A model generated the notes under the pieces. The model saw only the letters and a list, made by a program, of their open reading frames with translations, had not been told where the DNA came from and did no database searches. Position numbers and translations under genes: made by a program. 64,000 nt of DNA from assembly GCF_964019385.1 (NCBI RefSeq), contig NC_088654.1:21013375-21077374 (forward strand). Direction: 5' to 3'. The DNA is from Sycon ciliatum. Taxonomy: Eukaryota; Porifera; Calcarea; Leucosolenida; Sycettidae. Below, one piece after another: positions 1 through 64,000 of this stretch (the first letter of the stretch is position 1; each line of letters begins with the position of its first letter).

Positions 1-158
1 ACACACACACACACACGTTGGCTGACATGCCATGTGCCAGATTTAAAACCAATATCTGGCCATTTTGAATTCGGTTCTGAAGCTAAATCTAGCCGGATCA
101 GATTTTCACAAAACTGAGTCTCATTTGAATGGACTACGGTAGTATAATGTTCATTTAC

Positions 159-340
159 CTGCAATAGCTGCTGCTGAACTGGTCATAACAACTCTCTTGA
201 CAGTCTTGGCTTGCTGACAGGCCTTGAGCACTCTCTCAACGCCACCTACTGCCGGTCGAGACAGTTCCTCAGGGTCACGGGGAGTGGACGTCGGAATCGG
301 CGAGGCTGTGTGTTGTACGTATGTGCATCCGTCCACTGCA
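159..340 (-). CDS. Extended SDR (dihydroflavonol-4-reductase-like), exon 2, partial gene
   Basis: Second exon of a minus-strand NAD(P)-dependent oxidoreductase of the extended short-chain dehydrogenase family (DFR / cinnamoyl-CoA-reductase-like). It encodes the hallmark HTASP segment, the PAVGG...VL helix and the VKRVVMTSS strand that precedes the active-site region. The acceptor (ag at 341-342) joins in frame to exon 1 and restores the family pattern DEGW-x-AV-x-GC-x-YV-x-HTASP. The donor (gt) lies just below 159. Later exons, including the YxxxK active site, are outside the window. An expanded (AC)n tract lies just upstream in the intron. Family identity is secure; the substrate is unknown. 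Confidence 0.8.
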
Positions 341-385
341 CTGTCAGTATCCATGAGCAGGCATACGTGGATGCAAGCAAACATG

Positions 386-390
<5 letters not shown>

Positions 391-416
<26 letters not shown>
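391..416. repeat. (AC)n microsatellite
   Basis: Pure AC dinucleotide tract just upstream of SDR exon 2. Another (AC)n tract occupies positions 1-16. Confidence 0.95.
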
Positions 417-419
<3 letters not shown>

Positions 420-863
420 AATCCATTAATCCATTGTCCTTGTTCATTTAATTTCGCCTGTATTTCAACTGACGATAAGGCGACCACTGCCTACTGTAAG
501 GGTTGAATCTCTATCGGGGCACAAAGTCTAACAATTTAACGAGAAAAATCCATCGCTAACTCAAGAAACGCTACACACGTATGATATTCCTTCCCTCCTC
601 TGTACTGGAGACACAGAAGACAGGTGTGTAGTGGCAGGAGTGTTATAAAAGTTTGTGCCCGCCAAGTGGGAATTTTTGGCAAATCGTTTAGACTTTAGAC
701 TAGCTCGTCACACTTTCCACTCTTACATTAAAGTACTGGGGGGGGGGGGGTTCAAGATGATGATTGTTGAAGAGCCTGAAGTGTGCCCTTTTTTCAGTGC
801 TACTGCATTCTAGTCTCCGAGGAAGATGGCTACGTACACAGGGTAAGACCCACTACTGTCAAT

Positions 864-1749
864 CAGGGAGTAGTAAAATACAGGGAGGTGACACGCCACT
901 AATCGTGATTTTTGATGGGTGCCTCGCGCTTGTTTTTTTTTCTTTCGCAAAAAAAGATGATCTGCTGAATCAATCTTGAGTATTTGTTGAAGAACTAATT
1001 CCGGGAAAAGGTCTATCCATCTCATGGAACAGCATTTGTTTTGCTCTTTTGATACATCTGCGTCATCGTCATATGGAAAGGTACCACCCTTCCGAAATTC
1101 GTCCCGATCGACGGCATGGAGCAATAGAACGAAGGTGATTTCCTTGAGAACAATACGTGTACGATTGGAGATGGAAAAGCGAGTGCACCGATTTCGAAGT
1201 CGAAAAAATCTCTAGGACACCACATGATCGGCACTAATTTCTCCTCAGTTGTGATCAACCAGTACTTCTCTACCTTCTTTGTGATGATGAGCATTTCATA
1301 TTATGGTATGCTAGAGATTCGGGAGTTCACTTTTCGGAATGAAATGTTCCTAAGTTTGTCAAGGACTGAAATGCGGGCTACGTCGTCGTAAACAGCTTGT
1401 ATCGATACAGGAAAAATCTACGGCACGCAGGGATATCTCCCAAAGTAATACCACTCTTGCCGGACTTCTATCCTGACATAGTGGTAGTTTGGTCGACTAC
1501 CAAACTTTGTGAAGGCAGACAATTGTTGGAAATTCTCAGCGCTGAGTTTCTACGGGCTGCAGTATGAGTCCCTTTGGCGGTAGGTATTTTACTACTCCCT
1601 AATCAAGAGAATCCTGATCCGCGCGCGTGTCTACACACTTCGGTACCCATAGTACCCCAATCTCACCCGCCGGGTGAAAACGGTGCTGAGGCAATCGTCA
1701 AACTGGCCGTACATGCTCGTGTCACCTCCCTGTATTTTACTACTCCCTG
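864..1749. mobile_element. Non-autonomous hAT element (MITE), CAGGGAGTAGTA family
   Basis: About 886 bp bounded by inverted repeats of at least 31 bp that start CAGGGAGTAGTAAAATACAG at both ends. It is flanked by a perfect 8-bp duplication CTGTCAAT (856-863 and 1750-1757). The 8-bp duplication and CAG-start are hAT hallmarks. It has no transposase. Fragments and minimal copies of the same terminus recur at about 22193, 24634, 31920 and 36046. Confidence 0.85.
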
Positions 1750-2405
1750 CTGTCAATAGCCAGTGCAGGTTGTCATAATAAAACGACTCATCCGTGTTCC
1801 ATTCCCGTGCATGGTACATGCATGGTGCGACGGCACAATGACAGCAGTCGCAAATCACACTGAGTATTACACGTGTTTGTTGGTACTGCGTAGTATGTAC
1901 TTTTCGCAGTTGACGAAAAATCGGCACAGTGTGGGTGTGGTAGTAAGCACTTCGGCTAGGAAGTACTTTTTTCCGTGTTCCCTTGTCGGTACGTCTTTCC
2001 AGGGTTTGACTGAATTAGTGAACCTGTGATGCTCTACGTCACCGGGAAAGCGACGAGGAGAATCCCGGGGATCCCCGGGAACTCTCTTCGCGTTCCCGTC
2101 ATGTGCGTGTACAGAAAACCCGTTCTGCTCTAAATTCACGTCAAGAAATCACGTGGAATGTGTACTGGGGCTTTACCGTTCCAAATTTAGGGGTCTCTCA
2201 CGTAGAAATCTGGACCCAAAACACGCGAAGCCGTACACTCAGACACGTGCACCTGTTCTCGATCTACGTGATTTCTAATTCTCTACATTTCACGTGGAGC
2301 AGAACCTCGCAACAAGACCGGTTCACACGTACACAGACTACACGCACACGTCTACAATTCCGTTACAACAAGGACATAACACAAGGACATAACACAAGGG
2401 CATAC

Positions 2406-2650
2406 CTCTGCCAGCCTTCGTCCGAGTGCAGATCGGCACCGACCACTTCCAGGCGCGCCGCTGCACCATCGTCAATTTTGCCCGCCATCTCCATCAGGAG
2501 TGGCATCTTCTTCTCCAGTGACGAGATGCGGACTGTGCCCCGCACCTCGTACCGCGGAGAGCCATCTTCATTGCGAGCGCTGAGCAACTGGTGGACAATG
2601 TGAGAGGCGATATACCCACTTGCACCAGTCACCAAAACTTTCTCCATCAT
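2406..2650 (-). CDS. Extended SDR (dihydroflavonol-4-reductase-like), exon 1
   Basis: First coding exon of the SDR gene. It starts with two adjacent ATGs (2650 and 2647) followed directly by the Rossmann beta-strand and glycine motif VLVTGASGYIASHIV (the TGxxGxxA/G NADP-binding fingerprint). It then runs through VRGTVR, the EKK helix and EVVGADL to DEGWQ, which is the standard DFR-family order. It ends at 2406 with a GTATGC donor. An in-frame extension upstream of the ATGs is not family-like, so the ATG pair is the likely start. The enzyme would be cytosolic or endoplasmic-reticulum associated; its substrate cannot be inferred. Confidence 0.8.
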
Positions 2651-3330
2651 TGCGACCGGGCTAATCTTCGTTGGGAACAGTTTGGGAGGAAAATAGCTAC
2701 ACACCTACAAAAAAACAAAGCAGTTGTAAAAATTCCGGTGTTGGTTTGACTTTGAGCGAGAGTCCATTTATAGAATCATACTCTTCGATCGACTGCATGC
2801 ACTCTACAGACTACACTGCGGTTATCATGGTTATCTGGTTATCATGCCATTCATTCATGGTTCTGCGCAAAAGTCCCGGATGATAACCTGGGGCCCCAGG
2901 TCATCAGGGTCATGGACTCTTGGAACTTGCGCATATGGGTTGGTGCGCGGCGCTGCCTTCACCTCAGAGAGTGGTATTTTACAACTCTCTGCTTCGTCTC
3001 GTAGCTTGCCATGACTCAGATCAGGCCTCGTAGCGGCGTCTGCATGTGCATACTTTTTTCTAAAACTTTTAATAGGCTAGCATGCACTAAAAAAAACTAG
3101 TAAACTTCTAATCTAAATCCAGACTGCACTGGAAAAAGACTAAAGAGAAAGAGTACATGAGCACATGAGCACAAAGCTGATGGGTTCGCTTTTTCAGTGT
3201 TGTCTTATGTTGTCCGTGACCTCTACGAGGTCGGTCCCTTTTGGGGCGCATTGTAATCTGTGTCGCTGTGTCCGCGCGGACTGCGTGCGGACCGCGCGCG
3301 GACTGCAGGTTAAGGTTGCGCCACAGCGAG
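2651..3330. other. Non-coding, upstream of the SDR gene
   Basis: Presumed promoter side of the SDR gene. No clear TATA box. A degenerate hAT-like hairpin (agagagtggtattttacaac ... ctctct) lies around 2967-2993. No gene seen. Confidence 0.5.
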
Positions 3331-3530
3331 NNNNNNNNNNNNNNNNNNNNNNNNNNNNNNNNNNNNNNNNNNNNNNNNNNNNNNNNNNNNNNNNNNNNNN
3401 NNNNNNNNNNNNNNNNNNNNNNNNNNNNNNNNNNNNNNNNNNNNNNNNNNNNNNNNNNNNNNNNNNNNNNNNNNNNNNNNNNNNNNNNNNNNNNNNNNNN
3501 NNNNNNNNNNNNNNNNNNNNNNNNNNNNNN
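3331..3530. other. Assembly gap (200 N)
   Basis: A run of exactly 200 N, the size often used for a gap of unknown length. It directly precedes a long CT satellite, which probably caused the assembly break. Confidence 1.
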
Positions 3531-3850
<320 letters not shown>

Positions 3851-4063
3851 TCACTTGATCTCCCTCCCTCCCTAGCTGCATTCCTATCGATGCTGGTCGT
3901 AGGCGTTGATTCCGAGACCTCCGGTCGGATGAGCCTCGCCAACCACATCGGCACATCGCCCCTACTCCCCTTTGTCTTGTTGTCCAGTGTCATTTCAGTT
4001 GTCCTCTTCCCCTGATTATTAGTAGGGCTGTGTTTTTGAGTAAAAAAAAAAAAAAAAAAAGCG

Positions 4064-4590
4064 ATGAAAATACTAGTTACTGCGCACCTGGCAGATATCA
4101 CCACACGTCTAAGCGTCCAGGAGCAACGGAATCTTGGGTTTTCACTGGAATCTAGTTCCTCCAGCATCGTCTAGGGGCAGTAGCCCACCGTCGGTGAATG
4201 GCCGTCCAGAAAGGTCGAACCTGATCTTCTGCAGCATCTCGCAGTCCCGCGAGGCACACCGTGTACGCCTGCCATGTATTTATTGTACAAATAAAACTCA
4301 TGCATAATAGTGGACTCTACAGTGATGAGTCTCAGCCTGTATATATAGTATGCTGCAAAAGACACAGGAAATGTGGCTGGTGTCTGTACACTGGACGCCA
4401 ACACCCCAGTCTTCTCCTGCAGGAGTTGTTTGACATTGACATTATGCAGTGGGTCGACATTGACCTGGTTTGGCAGCTATCGTAATAGTATCTGCCTGGT
4501 TTGATGTAGCAGGTTGGCGTTTGCTTGTCGTCCAGTCCGGAATTTTCTTGTAACCCACGGTGGAGTACGCGCAGGGTTTGTGATCATCCC
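4064..4590 (-). repeat. Dispersed repeat, inverted partner of 14200-14693
   Basis: About 500 bp that matches the reverse complement of 14200-14693 with scattered substitutions. An example is the block around 4150-4250, which contains ctagttcctccagcatcgt. It has no coding potential I can support. The class is unknown. The pair flanks the Pao element at a distance. Confidence 0.7.
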
Positions 4591-5108
4591 TGTTCACTTC
4601 AATATTATACAAACACAACGTTCCCTTTGTCACTCATCTTATCCCGAGTACTGAATTTGCTGACAATATTGCACCACACTTGTCACAACCTACCGCCACT
4701 GCTGACGGTGGCGACTGGTTCGTCAATGGCGGTGATCAGCGCCATGTTAACGATGCCCTAGTGACTGTGTGTCATGGATTGCATTGCCATCAGTGGTCAT
4801 TGCCGTTCACCTTGGTGCAGCCCTGAACAACTGCCTCAGCCCATGGGAGTCTCAAGTGGACAAAGTTGTTGCCAAAATAGCTCAGCAGATTGGTGCATCG
4901 TGGTGTAGGTGAGCACATAACTAGGACTTCCCAGCGCCTATTTGTCCAGGCTGCGATACGATGTGACATGCTGTACTGCACATTCTTTTCAGCACTGCGA
5001 GGCCGGCAGCTGGACCGACTGCAGGCGCCACGCACATGCATGCTGCCTGTTGCCAGTGCAGCATTCTGGAACGTTCTTTCCTTCTGAGATCCGTGGAATA
5101 ATAACTTT
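4591..5108. other. Intergenic, nothing recognised
   Basis: No gene or repeat recognised. It ends with ACTTT (5104-5108), the target-site duplication of the adjoining Pao element. Confidence 0.5.
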
Positions 5109-5535
5109 TGTTCTGTCGCGCACACACACTGGTGCAGAAGACTGTATCATTGTTCCCAAGACTGTTGTTATTCTTGAAGACTGAGTAGCACCGACTCTTT
5201 CTGTTCTAAATACTACTAAAGAAAACTCTCTCCATGCATTACAGCGCAGCCAAACAAAAGGTACTGCAAAAACCTTATGCCGCACGCACAAGAACACAAC
5301 AACCAAAAAAGCTACACGGTGCAAAGCTGGCTCAGCGAAACTGACTCGAGCGGAACCTAAATCGGAGCTCGCCGACCAAATACATTATTACATGAGACAT
5401 CGAGGTGCAACCAAGCTGAGCGCATACATGGATAGCGATATTACCAAGAGCTAAGGTCAACACAGAGAACAGGCAGTATGACCGCAATGGCCTCGATCAC
5501 AGCTAGAGGACGAGAAAGCAGACCGCAACTGAACA
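5109..5535 (-). repeat. Pao 3' LTR
   Basis: 427-bp direct repeat of 12010-12436. In the element's minus orientation this is the 3' copy. Confidence 0.95.
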
Positions 5536-5547
5536 TCTCCCCCTTCA
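5536..5547 (-). other. Polypurine tract of the Pao element
   Basis: On the minus strand GAAGGGGGAGA immediately precedes the 3' LTR, the expected plus-strand priming site. Confidence 0.7.
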
Positions 5548-5827
5548 CTCACGAATGGTGAGTACGAGGTAACCGCAGTAATGTGCTATGAAAGCGAGCA
5601 AACTAGAACCTACAGGTATTGATCAGAACCGTCTCGAAAAAACTAAGAGAAATAGATAGAGAAAAACAAAACAAGACAAGTGTCACACTCATGCAGTTTA
5701 CATAGCTATTGCAAACATTGCTCGAGAGTCACACTGCGATACTTAGCTGAGATAGCGTTACCGGCCGATGTCACCAGGCTGCTCAATTATCCGCCATATC
5801 GAGGATTGGAATGAGCCGGTGGATGGA

Positions 5828-8800
5828 TCAGCGGTAGGTCTTGCCACGCATGCGGACGTCAACTACTCTGACGCAGCCATCAGGGCCGGGGAACGTGTTG
5901 CACACTCTGCCCATGGGCCACTTGCCGTGCGGCGTGTCAGGCTCCATGCATAGTACGACGTCTCCAACTTCCACATTCTTCTGCGTCCGACGCCACTTCT
6001 TGCGCGCGTTGAGCAATGGCACGAACTCCGTGAGCCACCGTGTCCACACTTCCTTCAGGAGCTGTTGAACTAAGACGTAGCGCTCTCGGGGGTGTACCCG
6101 GTCCCTTGCATCTGCGGCAAGCTCAATAGGCAGTGGAGGGCTGCATCGTCCAGCAAGGAAATGCTGTGGTGTGAGGGCTTCCGGATCCTCGGGGTCTGCA
6201 GACAGAGGCATCAGCGGGCGGGAGTTGATTAGCTCTTCGGCAATGACAAACGCCGTGTGCAGCTCCTCATCGGTGATGTCAGCTTTGGCAAGAGTCGAGT
6301 ATAGGGCTCTCTTTGCGGCCTTGATCATTACTTCGAATGCACCACCAAAGTGTGGCGCGCGAGGAGGGTTGAACCGCCACCTCACTCGGTTGTCCGCCAG
6401 GCTTCGGGCAATCTCGCGGCGGTCAAGCTGCTCAACTGCCTCTCGCAACTCACGGGCTGCTGCTGAGAAATTCGTACCGTTGTCTGTCACTATCTGCTGG
6501 GGCGTGCCGCGCCGCTTGGTGAACCGGGTCAGAGCCAAGAGGAAACCATCGGTATCCAGAGAGTATACCAACTCCAGGTGGCAGGCTCTCGTTTCCAGGC
6601 AGGTAAACAGGCATAGGTAGCGCTTTGCCTGGGCTCTGCCCCGCCCTTGCTTGGTCTGAAATGGGCCCGCAAAGTCGATGCCACATGAAGTGAATACCTG
6701 CAGGGACCCAGCCGTACGGATGTCGGGTAGCTGACCCATAATCTGGGATGCTGGTGGCCTCCACTGTCGCCGGCATCGAACACAAGCTTGGCGCACAGCT
6801 TTCGTTACTGACAGACCGTTGACTATCCAGAACCTCTCGCGCAACTTGGCCAGGAGGTGCTGAGGACCAGCGGCATGCTTGCAGATTCGGTCCTGCTGCT
6901 CAACAATCAACCTAGTGACAGTGTGCTTAGCGGGCAGAATGACTGGCTGACGCAACCGATAGGGCAGATGGCTGGATGCTTTCAGTCGACCTCCCACCAC
7001 CAAGAGCTGCTTCCGCGACGAGTCGAGCTCTGGTCCTGGTGCAGCAAGTGGGTCTTGCTTTTGCACTGGCTTGCCGGCTGCTAACTGATGCCTTGTGGAA
7101 CCATATACATCAATCTGTGCTTGTAGTACCCAGTGGTCCTCAGCTGCCTGTAGCTCTGACGCTGCTAACTCTGGCACTGCAAGCACTGATGTGGCTGTTG
7201 TCACCTGCAACAGTGCAATGACCTCGTTGATCTCTCCGTTCTCTCCGTGGGGATGGCCTTCCCCCTTCGTGGCAACGCGGCGTCTGCAGTTGCAGATAAA
7301 GCGTTGGCACCACGCTGTTATGCGAGCCAACTGCTGCCATCTTGAATACTGCTCCGGTTGGAGTCGTTCCACCACGGCGGGACTTGTGAAACCCTTCTCA
7401 GCCATGAACGTTGATTCTCGTTGAACCTCTCCAGGGAGGTCCACTGTTTGGACAGGCTGCGGTTGTTGTGGCCAAGTGTCTGCGCTCTTGGCTAGGAACT
7501 TGGGACCATGCCACCATTCTTGATCACTAGCCAATGCCTCCGCTGCTAGCCCACGCGTACCCTTGTCGGCCGGATTCTGTTTTCCGGGAACATGTCGCCA
7601 CTGGGACGGCTTGGTGGCACGTTGCAGCTCGGACACGCGGTTGCCAATGTCCACCTTGAATCGACGGCTGTGCGACCGGATCCATCCCAGAACATTCATC
7701 GAGTCGGTCCAGAAGGTGTGTTCGGAAATTGGCACATCCAAAGCATCACCGACTTCGCTGCTGATCCTCAGTCCGAGCACTGCTCCACGAAGCTCCAGCT
7801 GTGGAATGGTCTGACGACGGGTCGGCGCTGTCTTGGCCTTGGCCATGGCGAGTGTCACTCGCACCGCACCCGAGCTATCTTCAGCTAGAACGTAGGTGGC
7901 TGCTGCAATAGCGCGGTCGGACGCGTCCGTGAAGGTATGGATGGATACGGAGGATGCTGCTGATGCCTTGAAGCTGCGCGGCGCTGCTATCGCTGCTAGG
8001 GCTGGCAGTTCGCCAAACCATGCCTTCCACTTAGTGGCTACTGTTGACGGGAGCTCATCATCCCAAGACAGGCCGAGAAGCCACGTATCCTGCAGTAGGA
8101 CGCGCGCTCGGATGATGAATGGCGAAATCTGGCCACGTGGGTCGAAAGCTGTCGCGACACCACTGAGCACGGATCTTCTAGTGAGTTTTGAAAGCTGAGG
8201 TTGCTGTAAGCGGAAGGTGAAGGTGTCCTGCTTTGCTGACCAGGTTACTCCCAGTGTCTTCGTTGTTGGCAGGGTGCAGTGCACATGGTCGCCGACGTTG
8301 ACCACTGTGGACGCTGCGCGATCTGCTACCGGAACGCTTTCCACGACCTCTGCGCTATTAGACAACCACTTGCGTAAGTGGAATCCACCGTGAGCTAGGA
8401 TCTCCTGACAGTGCAAGCGGCTTTTCACAGCGTCCGCGACTGTGGGCCTCAACGCAAGCAGATCATCAATGTAACGGCTGCGCTCCAGAGCTTCTATAGT
8501 GTGTGCTGGATACTCAGGGCCGAACCGATGCAACACTTCTTGGACCGCCCTGCCTGCCAGGTACGGAGAGGCCTTGATACCAAACACCACGCGCTGAAAC
8601 TCATAGACGTGTGCCGGGCCGTCGTCGAACCGCCAGAGGAAACGGTGGTACTTGCGGTCTGATTTCCTGGGCATCACTTGCAAGAACATCTCCGAAATAT
8701 CAGCTACGAGTGCCACCGGTTCAGAGCAGAAACGAATCAGGACCTTGACGAGGTCTGTCTGAAGTGCCAGGCCACTGTGCATCTCATCATTGATAGAGCG

Positions 8801-11800
8801 GCCGTCCCATTTGGCTGCGGCGTCGAAAACTATCCGCACCTTTGTCGTCTCTTTGTCATCTCGAACCACTGGGAAGTGGGGGAGAAACCATTGATTGTCG
8901 CCGTCACCGTCTACCTCTTCACTGGGTACTTCGCGGATGTATCCCTTGGCGAGATGACTCTGCATAACGTCATGGTACCGTTGCCGTACACTCGGACGGC
9001 GGCTTAGCGAGTGCTCCAGGCTGCGCAGTCGCTGTGCGGCTTGCGGACGATTTGAGGAAACGTGAGGCTCCATCTCAATCCACGGAACGCCCAGCTCCAC
9101 TCTGCCACTGGCAAACTGCGCCGTGGCAGTTGTACGCTCTTCGACTTGCCTATCGTCTGCTGATGGCATGCTGTCGTAACTGGGTGGCCTCGTGCCAGCT
9201 GACTCCATCTCAAGGTGATTTCTGACGAGTACCTCGAGGCTCATCTCTTCTGAGGTCGGCGTGACAACTGCTGAAAAACTGGCCGGGCTCGACTCAGCTC
9301 TCCCTGGGCTCAGACATACCCAGCCTAGTGGAGTGTGCCGGGCAATTACATGGCTGGGGTGCTGTGTGGTAATCTCTTCCAGCACAGTATGAAGCTGGAT
9401 TGCATTGAGGCCGATCAGCACGTCAATCTGCCCACTGCACAGAGCTGGAAATGGTATGTCCTTGAGGTCCTCCCAGGCATACTTGGTTGTACTCCAGTCA
9501 ACAGGTTTGACACTAGGGCACACCGATGGCATGGCCCAAGCACGGAACTCAGATGCCGCTGAGCCGTCAACTGCCTCAACGGAGATAGTCACATGTTCAA
9601 ACACTCCGCTCACTACCTCACCACTCAAGACCGATGCGGTTAGTGGCTCACGTGGGCCGTCTGCTCCGACTGCTGAGGCAATGTGCTGCCTAACGTAGCT
9701 GGTTGAAGATGCCGGGTCTAAGAGTGCCGTCCCTCTTACACATCCGTCACGGTACTTGACAAGAACCGGCGCAGTCATAAATGACAATGGTGCAGAGGTT
9801 GTTTCTTGCTGTTCTCCCGACTTCCTGTCAGCCGCTAGAGTTGTGTCAATGGTCATGGTCGTGTGTGCTGTTTCTCGTCGACCACCGTTGGCGTCCGCTG
9901 GCGACCACCTTGCCTGATCAGCTCTGCTAAACTCCCTCTTCGATCGGTCTGAGTGTAGCAGTTGATGGTGACGTCGCTTGCATATGCTGCAGTTGGTCCT
10001 GCACTCGTTGGACCAGTGACCACGGGAGAGACAACAGCTGCACACACCTTTGTGCCCGCGCACAAAATCCCACCGCTTATCGACTGTAAGCCTCTGGAAA
10101 TCAGGGCACTTCGCGAGATGGTGAGGGTCTCCACAGAGGCCGCAAGGCTCTATTGCTGCCGCCAGAGTGTGCTGCATTGATGGCATGTGTCGTCTGGGGG
10201 GAACCGGCGGCCGAACTGATTGGCCTGTTAGCTTGCTGGAGCTGGTTGGTTCCTGAGGCGCGAGACGCTCATCCACACGCGTCATTTTGTGCACGCGTTT
10301 CATGACGAACTCCGAGAACGTCTCAGCGTCGCACCGTGTATCGTCGTACTTGTCAAAATATGCCGCCAGCACTGCCCTTGGCACCTTCTGCGTAATCGAC
10401 AAATACAACTCACGGCCTGGAGTGATGTTGGCCACTTTCATGTTGAGCAACGTGTTTCGCAGTTTCACGGCAAACTGCTTCATTGTTGCCAGGTCTCTCT
10501 CGTTGGTAATGCGAGGCCATGCCATGAGCTCTCGCTCCTGTTGCTCTAGGTTGCGGTCCTTCCCACCAAACCATCGATCCAGCTCCTCCATGATGGCAGT
10601 GTAGGCGCCTGGACCATCCAGCACGTCTGCAATTAGGTCTGCTGCAGCACCGCCGGCTAATGCCTCCCGAAGGTGAGCCAGCTTGTAGTCCTCAGACATG
10701 AGCGGGTTCTCATGGACCAAGTGGAGGAATCGCTGTTTCCACTTAAGGTACGACGGTCTCTGACCGTCAAACTTCGGCAAGTCGAGCGGCTTCAGGGACC
10801 TGCCCAGGCAAAGCTGGTAGAACGCATCCGGCCAGTTCGTGCCGCCACCAGGTAACACATTCGCTTGCTGTGGTGCAGGTGCCAATGGCACAAACTCTGC
10901 TGCAGCATGGCTCAATGCACTCTTGTCAGCTGTTTGCTTGGCACTCTTCCTGACCCTTGGTGCTGGCACTGGTCTGTCATTCCTGGGCTGGGCCTGTCCA
11001 GAGGTGGCTGTGGGAGTAGGCTGGTTGCTGGCAGCAGGTGAGTTGTAACGCAATAGGCTAGCTCTGTGCCTATGGGCTGGTCTTTGGTTCATACTACTAT
11101 GTGCTGTTGTCACATGGCTAGTACCACTGCTTGCTGCTACATGTACACTCTGGCTAGTACTAGTACTAGTAGCTGCCAAACAGGGCTGGACTGTCCCACT
11201 AGCACTCACACCAGTCAGACTCAGAGGCTGCACTTGAGTGTTCTGCTGCAACACTGACCTGTCACTTGCTTGCACTCTGGAGTCAGGAGCGCGTGTGCTG
11301 AAAACACCAGAAACCGTGACTGATGCGTCTGCGTCGCTCCTGTACTGTCTGGCCCTGCTCCTCGTTGGTGGCGGGATCTCTCCGTCGGATCGAACCGTGC
11401 TCAGGGCGCTGTTCGGGGAACGGATCCGTGCCGATGCCAAAGGTCTACGACTCCGGACCCCAGGCAAACTGCCACCAAGCCCAGTCGCCTCACCGCCACT
11501 GAACTCGTCGGAGGAGGACTGCTCTCCATCCGCCGACTGAGCATGGATCTCCGCGTTGCCAGATGCAGAAACTGCAAATTCTACGTGCGGTTCCTCATAC
11601 TCAGTACTAGTAGCGCCGGTCAAACTTTCACGTTGTTCTGCTGCCCTGGCTCGCTCCACGGCTAGCCTCTTGTTGGCAAGCTCGATCTCAAGGGCCAGTT
11701 CCTGGCGTTTCAACTCCGCGATCCGTTCAGCTGCTTCCAGCTCCATCTCTTGTTCTCGTCGTTCGATCGCGGCCCTCCTGCAGCTCTCTAGGCTGCTGTG

Positions 11801-11935
11801 ATCGTACTCGCTGGCCGACTGTGCGGGCGTCTTCGCCTTGCGTCGGCTCCGAACAGATTCCTGGTCGGAGAGGAATCTGGACGGCCTTTGTCCAAAATTC
11901 CGTCTGGCGCTCCGTCTTGGAGCCTCTTCCGCCAT
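5828..11935 (-). CDS. BEL/Pao Gag-Pol polyprotein
   Basis: A 2035-aa single frame. From N to C: an Arg/Glu-rich coiled gag region (about 50-110); the DUF1759-type gag core (LPKFDG, about 395-560); paired CCHC-like fingers (about 605-650); the DUF1758 aspartic protease with LLDPASSTSYV (about 720-760, DPASS in place of the usual DSGS); reverse transcriptase with VRIVFDAAAK and catalytic YIDDLL (about 1155); RNase H with FTDAS (about 1335); the integrase H/C finger; the DDE core with GIDFAGPF (about 1753), IVTDNGTNFS (about 1815) and HFGGAFE (about 1862); and a DUF5641-type C-terminus. It begins at ATG 11935 just downstream of the primer site and is uninterrupted, so it may be functional. A TGA at 5828 ends it slightly before the end seen in many relatives. 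Confidence 0.95.
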   Translation of the reverse strand: MAEEAPRRSARRNFGQRPSRFLSDQESVRSRRKAKTPAQSASEYDHSSLESCRRAAIERREQEMELEAAERIAELKRQELALEIELANKRLAVERARAAEQRESLTGATSTEYEEPHVEFAVSASGNAEIHAQSADGEQSSSDEFSGGEATGLGGSLPGVRSRRPLASARIRSPNSALSTVRSDGEIPPPTRSRARQYRSDADASVTVSGVFSTRAPDSRVQASDRSVLQQNTQVQPLSLTGVSASGTVQPCLAATSTSTSQSVHVAASSGTSHVTTAHSSMNQRPAHRHRASLLRYNSPAASNQPTPTATSGQAQPRNDRPVPAPRVRKSAKQTADKSALSHAAAEFVPLAPAPQQANVLPGGGTNWPDAFYQLCLGRSLKPLDLPKFDGQRPSYLKWKQRFLHLVHENPLMSEDYKLAHLREALAGGAAADLIADVLDGPGAYTAIMEELDRWFGGKDRNLEQQERELMAWPRITNERDLATMKQFAVKLRNTLLNMKVANITPGRELYLSITQKVPRAVLAAYFDKYDDTRCDAETFSEFVMKRVHKMTRVDERLAPQEPTSSSKLTGQSVRPPVPPRRHMPSMQHTLAAAIEPCGLCGDPHHLAKCPDFQRLTVDKRWDFVRGHKGVCSCCLSRGHWSNECRTNCSICKRRHHQLLHSDRSKREFSRADQARWSPADANGGRRETAHTTMTIDTTLAADRKSGEQQETTSAPLSFMTAPVLVKYRDGCVRGTALLDPASSTSYVRQHIASAVGADGPREPLTASVLSGEVVSGVFEHVTISVEAVDGSAASEFRAWAMPSVCPSVKPVDWSTTKYAWEDLKDIPFPALCSGQIDVLIGLNAIQLHTVLEEITTQHPSHVIARHTPLGWVCLSPGRAESSPASFSAVVTPTSEEMSLEVLVRNHLEMESAGTRPPSYDSMPSADDRQVEERTTATAQFASGRVELGVPWIEMEPHVSSNRPQAAQRLRSLEHSLSRRPSVRQRYHDVMQSHLAKGYIREVPSEEVDGDGDNQWFLPHFPVVRDDKETTKVRIVFDAAAKWDGRSINDEMHSGLALQTDLVKVLIRFCSEPVALVADISEMFLQVMPRKSDRKYHRFLWRFDDGPAHVYEFQRVVFGIKASPYLAGRAVQEVLHRFGPEYPAHTIEALERSRYIDDLLALRPTVADAVKSRLHCQEILAHGGFHLRKWLSNSAEVVESVPVADRAASTVVNVGDHVHCTLPTTKTLGVTWSAKQDTFTFRLQQPQLSKLTRRSVLSGVATAFDPRGQISPFIIRARVLLQDTWLLGLSWDDELPSTVATKWKAWFGELPALAAIAAPRSFKASAASSVSIHTFTDASDRAIAAATYVLAEDSSGAVRVTLAMAKAKTAPTRRQTIPQLELRGAVLGLRISSEVGDALDVPISEHTFWTDSMNVLGWIRSHSRRFKVDIGNRVSELQRATKPSQWRHVPGKQNPADKGTRGLAAEALASDQEWWHGPKFLAKSADTWPQQPQPVQTVDLPGEVQRESTFMAEKGFTSPAVVERLQPEQYSRWQQLARITAWCQRFICNCRRRVATKGEGHPHGENGEINEVIALLQVTTATSVLAVPELAASELQAAEDHWVLQAQIDVYGSTRHQLAAGKPVQKQDPLAAPGPELDSSRKQLLVVGGRLKASSHLPYRLRQPVILPAKHTVTRLIVEQQDRICKHAAGPQHLLAKLRERFWIVNGLSVTKAVRQACVRCRRQWRPPASQIMGQLPDIRTAGSLQVFTSCGIDFAGPFQTKQGRGRAQAKRYLCLFTCLETRACHLELVYSLDTDGFLLALTRFTKRRGTPQQIVTDNGTNFSAAARELREAVEQLDRREIARSLADNRVRWRFNPPRAPHFGGAFEVMIKAAKRALYSTLAKADITDEELHTAFVIAEELINSRPLMPLSADPEDPEALTPQHFLAGRCSPPLPIELAADARDRVHPRERYVLVQQLLKEVWTRWLTEFVPLLNARKKWRRTQKNVEVGDVVLCMEPDTPHGKWPMGRVCNTFPGPDGCVRVVDVRMRGKTYR

Positions 11936-11984
11936 CGTGCCCTACTCTGGCACATTCACGGAATCACTACGGATCTCGCTCTTC

Positions 11985-12004
11985 GGATCCGGCTCGAAGG
12001 ACCA
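11985..12004 (-). other. Primer-binding site of the Pao element
   Basis: Six bases inside the 5' LTR the minus strand reads TGGTCCTTCGAGCCGGATCC. This starts with TGG, as expected for pairing to a tRNA CCA end. Confidence 0.65.
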
Positions 12005-12009
12005 GTTTA

Positions 12010-12436
12010 TGTTCTGTCGCGCACACACACTGGTGCAGAAGACTGTATCATTGTTCCCAAGACTGTTGTTATTCTTGAAGACTGAGTAGCACCGACTCTT
12101 TCTGTTCTAAATACTACTAAAGAAAACTCTCTCCATGCATTACAGCGCAGCCAAACAAAAGGTACCGCAAAAACCTTATGCCGCACGCACAAGAACACAA
12201 CAACCAAAAAAGCTACACGGTGCAAAGCTGGCTCAGCGAAACTGACTCGAGCGGAACCTAAATCGGAGCTCGCCGACCAAATACATTATTACATGAGACA
12301 TCGAGGTGCAACCAAGCTGAGCGCATACATGGATAGCGATATTACCAAGAGCTAAGGTCAACACAGAGAACAGGCAGTATGACCGCAATGGCCTCGATCA
12401 CAGCTAGAGGACGAGAAAGCAGACCGCAACTGAACA
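12010..12436 (-). repeat. Pao 5' LTR
   Basis: 427-bp LTR. In minus orientation it is the promoter-bearing 5' copy. It is followed on plus by the ACTTT duplication. Confidence 0.95.
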
Positions 12437-12441
12437 ACTTT

Positions 12442-14199
12442 CTTTGCTTCAAAGTAAGTTGCTTACCTTTCTGTTGTGCTCATAGTGTCCATACAACAAT
12501 AACCTACTGCAATGTTTTATTTTCCTTTCCATTCCCCAACCAATGAATACTACAATGTCGATTCTCTTTCTGCATACTTTAGTGTGTGCCCGCCCGCGCA
12601 CATGTGTTTGTGTGTGTATACCTCACTTGCCACTCGAAGTTCTGTTCCCCATGAATGAAACACTGCCTGTCCTTTCAGGACCTGCCATCATCTGCGGATG
12701 GGTCATTATTGTATTGTGTGTGTGTGTGTGTATGTATGTGTGTGTTTCATTCGGAATCAGATCCGCTATTGTTGCTATAAGAGAAAATATGTGGGTTCAC
12801 ATCCAGTGCATTTGTAGATTTGCGTGCTTTTCTCGCCACGGGCGCATACATGGGAAATTATGTGTATTTGTGCGTGTGTGTGCGCGCGTGTGTGTCTGTG
12901 TGTATGGGGATATTGTCTGTATCGGCTTTTGGTACTAACGTTCAAGTCTGTGCTTGCATGTGTGAACATGAAATTGTTCGGTTCTGTGCATGCTGTGTTG
13001 TATTGTAGCGTATAGCGTATCCCCGTACGTTAGCATATCCCCGTACTGTATCCCCATACGTTAGCGTATCCCCGTACATTAGCGTACGGAGTCTGCTTTT
13101 GCATAAAAGCTGCTGCTCACGATTCTTTTATAGCCAGTTAGTTATTATTATTATTATTAAATTTTTGAGTTAATTTAGTTGCCAGTCAGCCTAGTACATT
13201 TCAATTTGAAGTTACAGTGTGTTCACTGAGACCCTTATATTTTTGCCTCCGAGAGACTGCGGCCCGCTACAGTATATTATTGTATGCATGTGTGCATTTC
13301 CACGAACAGTGTAGATGAGCGTGGACAGTGCATTCATCCGTCATCAACCACTTCCCCTTTCAGACTTGGGAGTTTTTTCTGCGTGCCTCTCATTTTTGTT
13401 TGTTTCTCCCTGATACTGTATTGATGTCGGTACCTGTACCTCGATGTGTTCCTCTATCTGCAGTCGCCTTTATCCTTCGGTCAAGTTAACGTTTATTGTG
13501 CTCTATTTATCGTGAGAATCAAAATAAACAATAATAACACAAGTCATGCTAGAGTGATGACATGTGCGTGTAGTAGGGTTGATGCGATGGCACGTTATAA
13601 TTAGGTGGAACAGAACACACATTGGGCAGATTGATTGGGCATCATTGATTGTGCTCAGTCCAAACAGTGAACATAATAATTATCTCCAGTGACAGACTGT
13701 AGCAGCTAGCCTCTCTAGCTGGCACTAGTAGCTACTGCTTGTTTGACATGTGCCGCCAGAACCCCAGTTGTGTCATGCTATACTAGTAGATGCGCATGCC
13801 CTATTCTGGGGCATACTGAGGTACTTTGATTTTGTTGACTGCATGTAGACAGCATCCACTAGTAGTTCTCATAGACCTTGGCTCTTTGTAGGTCAACCAC
13901 CATCGCATGGATCGATCGGTGACTATGCACTTGGAGGTTGAAATAGCCCGCGCTGACAGATCTTGCCATGGCCCAGGGAGTAAACTCGCTTACTCGACTA
14001 TCCCGGTTTTAGTCATCCATCATGAGTGGCGGAATTTGTCCATACCATGTTGCGAGCTCACAGTTGCCTTTGGTCAGGTTTTGAGCTGCACCACAAAACA
14101 AAGCGAAATAAGCACGACGGTAGAGCAAGGAAGCGGCGAGACGGCACTTCCAGGACGAGACAGGCAGTAGAGATGTGTTCACAGCATGAGCAACCTCTC
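12442..14199. other. Intergenic with GT microsatellites and a minisatellite
   Basis: No gene supported. It holds GT-rich tracts (about 12715-12745 and 12865-12905), a minisatellite at 13009-13090 and a (TTA)n run near 13142. Confidence 0.6.
13009..13090. repeat. Minisatellite, about 18-19-bp units
   Basis: Four imperfect tandem units built around GCGTATCCCCGTACGTTA. Confidence 0.85.
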
Positions 14200-14693
14200 A
14201 AACCCTGCCGGTACTCCACAGTTACAAGAATATGTCGGACTGGACGACGAGCCAATGCAAACCTGCTACATCCACCCAGGCAGATAGCTGCCAAACCAGG
14301 CCAATGTCGCCCCACTGCATACCGGTATGTCAATGCCAAACAGATCCTGCAGGAGAAGACTGGGATATTGGCGTCCAGTGTGCAGACACCAGTCACATTT
14401 CCTGTGTCTTTTGCAGCGTACGGGATAGACTCATCACTATAGAATCCACTACTTCGTGATTTTTATTTGTAGAATACATGACAGGCGTATTCAGTGTGCC
14501 TTGCAGGACTGCGAGATGCTGCAGAAGACCAGGTTCGACCTTTCTGGACGGCCATTCACCGACGGTGGGCTACACGATGCTGGAGGAACTAGATTCCAGT
14601 GAAAACCCAAGATTCTTTTGCTCCTGGACGCTCCGACATGTTGTGATATCTGCCAGGTGCGCAGTAACTAGTATTTTCATCGCTATAGCGAGG
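14200..14693 (+). repeat. Dispersed repeat, inverted partner of 4064-4590
   Basis: Reverse-complement relative of 4064-4590, diverged by substitutions and small indels. No gene recognised. Confidence 0.7.
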
Positions 14694-14854
14694 ACGACGC
14701 CGACCGGCAAACTCTCGCTCACAGCCATCACCAGCCTATCAAAACCATCACTTGGCATCCCCCAGAGGTATAGGAGAAAGCGAAAACAGCTCACAACAAA
14801 CCAAAGCTAAGGACGATGGAAAGAGAGCATGTCAAAAAGAAGACGAACAGTATG

Positions 14855-15250
14855 AAGTTAAAGGGGAAGTATACCCTAAAATCAAATTTTCACCAGTTGT
14901 AGTCTTCGGGGTGCTGAGTCGAATGGTCTTGGTCCGAGGAAGCTGAGACGCTCCCTTCCTCCTTTATTCCCAATCGAACCCGCGCACTTCCACCGAAACT
15001 GGGTGACTGCGCCCTACTAGATGGGGATTTGTATGGAAAATGTCACTAAAAGCGCCATTTCGTTCTTATAAAAGCACGGATGACCGCGATTGGCCCATAT
15101 GTTGTAGTCTTTTGGACGCTGAGTCGACTGGTTTTGGTCCGAAAAGGCTGCGATGTAGCGTTCTTCCTTTATTCCCAATCGAACATGGTTGAACAAGCGG
15201 TCACGTGCTCCTGCGTACACCAGTCACCTGGTCACCGTGCCTGCAGGGTA
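14855..15250 (+). repeat. Left arm of a TTAA-flanked inverted-repeat element
   Basis: Begins TTAAAGGGGAAGTATACCC and is repeated in inverse orientation at 19862-20254. Each arm holds two related units of about 200 bp with the phrase gctgagtcga. The terminal TTAA suggests a piggyBac-type duplication, but no transposase is seen. Confidence 0.7.
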
Positions 15251-15319
15251 CAACTCACTAGCCTGTTTATTATTATTATTATTATTAACTTTTATTTTAC
15301 TAGGGTGTTTCCCACAGAC

Positions 15320-17404
15320 CTATGGTCTTCTTACGGGAGCCCCTAGGAAGGTTATGCATGAGCGAATAAATGAGCGGTAATCGGTACAAGTACGAACAGT
15401 GGAAGGCAGCATATTCCACCGGTCAGCAGCGAGATAGCCAATCCGAGAAAAGCCAGCCGTACTCTGTGCTGGGGGTAATGCCAAAGAAAAAGACACCTGG
15501 GATCTCGTAGTGGCAGTGGTGTGAGAGCTACAGCAGCGGCTGGTAAAGATTTCTTGAAGCAAAGAGCTGCATGTTCCGCTATGGATGCACCGGAACAAAA
15601 GAATGAACAATTTCAAATTGACGCGCACCGAAATATGATAAAGGCTGTAAAGGCTAAGAATGTGTGAAGCACTGGTAGACTTTTCAAAACCAAATACTAT
15701 TCTGAGGGATCTATTGAACAAACGGACATACTTATCATAGTTCATAGAACTTAGGGAATGGATATAAGCGCTGCTTGCATACTCCAAGGTTGACTGAATG
15801 ACACTTAAATAGAAGGTACGCCGAGCATGGTATGGCAGAAGATGGCGGGATAAGCGGTATGCACCAAGTTTCCTGTTGACAGAGCCTACAAGGTTGTCTA
15901 TTTGTGGGCCAAAAGTCAAGTTTTCGTCAAGTACAATACCCAAGTAGCGAGCAGACTGCGTGCGGGGAACATGGACACCATCAATGGTGACATAGGCAGA
16001 CATCGGGACATCGGTGGTCTTGCGGTGGAGCAGTATGAACTTCGTTTTAGCCGGATTTAATTTCATTCGCTTTCCTTTCAGATAATCCGATAACTTAATA
16101 AGATCGCCGTTCAATTTGTCCACGACTTCTTCAGTAGTGTCACCAGCTGCATACATGTTAACGTCGTCAGCGAACTGAAGTACAGATGAGGCACTCACAC
16201 ATCCAGGAAGGCCTCTTACGTAAATGCTGAATAGCACTGGGCCCAACACAGACCCCTGCGGCACTCCTTGGCTGCACGATGCACGAATCAGATTGTCCGG
16301 CGCTATGAGCTGCTGTGTCCTGTCACTCAGGTAATCTTTGAACCATGCCAAAGCCGCATCACCAACTCCACAATTAAAAAGTTCGTTCAGTAGCAGCTGA
16401 TGGTTGACGCTGTCGAACGCCTTCCTCACATCTGCGAGAACGACGCCAACGACCTTCTTCGAATCGAGATCCCTTTGCCAGCTGTCGATCGCAATAGCCA
16501 GAGCCTCTTCACATGAATGATGCCGTCTGTACGCAAATTGTTGTGGCGGGATGATGGTGGGGTTCTCCAGTAGGAGGTGAGTAAGCTGGCGATATACATG
16601 CTTCTCGAGGACCTTACTAGCAATGGGCAAGAGAGAGACGGGTCGGAAGTTTCGCGGCTCTGAGCGGTCTCCGCCTTTGAAAAGGGCTCTGACGGATGCG
16701 TGTTTGAACAAAGCTGGAAACTTGCTCTCCTCAATGGATGCCTTGAATATTGCACACAGTGAGCCTGCTAGAACTTCATGGCAATTCTTAAACAGGATCG
16801 AGGGTATTCTGTCCGGCCCCGGAGCCTTGTGCACGTTCAGAGTGCGAAGAATCTTCAAGATGTTGGTGACTGTAGGCTGCGGTATGGATAACATTGACGG
16901 CTGGCGATGTGGACCGAATGGACAGAGAAGTGGCAACCTATCAGGATCAGTGACAATTTGTTGGAAAACCTGTGAGACTCCTTTGTGGTCGATTCCTTCG
17001 CCACTGTCCTTAGCCTTTCTGCGGAGCAATGCATTCATCAGGACCCATTGGTTCCGGGGCTGTTTCTTCACCGACATAAATTCATTCTGGTAATACCTGG
17101 AGCGGAGACGTCTGTTCAATAGCGTTCCTTCCCGCCGCACCCGACGGTATTCTTCTAAAAGGGCAGGATCGTTTGATCCTTTCTTTCTGACTCGACGGTG
17201 GAGGTACTGTCGCCGTGCAAGGAGAGACCTAAGTTCTCGAGTAATCCATGGCTTTGGCGATCGTTTAATCAGTTGAATGTTTTTCACTACAATGTAGTGA
17301 AAAACATTCAACTGATTAAACGATCGCCAAAGCCATGGATTACTCGAGAACTTAGGTCTCTCCTTGCACGGCGACAGTACCTCCACCGTCGATCCACATG
17401 TCAT
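15320..17404 (-). pseudogene. LINE ORF2, reverse transcriptase part
   Basis: Frame of about 694 aa. It contains the pre-RT region NVHKAPGPDRIPS, RT motifs NFRPVSLLP, VLADVRKAFDSVNH, QGVPQGSVLGP, the catalytic FADD (about 16160-16175), LNPAKTK and a CR1-like C-terminal region. Its first 35 or so residues are translated from the palindromic repeat and are not genuine. The endonuclease half is in a different frame, so the gene is broken between domains. The clade (CR1/L2/Jockey superfamily) comes from the motif set, without a tree. Confidence 0.85.
17192..17391. repeat. Near-perfect palindrome of about 2 x 100 bp inside LINE ORF2
   Basis: Arms about 17192-17290 and 17291-17391, centred on ACTACAATGTAGT with no spacer. 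It is followed by a second small palindrome GATCCACATG-t-CATGTGGATC (17391-17411). It separates the endonuclease from the RT. Confidence 0.9.
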
Positions 17405-18413
17405 GTGGATCTAGCTCGTCCAGGACATCATTAATGCTGCCATGCCATTTGTCTGCAAGGTCATCAACAGTAGTGTCAGCGGTGATTTTGTTTCCAGTCT
17501 CCGTGAGGGCTGAACCAATTCTTTCTGACATCTCTTCAAAGTCAAGTGTGGAGAGAGGCTTCTTTCGAGTTCTGACACGGATACGTTGTGGTCTGTCCAC
17601 CTGGCTTCCTATTTCAAGACAAGCCTTTACAGCAAAGTGATCACTAATGGGATCTGGGATGACATTCACATTAACAGCAGTGATATCGCTAGTAATGCAG
17701 ATTACATCCAAACAAGACGTGGAACGGAATCTGGTTGGCTCAGCGACTACATTACGGACATTGTGGGCAGCACACATATCTCTGAAGTGGGAAGGAAGTG
17801 GATCGGATAAACAGTCTACATTTAGATCTCCTAGAATGCATAGCGAACCATGCTTGATTTGGCGAGTCACATCATCAATATAGCTAGTAAACTGTTCCCA
17901 GAATCCTACTCTTGACGACGGGGGTCGGTACACACAAACTATAGGCAGGCACCACGTGATGCGTCCGGGTCTGCGGAGCTCTAGTACCACACTCGCTGCC
18001 TCAAGCTCGCTATCATGTGGGCTTAAGTGAACGAAACCCATCCGTATTGTTCTTCGAACATACAGCAGTACACCACCTCCTCCCTTTCCTCCACATCTGT
18101 CCCGTCGAATGAGTTCAAAACCAGGCCGTGAAATCGTCGAGTCCGCGATCGACGCATCCAGCCAAGTTTCAGTAATGCATAAAATGTCCAAAGTATGTGT
18201 AACGATTAAGTCATGTATATATAAAAGCTTGTTCCTAATGCTGCATATATTAATGTGGCAGATATTGAGAGACATGCACGTAGATCTACATGTACGTACC
18301 GGAACGACGGATGCATCGTCATCGTCAGGCAGGGCTGATGTACACCTTGAATTGGGCAAAGCGCGCACGCGACAGCTGTTCACTGTGTCCGGGCCCGCCA
18401 TGTCCGCTGCCAA
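17352..18413 (-). pseudogene. LINE ORF2, APE-type endonuclease part
   Basis: Frame of about 353 aa with endonuclease/exonuclease/phosphatase motifs: NICHINICSIRNK, CITETWL, VYRPP, LGDLNVD, CLDVI and ISDHFAV. These are the Mg-binding and catalytic positions of APE-like LINE nucleases. It would nick the target DNA. It runs into the palindrome and ends prematurely at 17352. Confidence 0.85.
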
Positions 18414-18428
18414 ACCACCGTCGCACCC

Positions 18429-18926
18429 CTACGCAGATCGCGATAAGACCTGAGCGATCTCCTCATCAGTCATTGCTTTCCCCTTCAGCATGATAGTATA
18501 CCTAGGAAGCGTACAGCGAATGTTGTGCTCCCTGAGCTTACGGAACGTAGGCCACACATCGTTGCGTTTACTCTGCTCATCACGGGTAAGATCATGTGCA
18601 ACGTAAACCTGTGTGTCGCCAAGCGCTGCCTGATGTTTATTATTGCGCATCAGGTGATCTTTGCCTGCTCTTGACAGCCGGACGCGAACCAGGCGGGGTT
18701 TGTTCGGTCGTGATGACTCATTGGCCGTAGATCTACGATCTCTCGGTTTGCCCAGTCTCTCGGCGCTGAGCACATCCTGGGGGTTGAGCCCATTTGGGAT
18801 CAGTCCGTGTACTGTCTGCACCAGCTGGGAAGATGTTTCCGCAACATTTTCTGGCACGCATCGCAGAATGACGTTATCCGCGCGAGCCACACGCTCAGCC
18901 TGCTCCTGAATGCAAGAATGTGCCAA
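18429..18926 (-). pseudogene. LINE ORF1, C-terminal RRM-like part
   Basis: About 165 aa resembling the Transposase_22-type RNA-binding region of LINE ORF1 proteins: NVILRCVPE, a central basic stretch with RLVRVRLS, VYVAHDLTRDEQ and a Lys/Arg-rich end. It binds element RNA in the family. It is separated from its N-terminal half by frameshifts and by the MITE at 19043-19358. Confidence 0.65.
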
Positions 18927-19042
18927 ATTTGGTGTCGACTGTGCAATGACGTCCCCAAGTCTAGCAGACAGCTAGCTTGGCAACATCCTTCTTGATGCCG
19001 GAAATGGCGGATTCCCCGCCAGACGACATTCCACCGGTCAAT

Positions 19043-19358
19043 AGAGAGGCGCACAACGAAAATTCGTAGCGCCGTAACGAATATTTTTAACGAAAAAAGC
19101 TAACGAATATTCGTAAAGCGTGAGGTTGCGCACAACGCGTGAACGTTTTCGTAGTGGGTCGACGCGGCAGGCGCGCGGGTACGAAGAGTCAAGACAGGGA
19201 GTTGTAAAATATCAGTATTTTAGTACTCCAGGTAACGAAAAATATTTTCGTAGATTTGCTCTGTTTCGGTCACGTTTGGACGGATCTTCGGAGCAACTTT
19301 CGTTACTCGAACCCGGACGGTCGAAATCTAACGAATTTTCGTTGTGCGCAACCTCTCT
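19043..19358. mobile_element. MITE in LINE ORF1 (AGAGAGG terminus)
   Basis: 316 bp with inverted ends: AGAGAGGCGCACAACGAAAA on the left, and AGAGAGGTTGCGCACAACGA on the right, read inward. A 3-bp AAT flanks both sides, suggesting a PIF/Harbinger-like duplication. The ends resemble the element at 22207-24042. Confidence 0.75.
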
Positions 19359-19684
19359 AATGAGGTCCCTGAAACACACCGGGAAACTTCACTTGCCAGT
19401 TTCTTGTTTGAGGTGCGGAGCTCTTTTAATTCTCGCTCAGCATTGGCAAGACGATCCTCGACACTGGACAGGCGCTTGTCAAACGCTGTCAGTAGTTGCT
19501 TCGTGGTGGTCGCCATGTCCTCCCGAAACTCCTTGGCAAACGTTGTTAGAAAATGCATCACTTTGTCCAAAGGGACTGTGCCGGCTGAAGGTGTAGGTAT
19601 GGCAGATTTGTCCGGCAGGCGAGCAGTTTTCGTCACGGCAATTGGCCGTACTGTGACCGTGTAGCTCGAAAGCTGGTCCTCCAT
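19359..19684 (-). pseudogene. LINE ORF1, N-terminal coiled-coil part
   Basis: Reads from ATG 19684 through a heptad-rich segment (DKRLSSVEDRLANAERELKE) typical of LINE ORF1 trimerisation coils. It is cut off by the MITE at 19358. Confidence 0.6.
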
Positions 19685-19861
19685 TAATAAACTTTCGGTC
19701 GGGCTCGCTGCTTTGGCTTTACGACCAGCTGCTCGTCCCATGTCCTGCATGGGTGTTCCTGGTATGACGTCTGGACTACACGGACTTTTAGGAGATCCTG
19801 TTTGACCTTTTTTGGGTGCAGTCCTGTCACTCGAGTTGAACTCGAGTTGAACCTTGGTGTG

Positions 19862-20254
19862 AAAGTTGTCGCCTGCTGGCGCGGTGACCAGGTGATTTGG
19901 GCATCCAGGAGCACGTGACCGGTTGTTCAACCATGTTCGATTGGGAATAAAGGAGGAACGCTGCATCGTAGCCTTTTCGGACCAAAACCAGTCGACTCAG
20001 CGTCCAAAAGACTACAACATATGGGCCAATCGCGGTCATCCGTGCTTTTATAAGAACGAAATGGCGCTTTTAGTGACATTTTGCATACAAATCCCCATCT
20101 AGTAGGGCGCAGTCACCCAGTTTCGGTGGAAGTGCGCGAGTTCGATTGGGATTCAAGTAGGAAGGGAGCGTCGCAGCTTCCTCGGACCAAGACCATTCGA
20201 CTCAGCACCCAGAAGACTACAACTGGTGAAAATTTGATTTTAGGGTATACTTCC
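19862..20254 (-). repeat. Right arm of the TTAA-flanked inverted-repeat element
   Basis: Reverse complement of 14855-15250 at high identity. It ends ...GGGTATACTTCCCC at 20254 and abuts head-on the terminus of a second related element that starts GGGGAACTACACCC. Confidence 0.75.
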
Positions 20255-20400
20255 CCGGGGAACTACACCCAAAAATCAAAACTTCATGGTCCGTGGAGTT
20301 TTGGACGCTGAGTCGAATGGTGAAGGTCCCACTTCGATCCGACCAAGCGTTCCTGAGATATCTTCGGTTTAAATTGTACTTTCGGGGGACGCGCCATGAC
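20255..20400 (+). repeat. Left terminal repeat of element ending at 27825
   Basis: Starts GGGGAACTACACCCAAAAAT and continues through tggacgctgagtcgaatggt. It matches the reverse complement of 27640-27825. Confidence 0.7.
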
Positions 20401-20538
20401 GTCATGCGGCCGCGACACACCCCCAACACACCCTTCTACGTCATCGAGACTTGCTTGCCGGCATGCCTGGGCCAAGCTCAGAAGTACAGGTATTTTTTTG
20501 TATGTGAAAGGAATAGTTCTGACAAAGACGTCCTCACC

Positions 20539-20793
20539 ATGAGCGATTCCGACGTATCAGACGAGCTTGAAAGCTCAGAGCCTGAGCTGAAAATGTTTGG
20601 CTTCGGGCATGAGCCGAAATTTTCAGGAAAGGATATGGCAGCGCAAGCGGTGGCTTCCAATCGGGCTGTAAATGTGGATGAAGCAGAAATTACTGCAATT
20701 GGAGAAGTCGCTCTCCATCAGCAACATCTGGCAACAGGTTGGCTGGGCTATTTCGAAATGAAGCGGCAGCCAAAGCAGCTCAGACAACCCTGA
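20539..20793 (+). CDS. Small acidic hypothetical protein
   Basis: 84-aa frame from ATG 20539. It has an acidic N-terminus (DSDVSDELESSEPELK), a central region without motifs, and a TGA just before a good GTAAGT donor at 20800. I do not recognise it. It may be an exon of a decayed transposon gene inside the 20255-27825 element, or chance. Confidence 0.25.
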   Translation: MSDSDVSDELESSEPELKMFGFGHEPKFSGKDMAAQAVASNRAVNVDEAEITAIGEVALHQQHLATGWLGYFEMKRQPKQLRQP

Positions 20794-20987
20794 CAATCCG
20801 TAAGTGTTTTCACAGTATAGTCCTACGTAATGCTCACAAATCGAATACGGTTCTCTTCATATCGTAAATTGTGTGAAATTTTGTATTCGCACAGTACTCA
20901 GATCAATAGTCTCCTCACTCGTACTCCTGTACATGGAGTTTGCTGCGTAACATGGCTAGCATTATTTCCGTGCAAGTCGTGCAATGT

Positions 20988-21617
20988 GTTGTTGTTGTTG
21001 TATACTTTATTTATAGTGGAAATCAAAACAGGCAAAATGCCTAATAACATTGGACCCACTGTGAATAACATGTTAAAGGATATTGTGGAAAAAAGTAGAT
21101 ACAAGAGAAAAAGAGAAAGGAAAAAAGACGGAAGGTTGGTTGCAACGAACAGATATCAATCCAGTAAGCATTGGAAAACCTATCTCGCTGATAATATATA
21201 CTGCAAGGCTTGAGATTTAAAATCCAAATACTTATTTGAACATTTTGCTGCTGGTGGCAATCTATTCCACATAATGGCTCCAGCGTGCGTTAGGCGCTTA
21301 GCAGAACGAGCAGTGCTAGCAGGTGGGACCACAAGCAAGTTGCTTTGGCCTCCCCGAGTGCGAGTTGAGGGCACGACAGCAAAAAAGGACTCAAACAGGG
21401 TGCTACATGCATCATGCAAACATCGCCAGATGAAACAAAACATATTCAAGTGCACAGAAACCTGTAGATCACATACATGCATTCGATTTAGCAGGGGAGC
21501 AGTACTGGTCCACGGTGGCGACTTGCAGACTGCCCGAGCGGCACGTTTGAACAGCCTATGTAGCCGTTGTTCCTGGGCAACTGTCAAATACGGGTAGTAA
21601 CTAATGTATCGGTTCAC
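20988..21617 (-). mobile_element. 3' fragment of a CR1-like LINE
   Basis: Minus-strand frame 21180-21617 encodes the C-terminal tail typical of LINE RT proteins (QRLHRLFKRAARAVC, IMWNRLPPAAK). A short 3' UTR and a (CAA)n tail at about 20988-21002 follow. It is 5'-truncated. Confidence 0.7.
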
Positions 21618-22206
21618 TTGTGCTTTATCTCACATAAGTGGACTGCACTCAATTCGTATTGTGGCGAAATACATTCTCACCTTTTGCATTATCACTTAGT
21701 CTTTACAGAATGCTGAGACGTTCTCTTGTATTTCACGTAGCTGTGTACCAACAATTACGCTGTGCACTCTAGCAGCAGCAGCAGCACAGTAGCATATTGA
21801 GTGCGTTTTGCCCTACTGTGGTGTCTCATGACTGCATTACCGGAACAGCTCTGTCCTTGATTATCATTCTAAAATGTGTGCACATATCCGCCTGCGCCCC
21901 ACACACACGCACGCACATGTGCTCACCTTGGTGGGCACATAGTATAGTAGTCACACATGCTCACGCACGCAGACACGCAATTTCACAAGCGCGTGCGCAC
22001 ACGACTGGCTGCATAAGCATACAAGTGCCTGTGCACATGCTCGTGCACGCACACATGCGCGCACTCATGCACTTGGTTGCATACCCACACATCCCTCAGG
22101 ATCACTAACGGCAATCAGAAAGGCAACATTGCCTGTTGGGAAATCCCTAACAAAATAAGAAAAAATAATAATAATAATAATAATAATAATAATCAGGGAG
22201 TAGTAC
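21618..22206. other. Intergenic, CA-rich and (AAT)n microsatellites
   Basis: No gene seen. It has an imperfect CA/CGCA-rich tract at about 21898-22090, an (AAT)n tract at about 22165-22192 and a truncated hAT end (cagggagtagtacaat) at about 22195. Confidence 0.6.
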
Positions 22207-22279
22207 AATAGAGAGGTTAAGTTTCACGTAAAAGTCTTACGTCCGTGAACTTTTACGTCAAAAAGTGAAAAAACTCACG

Positions 22280-23470
22280 CAAGGCCTGAAGCATCGCTGG
22301 TCCTTCCTGTGCAGAGTCATGGAGTGTGCTGCTGAAAATCTTGGCCCTCTGGAAGACACCATCACCAATGTCCTTATTCCTGCCCTGTGCGGTAAGCCAG
22401 TAAACTCACGTGAGCGAAGGGTCCTTGCTTTCCCATGCCGTGAAGGAGGCCTCGGCTTAGTCGACCCGACCACCTTGGGCGACCAGTTCCGGGCATCGGC
22501 AGCGATAACCTCGGCGCTCGTCCGCAAGATTCTGGACCAGGACACCCAGATTGGCCATGTGCTGGACCTGGTACGGTCCACTAAGAGGGAGGTGGCAAGT
22601 CGTACCCGCACTTCAACGGCCCAAGCAGCCAAAGAGTTCATCCTGACGCAGAACACTGATATCCAGCTCTGTGTCGGTCTGGCGGCGGAGAAGGGTGCGT
22701 CGGCTTGGCTGACCTGTAGACCCCTGAAGGCCCATGGCTTTGCCCTCTCGAAGGGTGAGTTCCGGGATGGCCTTGCGCTCCGCTATGGCTGGCCGCCAGC
22801 CCACCTTCCATCGATCTGCCCGTGTGGTGCATCGTTCACCGTCGCCCACGCCTTGTCGTGCTCTCTGGGTGGGTTTCCCTCACTGAGGCACAACGAGGTA
22901 CGAGATGTTACGGCTGGTCTCCTCAAACGGGTCGCCAACAACGTCACCACTGAACCACACCTGCAGCCGGTAACTGGGGAAGCATTCCGCTACCGCTCTG
23001 CCATAACGGACCCCCAGGCTAGGCTGGATATAGCAGCGAGTGGTGTCTGGGGTGGGCGTTTTGACCGCACTTTCTTCGACGTACGGGTTTTTAACCCTTT
23101 CGCGGCTTCAAATCGCTCCACCTCAGTACCCTCCTGCTACCAGCGCCACGAACGGGAGAAACGCCGCTGCTATGAGGAGCGTGTTCGAGAGATCGAACAT
23201 GCAACTTTTTCACCTCTCGTTCTCTCCTCAACAGGCGGCATGGGCAAGTCGGCAACAGCCTGCTATAAGCGGATTGCCGGGCTCCTGTCCGACAAGACGA
23301 AGGAGCCGTACAACCGTGTAATGGCGTGGATTCGCTGCCGACTTGGCTTTGCTCTGGTTCGCTCCAGCATGGTTTGTTTGCGTGGTGCTCGGCGACGCCC
23401 CATGCGCGTCAGCGATGTGGCGGATGCATCTGCTACCTTGGCCGTTGCCGAGGCCCGCTGCCCTGTGTAA
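22280..23470 (+). pseudogene. LINE RT C-terminus with CCHC finger and restriction-like endonuclease
   Basis: About 395 aa, open from the truncation point. A zinc motif CPCG...HALSC is followed by an RH helix (LRHNEVRD), then LDIAASG and FFDVRVF, which are the R-PD...DV core of the R2/NeSL-type PD-(D/E)XK endonuclease. The N-terminal RT domain is missing. It therefore belongs to the early-branching REL-endonuclease non-LTR group, unlike the APE-type LINEs elsewhere in the window. It stops at TAA 23470 before a 3' UTR of about 230 bp. Confidence 0.75.
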
Positions 23471-23701
23471 CTGACTGCAAGTGGTTCCTAAATCAGTTCC
23501 TATTCCCCATTGTTGCTTCTTTTTTCCCCTCTAGTTTTCTTTTACGGTATTATAATTTCACGGAGAAGGCGGAGAGCCCGAACGTGTGCAGTTTTATGTT
23601 TATTATTTGCCATGGCGACCCCCGTAAGTCCAAATAACTGGCAGGGCAGGGTTGGGCCTTTTTCTTTCTTCTCGGATTTATTTTCATGACATGCTCACTG
23701 G

Positions 23702-23737
<36 letters not shown>
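22280..23737 (+). mobile_element. 5'-truncated LINE with restriction-like endonuclease
   Basis: Ends in a poly(A) tail of about 38 A and is flanked by ACTCACG (22273-22279 and 23738-23744), the target-site duplication. Only the C-terminal part of the RT protein is left. Confidence 0.8.
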
Positions 23738-23741
<4 letters not shown>

Positions 23742-24042
23742 ACGTAAAATTTGACGTGTTTTACGTGAGTTGACTGTCCCGCACGTAAGTTCATGACGTG
23801 AGTTTTTGGAAGTTTCGCTTGGTTATCCCGACCGAATTTGTGTGAGTTTCCGGAATTTCATCGAGATTAATCGAGTTTGTTGGAAGATTTGATATTTGTG
23901 CGAACTAAACCCAAATCCTGCCAGGCAAAATTTCACGTCACGTCACACGTGTAACTTAACCTCTAAAAATTACACGTAACGTGAGATTTGCACCGCGTTT
24001 TGAAAAAGGGCAAAAAACGTGTAACTTAACCTCTCTGATACC

Positions 24043-26429
24043 GGGAGGCCGAGGTGACACGGGCACACATTCAGGCGGGCGAGCTTTGCCTCAGGTCACT
24101 TTTCTGTGGAGCGCTGTGTCCCGGGAAACGTCACGAACTGTCGTACTTCGCGTACCATTTATCGTAGCATTTCGTAGCATTTTTCAAAAAAATTCATGGG
24201 ACGACTTGAAGAGAGTGGCAGAATGCTGTCAAGAAGTTTTCGAGCAGTACTTTTTGAAGTTTGTTTTGACGATGTAGGGAACGAATCCATCAGTCTTTGC
24301 TGAGTGATGAGGATGAATCCTACGAAGGATATCAAGTAGCAGCTGTACCTTCAGTGTGTCCAGTATTTACGTGGGCGGCTTGTAAGAGTGAAATTTTCTT
24401 CCTATTTTATTTGTATTACATTTAGTTATTCACGTCGTTTCTAGGGGAATAGATAATGTTGACTCAAGTTTTAGTCACAATGAACAACATGTTTCAGGTA
24501 TGGCTGACCCGTCTCAAGATAGTAAGGCTATTCCGAATCCAGATGCTATAGTCGTCAGAGAGAAACACAAAATAAAATAAATTCTGCAGGGGCAGCTATT
24601 CGCAAATGTCACTATGACGCAAGTCTGTGTCAAGCAGGGAGTAGCACAATGGTACAATGGCACTGTGCTACTCCCTGCTACAAAGCCTGAGATGTTACGC
24701 GTTAACAGGAACTGGTGTTGATGATAAAGGCAGTGTGGAATTATGTACAATGTTACTGGTGCAAGTGACCATGCCGTGTAAGTCATGTATGCAGGTAATC
24801 AGACCAAGCGCAAAAGGATAAAGATAGCCTGCTTACGTAATTTTCCTAGTACGTGTGCTTATTATAGATACTTTGTGTGACTACTAGTTGTATGTGTCTG
24901 CATATTACTATACGTATTAGTACGTAATTGCTTTTACTACAATTTGTACTTTGTGGGGAGCTGCGTGACGATGAACTAGATATCAGGGAGTATAGTCCGC
25001 AGTCCAAGTGCTCAAAATGTAGCCCTAAAAAAATTCCGTTCGCCACGACGGGGCACCAAGGTTTGATGTGGGGGCCTGAAAGAGGACCCCTTGAGGTACC
25101 CAAAACAGTCGAGAACTGCTTCTAGATCTGGGGCGCTCTCTCGATAGAGGCGAATTTCTTCGGGGCAAATCCATGCACAAGTTTCGCGGAGCGTAAGTTT
25201 GAGCATGCATCAAACCCACTCAAAAGTTCAAATTTGAAATCTCGCACACTTGGAGTGCCACGTGGTGGGCTTCAGATGTAAAAACATATTCCTGGACGGT
25301 ACGAGTAGACTACTCTGTAGTATTTAGGTTCTAGGTCGATCGGGTGTGCCTCGCCTATGCCATGGTTTCACGTATTTTGGCAATACCAACTGCAGTGATG
25401 AGCTCCTGCCGTCGTGCCGAGTGCTGGCCGGCCTGGTACATGGTGCTATCTCCTCTGACTGTACCGGAACCCGAAACGAATAGAACTCTGAAGTGTATTC
25501 ACACAATGCCAAGTGCCAAATATTCTGACAGCCTGCACGGCATCCGAGGAGTCCGCAGTTCGATGGACAGGACTCATCAATCGCTACGAGCCCCTGTTGT
25601 TGAACCAGAAGAAACAATATGCCTGTTTTGTGGCACGCTGAAACAAATAAGCGAGCTGTACAACCAAGCAGGCGACATCTCACCTCGTGACAGTGGAAGC
25701 AGAAAAGAAATAATTGCTAGGAACGCTGCTGCCACACGACAAGATCAAAGGATTATGGCAGCAATCAGTTCAGCGAATCTGATCGCTAGAGAGGTACACT
25801 CCCATAAGTCTTGCTAGCATTCATGCACTTATGCAGATACTCTCGCTAGGATTGTAGCAAGCAGACAAAAGACGCACTTGCAGACCTCACTGCCTCATCG
25901 AATTCCTCGGAGGATGATTTCTTCTCTGCTGTAGGCAGTGAACTACTTGATGACTGTGTTCAGGGGCGTAGCCAGGATAGTGATCAAGGTGGTTTCCTCG
26001 ACGTTCCCACACAAAAGAGCATGCCTTCATTGTGGTCCTTTCATGTCGGCCGATATTTATATATTTTGTTATTACACAGACAGAAGAACGTGCAGTTGCT
26101 GCTTCGTAACTCTGAGTTTCATGAACTGAATCAATCCGATCAGACGAACATTGATACTGACCTTGGCCTGAGAGTGCTACTAATACTAAGTCCGCTGCGC
26201 TTGCCACATTCATGGTATATATCAGTACTCTCAGGGCAGGGTCAGTATCAATCTTCGTCTGATGATCGATTTAGTTCGTGAAACTGAGAGTTACGAAACC
26301 GCAACTGCTCGTTCTTCAGTCTGTGTATTCCGCTCTTTGCCTTCGGCAAATTGAGCCGTCTACGGACAGTGGATGAATGTCACATGGTATATTTTGAATA
26401 TATTTGGAATGTTATATTACATTACACAA
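24043..26429. other. Interior of the 20255-27825 repeat element, weakly coding
   Basis: No intact gene. It contains a perfect hairpin of hAT ends (gcagggagtagcacaatg...) at 24634-24680 and scattered open frames, the best being 25596-25817. Confidence 0.4.
25596..25817 (+). CDS. Zinc-motif fragment (CxxC ... HxxxC)
   Basis: The downstream part of a longer open frame reads ETICLFCG, a basic helix region, then ANLIAREVHSHKSC. The layout CxxC...HxxxC resembles an uncharacterised zinc domain found in many invertebrate transposon-derived proteins. Upstream of it there is no family signal. Probably an exon of a decayed element gene. Confidence 0.3.
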   Translation, partial: VVEPEETICLFCGTLKQISELYNQAGDISPRDSGSRKEIIARNAAATRQDQRIMAAISSANLIAREVHSHKSC

Positions 26430-26745
26430 AAGCACACGCATGTGCGCGCACACACACACACTCACGCAAGTGCGCGCACACACACACACTCACGCGCATG
26501 CGCGCGCACACACACTCAGTGTCACGCGCGTGCGCGCGCACACACACGCGCGTGCACCCACACACGCGCGTGCACCCACACACACAATAATAATAATGTC
26601 TGTCTCTCACGCGCGTGCGCGCAAACACACTCACGTGCGCGCACGGGCGCGCGCACGCACACACTCACGCTCGTGCGCGCACACTCACACGCGTGCGCAC
26701 GCACACACACACTCACGCGCTTGCACGCATACACACAATAATAAT
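26430..26745. repeat. Compound CA/CGCG microsatellite with a duplicated block
   Basis: Alternating (CA)n and CGCGTGCGCG tracts. The block cacaataataataatgtctg occurs twice (about 26582 and 26736), so the region is itself duplicated. Strong Z-DNA-prone alternating purine-pyrimidine sequence. Confidence 0.9.
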
Positions 26746-27639
26746 AATGTCTGGCTCTCATCTGCATCCGTACTGAGAAAACCCAACGAGTTCCCGAATA
26801 GGTGTACACCGTTGCCGGTATGTGGACTATCTTCTCTCCTTGAACTGCGGGTCATTGCGTGATGTAGCTTATCAGCAGTACATACTGTGTGTTCATACAG
26901 GAAAAAAAACATGCCAGCTAGAGGCGCTGGCGCTGCAAACAGTCCTTCCTATAACCTTGGGGCGGTGGCAGTGGTCGTAGCTCAACAGTGAGTCACTACG
27001 ACCGATGGTACAGCCGCTCTTGATCTTCTTCCTGTAAAATCAAGAACAACAATCGCAGACAGGTTCATCGATCGCACGCAGCATAGCCTAGGGAAACAGG
27101 AGATCTACTGCCGTCCACCTCATCAGGCCGGTTTCGGAAAGCTTCACATTTCGTAGTGATGTAGTCCAAAACAATTCTACAAATGCTTTGGAAAAGAAAG
27201 AACTACATACAGGAGCTAGTGTTTTTGAAATATTGCACTCACCTCCGCTTTTCGACTGACACTTCACAGTGTGGCGTGCGAAAAAGGACGCACCACAGTT
27301 TCATCCACCAGCGTCCGCATCGGATGAGTGCCATAATATTCCTCCTGAAAATCCTCCTCTGCCAAATGGCTGGAACACACGCGAAGGATTTACATTGTAG
27401 TCCCTAAATTGTCAAGCAAATAATTATGTCGCTTGATAGCTGCTATGGTGCACTGCTCGGCCTGTGCCAAGCACAATCATTCAGAAATTGGTGCAGGTTC
27501 ATCCCAGGGGGGTTACCAGTAAGATTATAGTAGCCAACAACACAGCCAGAAGCCATGATGACACAAATACCCTCTTCTTCCATGGACAAACAGAAAGAAG
27601 ATGCGAAATCCCAGTGTTTCTGGATCTGGCCAAAGGATC
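26746..27639. other. Intergenic, nothing recognised
   Basis: Unique-looking sequence without a supportable gene, RNA or repeat. Confidence 0.5.
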
Positions 27640-27825
27640 ACCAAGTCTCAATGACGTCACGGGTTTGTGACGTCACGGCACGGACCCGAAAAGGACAATT
27701 GCAAACTGATCAAGAACGTTCGGTCGGATCGAAGTGGGACCTTCACCATGTTCACCATTCGACTCAGCGTCCAAAACTCTACGGACCATGAAGTTTTGAT
27801 TTTTGGGTGTAGTTCCCCTTTAATG
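27640..27825 (-). repeat. Right terminal repeat of the element starting at 20255
   Basis: Reverse complement of 20255-20400. It ends ...GGTGTAGTTCCCCTTTAA, again with TTAA at the boundary. Confidence 0.7.
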
Positions 27826-27830
27826 GTTTT

Positions 27831-28301
27831 GAACACTCGTTCCACCAACTATACCACTTTCAATAAATCGTGACGCCATTTTGTTTTAACACGCATACGG
27901 TCCACTGCGCCACCAAAAAAAGGCAGTTTTTGTATGTAACTCCGCCGTGCTTTGGAGTATCAGACCGGTTGAAGTATGTACGGAAAGCTAGCTGGGAGTC
28001 TCAGCAGTGCGCTAGTGTACATACCAGCGCTGTGTAATATTATGAGGCACACTCACCCCGCAACGATCGAAAAATGACGTCACGTCAAGATTCACTTATG
28101 CACATGACAGGTACATGACAGCCTGCCACTCTGACGCACTATACTCGATTTGCTGTGTGATGCCCCTTTCGCATCTGACAGCTCATATAGTCTGTCTCAT
28201 TTTGCCCTGAGATGTTTTGATGCATAGTGATTATGGCGCTCATCATTCGCTCCCTTGTCACTGGACAGTTCTCCGTTAACATTTAACGGAGAATTGACAG
28301 G
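27831..28301. other. Intergenic, nothing recognised
   Basis: No gene. A small palindrome (CTCCGTTAA-ca-TTTAACGGAG) sits at about 28271-28291, next to the palindromic element. Confidence 0.5.
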
Positions 28302-28302
28302 G

Positions 28303-28752
28303 CTAAAAGTAGTATGTAAAAAGCGGGTTCTGGCGCATTTTTTGACCTTTGACCTTTGGGCCAAATAAGGCAGACTGTGTTGGGCGCGCTTGGTCTGGCC
28401 CCGGGACTAGTAGTATGTGGCTAGCGCAACACAGAGAAGGCCTGATGCTGAAATCAACACCCCAATGCGATGGAGAATAGTCACGGAGTACCAGCAACTC
28501 CTGGGCGATCGTTCTCGAGTGCCTCCTGGCGGATTGAAACCACTGCAATCGCTGTTTCCTTCGCAGAATTTCAGTAAACTCGTCATCCAGAAATTCGTGC
28601 AGAAAGCACCAGCATCGCGCCGTCCAGTTTGCTGATCTCTCTCGCAGTCGTTCACGATGTGGCGGTTCACGAATCAAGATTACAGAATGGATCGCCGAGA
28701 AGTAGTTGATCGAAATAAATAACCACCCCTCAGGTCCCCTTTCAGGCGACAA
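28303..28752 (-). CDS. Hypothetical 149-aa frame at the palindrome terminus
   Basis: Open frame reading outward through the element end and across the target duplication. Its right-arm counterpart (39227 onward) is broken by the LINE insertion. I see no domain. Because it crosses the element boundary I doubt it is a gene. Confidence 0.15.
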   Translation of the reverse strand: MSPERGPEGWLFISINYFSAIHSVILIREPPHRERLRERSANWTARCWCFLHEFLDDEFTEILRRKQRLQWFQSARRHSRTIAQELLVLRDYSPSHWGVDFSIRPSLCCASHILLVPGPDQARPTQSALFGPKVKGQKMRQNPLFTYYF

Positions 28753-29290
28753 CCTGGCTGGAAAACTGAAGCGCAGAAAGGGTGAATTGTTCTGCTGATA
28801 CGGTGCGTGAATGGTGCGGAGTTCTCGGAGCCGCGATCACGATGCGTCATCGCTACATCAAGCTAATGCTAGTAAAGCTCCGTCACAAGATCTCCCGTCT
28901 CCGGCTCCGGGGCCAGTGGATTCGTAAAAGTATTTAGAACTACTACTACTAAACAGGGAAGAGCACGCATGGTTAGACATGTGTTGACATAATGTCGATA
29001 CAGATCTGATTCAGTACGCGCCACCCGTAAGGCTGGAAAACTGAAGCGCAGAAAGGGTGAACTGTTCTGCGGATACGGTGCGTGAATGGTGCGGAGTTCT
29101 CGGAGCCGCGATCGCGATGCGTCATCGCTACATCAAGCTTATGCTAAAGATCCGTCACAAGATATCCCGTCTCCGGCTCCGAGGCCAGTGCCGGCAGTGG
29201 ATTCGTAAAAGTTACTAAAGAGGGAAGAGCACGCATGGTTGTGTCGACATGTCATGTCGACACAGATCTGATTCAGTACGCGCGCGGCAC
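28752..29290. repeat. Direct duplication of about 270 bp in the left arm
   Basis: Two copies starting near 28758 and 29034, with the shared phrases ctgaagcgcagaaagggtga and cagatctgattcagtacgcg. The mirror pair is in the right arm (38695-39230). Confidence 0.85.
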
Positions 29291-29899
29291 ACGGTGATGA
29301 GAAGTGATTTTTTAAGCGTGGTGGTGCCGCCCCATTTGAATTGAAGGTGTCGTGGGAGCGTCAGGCGAAAACACCTACAGCCACCATTCTGGCACGAGGA
29401 GGAGGCGAAGCCGATCGTCCAAATCGTGCCGATGGAGTGTAAAAATCAAGGAAGCGCAGCGTAGCTTGGAGGAGATGAAAAAAATGTCGACGTTTTGCAG
29501 GGGGACGCACTTGCAGATGCGCCCTGGGACACCAGCAGCGATGAAAACTATAAGGTCAGGCCACACAGTTGTTATCTATCTACCGTCTCTTGGTTGATTT
29601 TTTAGTACAGGTGCTCCTTTGTACATATGCTTGAGTTTTGAAGTGAAGCGCACATTTTAATAAGTCGGACCAAGTAGAATACTGGATATGGGGATCATAA
29701 ACATAATAATGAAGATGTTGGTGTTTTTTCCGTGACCCACTCCACCCCTCCTCCCGTTCCACCTCGCCATGCAATTTTTTCGAAAATGGGCATGCTCACA
29801 CACGTCACAAAGGTCAGTTCTTGATAGATACGATACATATTACAAAGAATGATCATAATGGAACGAACACTGAAGATCGCAATGGAGAGGAGGAGGAGG

Positions 29900-30035
29900 A
29901 AGGTAGTATTTTACTTTATAAAATTCAGTGTCTTTCCCTCAAACCAGTGAAAATTCAGTTCTTGTTGCGTAGGTAGTATTTACTATATAAAATTCAGTGT
30001 CTATCCCTTAAACCAGGGAAAATTCAGTTCTTGTT
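29900..30035. repeat. Two-copy tandem repeat of about 65 bp
   Basis: Units share ggtagtatt...ataaaattcagtgtct and end aaaattcagttcttgttg. Mirrored in the right arm at about 37945-38080. Confidence 0.8.
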
Positions 30036-30241
30036 GACATCATCATGATTTCATCAAGCTCAGGTATCAGATGAGAGACTACAAAGTTTACTCTTCGAAT
30101 AAAATGTACATGTGAGGATGGATTAACCCATGACCTCTTCCGTGACACACAGTACGAGGTGGAGTTATCGGACGCTCTGATGTACACTAATGCCCCTAAT
30201 GGTTCCAGATAAGTAAGCAGACTTACTCTGAACTAAAAATG

Positions 30242-31027
30242 TTACATGCACACTACCTTCCTCTTCTCCATTGCAATGGTGACAACAGGGTTCAAATCAT
30301 CATAGTCGGCCTCATGACGCGTGCGTTTGGTCTTCGACTCGTCACGAAAGCTGCGATCACGCACTGTGCAGGTGCCGTCTGCGGCCACATCGATGGTGTT
30401 CATCTCGACGTTGACCTTCGTGATGCTTGTGGGCACGGCCTTCAGTTTCATCAGGGGCGACTCCACGAGTTTTAAATCCGACAAACGAATGCAGATGCTG
30501 ACGTTGATCATGTTGATGATTCTCATAAATTCAGGAACGTCGATTTCTTCTGTTTCTTGAAATATGTTCTGGTTGCGTATCGTAATTCTCTCATCAACAT
30601 ACTGGGTGGCCCGGACGTAATTCTCCTTGGGTTCCAGCATGAGATGCAATAGCACGGAATCATCGGCTTCGCTGAGATCACCGAAGTCGGTTACATCAAC
30701 ATCTTGTGGTAGGAGAATCGGACATTGGCCAGCATCAAACTTGCCGTTACTGATTCGAATCAGAAACTCCCCAATGGCGCTTGGTGTCATATCTTGACGA
30801 CTAGCCAGTCCATCGTCAAGAATATCCTCCAACTCGTGCCTCGGTATGAAGCACTGTATTTTCCTGATCTCAATCTGCCGCTCTGATGACACACGGAATA
30901 AAAGGAATACATTCCAGTATAATGGCTGCTGGGGTTGGTGTGAGGGCAGGTCCTCATCAACCGGCGGGATAAACGGCGTGTCAGTTGTCAACCAACGGAT
31001 TGGTGTGCTACATCTGGAGCTACTCAT
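30242..31027 (-). CDS. Unknown 261-aa protein of the palindromic element (left-arm copy)
   Basis: Intact frame from ATG 31027 and the longest in the arm. Composition is mixed alpha/beta: an N-terminal Ser/Pro-rich leader, a YWNVFLLFRVSSE strand, acidic helices, VSICIRLSDLKLVE, and a basic C-terminal KTKRTRHE. I do not recognise a family. Given the flanking PolB remnants it is probably a cargo or structural gene of a Polinton relative distinct from the one at 42991. The right-arm copy is frameshifted. No promoter is evident. Confidence 0.5.
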   Translation of the reverse strand: MSSSRCSTPIRWLTTDTPFIPPVDEDLPSHQPQQPLYWNVFLLFRVSSERQIEIRKIQCFIPRHELEDILDDGLASRQDMTPSAIGEFLIRISNGKFDAGQCPILLPQDVDVTDFGDLSEADDSVLLHLMLEPKENYVRATQYVDERITIRNQNIFQETEEIDVPEFMRIINMINVSICIRLSDLKLVESPLMKLKAVPTSITKVNVEMNTIDVAADGTCTVRDRSFRDESKTKRTRHEADYDDLNPVVTIAMEKRKVVCM

Positions 31028-31731
31028 TCTGGTTGATAAAGAGACTACAGTTGAATGAGTGACTAATCCTCTATGTATTCGGTTATAATGTCAATAGATT
31101 GATGAGGTTAAAGGTCATGCTGAATGTAGGTGACGACCTAGGAGAACACGGTGAAAACGGTGGGTGCCAAAACCAAAAAGTTGCTCGCGGCATGCCGTGT
31201 CTTTTTTGTTGTTGTTCGCATTCGGAATCTTTCGATTGGGATAAGTCAATTAGTTTTTCATCTATGTCCGTGATCGAAAGGTCCATGAGGTGTAGAATTA
31301 TTCTAGCTTTCCTCTCGTATAATTCTTTTCGACATACAACATTTCTTACTATGGGTGGACTTGCAAATGATCCCACTTACGGGCTCACCGCACCTCAGTA
31401 AGTGGGTGAGGACAAGGTGCAGAAAAAGGATCGACGGCATATCAGGGTATCCGTCCTGGGACCGTCTGAGGCATCGAATCAACAACCCATCATTGCGCGA
31501 AATCCCGCATCTACATGTATGAGCGACATCCACATAAACTGCTGGGACCATGGTTGTGTACTCGAATCTCATTCTGACCACCCTTTTTTCTTTTTTTCTT
31601 TTTTTCTTTTTGATCGAGCATTCTTCAAGTAAAGTTCAGTAGACAGTCGATCAACGTGGCCGTGGCCGATGCCCGAGGACAAATATTTAATGAGTCTAGC
31701 TGGAGTTTTTGCGCGGTACAGGATGACCAGA

Positions 31732-32420
31732 CAATGACATGACTGGATTATCCCATGAGTACGAGGGGTATAAGGCCGGATATTTTCACCAGTGTGTCAG
31801 CACGAGGGAAAATATAAGGGACACGGTATACACAGAGTAGATCTACGAATGTTGTAATCCATTTATCCCATGGTACGAAACGATTTGGGCCATTTCAGCC
31901 AATCAGCAACCGTTCTGAGCAGGGAGTTGTATTGTACTACTCCCTGGTTCTGAGCGGGGGTATATAGAGCGATATACCCCGCCGGGGTCAACAATATACC
32001 CCGCTGGGGTCACTGGGTCAATAATATACCCCACTGGGGTCGCGAATATTCCCCGGATCACGCCAATAAGGGAGATTTTAGTGCTTGTCACGCTGTATCT
32101 GGGACAATACATGGGATAAATGGATTATACCATTCGTACTCTGTGTATACCGTGTTCCTTATATTTTCCCTCGTGCTAACGCACTCATGAAATATTTGGT
32201 GGTATACCCCTCGTACTCATGGGATAATCCATACTTATCCCATGTACTGTCCCAAAGAGAGCATGACCAGCACTAAAATCTCCCTTATTTACTCTCTGGC
32301 GTGACCCGGGGAATATTCGTGACCCGAGCGGGGAATATCGCTCTATATTCCCCTGCTCAGAACGGTCGCTTATTGGCTGAAATGGCCCAAATCGTTTCGT
32401 ACCATGGGATAAATAAAAAA
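31732..32420. repeat. Nested imperfect palindrome with ATATACCCC repeats
   Basis: A second-order inverted repeat within the arm: segments such as gattatcccatgagtacgag and catggtacgaaacgatttgg recur inverted across about 690 bp. The centre-left part holds three tandem units of the form ATATACCCCGCxGGGGTCA. Mirrored at about 35585-36245. Confidence 0.8.
31920..31946. mobile_element. Minimal 27-bp hAT remnant
   Basis: Only the two CAGGGAGT termini remain, back to back, flanked by a perfect 8-bp duplication GTTCTGAG (31912-31919 and 31947-31954). The mirrored copy is at 36046-36072. Confidence 0.75.
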
Positions 32421-33439
32421 TATAGATACATTGCGACGATCCAATCTGCACAACGTTTCGTAGTACCGCACGCACGACGGTAAGTACAATTCTTGTGATT
32501 TCAAATTGTTTGTGATCTGCATTGTCGCGGACAGGACGGATATACAGCAACAGCACGACACCCGTTATACCAGGCAGTAACCATCAGTCACCTGGATCGC
32601 GTTCTTCAGATCACACGGTAAGCGAGGCAGTGAACATGAAGAAATGAAGAATGAATGATTGAAAACTCAATTATTCAAAAATCTCAGAAATGTTGAATGT
32701 AAAAACACTAATAACAAGGAAAGTGACTTACTTCGATGGTAAAATACAAAGCGAATGTTCCTCGTATGGACCCGGTTCTTGCTGAATCAGCCACACTGTG
32801 GAACCATGTGATTGATTCTACAAGCGATGGCTACCTGCTCCTCACCGATCAGTCTCCACGACGGTGGTAAAGTCACCAAAAATACAAAATTTGAATATAT
32901 TGTACATGCATGCAATTGCAATAGAAATTTGTGATGAGTACGTCGAGTGACCATTCCAAAAATATAAAGCCACTGCGCAAGCTGTCACCCCGAAATCTCG
33001 TTCATTGGTGCCCAGGGCAACCCAGAGCTGGAAAGTGTGAGTGACGACATCAAGAGTACATGAAAACCAGAGTGTGCAGCTCGGGGCCTTTTCTACTATG
33101 CATATGGGTGTCTGTCACGGTGGAATTCCGTGATTACATCAAATTTGGCTCAGAACTGAGGTGTGAAATGGCGTAGTACATACAACTGAGCGGCAGTTGT
33201 ATAGAAAGAGACCTGCTTGAATCCTGCTTGTATGCACTACATCACTAAAATGATGTAATCACGGAATTCCCGGCACGGTGTCAGCAACCCATCCGAGTTC
33301 TACAGTCTGGTTTTCATGTACTCTTAATGGAATCCTATGCCCACCCGTTCTGCGACACTGCACCACATAATGTGTGATTTCACGGTCGGCGTACCCCATA
33401 GAAAGGGTATCAGGAGTTGCACACTCTCGGGGGTTATAT

Positions 33440-33822
33440 ACTCTATCCTGATACAGATAGTCTGGTGCTCCCCGTGGAAACTGAAAAAGTGATGATCTGT
33501 ACGCTGACATGAAGCAGGATCTTGTCATCTACAAGACATCAAACTATCCCGAGGATCATCCACTGTAGACTGCTGCGAACAAGAAGGTAGTCGGTAAGTT
33601 CAAGAATGAGTTGGGTGGTGAGCCGATCTGTGAGTTTGTGGCACTCTGCAGCAAAATGTATGCATATGAATGTGCAGGAGGCAGCAGCGGCAAACGAGCC
33701 AAGGGTATACAACGAGATGTTGTGAAGACAACCATCACGATCGCTGACTGCCGCTCATGCCCCACAGAAGAGACACAAGCCATGAGAACCATGAACGTGG
33801 TGCAGAGTCGTATCGAGAAGTG
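33440..33822 (+). pseudogene. Polinton-type DNA polymerase B, C-terminal fragment
   Basis: In shifting frames it encodes the motif C segment YPDTDSLVL, DDLYADM, the TSNYPEDHPL stretch, NKKVVGKFKNELGG, and then FVALCSKMYAY...KRAKGIQRDV. All of these align with the C-terminus of the intact PolB at 50620-50900. Stops and frame changes make it a pseudogene. It is part of the left arm, ending just before the spacer. Confidence 0.8.
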
Positions 33823-33859
33823 AAATGAAAGGTCCAACACTTCAGAGCACGGCAGCGTA

Positions 33860-34127
33860 CAGATCATCAGTTTCCATGGAGAGCACCAGAGTATCGGTAT
33901 CAGAATAGAGTAGGTGCAACGTATCGTTGTAACGCATCATGGTCCTCCAGATAGTGATTGTTGACGACCGTCCATCTGTTGGATGCCATGCGGATCACAC
34001 CCCTCTTTCCATGATCGATGAAATTGTATACGTCAATATCGTTAATCTCATCCAGCGAGACCTTGGCGACCATCAGGAGTGTGTCCCAGGCAAGTCCAGA
34101 CAGTGTAAGGTAGTTTGCAGGATTCAA
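33860..34127 (-). pseudogene. Polinton-type PolB, central fragment in the spacer
   Basis: The minus strand encodes NPANYLTLSGLAWDTLL...FIDHGKRGVIRMASNR, equivalent to DPAHYYTLPGFAWDALL of the intact polymerase. After a large internal deletion it is followed by a second motif C (YSDTDTLVL) and DDLYA. It lies between the arms, out of order with the C-terminal fragments. Confidence 0.8.
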
Positions 34128-34149
34128 TCCATAAGTGCCGTGCTCTGAA

Positions 34150-34560
34150 GTGTTGGACCTTTCATTTCACTTCTCGATACGACTCTGCACCACGTTCATG
34201 GTTCTCATGACTTGTGTCTCTTCTGTGGGACATGAGCGACAGTCAGCGATCGTGATGGTTGTCTTCACAACATCTCGTTGTATACCCTTGGCTCGTTTGC
34301 CGCTGCTGCCTCCTGCACATTCATATGCGTACATTTTGCTGCAGAGTGCCACAAACTCACAGATCGGCTCACCACCCAACTCATTCTTGAACTTTCCGAC
34401 TACCTTCTTGTTCGCAGCAGTCTACAGTGGATGATCCTCGGGATAGTTTGATGTCTTGTAGATGACAAGATCCTGCTTCATGTCAGCGTACAGATCATCA
34501 CTTTTTCAGTTTCCACGGGGAGCACCAGACTATCTGTATCAGGATAGAGTATATAACCCC
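34150..34560 (-). pseudogene. Polinton-type PolB, C-terminal fragment (right-arm copy)
   Basis: Mirror copy of 33440-33822 with a few substitutions. Not functional. Confidence 0.8.
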
Positions 34561-36045
34561 CCGAGAGTGTGCAACTCCTGATACCCTTTCTATGGGGTAC
34601 GCCAACCGTGAAATCACACATTATGTGGTGCAGTGTCGCAGAACGGGTGGGCATAGGATTCCATTAAGAGTACATGAAAACCAGACTGTAGAACTCGGAT
34701 GGGTTGCTGACACCGTGCCGGGAATTCCGTGATTACATCATTTTAGTGATGTAGTGCATACAAGCAGAATTCAAGCAGGTCTCTTTCTATACAACTGCCG
34801 CTCAGTTGTATGTACTACGCCATTTCACACCTCAGTTCTGAGCCAAATTTGATGTAATCACGGAATTCCACCGTGAAAGACACCCATATGCATAGTAGAA
34901 AAGGCCCCGAGCTGCACACTCTGGTTTTCATGTACTCTTGATGTCATCACTCACACTTTCCAGCTCTGGGTTGCCCTGGGCACCAATGAACGAGATTTCG
35001 GGGTGACAGCTTGCGCAATGGCTTTATATTTTTGGAATGGTCACTCGACGTACTCATCACAAATTTCTATTGCAATTGCATGCATGTACAATATATTCAA
35101 ATTTTGTATTTTTGGTGACTTTACCACCGTCGTGGAGACTGATCGGTGAGGAGCAGGTAGCCATCGCTTGTAGAATCAATCACATGGTTCCACAGTGTGG
35201 CTGATTCAGCAAGAACCGGGTCCATACGAGGAACATTCGCTTTGTATTTTACCATCGAAGTAAGTCACTTTCCTTGTTATTAGTGTTTTTACATTCAACA
35301 TTTCTGAGATTTTTGAATAATTGAGTTTTCAATCATTCATTCTTCATTTCTTCATGTTCACTGCCTCGCTTACCGTGTGATCTGAAGAACGCGATCCAGG
35401 TGACTGATGGTTACTGCCTGGTATAACGGGTGTCGTGCTGTTGCTGTATATCCGTCCTGTCCGCGACAATGCAGATCACAAACAATTTGAAATCACAAGA
35501 ATTGTACTTACCGTCGTGCGTGCGGTACTACGAAACGTTGTGCAGATTGGATCGTCGCAATGTATCTATATTTTTTATTTATCCCATGGTACGAAACGAT
35601 TTGGGCCATTTCAGCCAATAAGCGACCGTTCTGAGCAGGGGAATATAGAGCGATATTCCCCGCTCGGGTCACGAATATTCCCCGGGTCACGCCAGAGAGT
35701 AAATAAGGGAGATTTTAGTGCTGGTCATGCTCTATTTGGGACAGTACATGGGATAAGTATGGATTATCCCATGAGTACGAGGGGTATACCACCAAATATT
35801 TTCATGAGTGCGTTAGCACGAGGGAAAATATAAGGAACACGGTATACACAGAGTACGAATGGTATAATCCATTTATCCCATGTATTGTCCCAGATACAGC
35901 GTGACAAGCACTAAAATCTTCCTTACTGGCGTGATCCGGGGAATATTCGCGACCCCAGTGGGGTATATTATTGACCCAGTGACCCCAGCGGGGTATATTG
36001 TTGACCCCGGCGGGGTATATCGCTCTATATACCCCCGCTCAGGAC

Positions 36046-36072
36046 CAGGGAGTAGTACAATACAACTCCCTG
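36046..36072. mobile_element. Minimal hAT remnant, right-arm copy
   Basis: Mirror of 31920-31946. The flanks CTCAGGAC and CTCAGAAC differ by one base, so the insertion predates the arm duplication. Confidence 0.7.
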
Positions 36073-36959
36073 CTCAGAACGGTTGCTGATTGGCTGAAAT
36101 GGCCCAAATCGTTTCGTACCATGGGATAAATGGATTATAACATTCGTAGATCTACTCTGTGTATACCGTGTCCCTTATATTTTCCCTCGTGCTGACACAC
36201 TCGTGAACATATCCGGCCTTAAACCCCTCGTACTCATGGGATAATCCAGTCATGTCATTGTCTGGTCATCCTGTACCACGCAAAAACTCCAGCTAGACTC
36301 ATTAAATATTTGTCCTCGGGCATCGGCCACGGCCACGTTGATTGACTGTCTACCGAACTTTACTTGAAGAATGCTCGATCAAAGAGAAAAAAAAAGAAAA
36401 AAAGGGTGGTCAGAATGAGATTCGAGTACACAACCATGGTCCCAGCAGTTTATGTGGATGTCGCTCATACATGTAGATGCGGGATTTCGCGCAATGATGG
36501 GTTGTTGATTCGATGCCTCAGACGGTCCCAGGACGGATACCCTGATATGCCGTCGATCCTTTTTCTGCACCTTGTCCTCACCCACTTACTGAGGTGCGGT
36601 GAGCCCGTAAGTGGGATCATTTGCAAGTCCACCCATAGTAAGAAATGTTGTATGTCGAAAAGAATTATACGAGAGGAAAGCTAGAATAATTCTACACCTC
36701 ATGGACCTTTCGATCACGGACATAGATGAAAAACTAATTGACTTATCCCAATCGAAAGATTCCGAATGCGAACAACAACAAAAAAGACACGGCATGCCGC
36801 GAGCAACTTTTTGGTTTTGGCACCCACCGTTTTCACCGTGTTCTCCAAGGTCGTCACCTACATTCAGCATGACCTTTAACCTCATCAATCTATTGACATT
36901 ATAACCGAATACATAGAGGATTAGTCACTCATTCAACTGTAGTCTCTTTATCAACCAGA

Positions 36960-37737
36960 ATGAGTAGCTCCAGATGTAGCACACCAATCCGTTGGTTGAC
37001 AACTGACACGCCGTTTATCCCGCCGGTTGATGAGGACCTGCCCTCACACCAACCCCAGCAGCCATTATACTGGAATGTATTCCTTTTATTCCGTGTGTCA
37101 TCAGATTGAGATCAGGAAAATACAGTGCTTCATACCGAGGCACGAGTTGGAGGATATTCTTGACGATGGACTGGCTAGTCGTCAAGATATGACACCAAGC
37201 GCCATTGGGGAGTTTCTGATTCGAATCAGTAACGGCAAGTTTGATGCTGGCCAATGTCCGATTCTCCTACCACAAGATGTTGATGTAACCGACTTCGGTG
37301 ATCTCAGCGAAGCCGATGATTCCGTGCTATTGCATCTCATGCTGGAACCCAAGGAGAATTACGTCCGGGCCACCCAGTATGTTGATGAGAGAATTACGAT
37401 ACGCAACCAGAACATATTTCAAGAAACAGAAGAAATCGACGTTCCTGAATTTATGAGAATCATCAACATGATCAACGTCAGCATCTGCATTCGTTTGTCG
37501 GATTTAAAACTCGTGGAGTCGCCCCTGATGAAACTGAAGGCCGTGCCCACAAGCATCACGAAGGTCAACGTCGAGATGAACACCATCGATGTGGCCGCAG
37601 ACGGCACCTGCACAGTGCGTGATCGCAGCTTTCGTGACGAGTCGAAGACCAAACGCACGCGTCATGAGGCCGACTATGATGATTTGAACCCTGTTGTCAC
37701 CATTGCAATGGAGAAGAGGAAGGTAGTGTGCATGTAA
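36960..37737 (+). pseudogene. Frameshifted right-arm copy of the 261-aa gene
   Basis: Same start (ATG 36960) and nearly the same sequence as the left-arm gene, but 8 bases (agcggcag in the left-arm sense) are missing near 37104. This shifts the frame between the N-terminal 50 residues and the rest. Confidence 0.75.
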
Positions 37738-37740
37738 CAT

Positions 37741-39226
37741 TTTTAGTTCAGAGTAACTCTGCTTACTTATCTGGAACCATTAGGGGCATTAGTGTACATC
37801 AGAGCGTCCGATAACTCCACCTCGTACTGTGTGTCACGAAAGAGGTCATGGGTTAATCAATCCTCACATGTACATTTTATTCGAAGAGTAAACTTTGTAG
37901 TCTCTCATCTGATACCTGAGCTTGATGAAATCATGATGATGTCAACAAGAACTGAATTTTCCCTGGTTTAAGGGATAGACACTGAATTTTATATAGTAAA
38001 TACTACCTACGCAACAAGAACTGAATTTTCACTGGTTTGAGGGAAAGACACTGAATTTTATAAAGTAAAATACTACCTTCCTCCTCCTCCTCTCCATTGC
38101 GATCTTCAGTGTTCGTTCCATTATGATTATTCTTTGTAATATGTATCGTATCTATCAAGAACTGACCTTTGTGACGTGTGTGAGCATGCCCATTTTCGAA
38201 AAAATTGCATGGCGAGGTGGAACGGGAGGAGGGGTGGAGTGGGTCACGGAAAAAACACCAACATCTTCATTATTATGTTTATGATCCCCATATCCAGTAT
38301 TCTACTTGGTCCGACTTATTAAAATGTGCGCTTCACTTCAAAACTCAAGCATATGTACAAAGGAGCACCTGTACTAAAAAATCAACCAAGAGACGGTAGA
38401 TAGATAACAACTGTGTGGCCTGACCTTATAGTTTTCATCGCTGCTGGTGTCCCAGGGCGCATCTGCAAGTGCGTCCCCCTGCAAAACGTCGACATTTTTT
38501 TCATCTCCTCCAAGCTACGCTGCGCTTCCTTGATTTTTACACTCCATCGGCACGATTTGGACGATCGGCTTCGCCTCCTCCTCGTGCCAGAATGGTGGCT
38601 GTAGGTGTTTTCGCCTGACGCTCCCACGACACCTTCAATTCAAATGGGGCGACACCACCACGCATAAAAAATCACTTCTCATCACCGTGTGCCGCGCGCG
38701 TACTGAATCAGATCTGTGTCGACATGACATGTCGACACAACCATGCGTGCTCTTCCCTCTTTAGTAACTTTTACGAATCCACTGCCGGCACTGGCCTCGG
38801 AGCCGGAGACGGGATATCTTGTGACGGATCTTTAGCATAAGCTTGATGTAGCGATGACGCATCGCGATCGCGGCTCCGAGAACTCCGCACCATTCACGCA
38901 CCGTATCCGCAGAACAGTTCACCCTTTCTGCGCTTCAGTTTTCCAGCCTTACGGGTGGCGCGTACTGAATCAGATCTGTATCGACATTATGTCAACACAT
39001 GTCTAACCATGCGTGCTCTTCCCTGTTTAGTAGTAGTAGTTCTAAATACTTTTACGAATCCACTGGCCCCGGAGCCGGAGACGGGAGATCTTGTGACGGA
39101 GCTTTACTAGCATTAGCTTGATGTAGCGATGACGCATCGTGATCGCGGCTCCGAGAACTCCGCACCATTCACGCACCGTATCAGCAGAACAATTCACCCT
39201 TTCTGCGCTTCAGTTTTCCAGCCAGG
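37741..39226. other. Right-arm stretch without an intact gene
   Basis: Mirror of 28752-30241. It holds the same direct repeats and short frames; nothing additional recognised. Confidence 0.5.
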
Positions 39227-39448
39227 TTGTCGCCTGAAAGGCGACCTGAGGGGTGGTTATTTATTTCGATCAACTACTTCTCGGCGATCCATTCTGTAAT
39301 CTTGATTCGTGAACCGCCACATCGTGAACGACTGCGAGAGAGATCAGCAAACTGGACGGCGCGATGCTGGTGCTTTCTGCACGAATTTCTGGATGACGAG
39401 TTTACTGAAATTCTGCGAAGGAAACAGCGATTGCAGTGGTTTCAATCC

Positions 39449-39760
39449 CGAAAAAAATCATTGTCTAAGTCTCTCTTCATGTTCCGAACTGCTATTCTAT
39501 GGAACTGTTTACCCCCCAGTCTAACATCGGAAGCCTCGCTCTATAAGTTCAAAGCTGCCCTCAGGAAATTTACAGCTGACTATGCTTATGCAATCAACGG
39601 AATTCCGCCACCTTGCAGTTGATTTTCCCCATTTCTCTCCTCATCAATCCCTACTTCTCTTTGTACATACATCTACATCTACTGTTCTTTCAATCAAATG
39701 AACCCCTCGATAGGCACATTGCCTTTGGGTCATTTCATAATAATAATAGTAATAATAATT
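39449..39760 (+). mobile_element. 3' fragment of a LINE inserted in the right arm
   Basis: Encodes the RT-protein tail FRTAILWNCLPPSLTSEASL...FKAALRKF to a stop at 39622, a 3' UTR with cctcgataggcacattgcc, and an (AAT)n tail. The tail resumes at 42493-42518 after the ribozyme array, then the arm sequence continues at ccgccagg. Confidence 0.75.
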
Positions 39761-39909
39761 TGTAAGAAAGGTTTGCTCCCCACACCGGAGCTCGCGCTAT
39801 TCCGCCGACTTTACTTGACACTTGACTGACTCACGACTGCCATCCAGAGCACACGAGAAGTCCATCGAACCTTCGACTCGGCAAACCTGCAAGAAAGCAC
39901 CACTCCCTG

Positions 39910-39953
39910 CTCAATACACAGTGTTTCGGGGAATTCACCCCTCATCAGTTGAG
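39910..39953 (-). ncRNA. Hammerhead ribozyme, copy 1
   Basis: On the minus strand: stem I CTCAA/TTGAG, core CTGATGA, stem II GGGG/CCCC closing a 6-nt loop, core GAA, short stem III ACA/TGT, cleavage triplet GTA. Predicted cut lies between 39915 and 39914. All invariant positions are present. Confidence 0.85.
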
Positions 39954-40386
39954 CTTGAGTAGGCTGAGGAAGATTGTGCCTGAAGAGCACCACTTATATA
40001 GTGCTCTCCAGGCACAAACATCACCAGGGATACAAACTTACAGAGACGCTCCGCTTCCAGCGCGATAAACACCTCGTGAACACCAGATAGCAGCGTGAGT
40101 CAGTGTCGCTCCTGGACGGTGAGACAGACGTCGAGGACCCTCGGTCATTCGCAACGCTGTCACCTCCAAACCAACTAGCCGCAAGCCCGCGCTGGGCACA
40201 ACAGTACGAAGTAGTGGTTGCGACTTCGGCGATGATTTGTAAGAACGGTTTGCTCCCCACACCGGAGCTCGCGCTATTCCGCCGACTTTACTTGACACTT
40301 GACTGACTCACGACTGCCATCCAGAGCACACGACAAGTCCATCGAACCTTCCACTCGGCAAACCTGCAAGAAAGCACCACTCCCTG

Positions 40387-40430
40387 CTCAATACACAGTG
40401 TTTCGGGGAATTCACCCCTCATCAGTTGAG
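40387..40430 (-). ncRNA. Hammerhead ribozyme, copy 2
   Basis: Identical core to copy 1, 477 nt further along. Its unit carries the hAT MITE at 40651-41117. Confidence 0.85.
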
Positions 40431-40650
40431 CTTGAGTAGGCTGAGGAAGATTGTGGTGCCTGAAGAGCACCACTCATATAGTGCTCTCCAGGCACAAACA
40501 TCACCAGGGATACAAACTTACAGAGACGCTCCGCTTCCAGCGCGATAAACACCTCGTGAACACCAGATAGCAGCGTGAGTCAGTGTCGCTCCTGGACGGT
40601 GAGACAGACGTCGAGGACCCTCGGTCATTCGCAACGCTGTCACCTCCAAA

Positions 40651-41117
40651 TAGTGTCAGCCCAAATTTGCCGGCAATTCTTTTGGCATAATATCGAAACA
40701 TTTTAGAAAAAGAATTGCCCGGCATATTTGGAGCATAATTTCGATATTTTTGGAGATTTTCACCGCGATTTCGCGGATACTCGAAGTTTCATGTCCAGCG
40801 CCAGAGGTACATGCGAGTATTGTACTAGGTCCATGCTCAAAACTAAATTCCTTTGCACGGCAGCTTGGTAATGAGCATTGTGAGGTCAATCTTCACACTT
40901 TAAAATGTGAACCCAGCAAAACCGAGCAAATTTCGATGTTTTTCTGAAATTTTCTCCAAAATTTGGTCCAAATTTGGCGTTTTTGAAGCTGTCAGTGAGC
41001 ATAATCAGAGCAAAATACCGTCTTCGCCCGGAAATGCCAAGCATAATATCGAAAGAAGTGCAGCAAAATTATGCGGCATAATATCGAAAAGTCTCGAGCA
41101 AATTTGGGCTGACACTA
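40651..41117. mobile_element. hAT MITE inside ribozyme unit 2
   Basis: 467 bp with inverted ends TAGTGTCAGCCCAAATTTGC and a perfect 8-bp duplication CCTCCAAA (40643-40650 and 41118-41125). The interior is AT-rich with recurrent gcataatatcga. No transposase. Confidence 0.9.
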
Positions 41118-41341
41118 CCTCCAAACCAACTAGCCGCAAGCCCGCGCTGGGCACAACAGTACGATGTAGTGGTTGCGACTTCGGCGATGATTTGTAAGAA
41201 AGGTTTGCTCCCCACACCGGAGCTCGCGCTATTCCGCCGACTTTACTTGACACTTGACTGACTCACGACTGCCATCCAGAGCACACGAGAAGTCCATCGA
41301 ACCTTCGACTCGGCAAACCTGCAAGAAAGCACCACTCCCTG

Positions 41342-41385
41342 CTCAATACACAGTGTTTCGGGGAATTCACCCCTCATCAGTTGAG
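41342..41385 (-). ncRNA. Hammerhead ribozyme, copy 3
   Basis: Same 44-nt core as copy 1, with all invariant residues intact. Confidence 0.85.
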
Positions 41386-41818
41386 CTTGAGTAGGCTGAG
41401 GAAGATTGTGCCTGAAGAGCACCACTTATATAGTGCTCTCCAGGCACAAACATCACCAGGGATACAAACTTACAGAGACGCTCCGCTTCCAGCGCGATAA
41501 ACACCTCGTGAACACCAGATAGCAGCGTGAGTCAGTGTCGCTCCTGGACGGTGAGACAGACGTCGAGGACCCTCGGTCATTCGCAACGCTGTCACCTCCA
41601 AACCAACTAGCCGCAAGCCCGCGCTGGGCACAACAGTACAAAGTAGTGGTTGCGACTTCGGCGATGATTTGTAAGAAAGGTTTGCTCCCCACACCGGAGC
41701 TCGCGCTATTCCGCCGACTTTACTTGACACTTGACTGACTCACGACTGCCATCCAGAGCACACGAGAAGTCCATCGAACCTTCGACTCGGCAAACCTGCA
41801 AGAAAGCACCACTCCCTG

Positions 41819-41862
41819 CTCAATACACAGTGTTTCGGGGAATTCACCCCGCATCAGTTGAG
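41819..41862 (-). ncRNA. Hammerhead ribozyme, copy 4 (core mutated)
   Basis: Same fold as the other copies, but the core reads CTGATGC instead of CTGATGA. This replaces the invariant A9, which should greatly reduce cleavage. Confidence 0.8.
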
Positions 41863-42204
41863 CTTGAGTAGGCTGAGGAAGATTGTGCCTGAAGAGCACC
41901 ACTTATAATTATAGTGCTCTCCAGGCACAAACATCACCAGGGATACAAACTTACAGAGACGCTCCGCTTCCAGCGCGATAAACACCTCGTGAACACCAGA
42001 TAGCAGCGTGAGTCAGTGTCGCTCCTGGACGGTGAGACAGAGAGAGAGGTTTGGAGGTGACAGCGTTGCGAATGACCGAGGGTCCTCGACGTCTGTCTCA
42101 CCGTCCAGGAGCGACACTGACTCACGCTGCTATCTGGTGTTCACGAGGTGTTTATCGCGCTGGAAGCGGAGCGTCTCTGTAAGTTTGTATCCCTGGTGAT
42201 GTTT

Positions 42205-42244
42205 GTGCCTGGAGAGCACTATATAAGTGGTGCTCTTCAGGCAC
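42205..42244 (+). repeat. Long hairpin 5' of the hammerhead
   Basis: GTGCCTG-GAGAGCAC pairs with GTGCTCT-CAGGCAC around CTATATAAGTG. It is present in every unit at the same distance from the ribozyme. The loop region contains TATATAAG, which could also act as a TATA box. Confidence 0.75.
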
Positions 42245-42266
42245 AATCTTCCTCAGCCTACTCAAG

Positions 42267-42310
42267 CTCAACTGATGAGGGGTGAATTCCCCGAAACACT
42301 GTGTATTGAG
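42267..42310 (+). ncRNA. Hammerhead ribozyme, copy 5 (inverted unit)
   Basis: Plus-strand copy with intact CTGATGA, GAAA and GTA. Predicted cut between 42305 and 42306. Confidence 0.85.
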
Positions 42311-42845
42311 CAGGGAGTGGTGCTTTCTTGCAGGTTTGCCGAGTCGAAGGTTCGATGGACTTCTCGTGTGCTCTGGATGGCAGTCGTGAGTCAGTCAAGT
42401 GTCAAGTAAAGTCGGCGGAATAGCGCGAGCTCCGGTGTGGGGAGCAAACCTTTCTTACAAATCATCGCCAAAGTCGCAACCACTACTTCGTAATAATAAT
42501 AATAATAATAATAATAATCCGCCAGGAGGCACTCGAGAACGATCGCCCAGGAGTTGCTGGTACTCCGTGACTATTCTCCATCGCATTGGCCGATTGGGGT
42601 GTTGATTTCAGCATCAGACCTTCTCTGTGTTGCGCAAGTCACATGCTACTAGTCGCGGGGCCAGACCAAGCGCGCCCAACACTGTCTGCCTTATTTGGCC
42701 CAAAGGTCAAAGGTCAAAAAATGCGCCAGAACCCGCTTTTTACATACTACTGTTAAATCCGTCAGATGAGAAAACAGACCTTATCGCAAAAACTGTACAG
42801 TGCAGAAAAGTGCGCTTGAAAGTTGGCGAGTTTACCAGCTGGTGC

Positions 42846-42984
42846 GTTGTTGTTGTTGTTGTTGACTTTTATTTTACTTCACCAATTGCACAGGCATGAT
42901 TGCCTTCTTACCGGCCTATAGGTCCGGTTCTCACAGAAAGATGAAGAAAATGATATGAGGAAATGTATAGAGATAAAGACATGC
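42846..42984 (-). mobile_element. LINE 3' end (remnant)
   Basis: (GTT)n followed by ttgacttttattttact and a 3' UTR-like tail resembling that of the LINE at 15265-15340. Only the 3' UTR remains. It abuts the Polinton target duplication. Confidence 0.55.
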
Positions 42985-42990
42985 AAGCGG

Positions 42991-43260
42991 AGTAGAAGGT
43001 AACAGGAGGGTTTGAGGCCAAAGTTGACCCGGAAGTGACCTTGTCATGTTTTTGACAGGCTGTGGTTTGACCCTGTCAATTTGTGGTTTGACCTTGATTA
43101 CTTTACCGTGACATCCGTCAAATAGTGTTACAAGATCACGTGTAACACCCGTGTACTGCGATGTAGTTGTGTTACCATAACTTTTGTAGAAAGTGTGACG
43201 GTAACTTTGAAAAGTGTGACGGAAACTTTGAAAAGTGTGACGGTAACTTTGAAAAGTGTT
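42991..43260 (+). repeat. Polinton left terminal inverted repeat
   Basis: 270 bp. It matches the right repeat with a single difference that I found. Its inner end holds three tandem units of about 20 bp with the core GTGACGGTAACTTTGAAAA. Confidence 0.97.
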
Positions 43261-44612
43261 TGTTATGCGTGGGGAGCAAACCCTTTTGTTATGCTGTTAC
43301 AAAAAAAAAAAAAAAAAAAAAAAAAATTTAAAACTGTATCAATGAAATGTCTTTTATTTTTATTACAAACTCTGTTTTTATCATTATTTGTTAAACTGTG
43401 TGCGTGCAACAAACTCTGCTTTCCCTCTGGAGTATCACGGTGAGCACCACCACCACCGCACCACCAAACCTGATACTCCACGAGCAAAACAATCCATCAC
43501 CGTTGCAAGCCTGCTCGACTCTGCATGAAGCAACAGGCTAGCCGGCAATGACAAATTGAAGAGAGGTACCACTGCGAAGAAGACGATCACTTGCGTGCTA
43601 CTCGAAGAGAGAGAGAACATGTACTCAGGATGTAGTCCTGTGAAGAAGACGATCACCTGCGATACATCTGAAATGAATGAATGATGCGATGCATCAGCCG
43701 TCTAGCGTCGTGTTTGGGTAAAGGTGAAGTGATGTGCGCTCAAGTGCATGGATCTACGCTAACTATTCACGGTCTGCGAGTACTTGTCATGCACGAACTT
43801 GTCGGACAGGTAGAACAATGCCGAAGACAAGTTGTCAAGTCTGTCCGTGTAGTTACTTTAAGTGCTTGACTGTGTTGTACATGTACATGTAAGGTCTTAG
43901 AGGTTTTCCCGTGGAAGCATACAGAAAGAGCGTTGGCACTAGTTTGAGAACAAATGTGCGCGGCAGTATTGTCTCAAGCTGTTTGTGGACAATTGCCTCA
44001 CCTCGTGATGGAGAAAATGCAAGCGCATGCATACCGAGACGATGACGACGAGGAGTGCTCACCTCGGAGTTTGCACCGTTATGAACAAACACGCACGGCG
44101 GCATCGTCTCAAGCGGCTTGTGGGACAATTATTTGCCCACCTCGTGATGGAGAAAATGCAAACGCATGCATACCGAGACCACGAGCGCTCACCTCGTGAC
44201 GATGAAAATGCAAGCGCATGCATACCGAGACGATGACGATGAGGAGTGCTCACCTCGGAGTTTGCACCGTTATGAACAAACACGCACGGCGGCATCGTCT
44301 CAAGCGGCTTGTGGGACAATTATTTGCCCACCTCGTGATGGAGAAAATGCAAACGCATGCATACCGAGACCACGAGCGCTCACCTCGTGACGATGAAAAT
44401 GCAGACGCATGCATACCGAGATGATGAGCGAATCGTCTTTTTGCCATAGAGTAGGGTGGGAACGAACGTGCACGACGGCGTTGTCTCAAGCCGTTAAGCA
44501 GCTGGTGCATCCAGCACCCCACCCGACCAAGCAGCTGTTTTGACTAGTGTCCACCCGACCAGCCGGCATTACCTATTGTCGCGCAGATACCCATCCTCAT
44601 TCATCTGCTAGC
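43261..44612. other. Polinton left non-coding region
   Basis: No gene supported. It contains a long A-tract (about 43301-43326), a region of unknown character and the tandem repeat at 43985-44425. Confidence 0.6.
43985..44425. repeat. Tandem 191-bp repeat with iteron-like GCATGCATACCGAGA
   Basis: Two full units of about 191 bp (compare 44040 and 44231). The sub-motif GCATGCATACCGAGA occurs five times, near 44024, 44163, 44217, 44354 and 44408. It is non-coding and sits between the terminal repeat and the first gene. Confidence 0.85.
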
Positions 44613-44619
44613 TATAAAA
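44613..44619 (+). promoter_or_regulatory. TATA box of the 44743 gene
   Basis: TATAAAA about 125 bp upstream of the coding region. Confidence 0.55.
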
Positions 44620-44742
44620 CCTCATCCCTTCCTCCACTCGGTATCACTTATCCCTTCCAAGTTTTAACGAATTAACTCTCTAGCCTGCTCAGCCATAAAA
44701 AGATATGTTTTCCACAACTTTTCCCAAAATTTTCATTAATGA

Positions 44743-45387
44743 TGGCGTGGAGAAGGGCCTCCAGACGAGGCACAAGGGAAGGGGTCGCACCTACCCAGAT
44801 CTCGCACCAGGTGCGACTTTTTTTATCCTGAAACCACGGTACCCGTCTTCGTTGCAGACGGGATAGCCAGAAAAGGGAAGTACTCCCAAGTTACGATCGA
44901 ACTGCCCGTGGACCTGGCGGAAATCGTCAAGACGGTGATAAAGGTGTCACCGTCGATTCGGCGAGCTATTTCATCCGAGCGGGTGAAGAAGATATCTACG
45001 AACTTCTTCCCGACAAAGCTGTCATCCCCCGTCGCTGGGGGTAAGAAGGTTGGCGTCGATGTCTACATGAAGATGACGTCAACTCTTTGTGCCGATGATT
45101 TCACCATGAACAAGGTGGCGCAGTACGCAATCTTCGTGTCGGCCGTATCTTGGTGGCGGGATGCTAAGAAGTATAAATGCACAATCAGCGCTTGTCCGGT
45201 GGACAAGATCCCCAAGACCGGAGCAAGCATGAGAGGTATGACTGAAGGCGACGGAGAAACCTTCGTCATTCCTGACGAAGAGCTCGGAAAATTGACGGAG
45301 CGTTTCTCGGAGAAGTGGAGTTCAACCACAGCTAGCAGCGACGACGAAGACGACGACGCGCTAAATGAGCTGTTCCACGATGTATAA
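44743..45387 (+). CDS. Acidic-tailed protein, possible ssDNA-binding protein
   Basis: Open from 44743 (just after a TGA) to TAA 45387, about 214 codons without a good in-frame ATG before residue 100. An ATG at 44742 starts another frame that joins this one only by a shift, most simply at the T7 run 44818-44824. Visible features: VPVFVADG...YSQVTIELPVDL strands, a basic segment KKISTNFFP, VAQYAIFVSAVSWW, and a very acidic tail (DDEDDD) ending in LFHDV. Beta-rich with an acidic, hydrophobic-tipped tail is the pattern of ssDNA-binding proteins, and the gene is next to PolB; that function is inference. Alternatives are a spliced leader exon or an indel error. Confidence 0.55.
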   Translation, partial: WRGEGPPDEAQGKGSHLPRSRTRCDFFYPETTVPVFVADGIARKGKYSQVTIELPVDLAEIVKTVIKVSPSIRRAISSERVKKISTNFFPTKLSSPVAGGKKVGVDVYMKMTSTLCADDFTMNKVAQYAIFVSAVSWWRDAKKYKCTISACPVDKIPKTGASMRGMTEGDGETFVIPDEELGKLTERFSEKWSSTTASSDDEDDDALNELFHDV

Positions 45388-45411
45388 TGTTTAACTTTAC
45401 GTATGTACCAT

Positions 45412-45457
<46 letters not shown>

Positions 45458-46721
45458 CTCTGCCATGCGTTTGATGTTGGTGTGACGTTGTCACAAACTA
45501 CACGTATACAATGAGATAATGATTGAAACAGATTATGACGAGATAATTACTCTTTTGTACAGATGCACGTATTGCTCTAAATCATTTTCCCTTTATCACA
45601 AACTACACGTATACAATGAGATAATTGATATAGCTATTACTACGAGATAATTACTTTTGTACAGATGCACGTATTGCTCAAAATCATTTACGAGGCAGTT
45701 TAATAATTATACGCAAATGTTTTATACAATGAATACTACATCACATTAAAGTATGTTCGTTTACTATCGTGTTTGCATTATAAAATGAATATTACTACAT
45801 CACATTGAAATACGCTCGTTTGCAATGAATAGTAAAACTAAGTTACATCTCTTACTGGTGTGGAGGGACAAGTTCATCAGCATGTTCAGGATTCATAACT
45901 TGGTATTTTCTAGTAATTTTTGTGGAGCGGGTGGAATGCCCGTCCGTGTACCAGGATTGTTTTGTTGTCTTGATCTTAACCAGTGTCAGTCGAATGCCGT
46001 TGTGTCCTACAACGACGTTGTCCGTGTATGTGTATCGAACAGTCGTGACGATGCGGGTAATTCTCGATTCCATATCTAAACAAACAGGCATGCATATGCA
46101 CTGCGGTTAGCCTTGGTGGGTTTATTGCAATTTATACACCATTGCAGCGGGACTCTTACCTGGTTGTTGTTGTTGTTGTTGTTGCTTGCTTGAGCTGTTG
46201 CTGCTGTTGCTACCGCCGTCTTTCTTTCTCTACTCGTTCTTTCTCATTCAAATGAACAGCAACAGTTGGTGCAGAGTCTAGTACTAGTAGATGCATTTTG
46301 CTCCTTCTTCCCGCACTGTGCATCACTCAGTCATGAGCTGTCAGACGTATGCCATGCCATGCATGTGCAATGTAAATTAGTTCCCCCACGCGTGAGCTGC
46401 AGCGAGGCTGTGTTGTGCTAGGAACATTGTACTACTAGTACTAGGTGTTCTGGGTAGGAGCACGTGCAGAAAGAATGAGTGCACATGTCATCTGTCGCGC
46501 GTGCAGCTCTACCAATACGTCAATGTCTCCATTTATAGCATCGCACTAAACAAGTTAGGACTTGCATGCTAACGTGTCAATAAAAGTACTTGCCCATGAC
46601 AAGTCGATGAGTATGTGCAGGAATGCTCCTCACACGTCGTAATCCGAAGAGGGACTAATTACATCATGGATCGAAGTGTATGTATATGCTGATGTCGTGC
46701 ACAAGATCCAGGTGTACAAGG
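45388..46721. other. Non-coding, between the two plus-strand Polinton genes
   Basis: Holds an (AC)n tract (45412-45456), a roughly 110-bp imperfect direct repeat (cacaaactacacgtatacaatgagataat at about 45492 and 45597) and the PolB promoter region. No gene supported. Confidence 0.6.
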
Positions 46722-46729
46722 TATAAAAG
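46722..46729 (+). promoter_or_regulatory. TATA box of PolB
   Basis: TATAAAAG 56 bp upstream of the PolB ATG, a canonical RNA polymerase II core promoter position. Confidence 0.7.
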
Positions 46730-46777
46730 TTCATTTCTTCAACGCCGAATTAGCCATCGGCGAGGAGATCTTTCAAG

Positions 46778-47571
46778 ATGAAGCGCGCTCACTCTTCAGG
46801 GGAGGAGGAGGAGGAGGAGGAGGAAGAGAAGGAGGAGGAGAATACTGCTCCTCCCCCATCAAAGAGTGCGAGAGTTGCAGATGATTCGCTCTTTGAGCTG
46901 AGACGTAGCGCACCTCGAGGTTATCTCCAAGAGTACCGAGCCGCACTGAGTGATGATCATAGAGATGTGATGTCGGTGTTCAACGAAGTAGCACCGGACG
47001 TGCGAGGTGTGATGAAGAGCGAGCTTGAAGAACACCAGTACAAAGCGGTCGTGGTCGTTTGCGTTACGCTTGAGAGAAGCGATGCTGCGGGTGAAATCTT
47101 TTCAGCATCACCTTTCTTCCGCAGTCGACCTATGATCATGCTGAACCCATCCAACGTTGACGATCAGCTACCCGGCGCATTTGGTAAGATCATCGGTAAA
47201 CTCGATGCGTGGATACAGGCTGGCTCGGGATGGACGGTGACTGGAGTGAAAAGCATCAACATCGACATTGCAAAGTATAAGCCTATGCGTGGCTCTTCGT
47301 ACTTACCTCTCCCGGACAAGATCGCTAAGACCAGGAGCATCATCAATGTTCAGAATGATGATGAGCAATGCTTGAAATGGGCGCTCTTATCAGCACTCCA
47401 CCCGGCGGAGCAGCACGCTCATCGCGTTACCAAGTACGTGCGGCATGCACAGGATCTGGACTTTGATGATGTCGAGTTTCCCGCGACTCTCGCCGATGTG
47501 TATAAGGTAGGCGTTGTGAAACGCTATTGCATCTGTTTGATCGATATCTGTGCACTCGTGTGTAATTGTGC

Positions 47572-47602
<31 letters not shown>

Positions 47603-50600
47603 TGTGTGTTTGTAAGTCACTCATTCATTTGTGCGCTTTTTCCGGCTTCTTGTTCACGCGTGTAGGTGGAGAAGAATAATAACTTGCACATCAACGTGTT
47701 TGGCTTTGAAGGCGAGTGCCTCTTCCCGCTGAAGCTGGTGGACTATGATAGTATTAGTGGCGATGATAGCGATGTGATCAACCTGCTGCTAATCTACGAC
47801 GAGATGGTGAATCACTTCTGCTGGATCAAGAACTTCAACGGTCTGTGCTTTCACTTGAGCAAGTGCAGATCTCGGACTCACTTCTGCATGAGATGCTTGT
47901 CAGGACACCGCACCCCCGAAACGCTGAGGAATCACCAGCGTTACTGCACGAATGTCAAGCCTGCCGCAGTGAAACTACCGGAACCGGGAGAGACGCTGAG
48001 ATTCAAGGATGTTCAGCGTAGGATGAAGATGCCGTACGTAATCTATGCCGATACGGAGAGCCTTATCGTACCGAGCTCGGAGCAGCATGGAAAGCATACG
48101 GTTCGCAATGCAGAACACGTCCCCTGCGGTGTTGCCTACGTGGTAGTCCGCTCAGATGGAACGGTTACGAATCGATATCTGTGCAGAGGTGAGTCTCAAT
48201 GCACTGCATACACTCTTAATGATATGCCGTAAAAATGCTCCTACTATGATGTATCCATTTGATGTATAATAATAATATTATAATTGCATCAAACTCATGA
48301 AGTGTGTGTTGTGTGTGTGTGTGTTGTGTGTGTATATGGACGTGTGCTATCCAGGAGATGACTCAATCGAGACGTTTTTCGAGCAGTTGACTAGCGAGGA
48401 TGGGAGAATCACCGAGGATCTCAAAAGAAAGCGGTCGTTGACCATGACGGACGATGAGCGGCAACGGTTTGCTAACGCTTCTGAGTGCTGGATCTGCAAC
48501 AAGCCACTCAACGCCGATCGAGTGAGAGATCACGATCACATCAGCGGAGAGTTCCGCGGTGCTGCACACAACGCATGCAATCTTCTTCTACGCATCACAC
48601 CAGAGACGCATCCAATTCCCGTGGTGTTCCACAACCTTAAAGGTTATGATGCACACATGCTAATTTCACGGATCGGTGTCACCACGAGTGAAACGAGCAG
48701 TATCACGCAACCCAGTGGAAGAAGCGGACTCAAGAAGGCGGGTGAGATAAAGGTGATTCCGAACAACATGGAAGGCTACGTGTCGTTTTGCTGGGGGAGA
48801 TTTCGCTTCGTGGACAGCCTTGCCTTTTTGAACGCATCACTGGACAAGTTGGTGAACAATGCGCCTGGAGAGTCGTTCAAACATCTGAGATCTCTCTCTG
48901 CGATTCACGCAAGGCGGATGAATGGAGGTAACAGCGCCAGCAGCAGCAGCAGCAGCAGTACCAGCAGCACCGTCACCAGCAGCAGCAGCAGCGTCACCAC
49001 CGACACAAGCGTCTGCAGCGGTGTCAGTGTCTGCGCTGACACTGATGATGTCTCCCATCCCGGCAGAGATGATGACGATGCTGATGATGATACTCCTGTC
49101 AACCCCGACGACTTGTTTGAGCTTCTCCGTCGAAAGGGTGTATACCCATACGAGTACATGGATTGTACGATGAGGTTTGGAGATACGTCGCTCCCTCCAA
49201 AGGAGAAGTTCTTCTCTGCGCTATCGGAGAAGCATATCAGCGACAGCGACTACGAGCATGCTCAGCGGGTATGGACAGCCTTCCAGTGTCGGACAATGGG
49301 AGACTACCACGACCTGTATCTCGACACGGACGTGAATCTCCTCGCGGATGTATTCGAGACCTTCCGAGCCACGGCGATGGGTACCTACGGTCTCGACCCA
49401 GCGCATTATTACACCCTGCCGGGTTTCGCCTGGGATGCACTGCTGAAGTTCACTGGTATCTCTCTATCTCTTCTGAGCTGCGTGGACATGCACCTGTTTA
49501 TCGAGCGTGGTCTGCGAGGCGGGGTATCGATGGCCTCTCATCGTCATGCCAAGGCCAACAACAGGTATGTTCGCATGCAAGCGTATAAGTAACTCTGTTC
49601 GGTTTTATATTGCAATTATACATGTATAAATACTTGTGGTGTAAATACTTGCGAGCTCATAAATAACATACACCTACTAATTACTGTGTGTGTGTGTGTG
49701 TGTGTGCGTGCGCGTGTGTGCGTGTGCGCGTGCGTGTGTGTGTGTGTGTGTGTGCGCACGCGTATGCTCTACTGTATTAGATACATGGCTACACACGATG
49801 CAGGCAAGCCATCCACCTATTTGCAGTACCTAGATGCGAATAATTTGTACGGTTGGGCTATGTGTCAACACCTACCCGTATCCGACTTTGAATGGAGCGT
49901 TCCCAGCAGTGAGCTTCTCGCCGACATCCTCAAACATCCTAGCGATGCGTCAAACGGCTACATCGTTGAGTGCGATCTTTCGGTACCGGATCATCTTCAC
50001 GATCTTCTGAACGATTATCCACCAGCGCCGGAGAAGGTCAGCATCGGTGAACACATGCTCTCTCCGTATCAGCTGGATCTGCTGGAGAGCACCCCCATCA
50101 CTGGACTCGCAGCCGCGAAGCTGGTACCTCACCTGCTACCAAAAACACGCTACGTCCTGCACTATCGGAATCTACAGCTCTACGTAAAGCTGGGTCTGAA
50201 GATTGATAACGTGCACCGAGTGTTATCGTTCAAGCAGTCGGCATGGATGAAGCCCTACATCGAGCTGAACACCGATCTGAGAAAGAATGCAGCCAACGAT
50301 TTTGAGCGCGACTTTTTTAAGCTTATGAACAATGCGGTCTTCGGCAAGACAATGGAGAACGTGAGGAGGAGAGTGAACATCCGTCTGCTGAGAGTCGAAG
50401 ATGATGAAGACGTGATCCTCACGGCCGTTGCAAAGCCCACCTATGCCAGACACGTGATGTTCGACAACGGTCTGATCGGCGTGGAGAACAGGAAGCTAAG
50501 GGTAACGCTAAAGAAACCGGTGTACGTTGGCATGAGCGTGCTTGATCTCAGCAAGGCGCTCATGTACGAGTTCTACTACGCACATCTGAAGGCTCGCTAC

Positions 50601-51105
50601 GCAGAGCGTGTCACTTTGCTCTACACGGACACGGACTCGTTTGTCCTGAAGTTTGCCACGGACGATCTGTACGATGATATGATGAGCACCATCGACGAGT
50701 ATGACACGAGCAACTACCCGTCTGAAAACCCGCTTTACAGCCAGCAGAACAAGAAAACCGTCGGGAAGTTTAAAGACGAACTGGGCGGACGTCTGATGAC
50801 TGGGTTTGTGGCGCTTCGCTCTAAGATGTATGCCTATGACGGTGAGGAGAGCGGACAGCGTGCAAAAGGCGTTAAAAGAAGTGTGACAAAGCAGTTCACC
50901 CTGAGCGACTATGAGCGATGTCTGACACACCGGACCGTCTCTGCTCATCCGATGACAGCTATTCGGAGTCATGCTCACCGCGTCTACACCGAGACTATGA
51001 CCAAAACGTCTCTATCTCCTTTTGATAGCAAGCGCTACATCCTGCCTGATGGTGTATCTACGCTGGCATACGGTCACCATCGCATTGCACAGTCAGACGT
51101 GCAGT

Positions 51106-51107
<2 letters not shown>
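46778..51107 (+). CDS. Protein-primed family B DNA polymerase (Polinton PolB), 4 exons
   Basis: Replicates the element by protein priming. Exons 46778-47506, 47666-48188, 48355-49564 and 49781-51107 have GT-AG introns and consistent phases, giving about 1262 aa. N to C: Glu-rich start; the Polinton N-domain (GSGWTVTGVKSINIDI, about 150); a C2H2-like zinc segment; ExoI YVIYADTES (about 366); an inserted endonuclease-VII-like zinc module CWIC...DHDHISGEFRGAAH..CN (about 462-495); ExoII HNLKGYDAHML (about 510); a Ser/Asp-rich expansion (about 613-690); motif A YLDANNLYGWAM (about 835); motif B KTMENVRRRV (about 1010); motif C YTDTDSF (about 1102). Every intron contains or adjoins a GT microsatellite. 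The TAG stop sits in a CAG repeat. All catalytic motifs look intact. Confidence 0.95.

Positions 51108-51154
<47 letters not shown>
51108..51154. repeat. (CAG)n tract after the PolB stop
   Basis: About 15 CAG units directly after, and including, the TAG stop context (gcagTAGcagcag). Confidence 0.95.
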
Positions 51155-51155
<1 letters not shown>

Positions 51156-51362
51156 CAGTTTCTCCACAGTGAAACGTTAAACATGTCATTCATTATTGGT
51201 ATGATGATAAACAATTACGGAATATGCATTACATTGTTCAGTTGATGGGATTTATCGGAGTGAAGTGATGATGATCGTACTAGTACTAGTATGCATGTTG
51301 ACATGTCTGTACAAGTGATTTTGTATTCATGATGATGATGATGATGATGGTGAATATAAGAC

Positions 51363-52829
51363 TCAGAGTTTTTCAAATTGATCCTTGGTGATCCATGAGT
51401 TGAATTTGTCCGGGTAGCCTTTCCACTTGACCAGAAACCGTCCGCGCTGCCTGCGCAGGACTTTGTCCACGCGAAACTGTGTTTGCATGGTCCTCTGCAA
51501 CTGCTGTTCGTAGAAGCTCCCAAGAATGGGCTCATTCATGAGATCTCTTATGCCATAGGTGACGGGCTGGGTTGGCAGCACACGGTCGATAAGGAACACC
51601 TCCTCGGTCCAGTTTGGCGTGTAGCCCTTTTCGAAATGACGCTTGCTCACTGCTATTCTAACCTCATCATCTACGCTGTAGCGAGGGTCTGCACGTGGTC
51701 GATGCGTTTGGGGGTGATCCTGTACGAACGGTGCATTTCTTTTCAATGAAGCTTCCGTGGGTGTCATACGGATGCTGCGATGCTTGCTGTTGTTGTAGTC
51801 GTGCACCAGTCTGGGCAGTACATCTATGTACACGTTGGTCGATTTAGCGGTAAAGTGCTGCCACATGCGCGACTTGAGCGTTCTGTTGAACCGCTCCACG
51901 ACAACGGCCTTACCCTCGTTGTGCGTACTGTACATGTCGATATCCCGCTCCGCCAGCCATCGTTTGAGCACTGCATTGTAAAACTCGGTTCCCTCATCGA
52001 CCCATAGTTTTCGGGGCGAGCGTTCGCTGTCACTCGTGATTCTTTGAAAAGCGTCTCTCACGCTGGCACCGGTTTTCCTCTTCAGAGGTATCACCCACGC
52101 ATATCTGCTGAACAAATCAATCACGGTGAGCAAGTGTCGAATCTCCTCGTTGTACTTCGCATAGGCCTGCATGTCGACTAGATCCGCACTCCAAATACTG
52201 TCAAGCTCATGCACAATCACTGGTCTGCGGGGAAAGTGCACGCGTCGAGGTCTGTGCAGATCGCGTGCCAGACGATCCGTCCAGCTATCGCGAGTGTTGC
52301 TGCTGCTGCTGGTGCTGCTAGCGCCGCCGACTGAGATCTCGTGAGCGACGTCTTTTTCCAGAATCTTACGATCGTTGTGAAGCGTGTCGCTGTCGAAGAG
52401 CTTTGACAGTGCATGTAGAGTTTTCTCGATGCCACCCTCGGAAAAGAGACGTCCGACAAAAACTGCATAATACCCGCACACCGCAGTCGTTGTGTCCTGT
52501 AGCACCTGAGTGTTGGTGCAGAGCGTGCAATCGGAATAGGCTTCTGCAAAGTAGCGCTCCAGACCGGGCTCGTGATAGTCCTGCTCCATACGAGCGAGCG
52601 TGCGACCAAAGCTGTCAAAGACCAGCACGCGATTCTTCTCTCGACATACCGTCAGCCAGTGATGTCCACCCTGAGGTGGATCGTACAGTGGTAAAACGTT
52701 ATCCGTGTTGGCAACACAAAACTCGCCATCGCGCAGATCAGCCAGCAAATCGTAGCTGCACACACCTACAAATCCGTTCACGTGCCGCAGACGATCCTCG
52801 ACGTCTTCGTTGCTCAGCGGTTCATCCAT
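51363..52829 (-). CDS. Fused adenain-like protease and retroviral-type integrase with chromodomain
   Basis: 488 aa from ATG 52829. Residues 1-165 form an adenovirus-type cysteine protease: His57 in GGHHW, Asp72 in VFDSFG, Gln near 108-111 and Cys118 in VCGYY. Such proteases mature capsid proteins. A Ser-rich linker (170-178) follows. Residues 185-400 form the Polinton integrase: HFPRRPVIV, then the DDE residues Asp216 (WSADLVDM), Asp278 (WVDEGTEF) and Glu312 (VVERFNRTLK). Residues about 440-488 are a chromodomain (FLVKWKGYPDKFNSWI). The two enzymes are normally separate genes in Polintons. Here no stop or start separates them, so the integrase is either made as a fusion and cut by its own protease, or acts fused. 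It converges on PolB. Confidence 0.93.
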   Translation of the reverse strand: MDEPLSNEDVEDRLRHVNGFVGVCSYDLLADLRDGEFCVANTDNVLPLYDPPQGGHHWLTVCREKNRVLVFDSFGRTLARMEQDYHEPGLERYFAEAYSDCTLCTNTQVLQDTTTAVCGYYAVFVGRLFSEGGIEKTLHALSKLFDSDTLHNDRKILEKDVAHEISVGGASSTSSSSNTRDSWTDRLARDLHRPRRVHFPRRPVIVHELDSIWSADLVDMQAYAKYNEEIRHLLTVIDLFSRYAWVIPLKRKTGASVRDAFQRITSDSERSPRKLWVDEGTEFYNAVLKRWLAERDIDMYSTHNEGKAVVVERFNRTLKSRMWQHFTAKSTNVYIDVLPRLVHDYNNSKHRSIRMTPTEASLKRNAPFVQDHPQTHRPRADPRYSVDDEVRIAVSKRHFEKGYTPNWTEEVFLIDRVLPTQPVTYGIRDLMNEPILGSFYEQQLQRTMQTQFRVDKVLRRQRGRFLVKWKGYPDKFNSWITKDQFEKL

Positions 52830-52836
52830 TCTGCTG

Positions 52837-52842
<6 letters not shown>

Positions 52843-52868
<26 letters not shown>
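52843..52868. repeat. (GT)n tract in the protease-integrase leader
   Basis: Dinucleotide repeat just upstream of the fusion gene's start. Confidence 0.9.
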
Positions 52869-52870
<2 letters not shown>

Positions 52871-52882
52871 GTGAACCTCATA

Positions 52883-52899
52883 CTCTATAGAGAATTTCC
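52883..52899 (-). promoter_or_regulatory. Late-type upstream element, protease-integrase
   Basis: The minus strand reads GGAAATTCTCTATAGAG, a weaker match to the element shared by the morphogenesis genes. Its TAG is the stop codon of the neighbouring 52885-53985 gene. Confidence 0.4.
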
Positions 52900-53985
52900 T
52901 CTGAGAATTGCATAAACCTTTCGAATGGAGTGGTTGTTGTTTTTCAGCACGCCAATCACAAAGTCTTTGTCGGTGGTGAGAACCCTGTGCAAGCCGTGCA
53001 TGAAGTGATCCGGGTTCATGAGCTGCGCTTCCACCGTGCTTGCGTACGTCTGTGACATCTCTTCCAGGCCTCTGAACTTGTTACCTGCCGAGCCGGGGAC
53101 GGTGAGCGAGAGCTGCAGGATGGTGGCCAGTTTGGTTCGAAATCCCGAGAAACCTGACAATTGCGCCGTGAGGCCGAGGTCACGCAGTGCCACCCTCTCG
53201 AACGGGTATTTAGCCAGGTAAATGCGATTAGTTTCGTTCGTCAAGGCTACATAGTCTCTCCAGATCGTGGACTCGACGCGTTGTCGTACACTTTCCAGCT
53301 CGCCTGCAAACGTGGATGGATTATCGTCGAAGAGCTGCTGCAGCTGAACTCTGGCTGTGAAATAACTGCTTTTCAAAAACACCATGGGTATGCTCCGTCG
53401 TGTTAGCTCATCCGATAAGATCTGCAGCATGATGCGATCGAAGTCCGAATCCCGTGTGATGCTCAGTGAGAGCGTGGAGACGGGAGCTTTCTTCTGCATC
53501 CTCACGTCGGCCATGGACCCCCGAACCGCTCCTGTGCGAGCATCGTAGTCGAGCAGATCCGATGCGATCACGTTCAGGACCGATTCGTAGTTGATAAGAT
53601 CGGGACTGTGCTTGAAGTGACGCTCGTACAAGCCCTTGACGCTCGGGTGCTTTTGAAGTTCGCCTCGAGACAGTCTGCTCAGTGCATGTTCAGGTATGTG
53701 CTCCAGAGCTTTCTTGGCGTTTCTCAAGAAGTCGCCGTACTTGCTGCTGCTGCTGCTGCTGCCTGAACCTTTGAGCTCGACATCTCGAGAGCGCTGATGA
53801 GGGGCTATACCGACTACTTCCCACGACGTCTTTCTTCTTTTCACAATGTGTTGAGGCTGCCGTTGCATGAACTGGAGAGCCTTTGCTCGCTTCGCTTTCG
53901 GTATCGAAAACGGACGTGCATCCCGATCAACGCGACTAATGCTCTTCGGCAGCCCCTTGCTAAATCTAACCACAAGACGCTCCAT
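52885..53985 (-). CDS. Polinton protein of unknown function, 366 aa
   Basis: Starts at ATG 53985 (MERLVVRFSKG); a GTG upstream would add 9 residues but is unlikely. The N-terminal 80 residues are basic (KAKRAKALQF, KRRKTSW), then a short poly-Ser run, then a largely helical C-terminal 280 residues containing DSDFDRIMLQILSDEL and YVALTNETNRIYLAKYPFERV. No family recognised. The position between the integrase and the packaging ATPase, and a shared upstream element, suggest a virion or assembly protein. The gene is intact. Confidence 0.75.
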   Translation of the reverse strand: MERLVVRFSKGLPKSISRVDRDARPFSIPKAKRAKALQFMQRQPQHIVKRRKTSWEVVGIAPHQRSRDVELKGSGSSSSSSKYGDFLRNAKKALEHIPEHALSRLSRGELQKHPSVKGLYERHFKHSPDLINYESVLNVIASDLLDYDARTGAVRGSMADVRMQKKAPVSTLSLSITRDSDFDRIMLQILSDELTRRSIPMVFLKSSYFTARVQLQQLFDDNPSTFAGELESVRQRVESTIWRDYVALTNETNRIYLAKYPFERVALRDLGLTAQLSGFSGFRTKLATILQLSLTVPGSAGNKFRGLEEMSQTYASTVEAQLMNPDHFMHGLHRVLTTDKDFVIGVLKNNNHSIRKVYAILRGNSL

Positions 53986-54039
53986 AGTCACACATGCACA
54001 TGCACGTTGCACGTACGATCGTCAACTCTCTCTCTCTCA

Positions 54040-54061
54040 CTAGTTGGGGGGATTTATTTTC
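54040..54061 (-). promoter_or_regulatory. Late-type upstream element, 366-aa gene
   Basis: The minus strand reads GAAAATAAATCCCCCCAACT followed by AG. Its AATAAA could also serve as the poly(A) signal of the ATPase transcript that arrives from upstream. Confidence 0.5.
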
Positions 54062-54190
54062 ATGCCAACCCTGTCCAAATCGCTGGGTTTTACACGAACC
54101 GTCTCCAAGTGTGCTGGATTTTATCCATTTGCGTGCACACACACACACACACACAACACCGAGGCTTTGAGGCGTGATGTGAAATATACT

Positions 54191-55177
<987 letters not shown>

Positions 55178-55187
55178 GACTCTCTAG

Positions 55188-55209
55188 CTGTAGGCGGAAA
55201 AATGTAATC
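55188..55209 (-). promoter_or_regulatory. Late-type upstream element, ATPase
   Basis: The minus strand reads GATTACATTTTTCCGCCTAC followed by AG, about 10 nt before the ATG. Confidence 0.45.
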
Positions 55210-55501
55210 AAATGTTGAACGAAGGGGTCATGTGCGCTGATGATGCTGCTGACGAGTTGTTGCCGATGCTCGCTCTGTTCAGATTCTCCCGTATCTTCCT
55301 TGCAAAGGGTGTGTCATGTGTGCTAGCAGCAGGAGCGGCAGCGGTGAAGGTGGGTGATCTTCGTCGTTTGGATGAAGACCTCGACAGTGTTCCACGGATT
55401 TTTGATTTTATTCTGGACTTGGTCTTGCTTTTAACCTTTTGAAACAACCGTCTGCCGGTGGATTGCAACTGCTCGCTCACGAGACGCTCTGCTCGCTGCT
55501 T
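55208..55501 (-). CDS. Basic Ser/Lys/Arg-rich frame without its own ATG
   Basis: About 97 codons, very basic (KVKSKTKSRIKSKIRG, SSKRRRSP), with an Ala-rich middle. The only plausible start is a GTG at 55480. It follows the TAG of the pX-like gene directly and is in the same frame. It is most easily read as the former or read-through C-terminus of that gene, or as an exon joined by splicing. It resembles a DNA-condensing core protein. Confidence 0.5.
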   Translation of the reverse strand, partial: KQRAERLVSEQLQSTGRRLFQKVKSKTKSRIKSKIRGTLSRSSSKRRRSPTFTAAAPAASTHDTPFARKIRENLNRASIGNNSSAASSAHMTPSFNI

Positions 55502-56119
55502 CTAAGTCCTGCCGGTCCTTTTGGTTCGTCTACCACGCACGGTGCGACGAGATGATGACGATGATGATGATGACGATGGCGATGATCTTTTCCGCTTGGT
55601 GCGCTTGCCGGGTGACCTTTTTGCATGCTTCACATGTGTCTGACGTTTTCGACGTACGGTACGAGTCTTGGTACCATCGCCAAACACTTTGTCCACCACG
55701 TTGTCACCCACAGAGGCCAATGCACCCATGGCGAGAGGGATGCCGATGGACTTCAGCAGCGGTAGACCTTTCGCTAGCAGGGCAGGTGGTATGGACAGAC
55801 CGCCGCGTTGCATGAGCGGATCGCGAGCCATCATCATCTGTCTCTGAATAGCATTACCACCGAGACCGTCATTATCTTTACCTTTTCCGTTCATCAGCAT
55901 AGGGAGTAGAGAGAGTCCAGCTAAAGCCCAGGGAAAACCACCACGTTGCATAGGCAGTTCATTTTTGGAGGGTTGTGACATGCGCTTCTGCAGCTCAGCC
56001 GGACCGAGTCCGAGCAGGTTACCGATAAAGCCAAGAAAGCCGCCGCTTTGGCGATGGGTGGTGCTCAAGTCACCACCTTTCACAAATCGCTGTTGCGTCG
56101 CTAAGTCACCGCCATCCAT
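55502..56119 (-). CDS. pX/pVI-like minor virion protein
   Basis: 205 aa from ATG 56119. It has repeated Gly-Gly motifs (MDGGDL, VKGGDL, QSGGFLGFIGNLLG, MQRGGFPW, MQRGGLS), two hydrophobic helices (about 28-40 and about 100-130) and a very basic, Ser-rich C-terminus (RRKR, KRTKRKR, poly-Ser, RGRRTKR). This layout of GG sites, membrane-active helix and basic tail is that of adenovirus-type minor core/cement proteins. The GG sites could be targets of the element's own protease (inference). It lies just upstream of the ATPase in the same direction. Confidence 0.65.
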   Translation of the reverse strand: MDGGDLATQQRFVKGGDLSTTHRQSGGFLGFIGNLLGLGPAELQKRMSQPSKNELPMQRGGFPWALAGLSLLPMLMNGKGKDNDGLGGNAIQRQMMMARDPLMQRGGLSIPPALLAKGLPLLKSIGIPLAMGALASVGDNVVDKVFGDGTKTRTVRRKRQTHVKHAKRSPGKRTKRKRSSPSSSSSSSSSRRTVRGRRTKRTGRT

Positions 56120-56145
56120 CGCTCGCACATTGCTTCTTCCTTGCT

Positions 56146-56167
56146 CTAGTGCAGAGAAAATTCTTCA
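56146..56167 (-). promoter_or_regulatory. Late-type upstream element, pX-like gene
   Basis: The minus strand reads GAAGAATTTTCTCTGCACTA followed by G. It overlaps the MCP stop codon. Confidence 0.5.
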
Positions 56168-57757
56168 AACCATCTCGCTCTTGATGCCTCTCTCCTTGTC
56201 CATGGTGTACATGTACTGATCCATGCAGATCATGTTGATCTTGATGGATGTGGACGCGTGACTGGGTACATTGATGGGCGAGTTGGCCACAGCGGCAAAC
56301 TGATAGTCGACTGTTAGATTACCACGAGCTTTCTGATTATCCACGTGTCTATCCAAGTTCAAGTTGATCGGTATCATGAAGAAGTTGTTGCAATAGTCCG
56401 ACGCGGTGATGGGTATCTCCATACCTCCGTAGGACTTGCCCAAGAACTCGCGGACGAGGTTGTAGCCGCACAGGTAGGACGACCTGTTGTAGTCGTAAAA
56501 GTAGGTACCATCTTCGTTCTGACTACACATCCACTCGAACTTGAGCGGGCTGTCGAAAAGCGTCTCGTCGTTGAGCGTGATGCGCAGCTGTGAAATGTTT
56601 GCATGAATCATGGCGAGTCGGTTGGACGAATGGGTGGGATTGTTCGTTTTCAGAGCAGGCTCGTCTCTGCTTTTTAAATCCGTGAAGAAGATGAGGAATT
56701 TGCGTGGGATGTCGGTGTTGTGCAGGAGTTCAATGGTTCCCGCATCGTCCGTGATGCTCTTCTGGGTTTGTCTGGCACCCCACGTGTGGAAGTACAGTTG
56801 CTTGGAGAGACGCATCTGATCAGTGTAGGTGCGATCCATGCGATACGTAGGCACGACAAGCTCGAGCTGAGTGAGCTCGATCCTAACGTCACCTACGCCA
56901 CGAGCGCTGTTGTCACCACCTCCATTGTCAGTCAGAAGCACGTATCGAGACATCTCGGCCGGTGGGAGATCGAACTTGATCTTCACCTGCGTGTTCGGCG
57001 GCAGCCACGAATCATCCACGTTGAAAAAGGGGATGAAGGGGCGCATTTTGTACTGGAAATGACCCGATTGCGTGCGTATGACATTCTCCTGAACAGTGTT
57101 GCTGAAGCTTTCCGTGTCCGAAATGGGCACCGTAGGTTTTCGCTTCAATGCGTTATGACCATCGAAGTCATCGCCATCCGAGTCGTTCGTGGCAAACGCA
57201 AAGGCGCGTTTGCGCTTCACACCGTATCGATACTCGCCCAGATGTACATCCTTCAGCGCATGTCGTGGGTCCAGCTTCTGAAGTCCGTACAGCTCAGAGT
57301 CGGAATACTGGAGTTTGGATACGTCGCTCTCCAAGAGGCTTAGCACGTGTTGTATATCCTGCATGTCGGTGATTTTGCTTGATTGCGTCACCTCCGTGCC
57401 ATTCAGCTCCACCCTGAGGTTCTTGTACCAGGAAAATGCAGGTGATGTGGTGCATATCCAGTGTTCGTAATCACGACTGTTGCCACCGTTTCGACTGTCC
57501 TTGACGGTGTATTTGAATTTAACTATGAAGTAGCTTTCGCTCAAAGCCATAAAGTTGGGCGATGATATGTCCAGTTCATGATTCAGGGACGGCGGTGATC
57601 GATCTGCACTGGAATACAGCAAAACGCTGCGTCTGCCTTCTAGCATGGAGTACTTTTTTTCATTTCTTTCCTGGATACTGTTCTGCACCACCTTGGCGTT
57701 GGTGAGCAGACCTTTAAACGATTCGGGGATCGCCGGAGAGACGAGCGTCTGCGCCAT
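56165..57757 (-). CDS. Major capsid protein (double jelly-roll, hexon-like)
   Basis: 530 aa from ATG 57757. Length and features fit Polinton major capsid proteins. The N-terminal region has YIVKFKYTVKD and an aromatic WICTTSPAFSWYKNLRVELNGTE strand pair, followed by a helical insertion (about 125-215). The second half has FIPFFNVDDSWLPPNTQVKIKF, ELTQLELVVPTYRM and the RGNLTVDYQF...INMICMDQYMYTM strands near the C-terminus. The frame is intact. It overlaps the upstream two-helix membrane gene by 44 bp, so the two are probably co-expressed. It would form the T-numbered capsid shell with the penton protein 600 bp upstream. Confidence 0.9.
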   Translation of the reverse strand: MAQTLVSPAIPESFKGLLTNAKVVQNSIQERNEKKYSMLEGRRSVLLYSSADRSPPSLNHELDISSPNFMALSESYFIVKFKYTVKDSRNGGNSRDYEHWICTTSPAFSWYKNLRVELNGTEVTQSSKITDMQDIQHVLSLLESDVSKLQYSDSELYGLQKLDPRHALKDVHLGEYRYGVKRKRAFAFATNDSDGDDFDGHNALKRKPTVPISDTESFSNTVQENVIRTQSGHFQYKMRPFIPFFNVDDSWLPPNTQVKIKFDLPPAEMSRYVLLTDNGGGDNSARGVGDVRIELTQLELVVPTYRMDRTYTDQMRLSKQLYFHTWGARQTQKSITDDAGTIELLHNTDIPRKFLIFFTDLKSRDEPALKTNNPTHSSNRLAMIHANISQLRITLNDETLFDSPLKFEWMCSQNEDGTYFYDYNRSSYLCGYNLVREFLGKSYGGMEIPITASDYCNNFFMIPINLNLDRHVDNQKARGNLTVDYQFAAVANSPINVPSHASTSIKINMICMDQYMYTMDKERGIKSEMV

Positions 57758-58358
57758 GCTTGTTCTCCTCGCTTGCCTTTACATATGAGGGGGAAATATT
57801 TTCACGTTGGTCGTCCAGAGAGCCGTCCACAAAGTCGCGAGCCTCCTCATAAATACCCTTCAACTTGAGATGCTCCTCGCTGGTTAGCACTCCGTCATGC
57901 ATGCATGCACCCAGTTCCATGGTGAAAGCGTCTTCGGCCTTATCCCATCGCTGTTGAGAGAGTAGGAGCTTTTTCTGCATTCCACGTTGCGAGGATACGC
58001 GCTTGCTAACGCATCCCAGAGCCAAGCTGGTCAACGTGCTCGCCAGAGAGAGCCCGCCAACGATGCGCTTATCCACATCGGCAAACACCGTTGTCTGACT
58101 AGCACTGAGAGCAAGCTGAACACCGAGAAGCACGGTGAGTACTATGTTTCCATGTGACAAGCGTTTTTCCACAGCAGCGATCTTGTTTTTCTCCAGTTCC
58201 TTTCGGTCTCTGATTTTTCTCAACAGCTGTCGAAGATGATCCACTCGGAACTGCTCGACGGCACTTCCCGTCTCTACAGGCGAGAGGTTCGTCGGTGTTG
58301 CATTGCTATCGCTGCTGCTGCTGCTGCTGCTGCTGCGGTTGCTGCTGTCAAGATCCAT
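57714..58358 (-). CDS. Two-helix membrane protein with flanking coiled coils
   Basis: 214 aa. Poly-Ser N-terminus, a basic heptad region (about 36-66, LRQLLRKIRDRKELEKNK), TM1 about 71-86, TM2 about 99-116, then a long helical tail. The hairpin-plus-helix layout resembles SLATT-type two-TM domains, but I cannot confirm homology. The position between the minor and major capsid genes and a shared promoter element suggest a virion membrane or assembly protein. Confidence 0.7.
   Translation of the reverse strand: MDLDSSNRSSSSSSSSDSNATPTNLSPVETGSAVEQFRVDHLRQLLRKIRDRKELEKNKIAAVEKRLSHGNIVLTVLLGVQLALSASQTTVFADVDKRIVGGLSLASTLTSLALGCVSKRVSSQRGMQKKLLLSQQRWDKAEDAFTMELGACMHDGVLTSEEHLKLKGIYEEARDFVDGSLDDQRENISPSYVKASEENKHGADARLSGDPRIV
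57782..57805 (-). promoter_or_regulatory. Late-type upstream element, major capsid gene
   Basis: The minus strand reads GAAAATATTTCCCCCTCATA then TG. It is followed by TAAAGG, 24 nt before the ATG. Confidence 0.55.
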
Positions 58359-58369
58359 TGTCGACTTTA

Positions 58370-58392
58370 CTATGCAGAGGAAATATTTTCAA
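58370..58392 (-). promoter_or_regulatory. Late-type upstream element, two-helix membrane gene
   Basis: The minus strand reads TTGAAAATATTTCCTCTGCA then TAG, followed by TAAAG. The TAG is also the stop codon of the penton gene. Confidence 0.55.
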
Positions 58393-59116
58393 TGCGCATG
58401 TCCAAATAGATAGGATAGCCCGTGGTGATCAGCTCACCGGTGTTAAACTTGAGCCAGAAAGTCATCTGACGCACGCTCTCGTTTCGAAGCATGTCACGCT
58501 TGTCTTTCTGAGAGAACATGTAGTTGTTCACACCGTTGAGGGTTTGCACGAGAAACGTTTTCACCACTCTCGAGTCCATGTTGTCCTCGTACTCGATGGA
58601 TGGTGCAATCAGATCCGTATAGAGGAGAACCAGTCTGCGTCCAACGGTGAGGTCCACGGCATGGGGGAGGGTGCGCACACCGCTCATGTCATAGCGAGTC
58701 TCGATTGCACCCACCCCCAACAGGACACCCGGCGAGTCGTTCTTCAGCGTGCACAGCTTTCCCACAGGTGTGGATATCGTTAGTCGACTGGTCAACCGCG
58801 AGTAGGTGAAGACCACATCCTGATGTCCGCGAGTTGACAGAGCTGCATTGACGACGACGACGAGCTCCTCCGCATCCGTGTAGGTACCGGTGGTGATGGA
58901 TACTCGATCTTCCACTCCACTCTCCACATTCGTCACATACAGTTTGTTGGTATGCTCGCTCACGTTCTCAACGTGCAACTCGAACTGTGCCGATTGCAAA
59001 TGGAGCGTTTTCCTGCGCGTGTCGAGCTCCTTAACGTTTAGAGTGAAGTTGGGTGTGTACTGCCCGCTGCTCACCGCAAAGACGTTATTGGCAGCGGTGA
59101 GAATCACAGACGACAT
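58370..59116 (-). CDS. Minor capsid (penton-like) protein
   Basis: 248 aa from ATG 59116. It is mostly beta: FTLNVKELDTRRKTLHLQSAQFELHV, YTDAEELVVVVNAAL, VVFTYSRLTSRLTIST, DLTVGRRLVLLYTDLI and a C-terminal MTFWLKFNTGELITTGYPIYLDMRIENI strand set. Size and order fit the single jelly-roll penton protein of Polintons, which caps the fivefold vertices. It is divergent from the fibre gene, with only 47 bp between the start codons. Confidence 0.85.
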   Translation of the reverse strand: MSSVILTAANNVFAVSSGQYTPNFTLNVKELDTRRKTLHLQSAQFELHVENVSEHTNKLYVTNVESGVEDRVSITTGTYTDAEELVVVVNAALSTRGHQDVVFTYSRLTSRLTISTPVGKLCTLKNDSPGVLLGVGAIETRYDMSGVRTLPHAVDLTVGRRLVLLYTDLIAPSIEYEDNMDSRVVKTFLVQTLNGVNNYMFSQKDKRDMLRNESVRQMTFWLKFNTGELITTGYPIYLDMRIENISSA

Positions 59117-59163
59117 TCTTGTTCTATGGAAGAAAAAATATATCTTCTCTTTATTAGAGCATC
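59117..59163. promoter_or_regulatory. Bidirectional promoter between penton and fibre genes
   Basis: 47 bp with a single AT-rich core (gaaaaaatatatcttctc). Read on minus it gives GATATATTTTTTCTTCCATA-G before the penton ATG; on plus it gives AATATATCTTCTCTTTATTA-G before the fibre ATG. Both directions match the late-type element. Confidence 0.6.
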
Positions 59164-60000
59164 ATGGCATTTTGGGCATCTCATTTCCACGAGAGCGATT
59201 CAAAGATTGCATCTCAACGAGCATTGCAAGAGACCAGAGATGCTCTCCTGCAATTGAAGGTGCTGGTTGGTAATGAAAAAACCGAGCATACCATCGTGCA
59301 CGATGTGCAATCTTTAAAGACACTCAAATTCGATAGAGAAGAAGCTAGCCAGCTGAGAAAGGAGGTGGAGGAGGTGCGCAAAATGAGGGGCCCGAAAGGA
59401 GAGCCAGGACGTGGATGGCTCGGGGGCGATCGTGCACCGTCCTTGCACGATGGCAGGGTGGGTGACTTTTTCCACAACTCTGACAGTGGACTCGTCTACG
59501 AAAAGCTAAACGATACCGAGTGGGTGGTTACTGCGTCACTGAAAGGGCCCCCGGGTCCACAAGGTCTGCAAGGAGTACGAGGAGAGCAAGGTCTGCAAGG
59601 GCCTGTTGGAGAAGCTGGACAACGTGGACCGCCTGGTGAGAGGAGTGCAGCTCCTACGGTGCGTATCGTGGAGGGTACCCTACCGGAAAATCATGCCAAC
59701 ACATCGCTCGTACTTGTGGAGTTTCCCTTTGAAAAATCACTGGATGGAGGTACTATCATACCCGTTGGACTGTACATGCTGGTGGGATACCCCGCAAACG
59801 CAGAAGAGCTTGGAGCGAACGAACAGCGCTACTGGATCTCACACAAGGAGATACCTCGCAAGAACAAGTGCACGCTTGCGTTCAGGATTCGCCCCATTCA
59901 TCATCACCAAGCCGTGCTCATAATGGATGATACCATCACAGGAGTATACAAAAACTTTCGCATTTACAATTCATATCGTTTCATTTATCAAGAACATTGA
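59164..60000 (+). CDS. Collagen-like fibre (vertex spike) protein
   Basis: 278 aa. Residues 12-75 form heptad-rich coiled coil. A short GPKGEPG stretch at 76-82 is followed by a globular insert (about 83-125: [20 protein letters not shown]). Eleven uninterrupted Gly-X-Y triplets (128-160) follow, then a C-terminal domain of about 115 residues rich in beta strands and aromatics ([43 protein letters not shown]). Trimeric coil, collagen shaft and head is the plan of viral receptor-binding fibres. Pairing with the penton gene through one promoter strongly supports a vertex spike. Host binding itself is inference. Confidence 0.8.
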
Positions 60001-60045
60001 TTATGTTTCTGATGATGATGATGATGCTCATGACGATATTGATCA

Positions 60046-60591
60046 TCAATTACAATGTAAATAAATCAGTGATACAAAAAATACAAATTGCATAGCGCAA
60101 AGTAAAATGTTCCCTGATCCGCCGTGCTGCCGGCACTGTCTCACGGCTACTCGATGTAGCTCGCGCTCGTAGCACGCGATGATCTTGTTGGCAATGGCAG
60201 GTTGCATCGTGATTACCGCCTGCTCACATATCACTATCAGATGAGCGAGGGGGGTGATGAGAAGTCCCAGCCTTCCATCGTCAATCCAACGCTCACCCAT
60301 GATTGCGAATATCCGCTCCAGGTAGTGCGGCAGCAGTGCGCCTCCATCCGCCAACACTTTCTCAGAAAGCAGCACTTGCGTCGCGGCAATCAAGTCGATC
60401 CTGCGATCCCTGGCAAGGTTACGAGCCAGTCTCCAGATCACCTCCAGACGCTCATCTTTTGCCACCGTCTGGAGGTCTTCGACGGGGCACAGGCCTTTCA
60501 GAGCCACACAATGCAGCAGCGATCGGAGCACGCAACTACTCTCATCGTGCTTGCTCAGCAGCATCCAAATACCGATGTCCATAGCGTTCAT
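60046..60591 (-). CDS. Tail-anchored all-helical protein, Bcl-2-like candidate
   Basis: 181 aa, predicted almost entirely helical. The segment RWIDDGRLGLLITPLAHL (about 101-118) resembles a BH1 region (W-x-x-G-R-[LI]). The C-terminal 20 residues (NILLCAMQFVFFVSLIYLHC) form a hydrophobic tail anchor, as in Bcl-2 relatives and viral homologues. Such proteins block host apoptosis at mitochondria. Homology is weak by eye and no BH2 is certain. An unrelated membrane protein remains possible. It converges with the fibre gene. Confidence 0.45.
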   Translation of the reverse strand: MNAMDIGIWMLLSKHDESSCVLRSLLHCVALKGLCPVEDLQTVAKDERLEVIWRLARNLARDRRIDLIAATQVLLSEKVLADGGALLPHYLERIFAIMGERWIDDGRLGLLITPLAHLIVICEQAVITMQPAIANKIIACYERELHRVAVRQCRQHGGSGNILLCAMQFVFFVSLIYLHCN

Positions 60592-60690
60592 GATGAGGCG
60601 GACAGAAAGTATAGGTTGTTCACTAAACTGTAAAAGAACAAATGAGTACCGGATAAACGATCATCGTGATCTTATAATATCTCGATGTGA

Positions 60691-61482
60691 TCAAGGAGAC
60701 GTGGATGGAACAGCACCAGTCTTCTTCCTCCTTTTCGCGACCGCACGGGGCTTGATCGCGGCGCAGGAAAATCTATAAAGAGCACATCGCAGATCGTCCG
60801 GTAGCGAGTCAACATGCCTGTCACTGCCACAGCCGTAAGACTCGATCAGGAGTCTCATTGCGTCGTTCTGCTCCCTACAGAACTTGTCAAGGTTTTCATT
60901 CAATCTGGAGGACTGACGGCGTGTCAAGGGCTTGGCATTGATCAAGAGATGCCGCAGCCAAATGTCAGAAAACTGTCTAGGCATGCAGCTGACGAGTCGG
61001 CTGGACCGTGCCCATGACACGTTGCTTTTCGGTAGATAAGATCTCAGTGCATAACAGGCTGCTTTATCCTCATGACAGATGCAGCTCAGAGCGATGGCAT
61101 AGTTCAGACTTTTATAGCCGCTGTCCTTCTTCATGAACTGCAGCCGCTCTTGAACACCGTGAAGCTGCACCTGCACTCCCGTGCGCTCCATGAATCTAAT
61201 CAGATGCTTGTCCACAGCACTCAGACGTTCACGAGCGGCGTACGATCTCGGGAGTACACAACGATCGAAGACGTTCACTTCGGCCATTAAGACGTTACCC
61301 AGCACCAGTCCACAAGTCGTACACACGTACTGTCCTTCATTCACAACCTGATGGTTGTGCCAACACTTTTCCTCGTTCGGAGGCGGTGCAGGCGGAGGCG
61401 ATTGACACGCATCATCGCCGTCGTACTCACGACAGCGTCGCTTGTACTCCCGCAAGATTTCAAACTGCTCTTCAATATCCAT
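60691..61482 (-). CDS. TFIIB-like transcription factor
   Basis: 263 aa from ATG 61482. An N-terminal helix and Pro-rich spacer precede a TFIIB-type zinc ribbon: Cys40, His44 (or His42), Cys54 and Cys57 in YVCTTCGLVLG. Two helical regions (about 85-150 and 165-240) occupy the place of cyclin folds, with LSAVDKHLIRFM and LNYAIALSCICHEDKAACYALRSYL. The C-terminus is basic (RAVAKRRKK). TFIIB bridges promoter and RNA polymerase II; a virus-encoded copy could redirect transcription to late promoters. It is the first gene inside the right terminal repeat. A TATA-like GATATAATAG lies about 45 nt upstream (61521-61531). Confidence 0.75.
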   Translation of the reverse strand: MDIEEQFEILREYKRRCREYDGDDACQSPPPAPPPNEEKCWHNHQVVNEGQYVCTTCGLVLGNVLMAEVNVFDRCVLPRSYAARERLSAVDKHLIRFMERTGVQVQLHGVQERLQFMKKDSGYKSLNYAIALSCICHEDKAACYALRSYLPKSNVSWARSSRLVSCMPRQFSDIWLRHLLINAKPLTRRQSSRLNENLDKFCREQNDAMRLLIESYGCGSDRHVDSLPDDLRCALYRFSCAAIKPRAVAKRRKKTGAVPSTSP

Positions 61483-61657
61483 GTTATCAAAATGATGAGT
61501 GCATCCATGAAGTCTGCCCTATTATATCCTCATCCCGGAGTGAAAATTACAATGACACACGTCCATAAGAGGTAATTACGTAATGGTCTTAAAGGTCATC
61601 ATGACATAATCAATCTAAATAAAGAAAACACTGTAATGCCTTCTTGCAAATCATTAC

Positions 61658-61927
61658 AACACTTTTCAAAGTTGCCGTCACACTTTTCAAAGTTTCCGTC
61701 ACACTTTTCAAAGTTACCGTCACACTTTCTACAAAAGTTATGGTAACACAACTACATCGCAGTACACGGGTGTTACACGTGATCTTGTAACACTATTTGA
61801 CGGATGTCACGGTAAAGTAATCAAGGTCAAACCACAAATTGACAGGGTCAAACCACAGCCTGTCAAAAACATGACAAGGTCACTTCCGGGTCAACTTTGG
61901 CCTCAAACCCTCCTGTTACCTTCTACT
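61658..61927 (-). repeat. Polinton right terminal inverted repeat
   Basis: Inverse of 42991-43260 with one noted difference (gttgccg versus gttaccg). Followed by AAGCGG. Confidence 0.97.
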
Positions 61928-61933
61928 AAGCGG

Positions 61934-62323
61934 TATGATTATTATTATTATTATTATTATTATTATAGAAATGTTTGTTATGACATTGTGTGTATGCTGA
62001 CACTCAATTTGTGTGAATTTTTTATAATGTGATAACAAATAAAATGTAGTGGAAGCATTTCATGAAAATATATGTGTGAACATTGGCAGATTTTGTTGGA
62101 TGGGGACACTTTTTAGCAGTCCAGGGAACATGAAGTACGGCGAGGGGTGTTGGACTGTTGGCATAGAGTTTACAAGTTAAGTACGTCAATATCAGATAGG
62201 GCTCGTGCGTCTGGACAACCAAGCTACAAACCGTCGTATTTCAGTCAAATATCGGTCTTTCTGGTTTTAGCGAATCCAAATAAAGAAAACAACAACATCA
62301 ACAACATAAACAACAACTGTAAG
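61934..62323. other. Intergenic with (TTA)n
   Basis: (ATT)n at about 61937-61966, AT-rich sequence and a CAA-rich run before the hAT element. No gene. Confidence 0.6.
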
Positions 62324-62854
62324 TAGGCCCCAGCGGCAGATGCTAGCTAAATGTTGCCAAGATGCTTTTTGGGATGCTAGCTGACAACTCAGAAAGATGC
62401 TAGTTTGGATGCTAGACAACACGAATTATGCTACCTATTAATGGTAATGGTGAAACATTTGGGTTGAAAACGGTGTTCCGTGCTATTTATGAATTCTCAC
62501 AAAGCAGGTATGTAAAAAGAGTTTTTAAAGGTGCGATGTTGGCATCATGTTGCTATGGAAATATTTGCAATACAAAAGAGCAAATACCAAGAAGTACGAA
62601 TGGCAATGTGGGTCTTGGTCACAACTACTAGGTAATGCAAACAAATTGAATGTAGTGCATGCAATTATCAATGTGGTAGTACCGTAATACTAGTTTCATA
62701 GTGTAATCTAGACCGAATTCCACATCCAGAATGCCAAAATTGGCAAAAATGTATCGGATGCCGGTAAAAACTGCTGTTTATGCTAGCATCGTGTGGAGTC
62801 ACAAAAAGGCCCTTTTATGCTACTTTGGGTGCTAGCATTTGCCGCTGGGGCCTA
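62324..62854. mobile_element. hAT MITE, TAGGCCCCAGCGGCA family
   Basis: 531 bp with inverted ends TAGGCCCCAGCGGCA and a perfect 8-bp duplication ACTGTAAG (62316-62323 and 62855-62862). Non-coding, with several gatgctag repeats near the ends. Confidence 0.88.
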
Positions 62855-62953
62855 ACTGTAAGTTGAGTAGGAGAAGGAAGCAGATTTTGGCGCTCCCAGT
62901 TTTTCCCTAGGTTTCTGCGGATTGAGGCTTACCCGGGGTACCAGACCCCAACC

Positions 62954-64000
62954 ATGGAGCGCAACATTAGTACTGCTGCCCGAAATGGCGAGCCACGATG
63001 GAAATCACTTACCCGAGAGGACATGAAGGCCAACACCGTAGTTTTCACCAGTCACGCCGGTATCAAGACAGTGGATGTAGCCGAGGCCCTTGCAACGCAA
63101 GGGTACACGGACGTCGCCTCCGTCCAGATCACCAATTCCAACCTCACAAAGGTAACGTTATTATCTGCTACGCAGACTGCCGCACTGCTGGGGCACGGGT
63201 TTTTTATCGGCGACAGCCATTTCTCTGTACGCCCTTCATTCACCAAACAACTACAACTCCATATCTTTGATGTCCCGATCTGGATCGAGAATACCGTTAT
63301 CTGCAGTGCTTTGGCTGCATTTGGCCAGATCCGGGAGACATCCGCCATGGTCAAATTCAAACCCCGTCGGGGATTACTGTAGGGACAGGTATGTAATTTG
63401 CCACCATCGAGCTGAAGGAGGGATGTCGGCAAGTTCCGTCATTTGTCCGCACAGCCGACCAGCACCAGTTTCGTGTCCGTCATGAGGACCAGAGGGCCAC
63501 CTGCAGGATCTGCATGGCCATATGGGGGAGCACTTTGCTCGATCGTGTCCGAGCAAGCGGCCCACGAACAAACCACCCACAAATACACAGAGCACCAATT
63601 CGGCTGCACTCCCTGGATCACAACTGAGCTCGGGTACAAGTGCGCCCGATGCAGGAGGTAGTGAGGCTGTTGTGAGTGCTAGTTCAGGTAGTAGCTGTAC
63701 AAACACGGACCCCAGCGCGGAGCCCGAGAGCTCAAATCAATCCACCAGCCCAGCACGCATGCGCACAGAGCCCAAGGGTTCACACTCGTACGCCAGCGCA
63801 GCTCAACAGGGAGCCCGCGCACAGTTCAACTGTACGCACGGGGCGGCCGAACAGGTGAGCACTGCACCCGACGGATCCCCTGCTAGTACTAGTACTAGTA
63901 GCAAGGATGCAACACAGAAAACCGCTGAAATGAACAGCGCCAGTGCGTCCGAGAACACAACCAGCGACGGGGAATCCAAGGAAATACAGAGCAATACTCC
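62954..64000 (+). pseudogene. LINE ORF1 (gag-like) with zinc knuckle, runs off the window
   Basis: ATG 62954 opens a 142-aa frame (VFTSHAGIKTVDVAEAL, a gag-like domain ending near FKPRRG). Homologous-looking sequence then continues in other frames: VPSFVRTADQHQFRVRHEDQRATCRIC, GHMGEHFARSCPSKRP (together a CCHC knuckle split by a shift), and then a Ser/Thr/Pro-rich tail to the window end. At least two frameshifts are visible. The RT should lie beyond 64000. Confidence 0.55.

Follow-up and report, generated by a model that had tools for sequence, protein, structure and literature searches.

A 477-bp non-coding repeat of the sponge Sycon ciliatum, which carries a predicted hammerhead ribozyme and is inserted as two arms of opposite orientation, is probably a retrozyme-like retroelement that is non-autonomous and moves by means of the machinery of Penelope-like elements (PLEs). 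The repeat was recognized in a stretch of 64,000 nucleotides (positions 21,013,375 to 21,077,374 of the forward strand of contig NC_088654.1, assembly GCF_964019385.1), which is called the window hereafter and the numbering of which is used for all window coordinates.

Structure of the insertion in the window

Five units of approximately 477 bp make up positions 39760-42490 of the window. The initial annotation had placed the repeats at 39761..42492, where they indeed lie, with edges that mapping to the unit moved slightly to 39760..42490. The insertion consists of two arms whose 5' ends meet internally: a minus-strand arm composed of units 1-4 (39760-42041) and a plus-strand arm formed by unit 5 (42048-42490), with a filler of 6 nt (42042..42047) at the head-to-head junction. 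Unit 1 (39760..40235, minus) provides the left sense 3' end, which is of the type named B below (unit position 157); it is followed on the same strand by unit 2 (40236..41190), unit 3 (41191..41667) and unit 4 (41668..42041), the last of which is 5'-truncated at the inner junction. The inverted unit 5 (42048..42490, plus) provides the right sense 3' end, of type A (position 187, including a TA common to the target). Unit 2 is interrupted by a TIR (inverted-repeat) insertion of 467 bp (40651..41117), which has CCTCCAAA on each side as an apparent 8-bp duplication and is a later event than the array. A direct-repeat array with one hammerhead per 477-bp unit had been described for this region; the monomers between cleavage sites do measure 477 nt (GC 0.541 and 0.537 in the two uninterrupted ones), but unit 5 is inverted head-to-head and unit 2 is split. 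The array is flanked by a TAA-rich tract on the left (39736..39759, plus strand), which by our reading would belong to a LINE fragment as its 3' tail, and by (TAA)n on the right (42491..42518, plus strand). The array had been described as non-coding; in agreement with this, the 477-bp unit, read as a circle, has stop codons in each of its six frames, and the window element lacks any ORF of 150 aa.

The hammerhead motif

The predicted hammerhead is of type I, with a stem I of 6 bp beside the core, a GGGG/CCCC stem II closed by a 6-nt loop, and a GUA triplet. Core and descriptor searches located it with an intact core in unit 1 (39909..39954), unit 2 (40386..40431) and unit 3 (41341..41386) on the minus strand, and in unit 5 (42266..42311) on the plus strand. 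In unit 4 (41818..41863, minus), comparison of the cores revealed CTGATGC, in which the last core A is replaced by C, and this hammerhead is probably inactive. The cores are thus intact in four of the five units in the window, not in five as the initial annotation had counted. The other elements that it listed, namely stem II, GAAA, the GTA triplet and a CTCAA/TTGAG stem I, were all recovered, with the next pair extending stem I to 6 bp, and the motif leads to the same predicted cleavage site in unit 5, 42305/42306. Its 3-bp stem III is corrected to 2 bp plus A15.1-U16.1.

A descriptor of the motif (CTGANGA, stem II, GAAA, stem III, UH and stem I; type I, with stem I open) matched four times in the window but, with both strands searched, not once in 150 simulated sequences (first-order Markov, 64 kb each), so the motif is beyond what chance would give. 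The Rfam hammerhead models found no match in the whole window at the gathering score; the looser limit of E<=10 likewise gave none in the 3-kb region or in the 101 bases around unit 5. A covariance-model search of this kind had been proposed as a check whose failure would count against the ribozyme, and as regards Rfam it failed at every threshold tried; we take this as a limit of the model with a short stem III. The stretch that forms stem III, ACACuGUGU, is complementary to itself except for its central base, a feature to be expected in dimeric hammerheads, and the motif may work in this way. Hammerheads with a weak stem III that act as dimers are known (Cervera and de la Pena, 2020; PMC7229834).

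Upstream of the hammerhead lies a predicted hairpin of 20 bp (42203..42246, plus; z -9.25) whose loop contains TATATAA; the minus strand has the same sequence at 39974-40017 and 41406-41449.

Copies across the genome

Further units, which had been expected elsewhere in the genome, proved to be abundant. The exact 26-nt core occurs 3,466 times (1758 + 1708) in the 538-Mb assembly of 313 contigs, compared with none for the reversed control, and is found in no viral contig; a generic hammerhead pattern matched at least 120 stretches. A LINE protein of the window has two close relatives (99% and 79%), and its nearest named relative, at 44%, is a eukprot entry with the prefix scpid, used for Sycon ciliatum, which agrees with a calcareous sponge as the probable host. 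Tandem periods are a clean 477-480 bp among the first 100 core places. For comparison of the insertions, 37 loci were used, comprising the window and 36 other clusters from the best 40 of 1277 candidates, a sample that favours copies near the query. Within 57,397 bases of 74 arms, only 256 substitutions relative to unit 1 were found (0.45%; 91 of them at site 213), and the sampled copies are therefore young.

Two fixed outer ends

All loci were mapped to the unit, with position 1 as the first base 3' of the predicted cleavage. The two-armed insertions read minus arm and then plus arm, with the 5' ends inside and the 3' ends outward; correspondingly, opposite-strand core neighbours within 1.2 kb were minus-then-plus in 15 of 15 cases in the first 100 core places, which lie on C1 at 0.2-14.2 Mb. 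The outward ends fall at two fixed places of the unit, 26-45 nt apart: A at positions 180-192 (mostly 187, with the final TA common to the target) and B at positions 138-157. After removal of four duplicates (L144, L148b, L148c and L163) from a table of 36 rows, 32 insertions remained, and these represent the insertions with one A and one B end among 34 independent two-armed insertions in the 37 loci; A+A or B+B combinations were never seen. If the ends were independent at p 0.5, such an outcome would have a probability of 2.3e-10. The A end is at the left in 14 of the 32 and at the right in 18. Both exceptions, L146 (34 and 158) and L155 (98 and 187), depart from A and B on one side and were kept outside the table, and the minus arm of L155 overlaps the plus reading of the same bases. 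One-armed insertions end at A (L158, L159, L167 and L174) or at B (L171).

The inner 5' ends are scattered over the unit from position 4 to 476. At the inner junctions (n=33), the arms overlap by 0-9 nt in 18 and are separated by a filler of 1-17 nt in 15. More than one unit is contained in 37 of 66 arms, the longest being 3,106 bp. Genome-wide, 501 A ends that run on into TA and ten A/T bases were found (reversed control, 0), and most of the 100 listed among these continue with TAATAATAA or TATTATTAT.

At least four TAA/ATT units are present in the flanks of 22 of 33 two-armed elements, a count that takes in duplicates as well as L146 and L155; for comparison, approximately 1% of the bases of the window lie no more than 30 bp from such a tract. 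Target duplications of 11-15 bp were identified at eight other sites (L140, L155, L159, L162, L166, L168, L169 and L171), and one of only 7 bp at L143; no duplication was found at L158 and L146, and nothing convincing at L167 and L174.

A one-stranded hammerhead family in the same genome

A second hammerhead family, with 226-bp units, serves as a contrast. The Rfam model (RF00163) gave 21 matches to it at E<=1e-3 among the 74 candidates scored, four of them over the cut-off. It was one-stranded in all 10 loci examined, is arranged as tandem units of 226-228 bp in three loci (L130-L132), and ends 11-15 nt beyond the cleavage site in 9 of the 10. The 10 one-stranded loci imply that two hammerhead families of one genome insert differently.

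This contrast bears on the possibility that the 477-bp repeat is a canonical metazoan non-LTR retrozyme that owes its mobility to a LINE, through one-sided target-primed reverse transcription (TPRT), with its inversions as occasional twin-priming accidents. Tandem hammerhead units, duplications longer than 4 bp, the LINE fragment beside the window copy, and the one-armed insertions with a duplication (L159 and L171) would all suit such an origin. We nevertheless consider it unlikely: in the 37 loci an insertion has two arms as a rule, with both outer ends fixed, while the look of one-sided insertion is displayed by the 226-bp family instead. L1 twin priming is not known to involve a fixed second site.

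Variants among units and the template

Variants were classified in elements that offered three or more informative units, a number that another 70 variants did not reach. By this measure, 69 were confined to a single unit, 19 were present in every unit, and eight were intermediate. Site 213, where the window alone differs, accounts for 12 of the 19 fixed variants; the uniformity of this site (in 22 of 22 elements; permutation P 5e-5) was set aside as template evidence since the window alone carries the other allele. Of the seven others, five occur in both arms, namely 387T in L139 (11/11 units), 299A in L140 (6/6), 72G in L162 (6/6), 163T in L141 (3/3) and 326G in L154 (3/3), and two in one arm each (299A in L143 and 326G in L150, both 3/3). 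For a variant born in one unit to fill both arms of a new insertion, a single monomeric template is the simplest reading, which suggests that one monomeric RNA may have been copied into both arms. A circle and rolling-circle reverse transcription would give variants fixed in both arms, and exchange after insertion could likewise homogenize the units.

Some exchange of this kind is suggested by the eight intermediate variants (in L145, L157, L162 and L164) and by L164, which mixes two haplotypes. Together with the high identity of the tandem units, these would be in line with ordinary satellite DNA generated by unequal crossing-over, in which the hammerhead is incidental. However, the loci are dispersed, with fixed ends and target duplications, and the core and stem I are kept in 115 of 125 hammerheads of the 37 loci (duplicates included), which makes a satellite origin barely credible.

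Penelope-like elements in the literature and in the Sycon genome

The anatomy of these insertions closely resembles that of published PLEs. The PLEs of Adineta vaga, according to the available text of PMC3846280, have inverted pseudo-LTRs (pLTRs), mostly head-to-head, with a TATA and a palindrome, a 31-bp tail that extends one inverted pLTR at its 3' end, and duplications of 8-10 bp, and they have mobilized other sequence in trans. For the purified PLE of Anolis (Poseidon), the corresponding text of PMC11167929 reports that both target strands were cut and extended, with ATT preferred, and that reverse transcription started at two adjacent internal sites, mostly in an AC-rich stem-loop. The tail is explained there as the interval between the two start sites, and no difference in start site between the strands is reported in vitro.

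PLEs are also present in the Sycon genome, where a PLE query gave at least 70 matches (best 67 of 3465 candidates), many of them in open frames of approximately 1,085 aa. Opposite-strand PLE neighbours within 10 kb were, by eye and among the matches listed, minus-then-plus in seven of seven cases. In one family, the outer ends expressed as L188 positions are 1627/1603, 1621/1598 and 1603/1627 in all three loci with both ends, and a fourth locus has its left end at 1627 within the fetched piece. The two PLE end sites, one used on each side, are thus separated by 23-24 nt and adjoin TAA/ATT tracts or AT-rich DNA. The L188-type family carries its own minimal hammerhead, as does another PLE family (L206).

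Similarly, the 477-bp element has head-to-head copies, a tail of approximately 30 nt at one 3' end, target site duplications, AT/ATT-rich targets, a hammerhead, and a palindrome with a TATA upstream, and its A and B ends would correspond to two adjacent start sites on opposite target strands. The tie to PLEs that had been proposed for the array gained support, since its head-to-head and tail anatomy is that of the published PLEs and of the three PLE loci found here. Unlike PLEs, the 477-bp unit codes for nothing and has no ORF for a telomerase-like reverse transcriptase or GIY-YIG domain. In addition, the A+B rule is stricter than an optional tail, and no difference between strands is noted in the available text of PMC11167929. 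No PLE protein was detected in the window or in loci L121-L186 with four PLE proteins as queries, and the unit showed no resemblance at the DNA level to the PLE pieces inspected. A 21-nt match to the unit in L190 (E 0.014-0.018) was taken as chance.

The repeats might alternatively be remnants of autonomous PLEs, that is, solo pseudo-LTRs in tandem and not an independent element. The hammerhead, the TATA-bearing hairpin, the tail and the head-to-head order are all known from PLE pLTRs, as far as the available texts of PMC3846280 and PMC11167929 go. Yet 3,466 exact cores, clean periods of 477-480 bp and insertions made of units only, with fixed ends, are hardly what remnants would leave, and two long gaps between cores contained no PLE ORF; we regard this origin as quite improbable. 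An autonomous element between distant cores was likewise considered and rejected, as L193 lacks an ORF of 150 aa and the ORF of L194 reads as Ty3/gypsy-type.

A proposed insertion mechanism

For a non-autonomous element that borrows PLE machinery, the following course may be envisaged. The hammerhead would cut transcripts of the repeat, and, given its short and self-complementary stem III, would probably do so most efficiently as a dimer; the cut monomers would be closed into circles of 477 nt. An enzyme, presumably the PLE reverse transcriptase/endonuclease, would then bind this RNA and cut both strands of AT-rich DNA, preferentially (TAA)n, with a stagger of approximately 11-15 bp; these targets and duplications are those observed. 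Each cut 3' end would prime cDNA at a fixed site of the RNA, with A serving one strand and B its partner, in accordance with the observed ends. Reverse transcription could travel around the monomeric template for a variable distance, which would produce the long arms, and the two cDNAs would finally be joined 5' to 5' through microhomology or a short filler, as found at the junctions.

In its strictest form, this course would involve one complex and one circular RNA per insertion, with the target strands obligatorily assigned to A and B, amounting to concerted two-strand rolling-circle TPRT in trans. We propose this form tentatively, with the odds slightly against it, because the fixed variants (7) are about as many as the intermediate ones (8) and L146 and L155 depart from the rule at one end. 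If the concerted form is true, the tail of PLEs would be the trace of a start complex with two sites. The A+B rule turns this odd tail into a testable statement on the priming of two target strands, and thousands of young copies, along with many open PLE frames, make the Sycon genome a good test system for both the mover and the rule.

Relation to known retrozymes

Metazoan non-LTR retrozymes, as described in the available text of PMC7229834, give RNAs of approximately 170-400 nt with a GC content below 50%, and PLEs are considered there a strong candidate for moving them. To this question the 477-bp repeat adds a hammerhead repeat that bears the insertion signature of PLEs, with a canonical family alongside as a contrast. 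It shares with these retrozymes the non-coding tandem type I hammerhead units in many copies, the duplications longer than 4 bp and the presence of PLEs in the same genome, but differs in its length of 477-480 bp and GC of 0.54 (compared with repeats of 150-450 bp and a GC below 50%), in a short stem III that RF00163 missed, and in its head-to-head insertions with two fixed ends, of which that text describes none. Plant LTR retrozymes are likewise non-autonomous, with a hammerhead and a proposed circular RNA, but have a type III hammerhead, LTRs with a primer-binding site and polypurine tract, and 4-bp duplications (from the same available text). The name metazoan retrozyme, under which the array had been entered, is accordingly apt as to the non-coding tandem type I units and inapt as to the size of 477 nt, the GC of 0.54 and the RF00163 match. 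The 226-bp family fits the published retrozyme description better, and the 477-bp element is filed neither as a PLE, since it lacks an ORF, nor, in the strict sense, as a canonical metazoan retrozyme. Our literature search, directed mostly at papers outside subscription, returned no report of retrozymes together with head-to-head insertion and nothing on hammerhead ribozymes in sponge genomes; a search for Penelope with twin priming gave, by title, nothing on this subject.

Folding of the unit

The hammerhead motif is unremarkable in free folds (z -1.44 and -1.79), and the hammerhead fold, at -17.0 kcal/mol, is 2.3 kcal/mol above the minimum of -19.3. The A and B sites are located directly 3' of GCAACC and GCAAACC, respectively; the hairpin at B forms in a 100-nt fold and that at A only in 54-nt and 75-nt folds, with unremarkable z values of -0.88 and 0.03. 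Folded as circles, two sense monomers reached -197.3 and -200.1 kcal/mol (z -5.2 and -5.9; 60 shuffles each), and the antisense circles of two monomers reached -153.4 and -156.5 kcal/mol.

Hammerhead loci elsewhere in the genome

Two loci of the 477-bp hammerhead repeat, L162 and L163, lie in opposite orientation about 19 kb apart on the same contig of the host assembly (G000 C3), with an identical target duplication and different unit numbers, and the pair probably arose by inverted segmental duplication followed by an alteration of array length. In addition, a second hammerhead family, with a unit length of 226–228 bp, was observed at ten loci (L129–L138); its insertions are one-sided, and nine of the ten loci end 11–15 nt beyond the cleavage site. 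Minimal hammerheads, with the cores CTGAAGA and CTGAGGA, were also found within two families of Penelope-like elements of Sycon ciliatum (L188:1420–1455 and L206:1229).

Other repeated and mobile elements in the window

The second unit of the 477-bp repeat contains a 467-bp inverted-repeat element (40651–41117) with ends TAGTGTCAGCCCAAATTTG, accompanied by an apparent 8-bp duplication. A Maverick/Polinton-like element (43190–61728) lies next to the repeat and is bounded by 21-bp tandem repeats at one end (43190–43259) and their reverse complement at the other (61659–61728). It encodes an integrase with a chromodomain (Pfam); DNA polymerase B and an AAA ATPase were matched weakly, with scores under the Pfam cut-off.

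One frame, whose protein had no Pfam match, is present twice in inverted orientation (30242–31027 and 37027–37737); tandem repeats of 69 bp and 30 bp are likewise inverted, near 29901/37943 and 31985/35951, and with them the two copies form a large palindrome. A long open frame at 5831–11935 belongs to a BEL/Pao retrotransposon and contains the Pfam domains Peptidase_A17, RVT_1, DUF5641 and DUF1759, with an integrase match scoring under the cut-off. Finally, a LINE (15323–18413) carries an apurinic-type endonuclease (Pfam) and a reverse transcriptase (protein matches), and a 99% relative was found on a different public contig.
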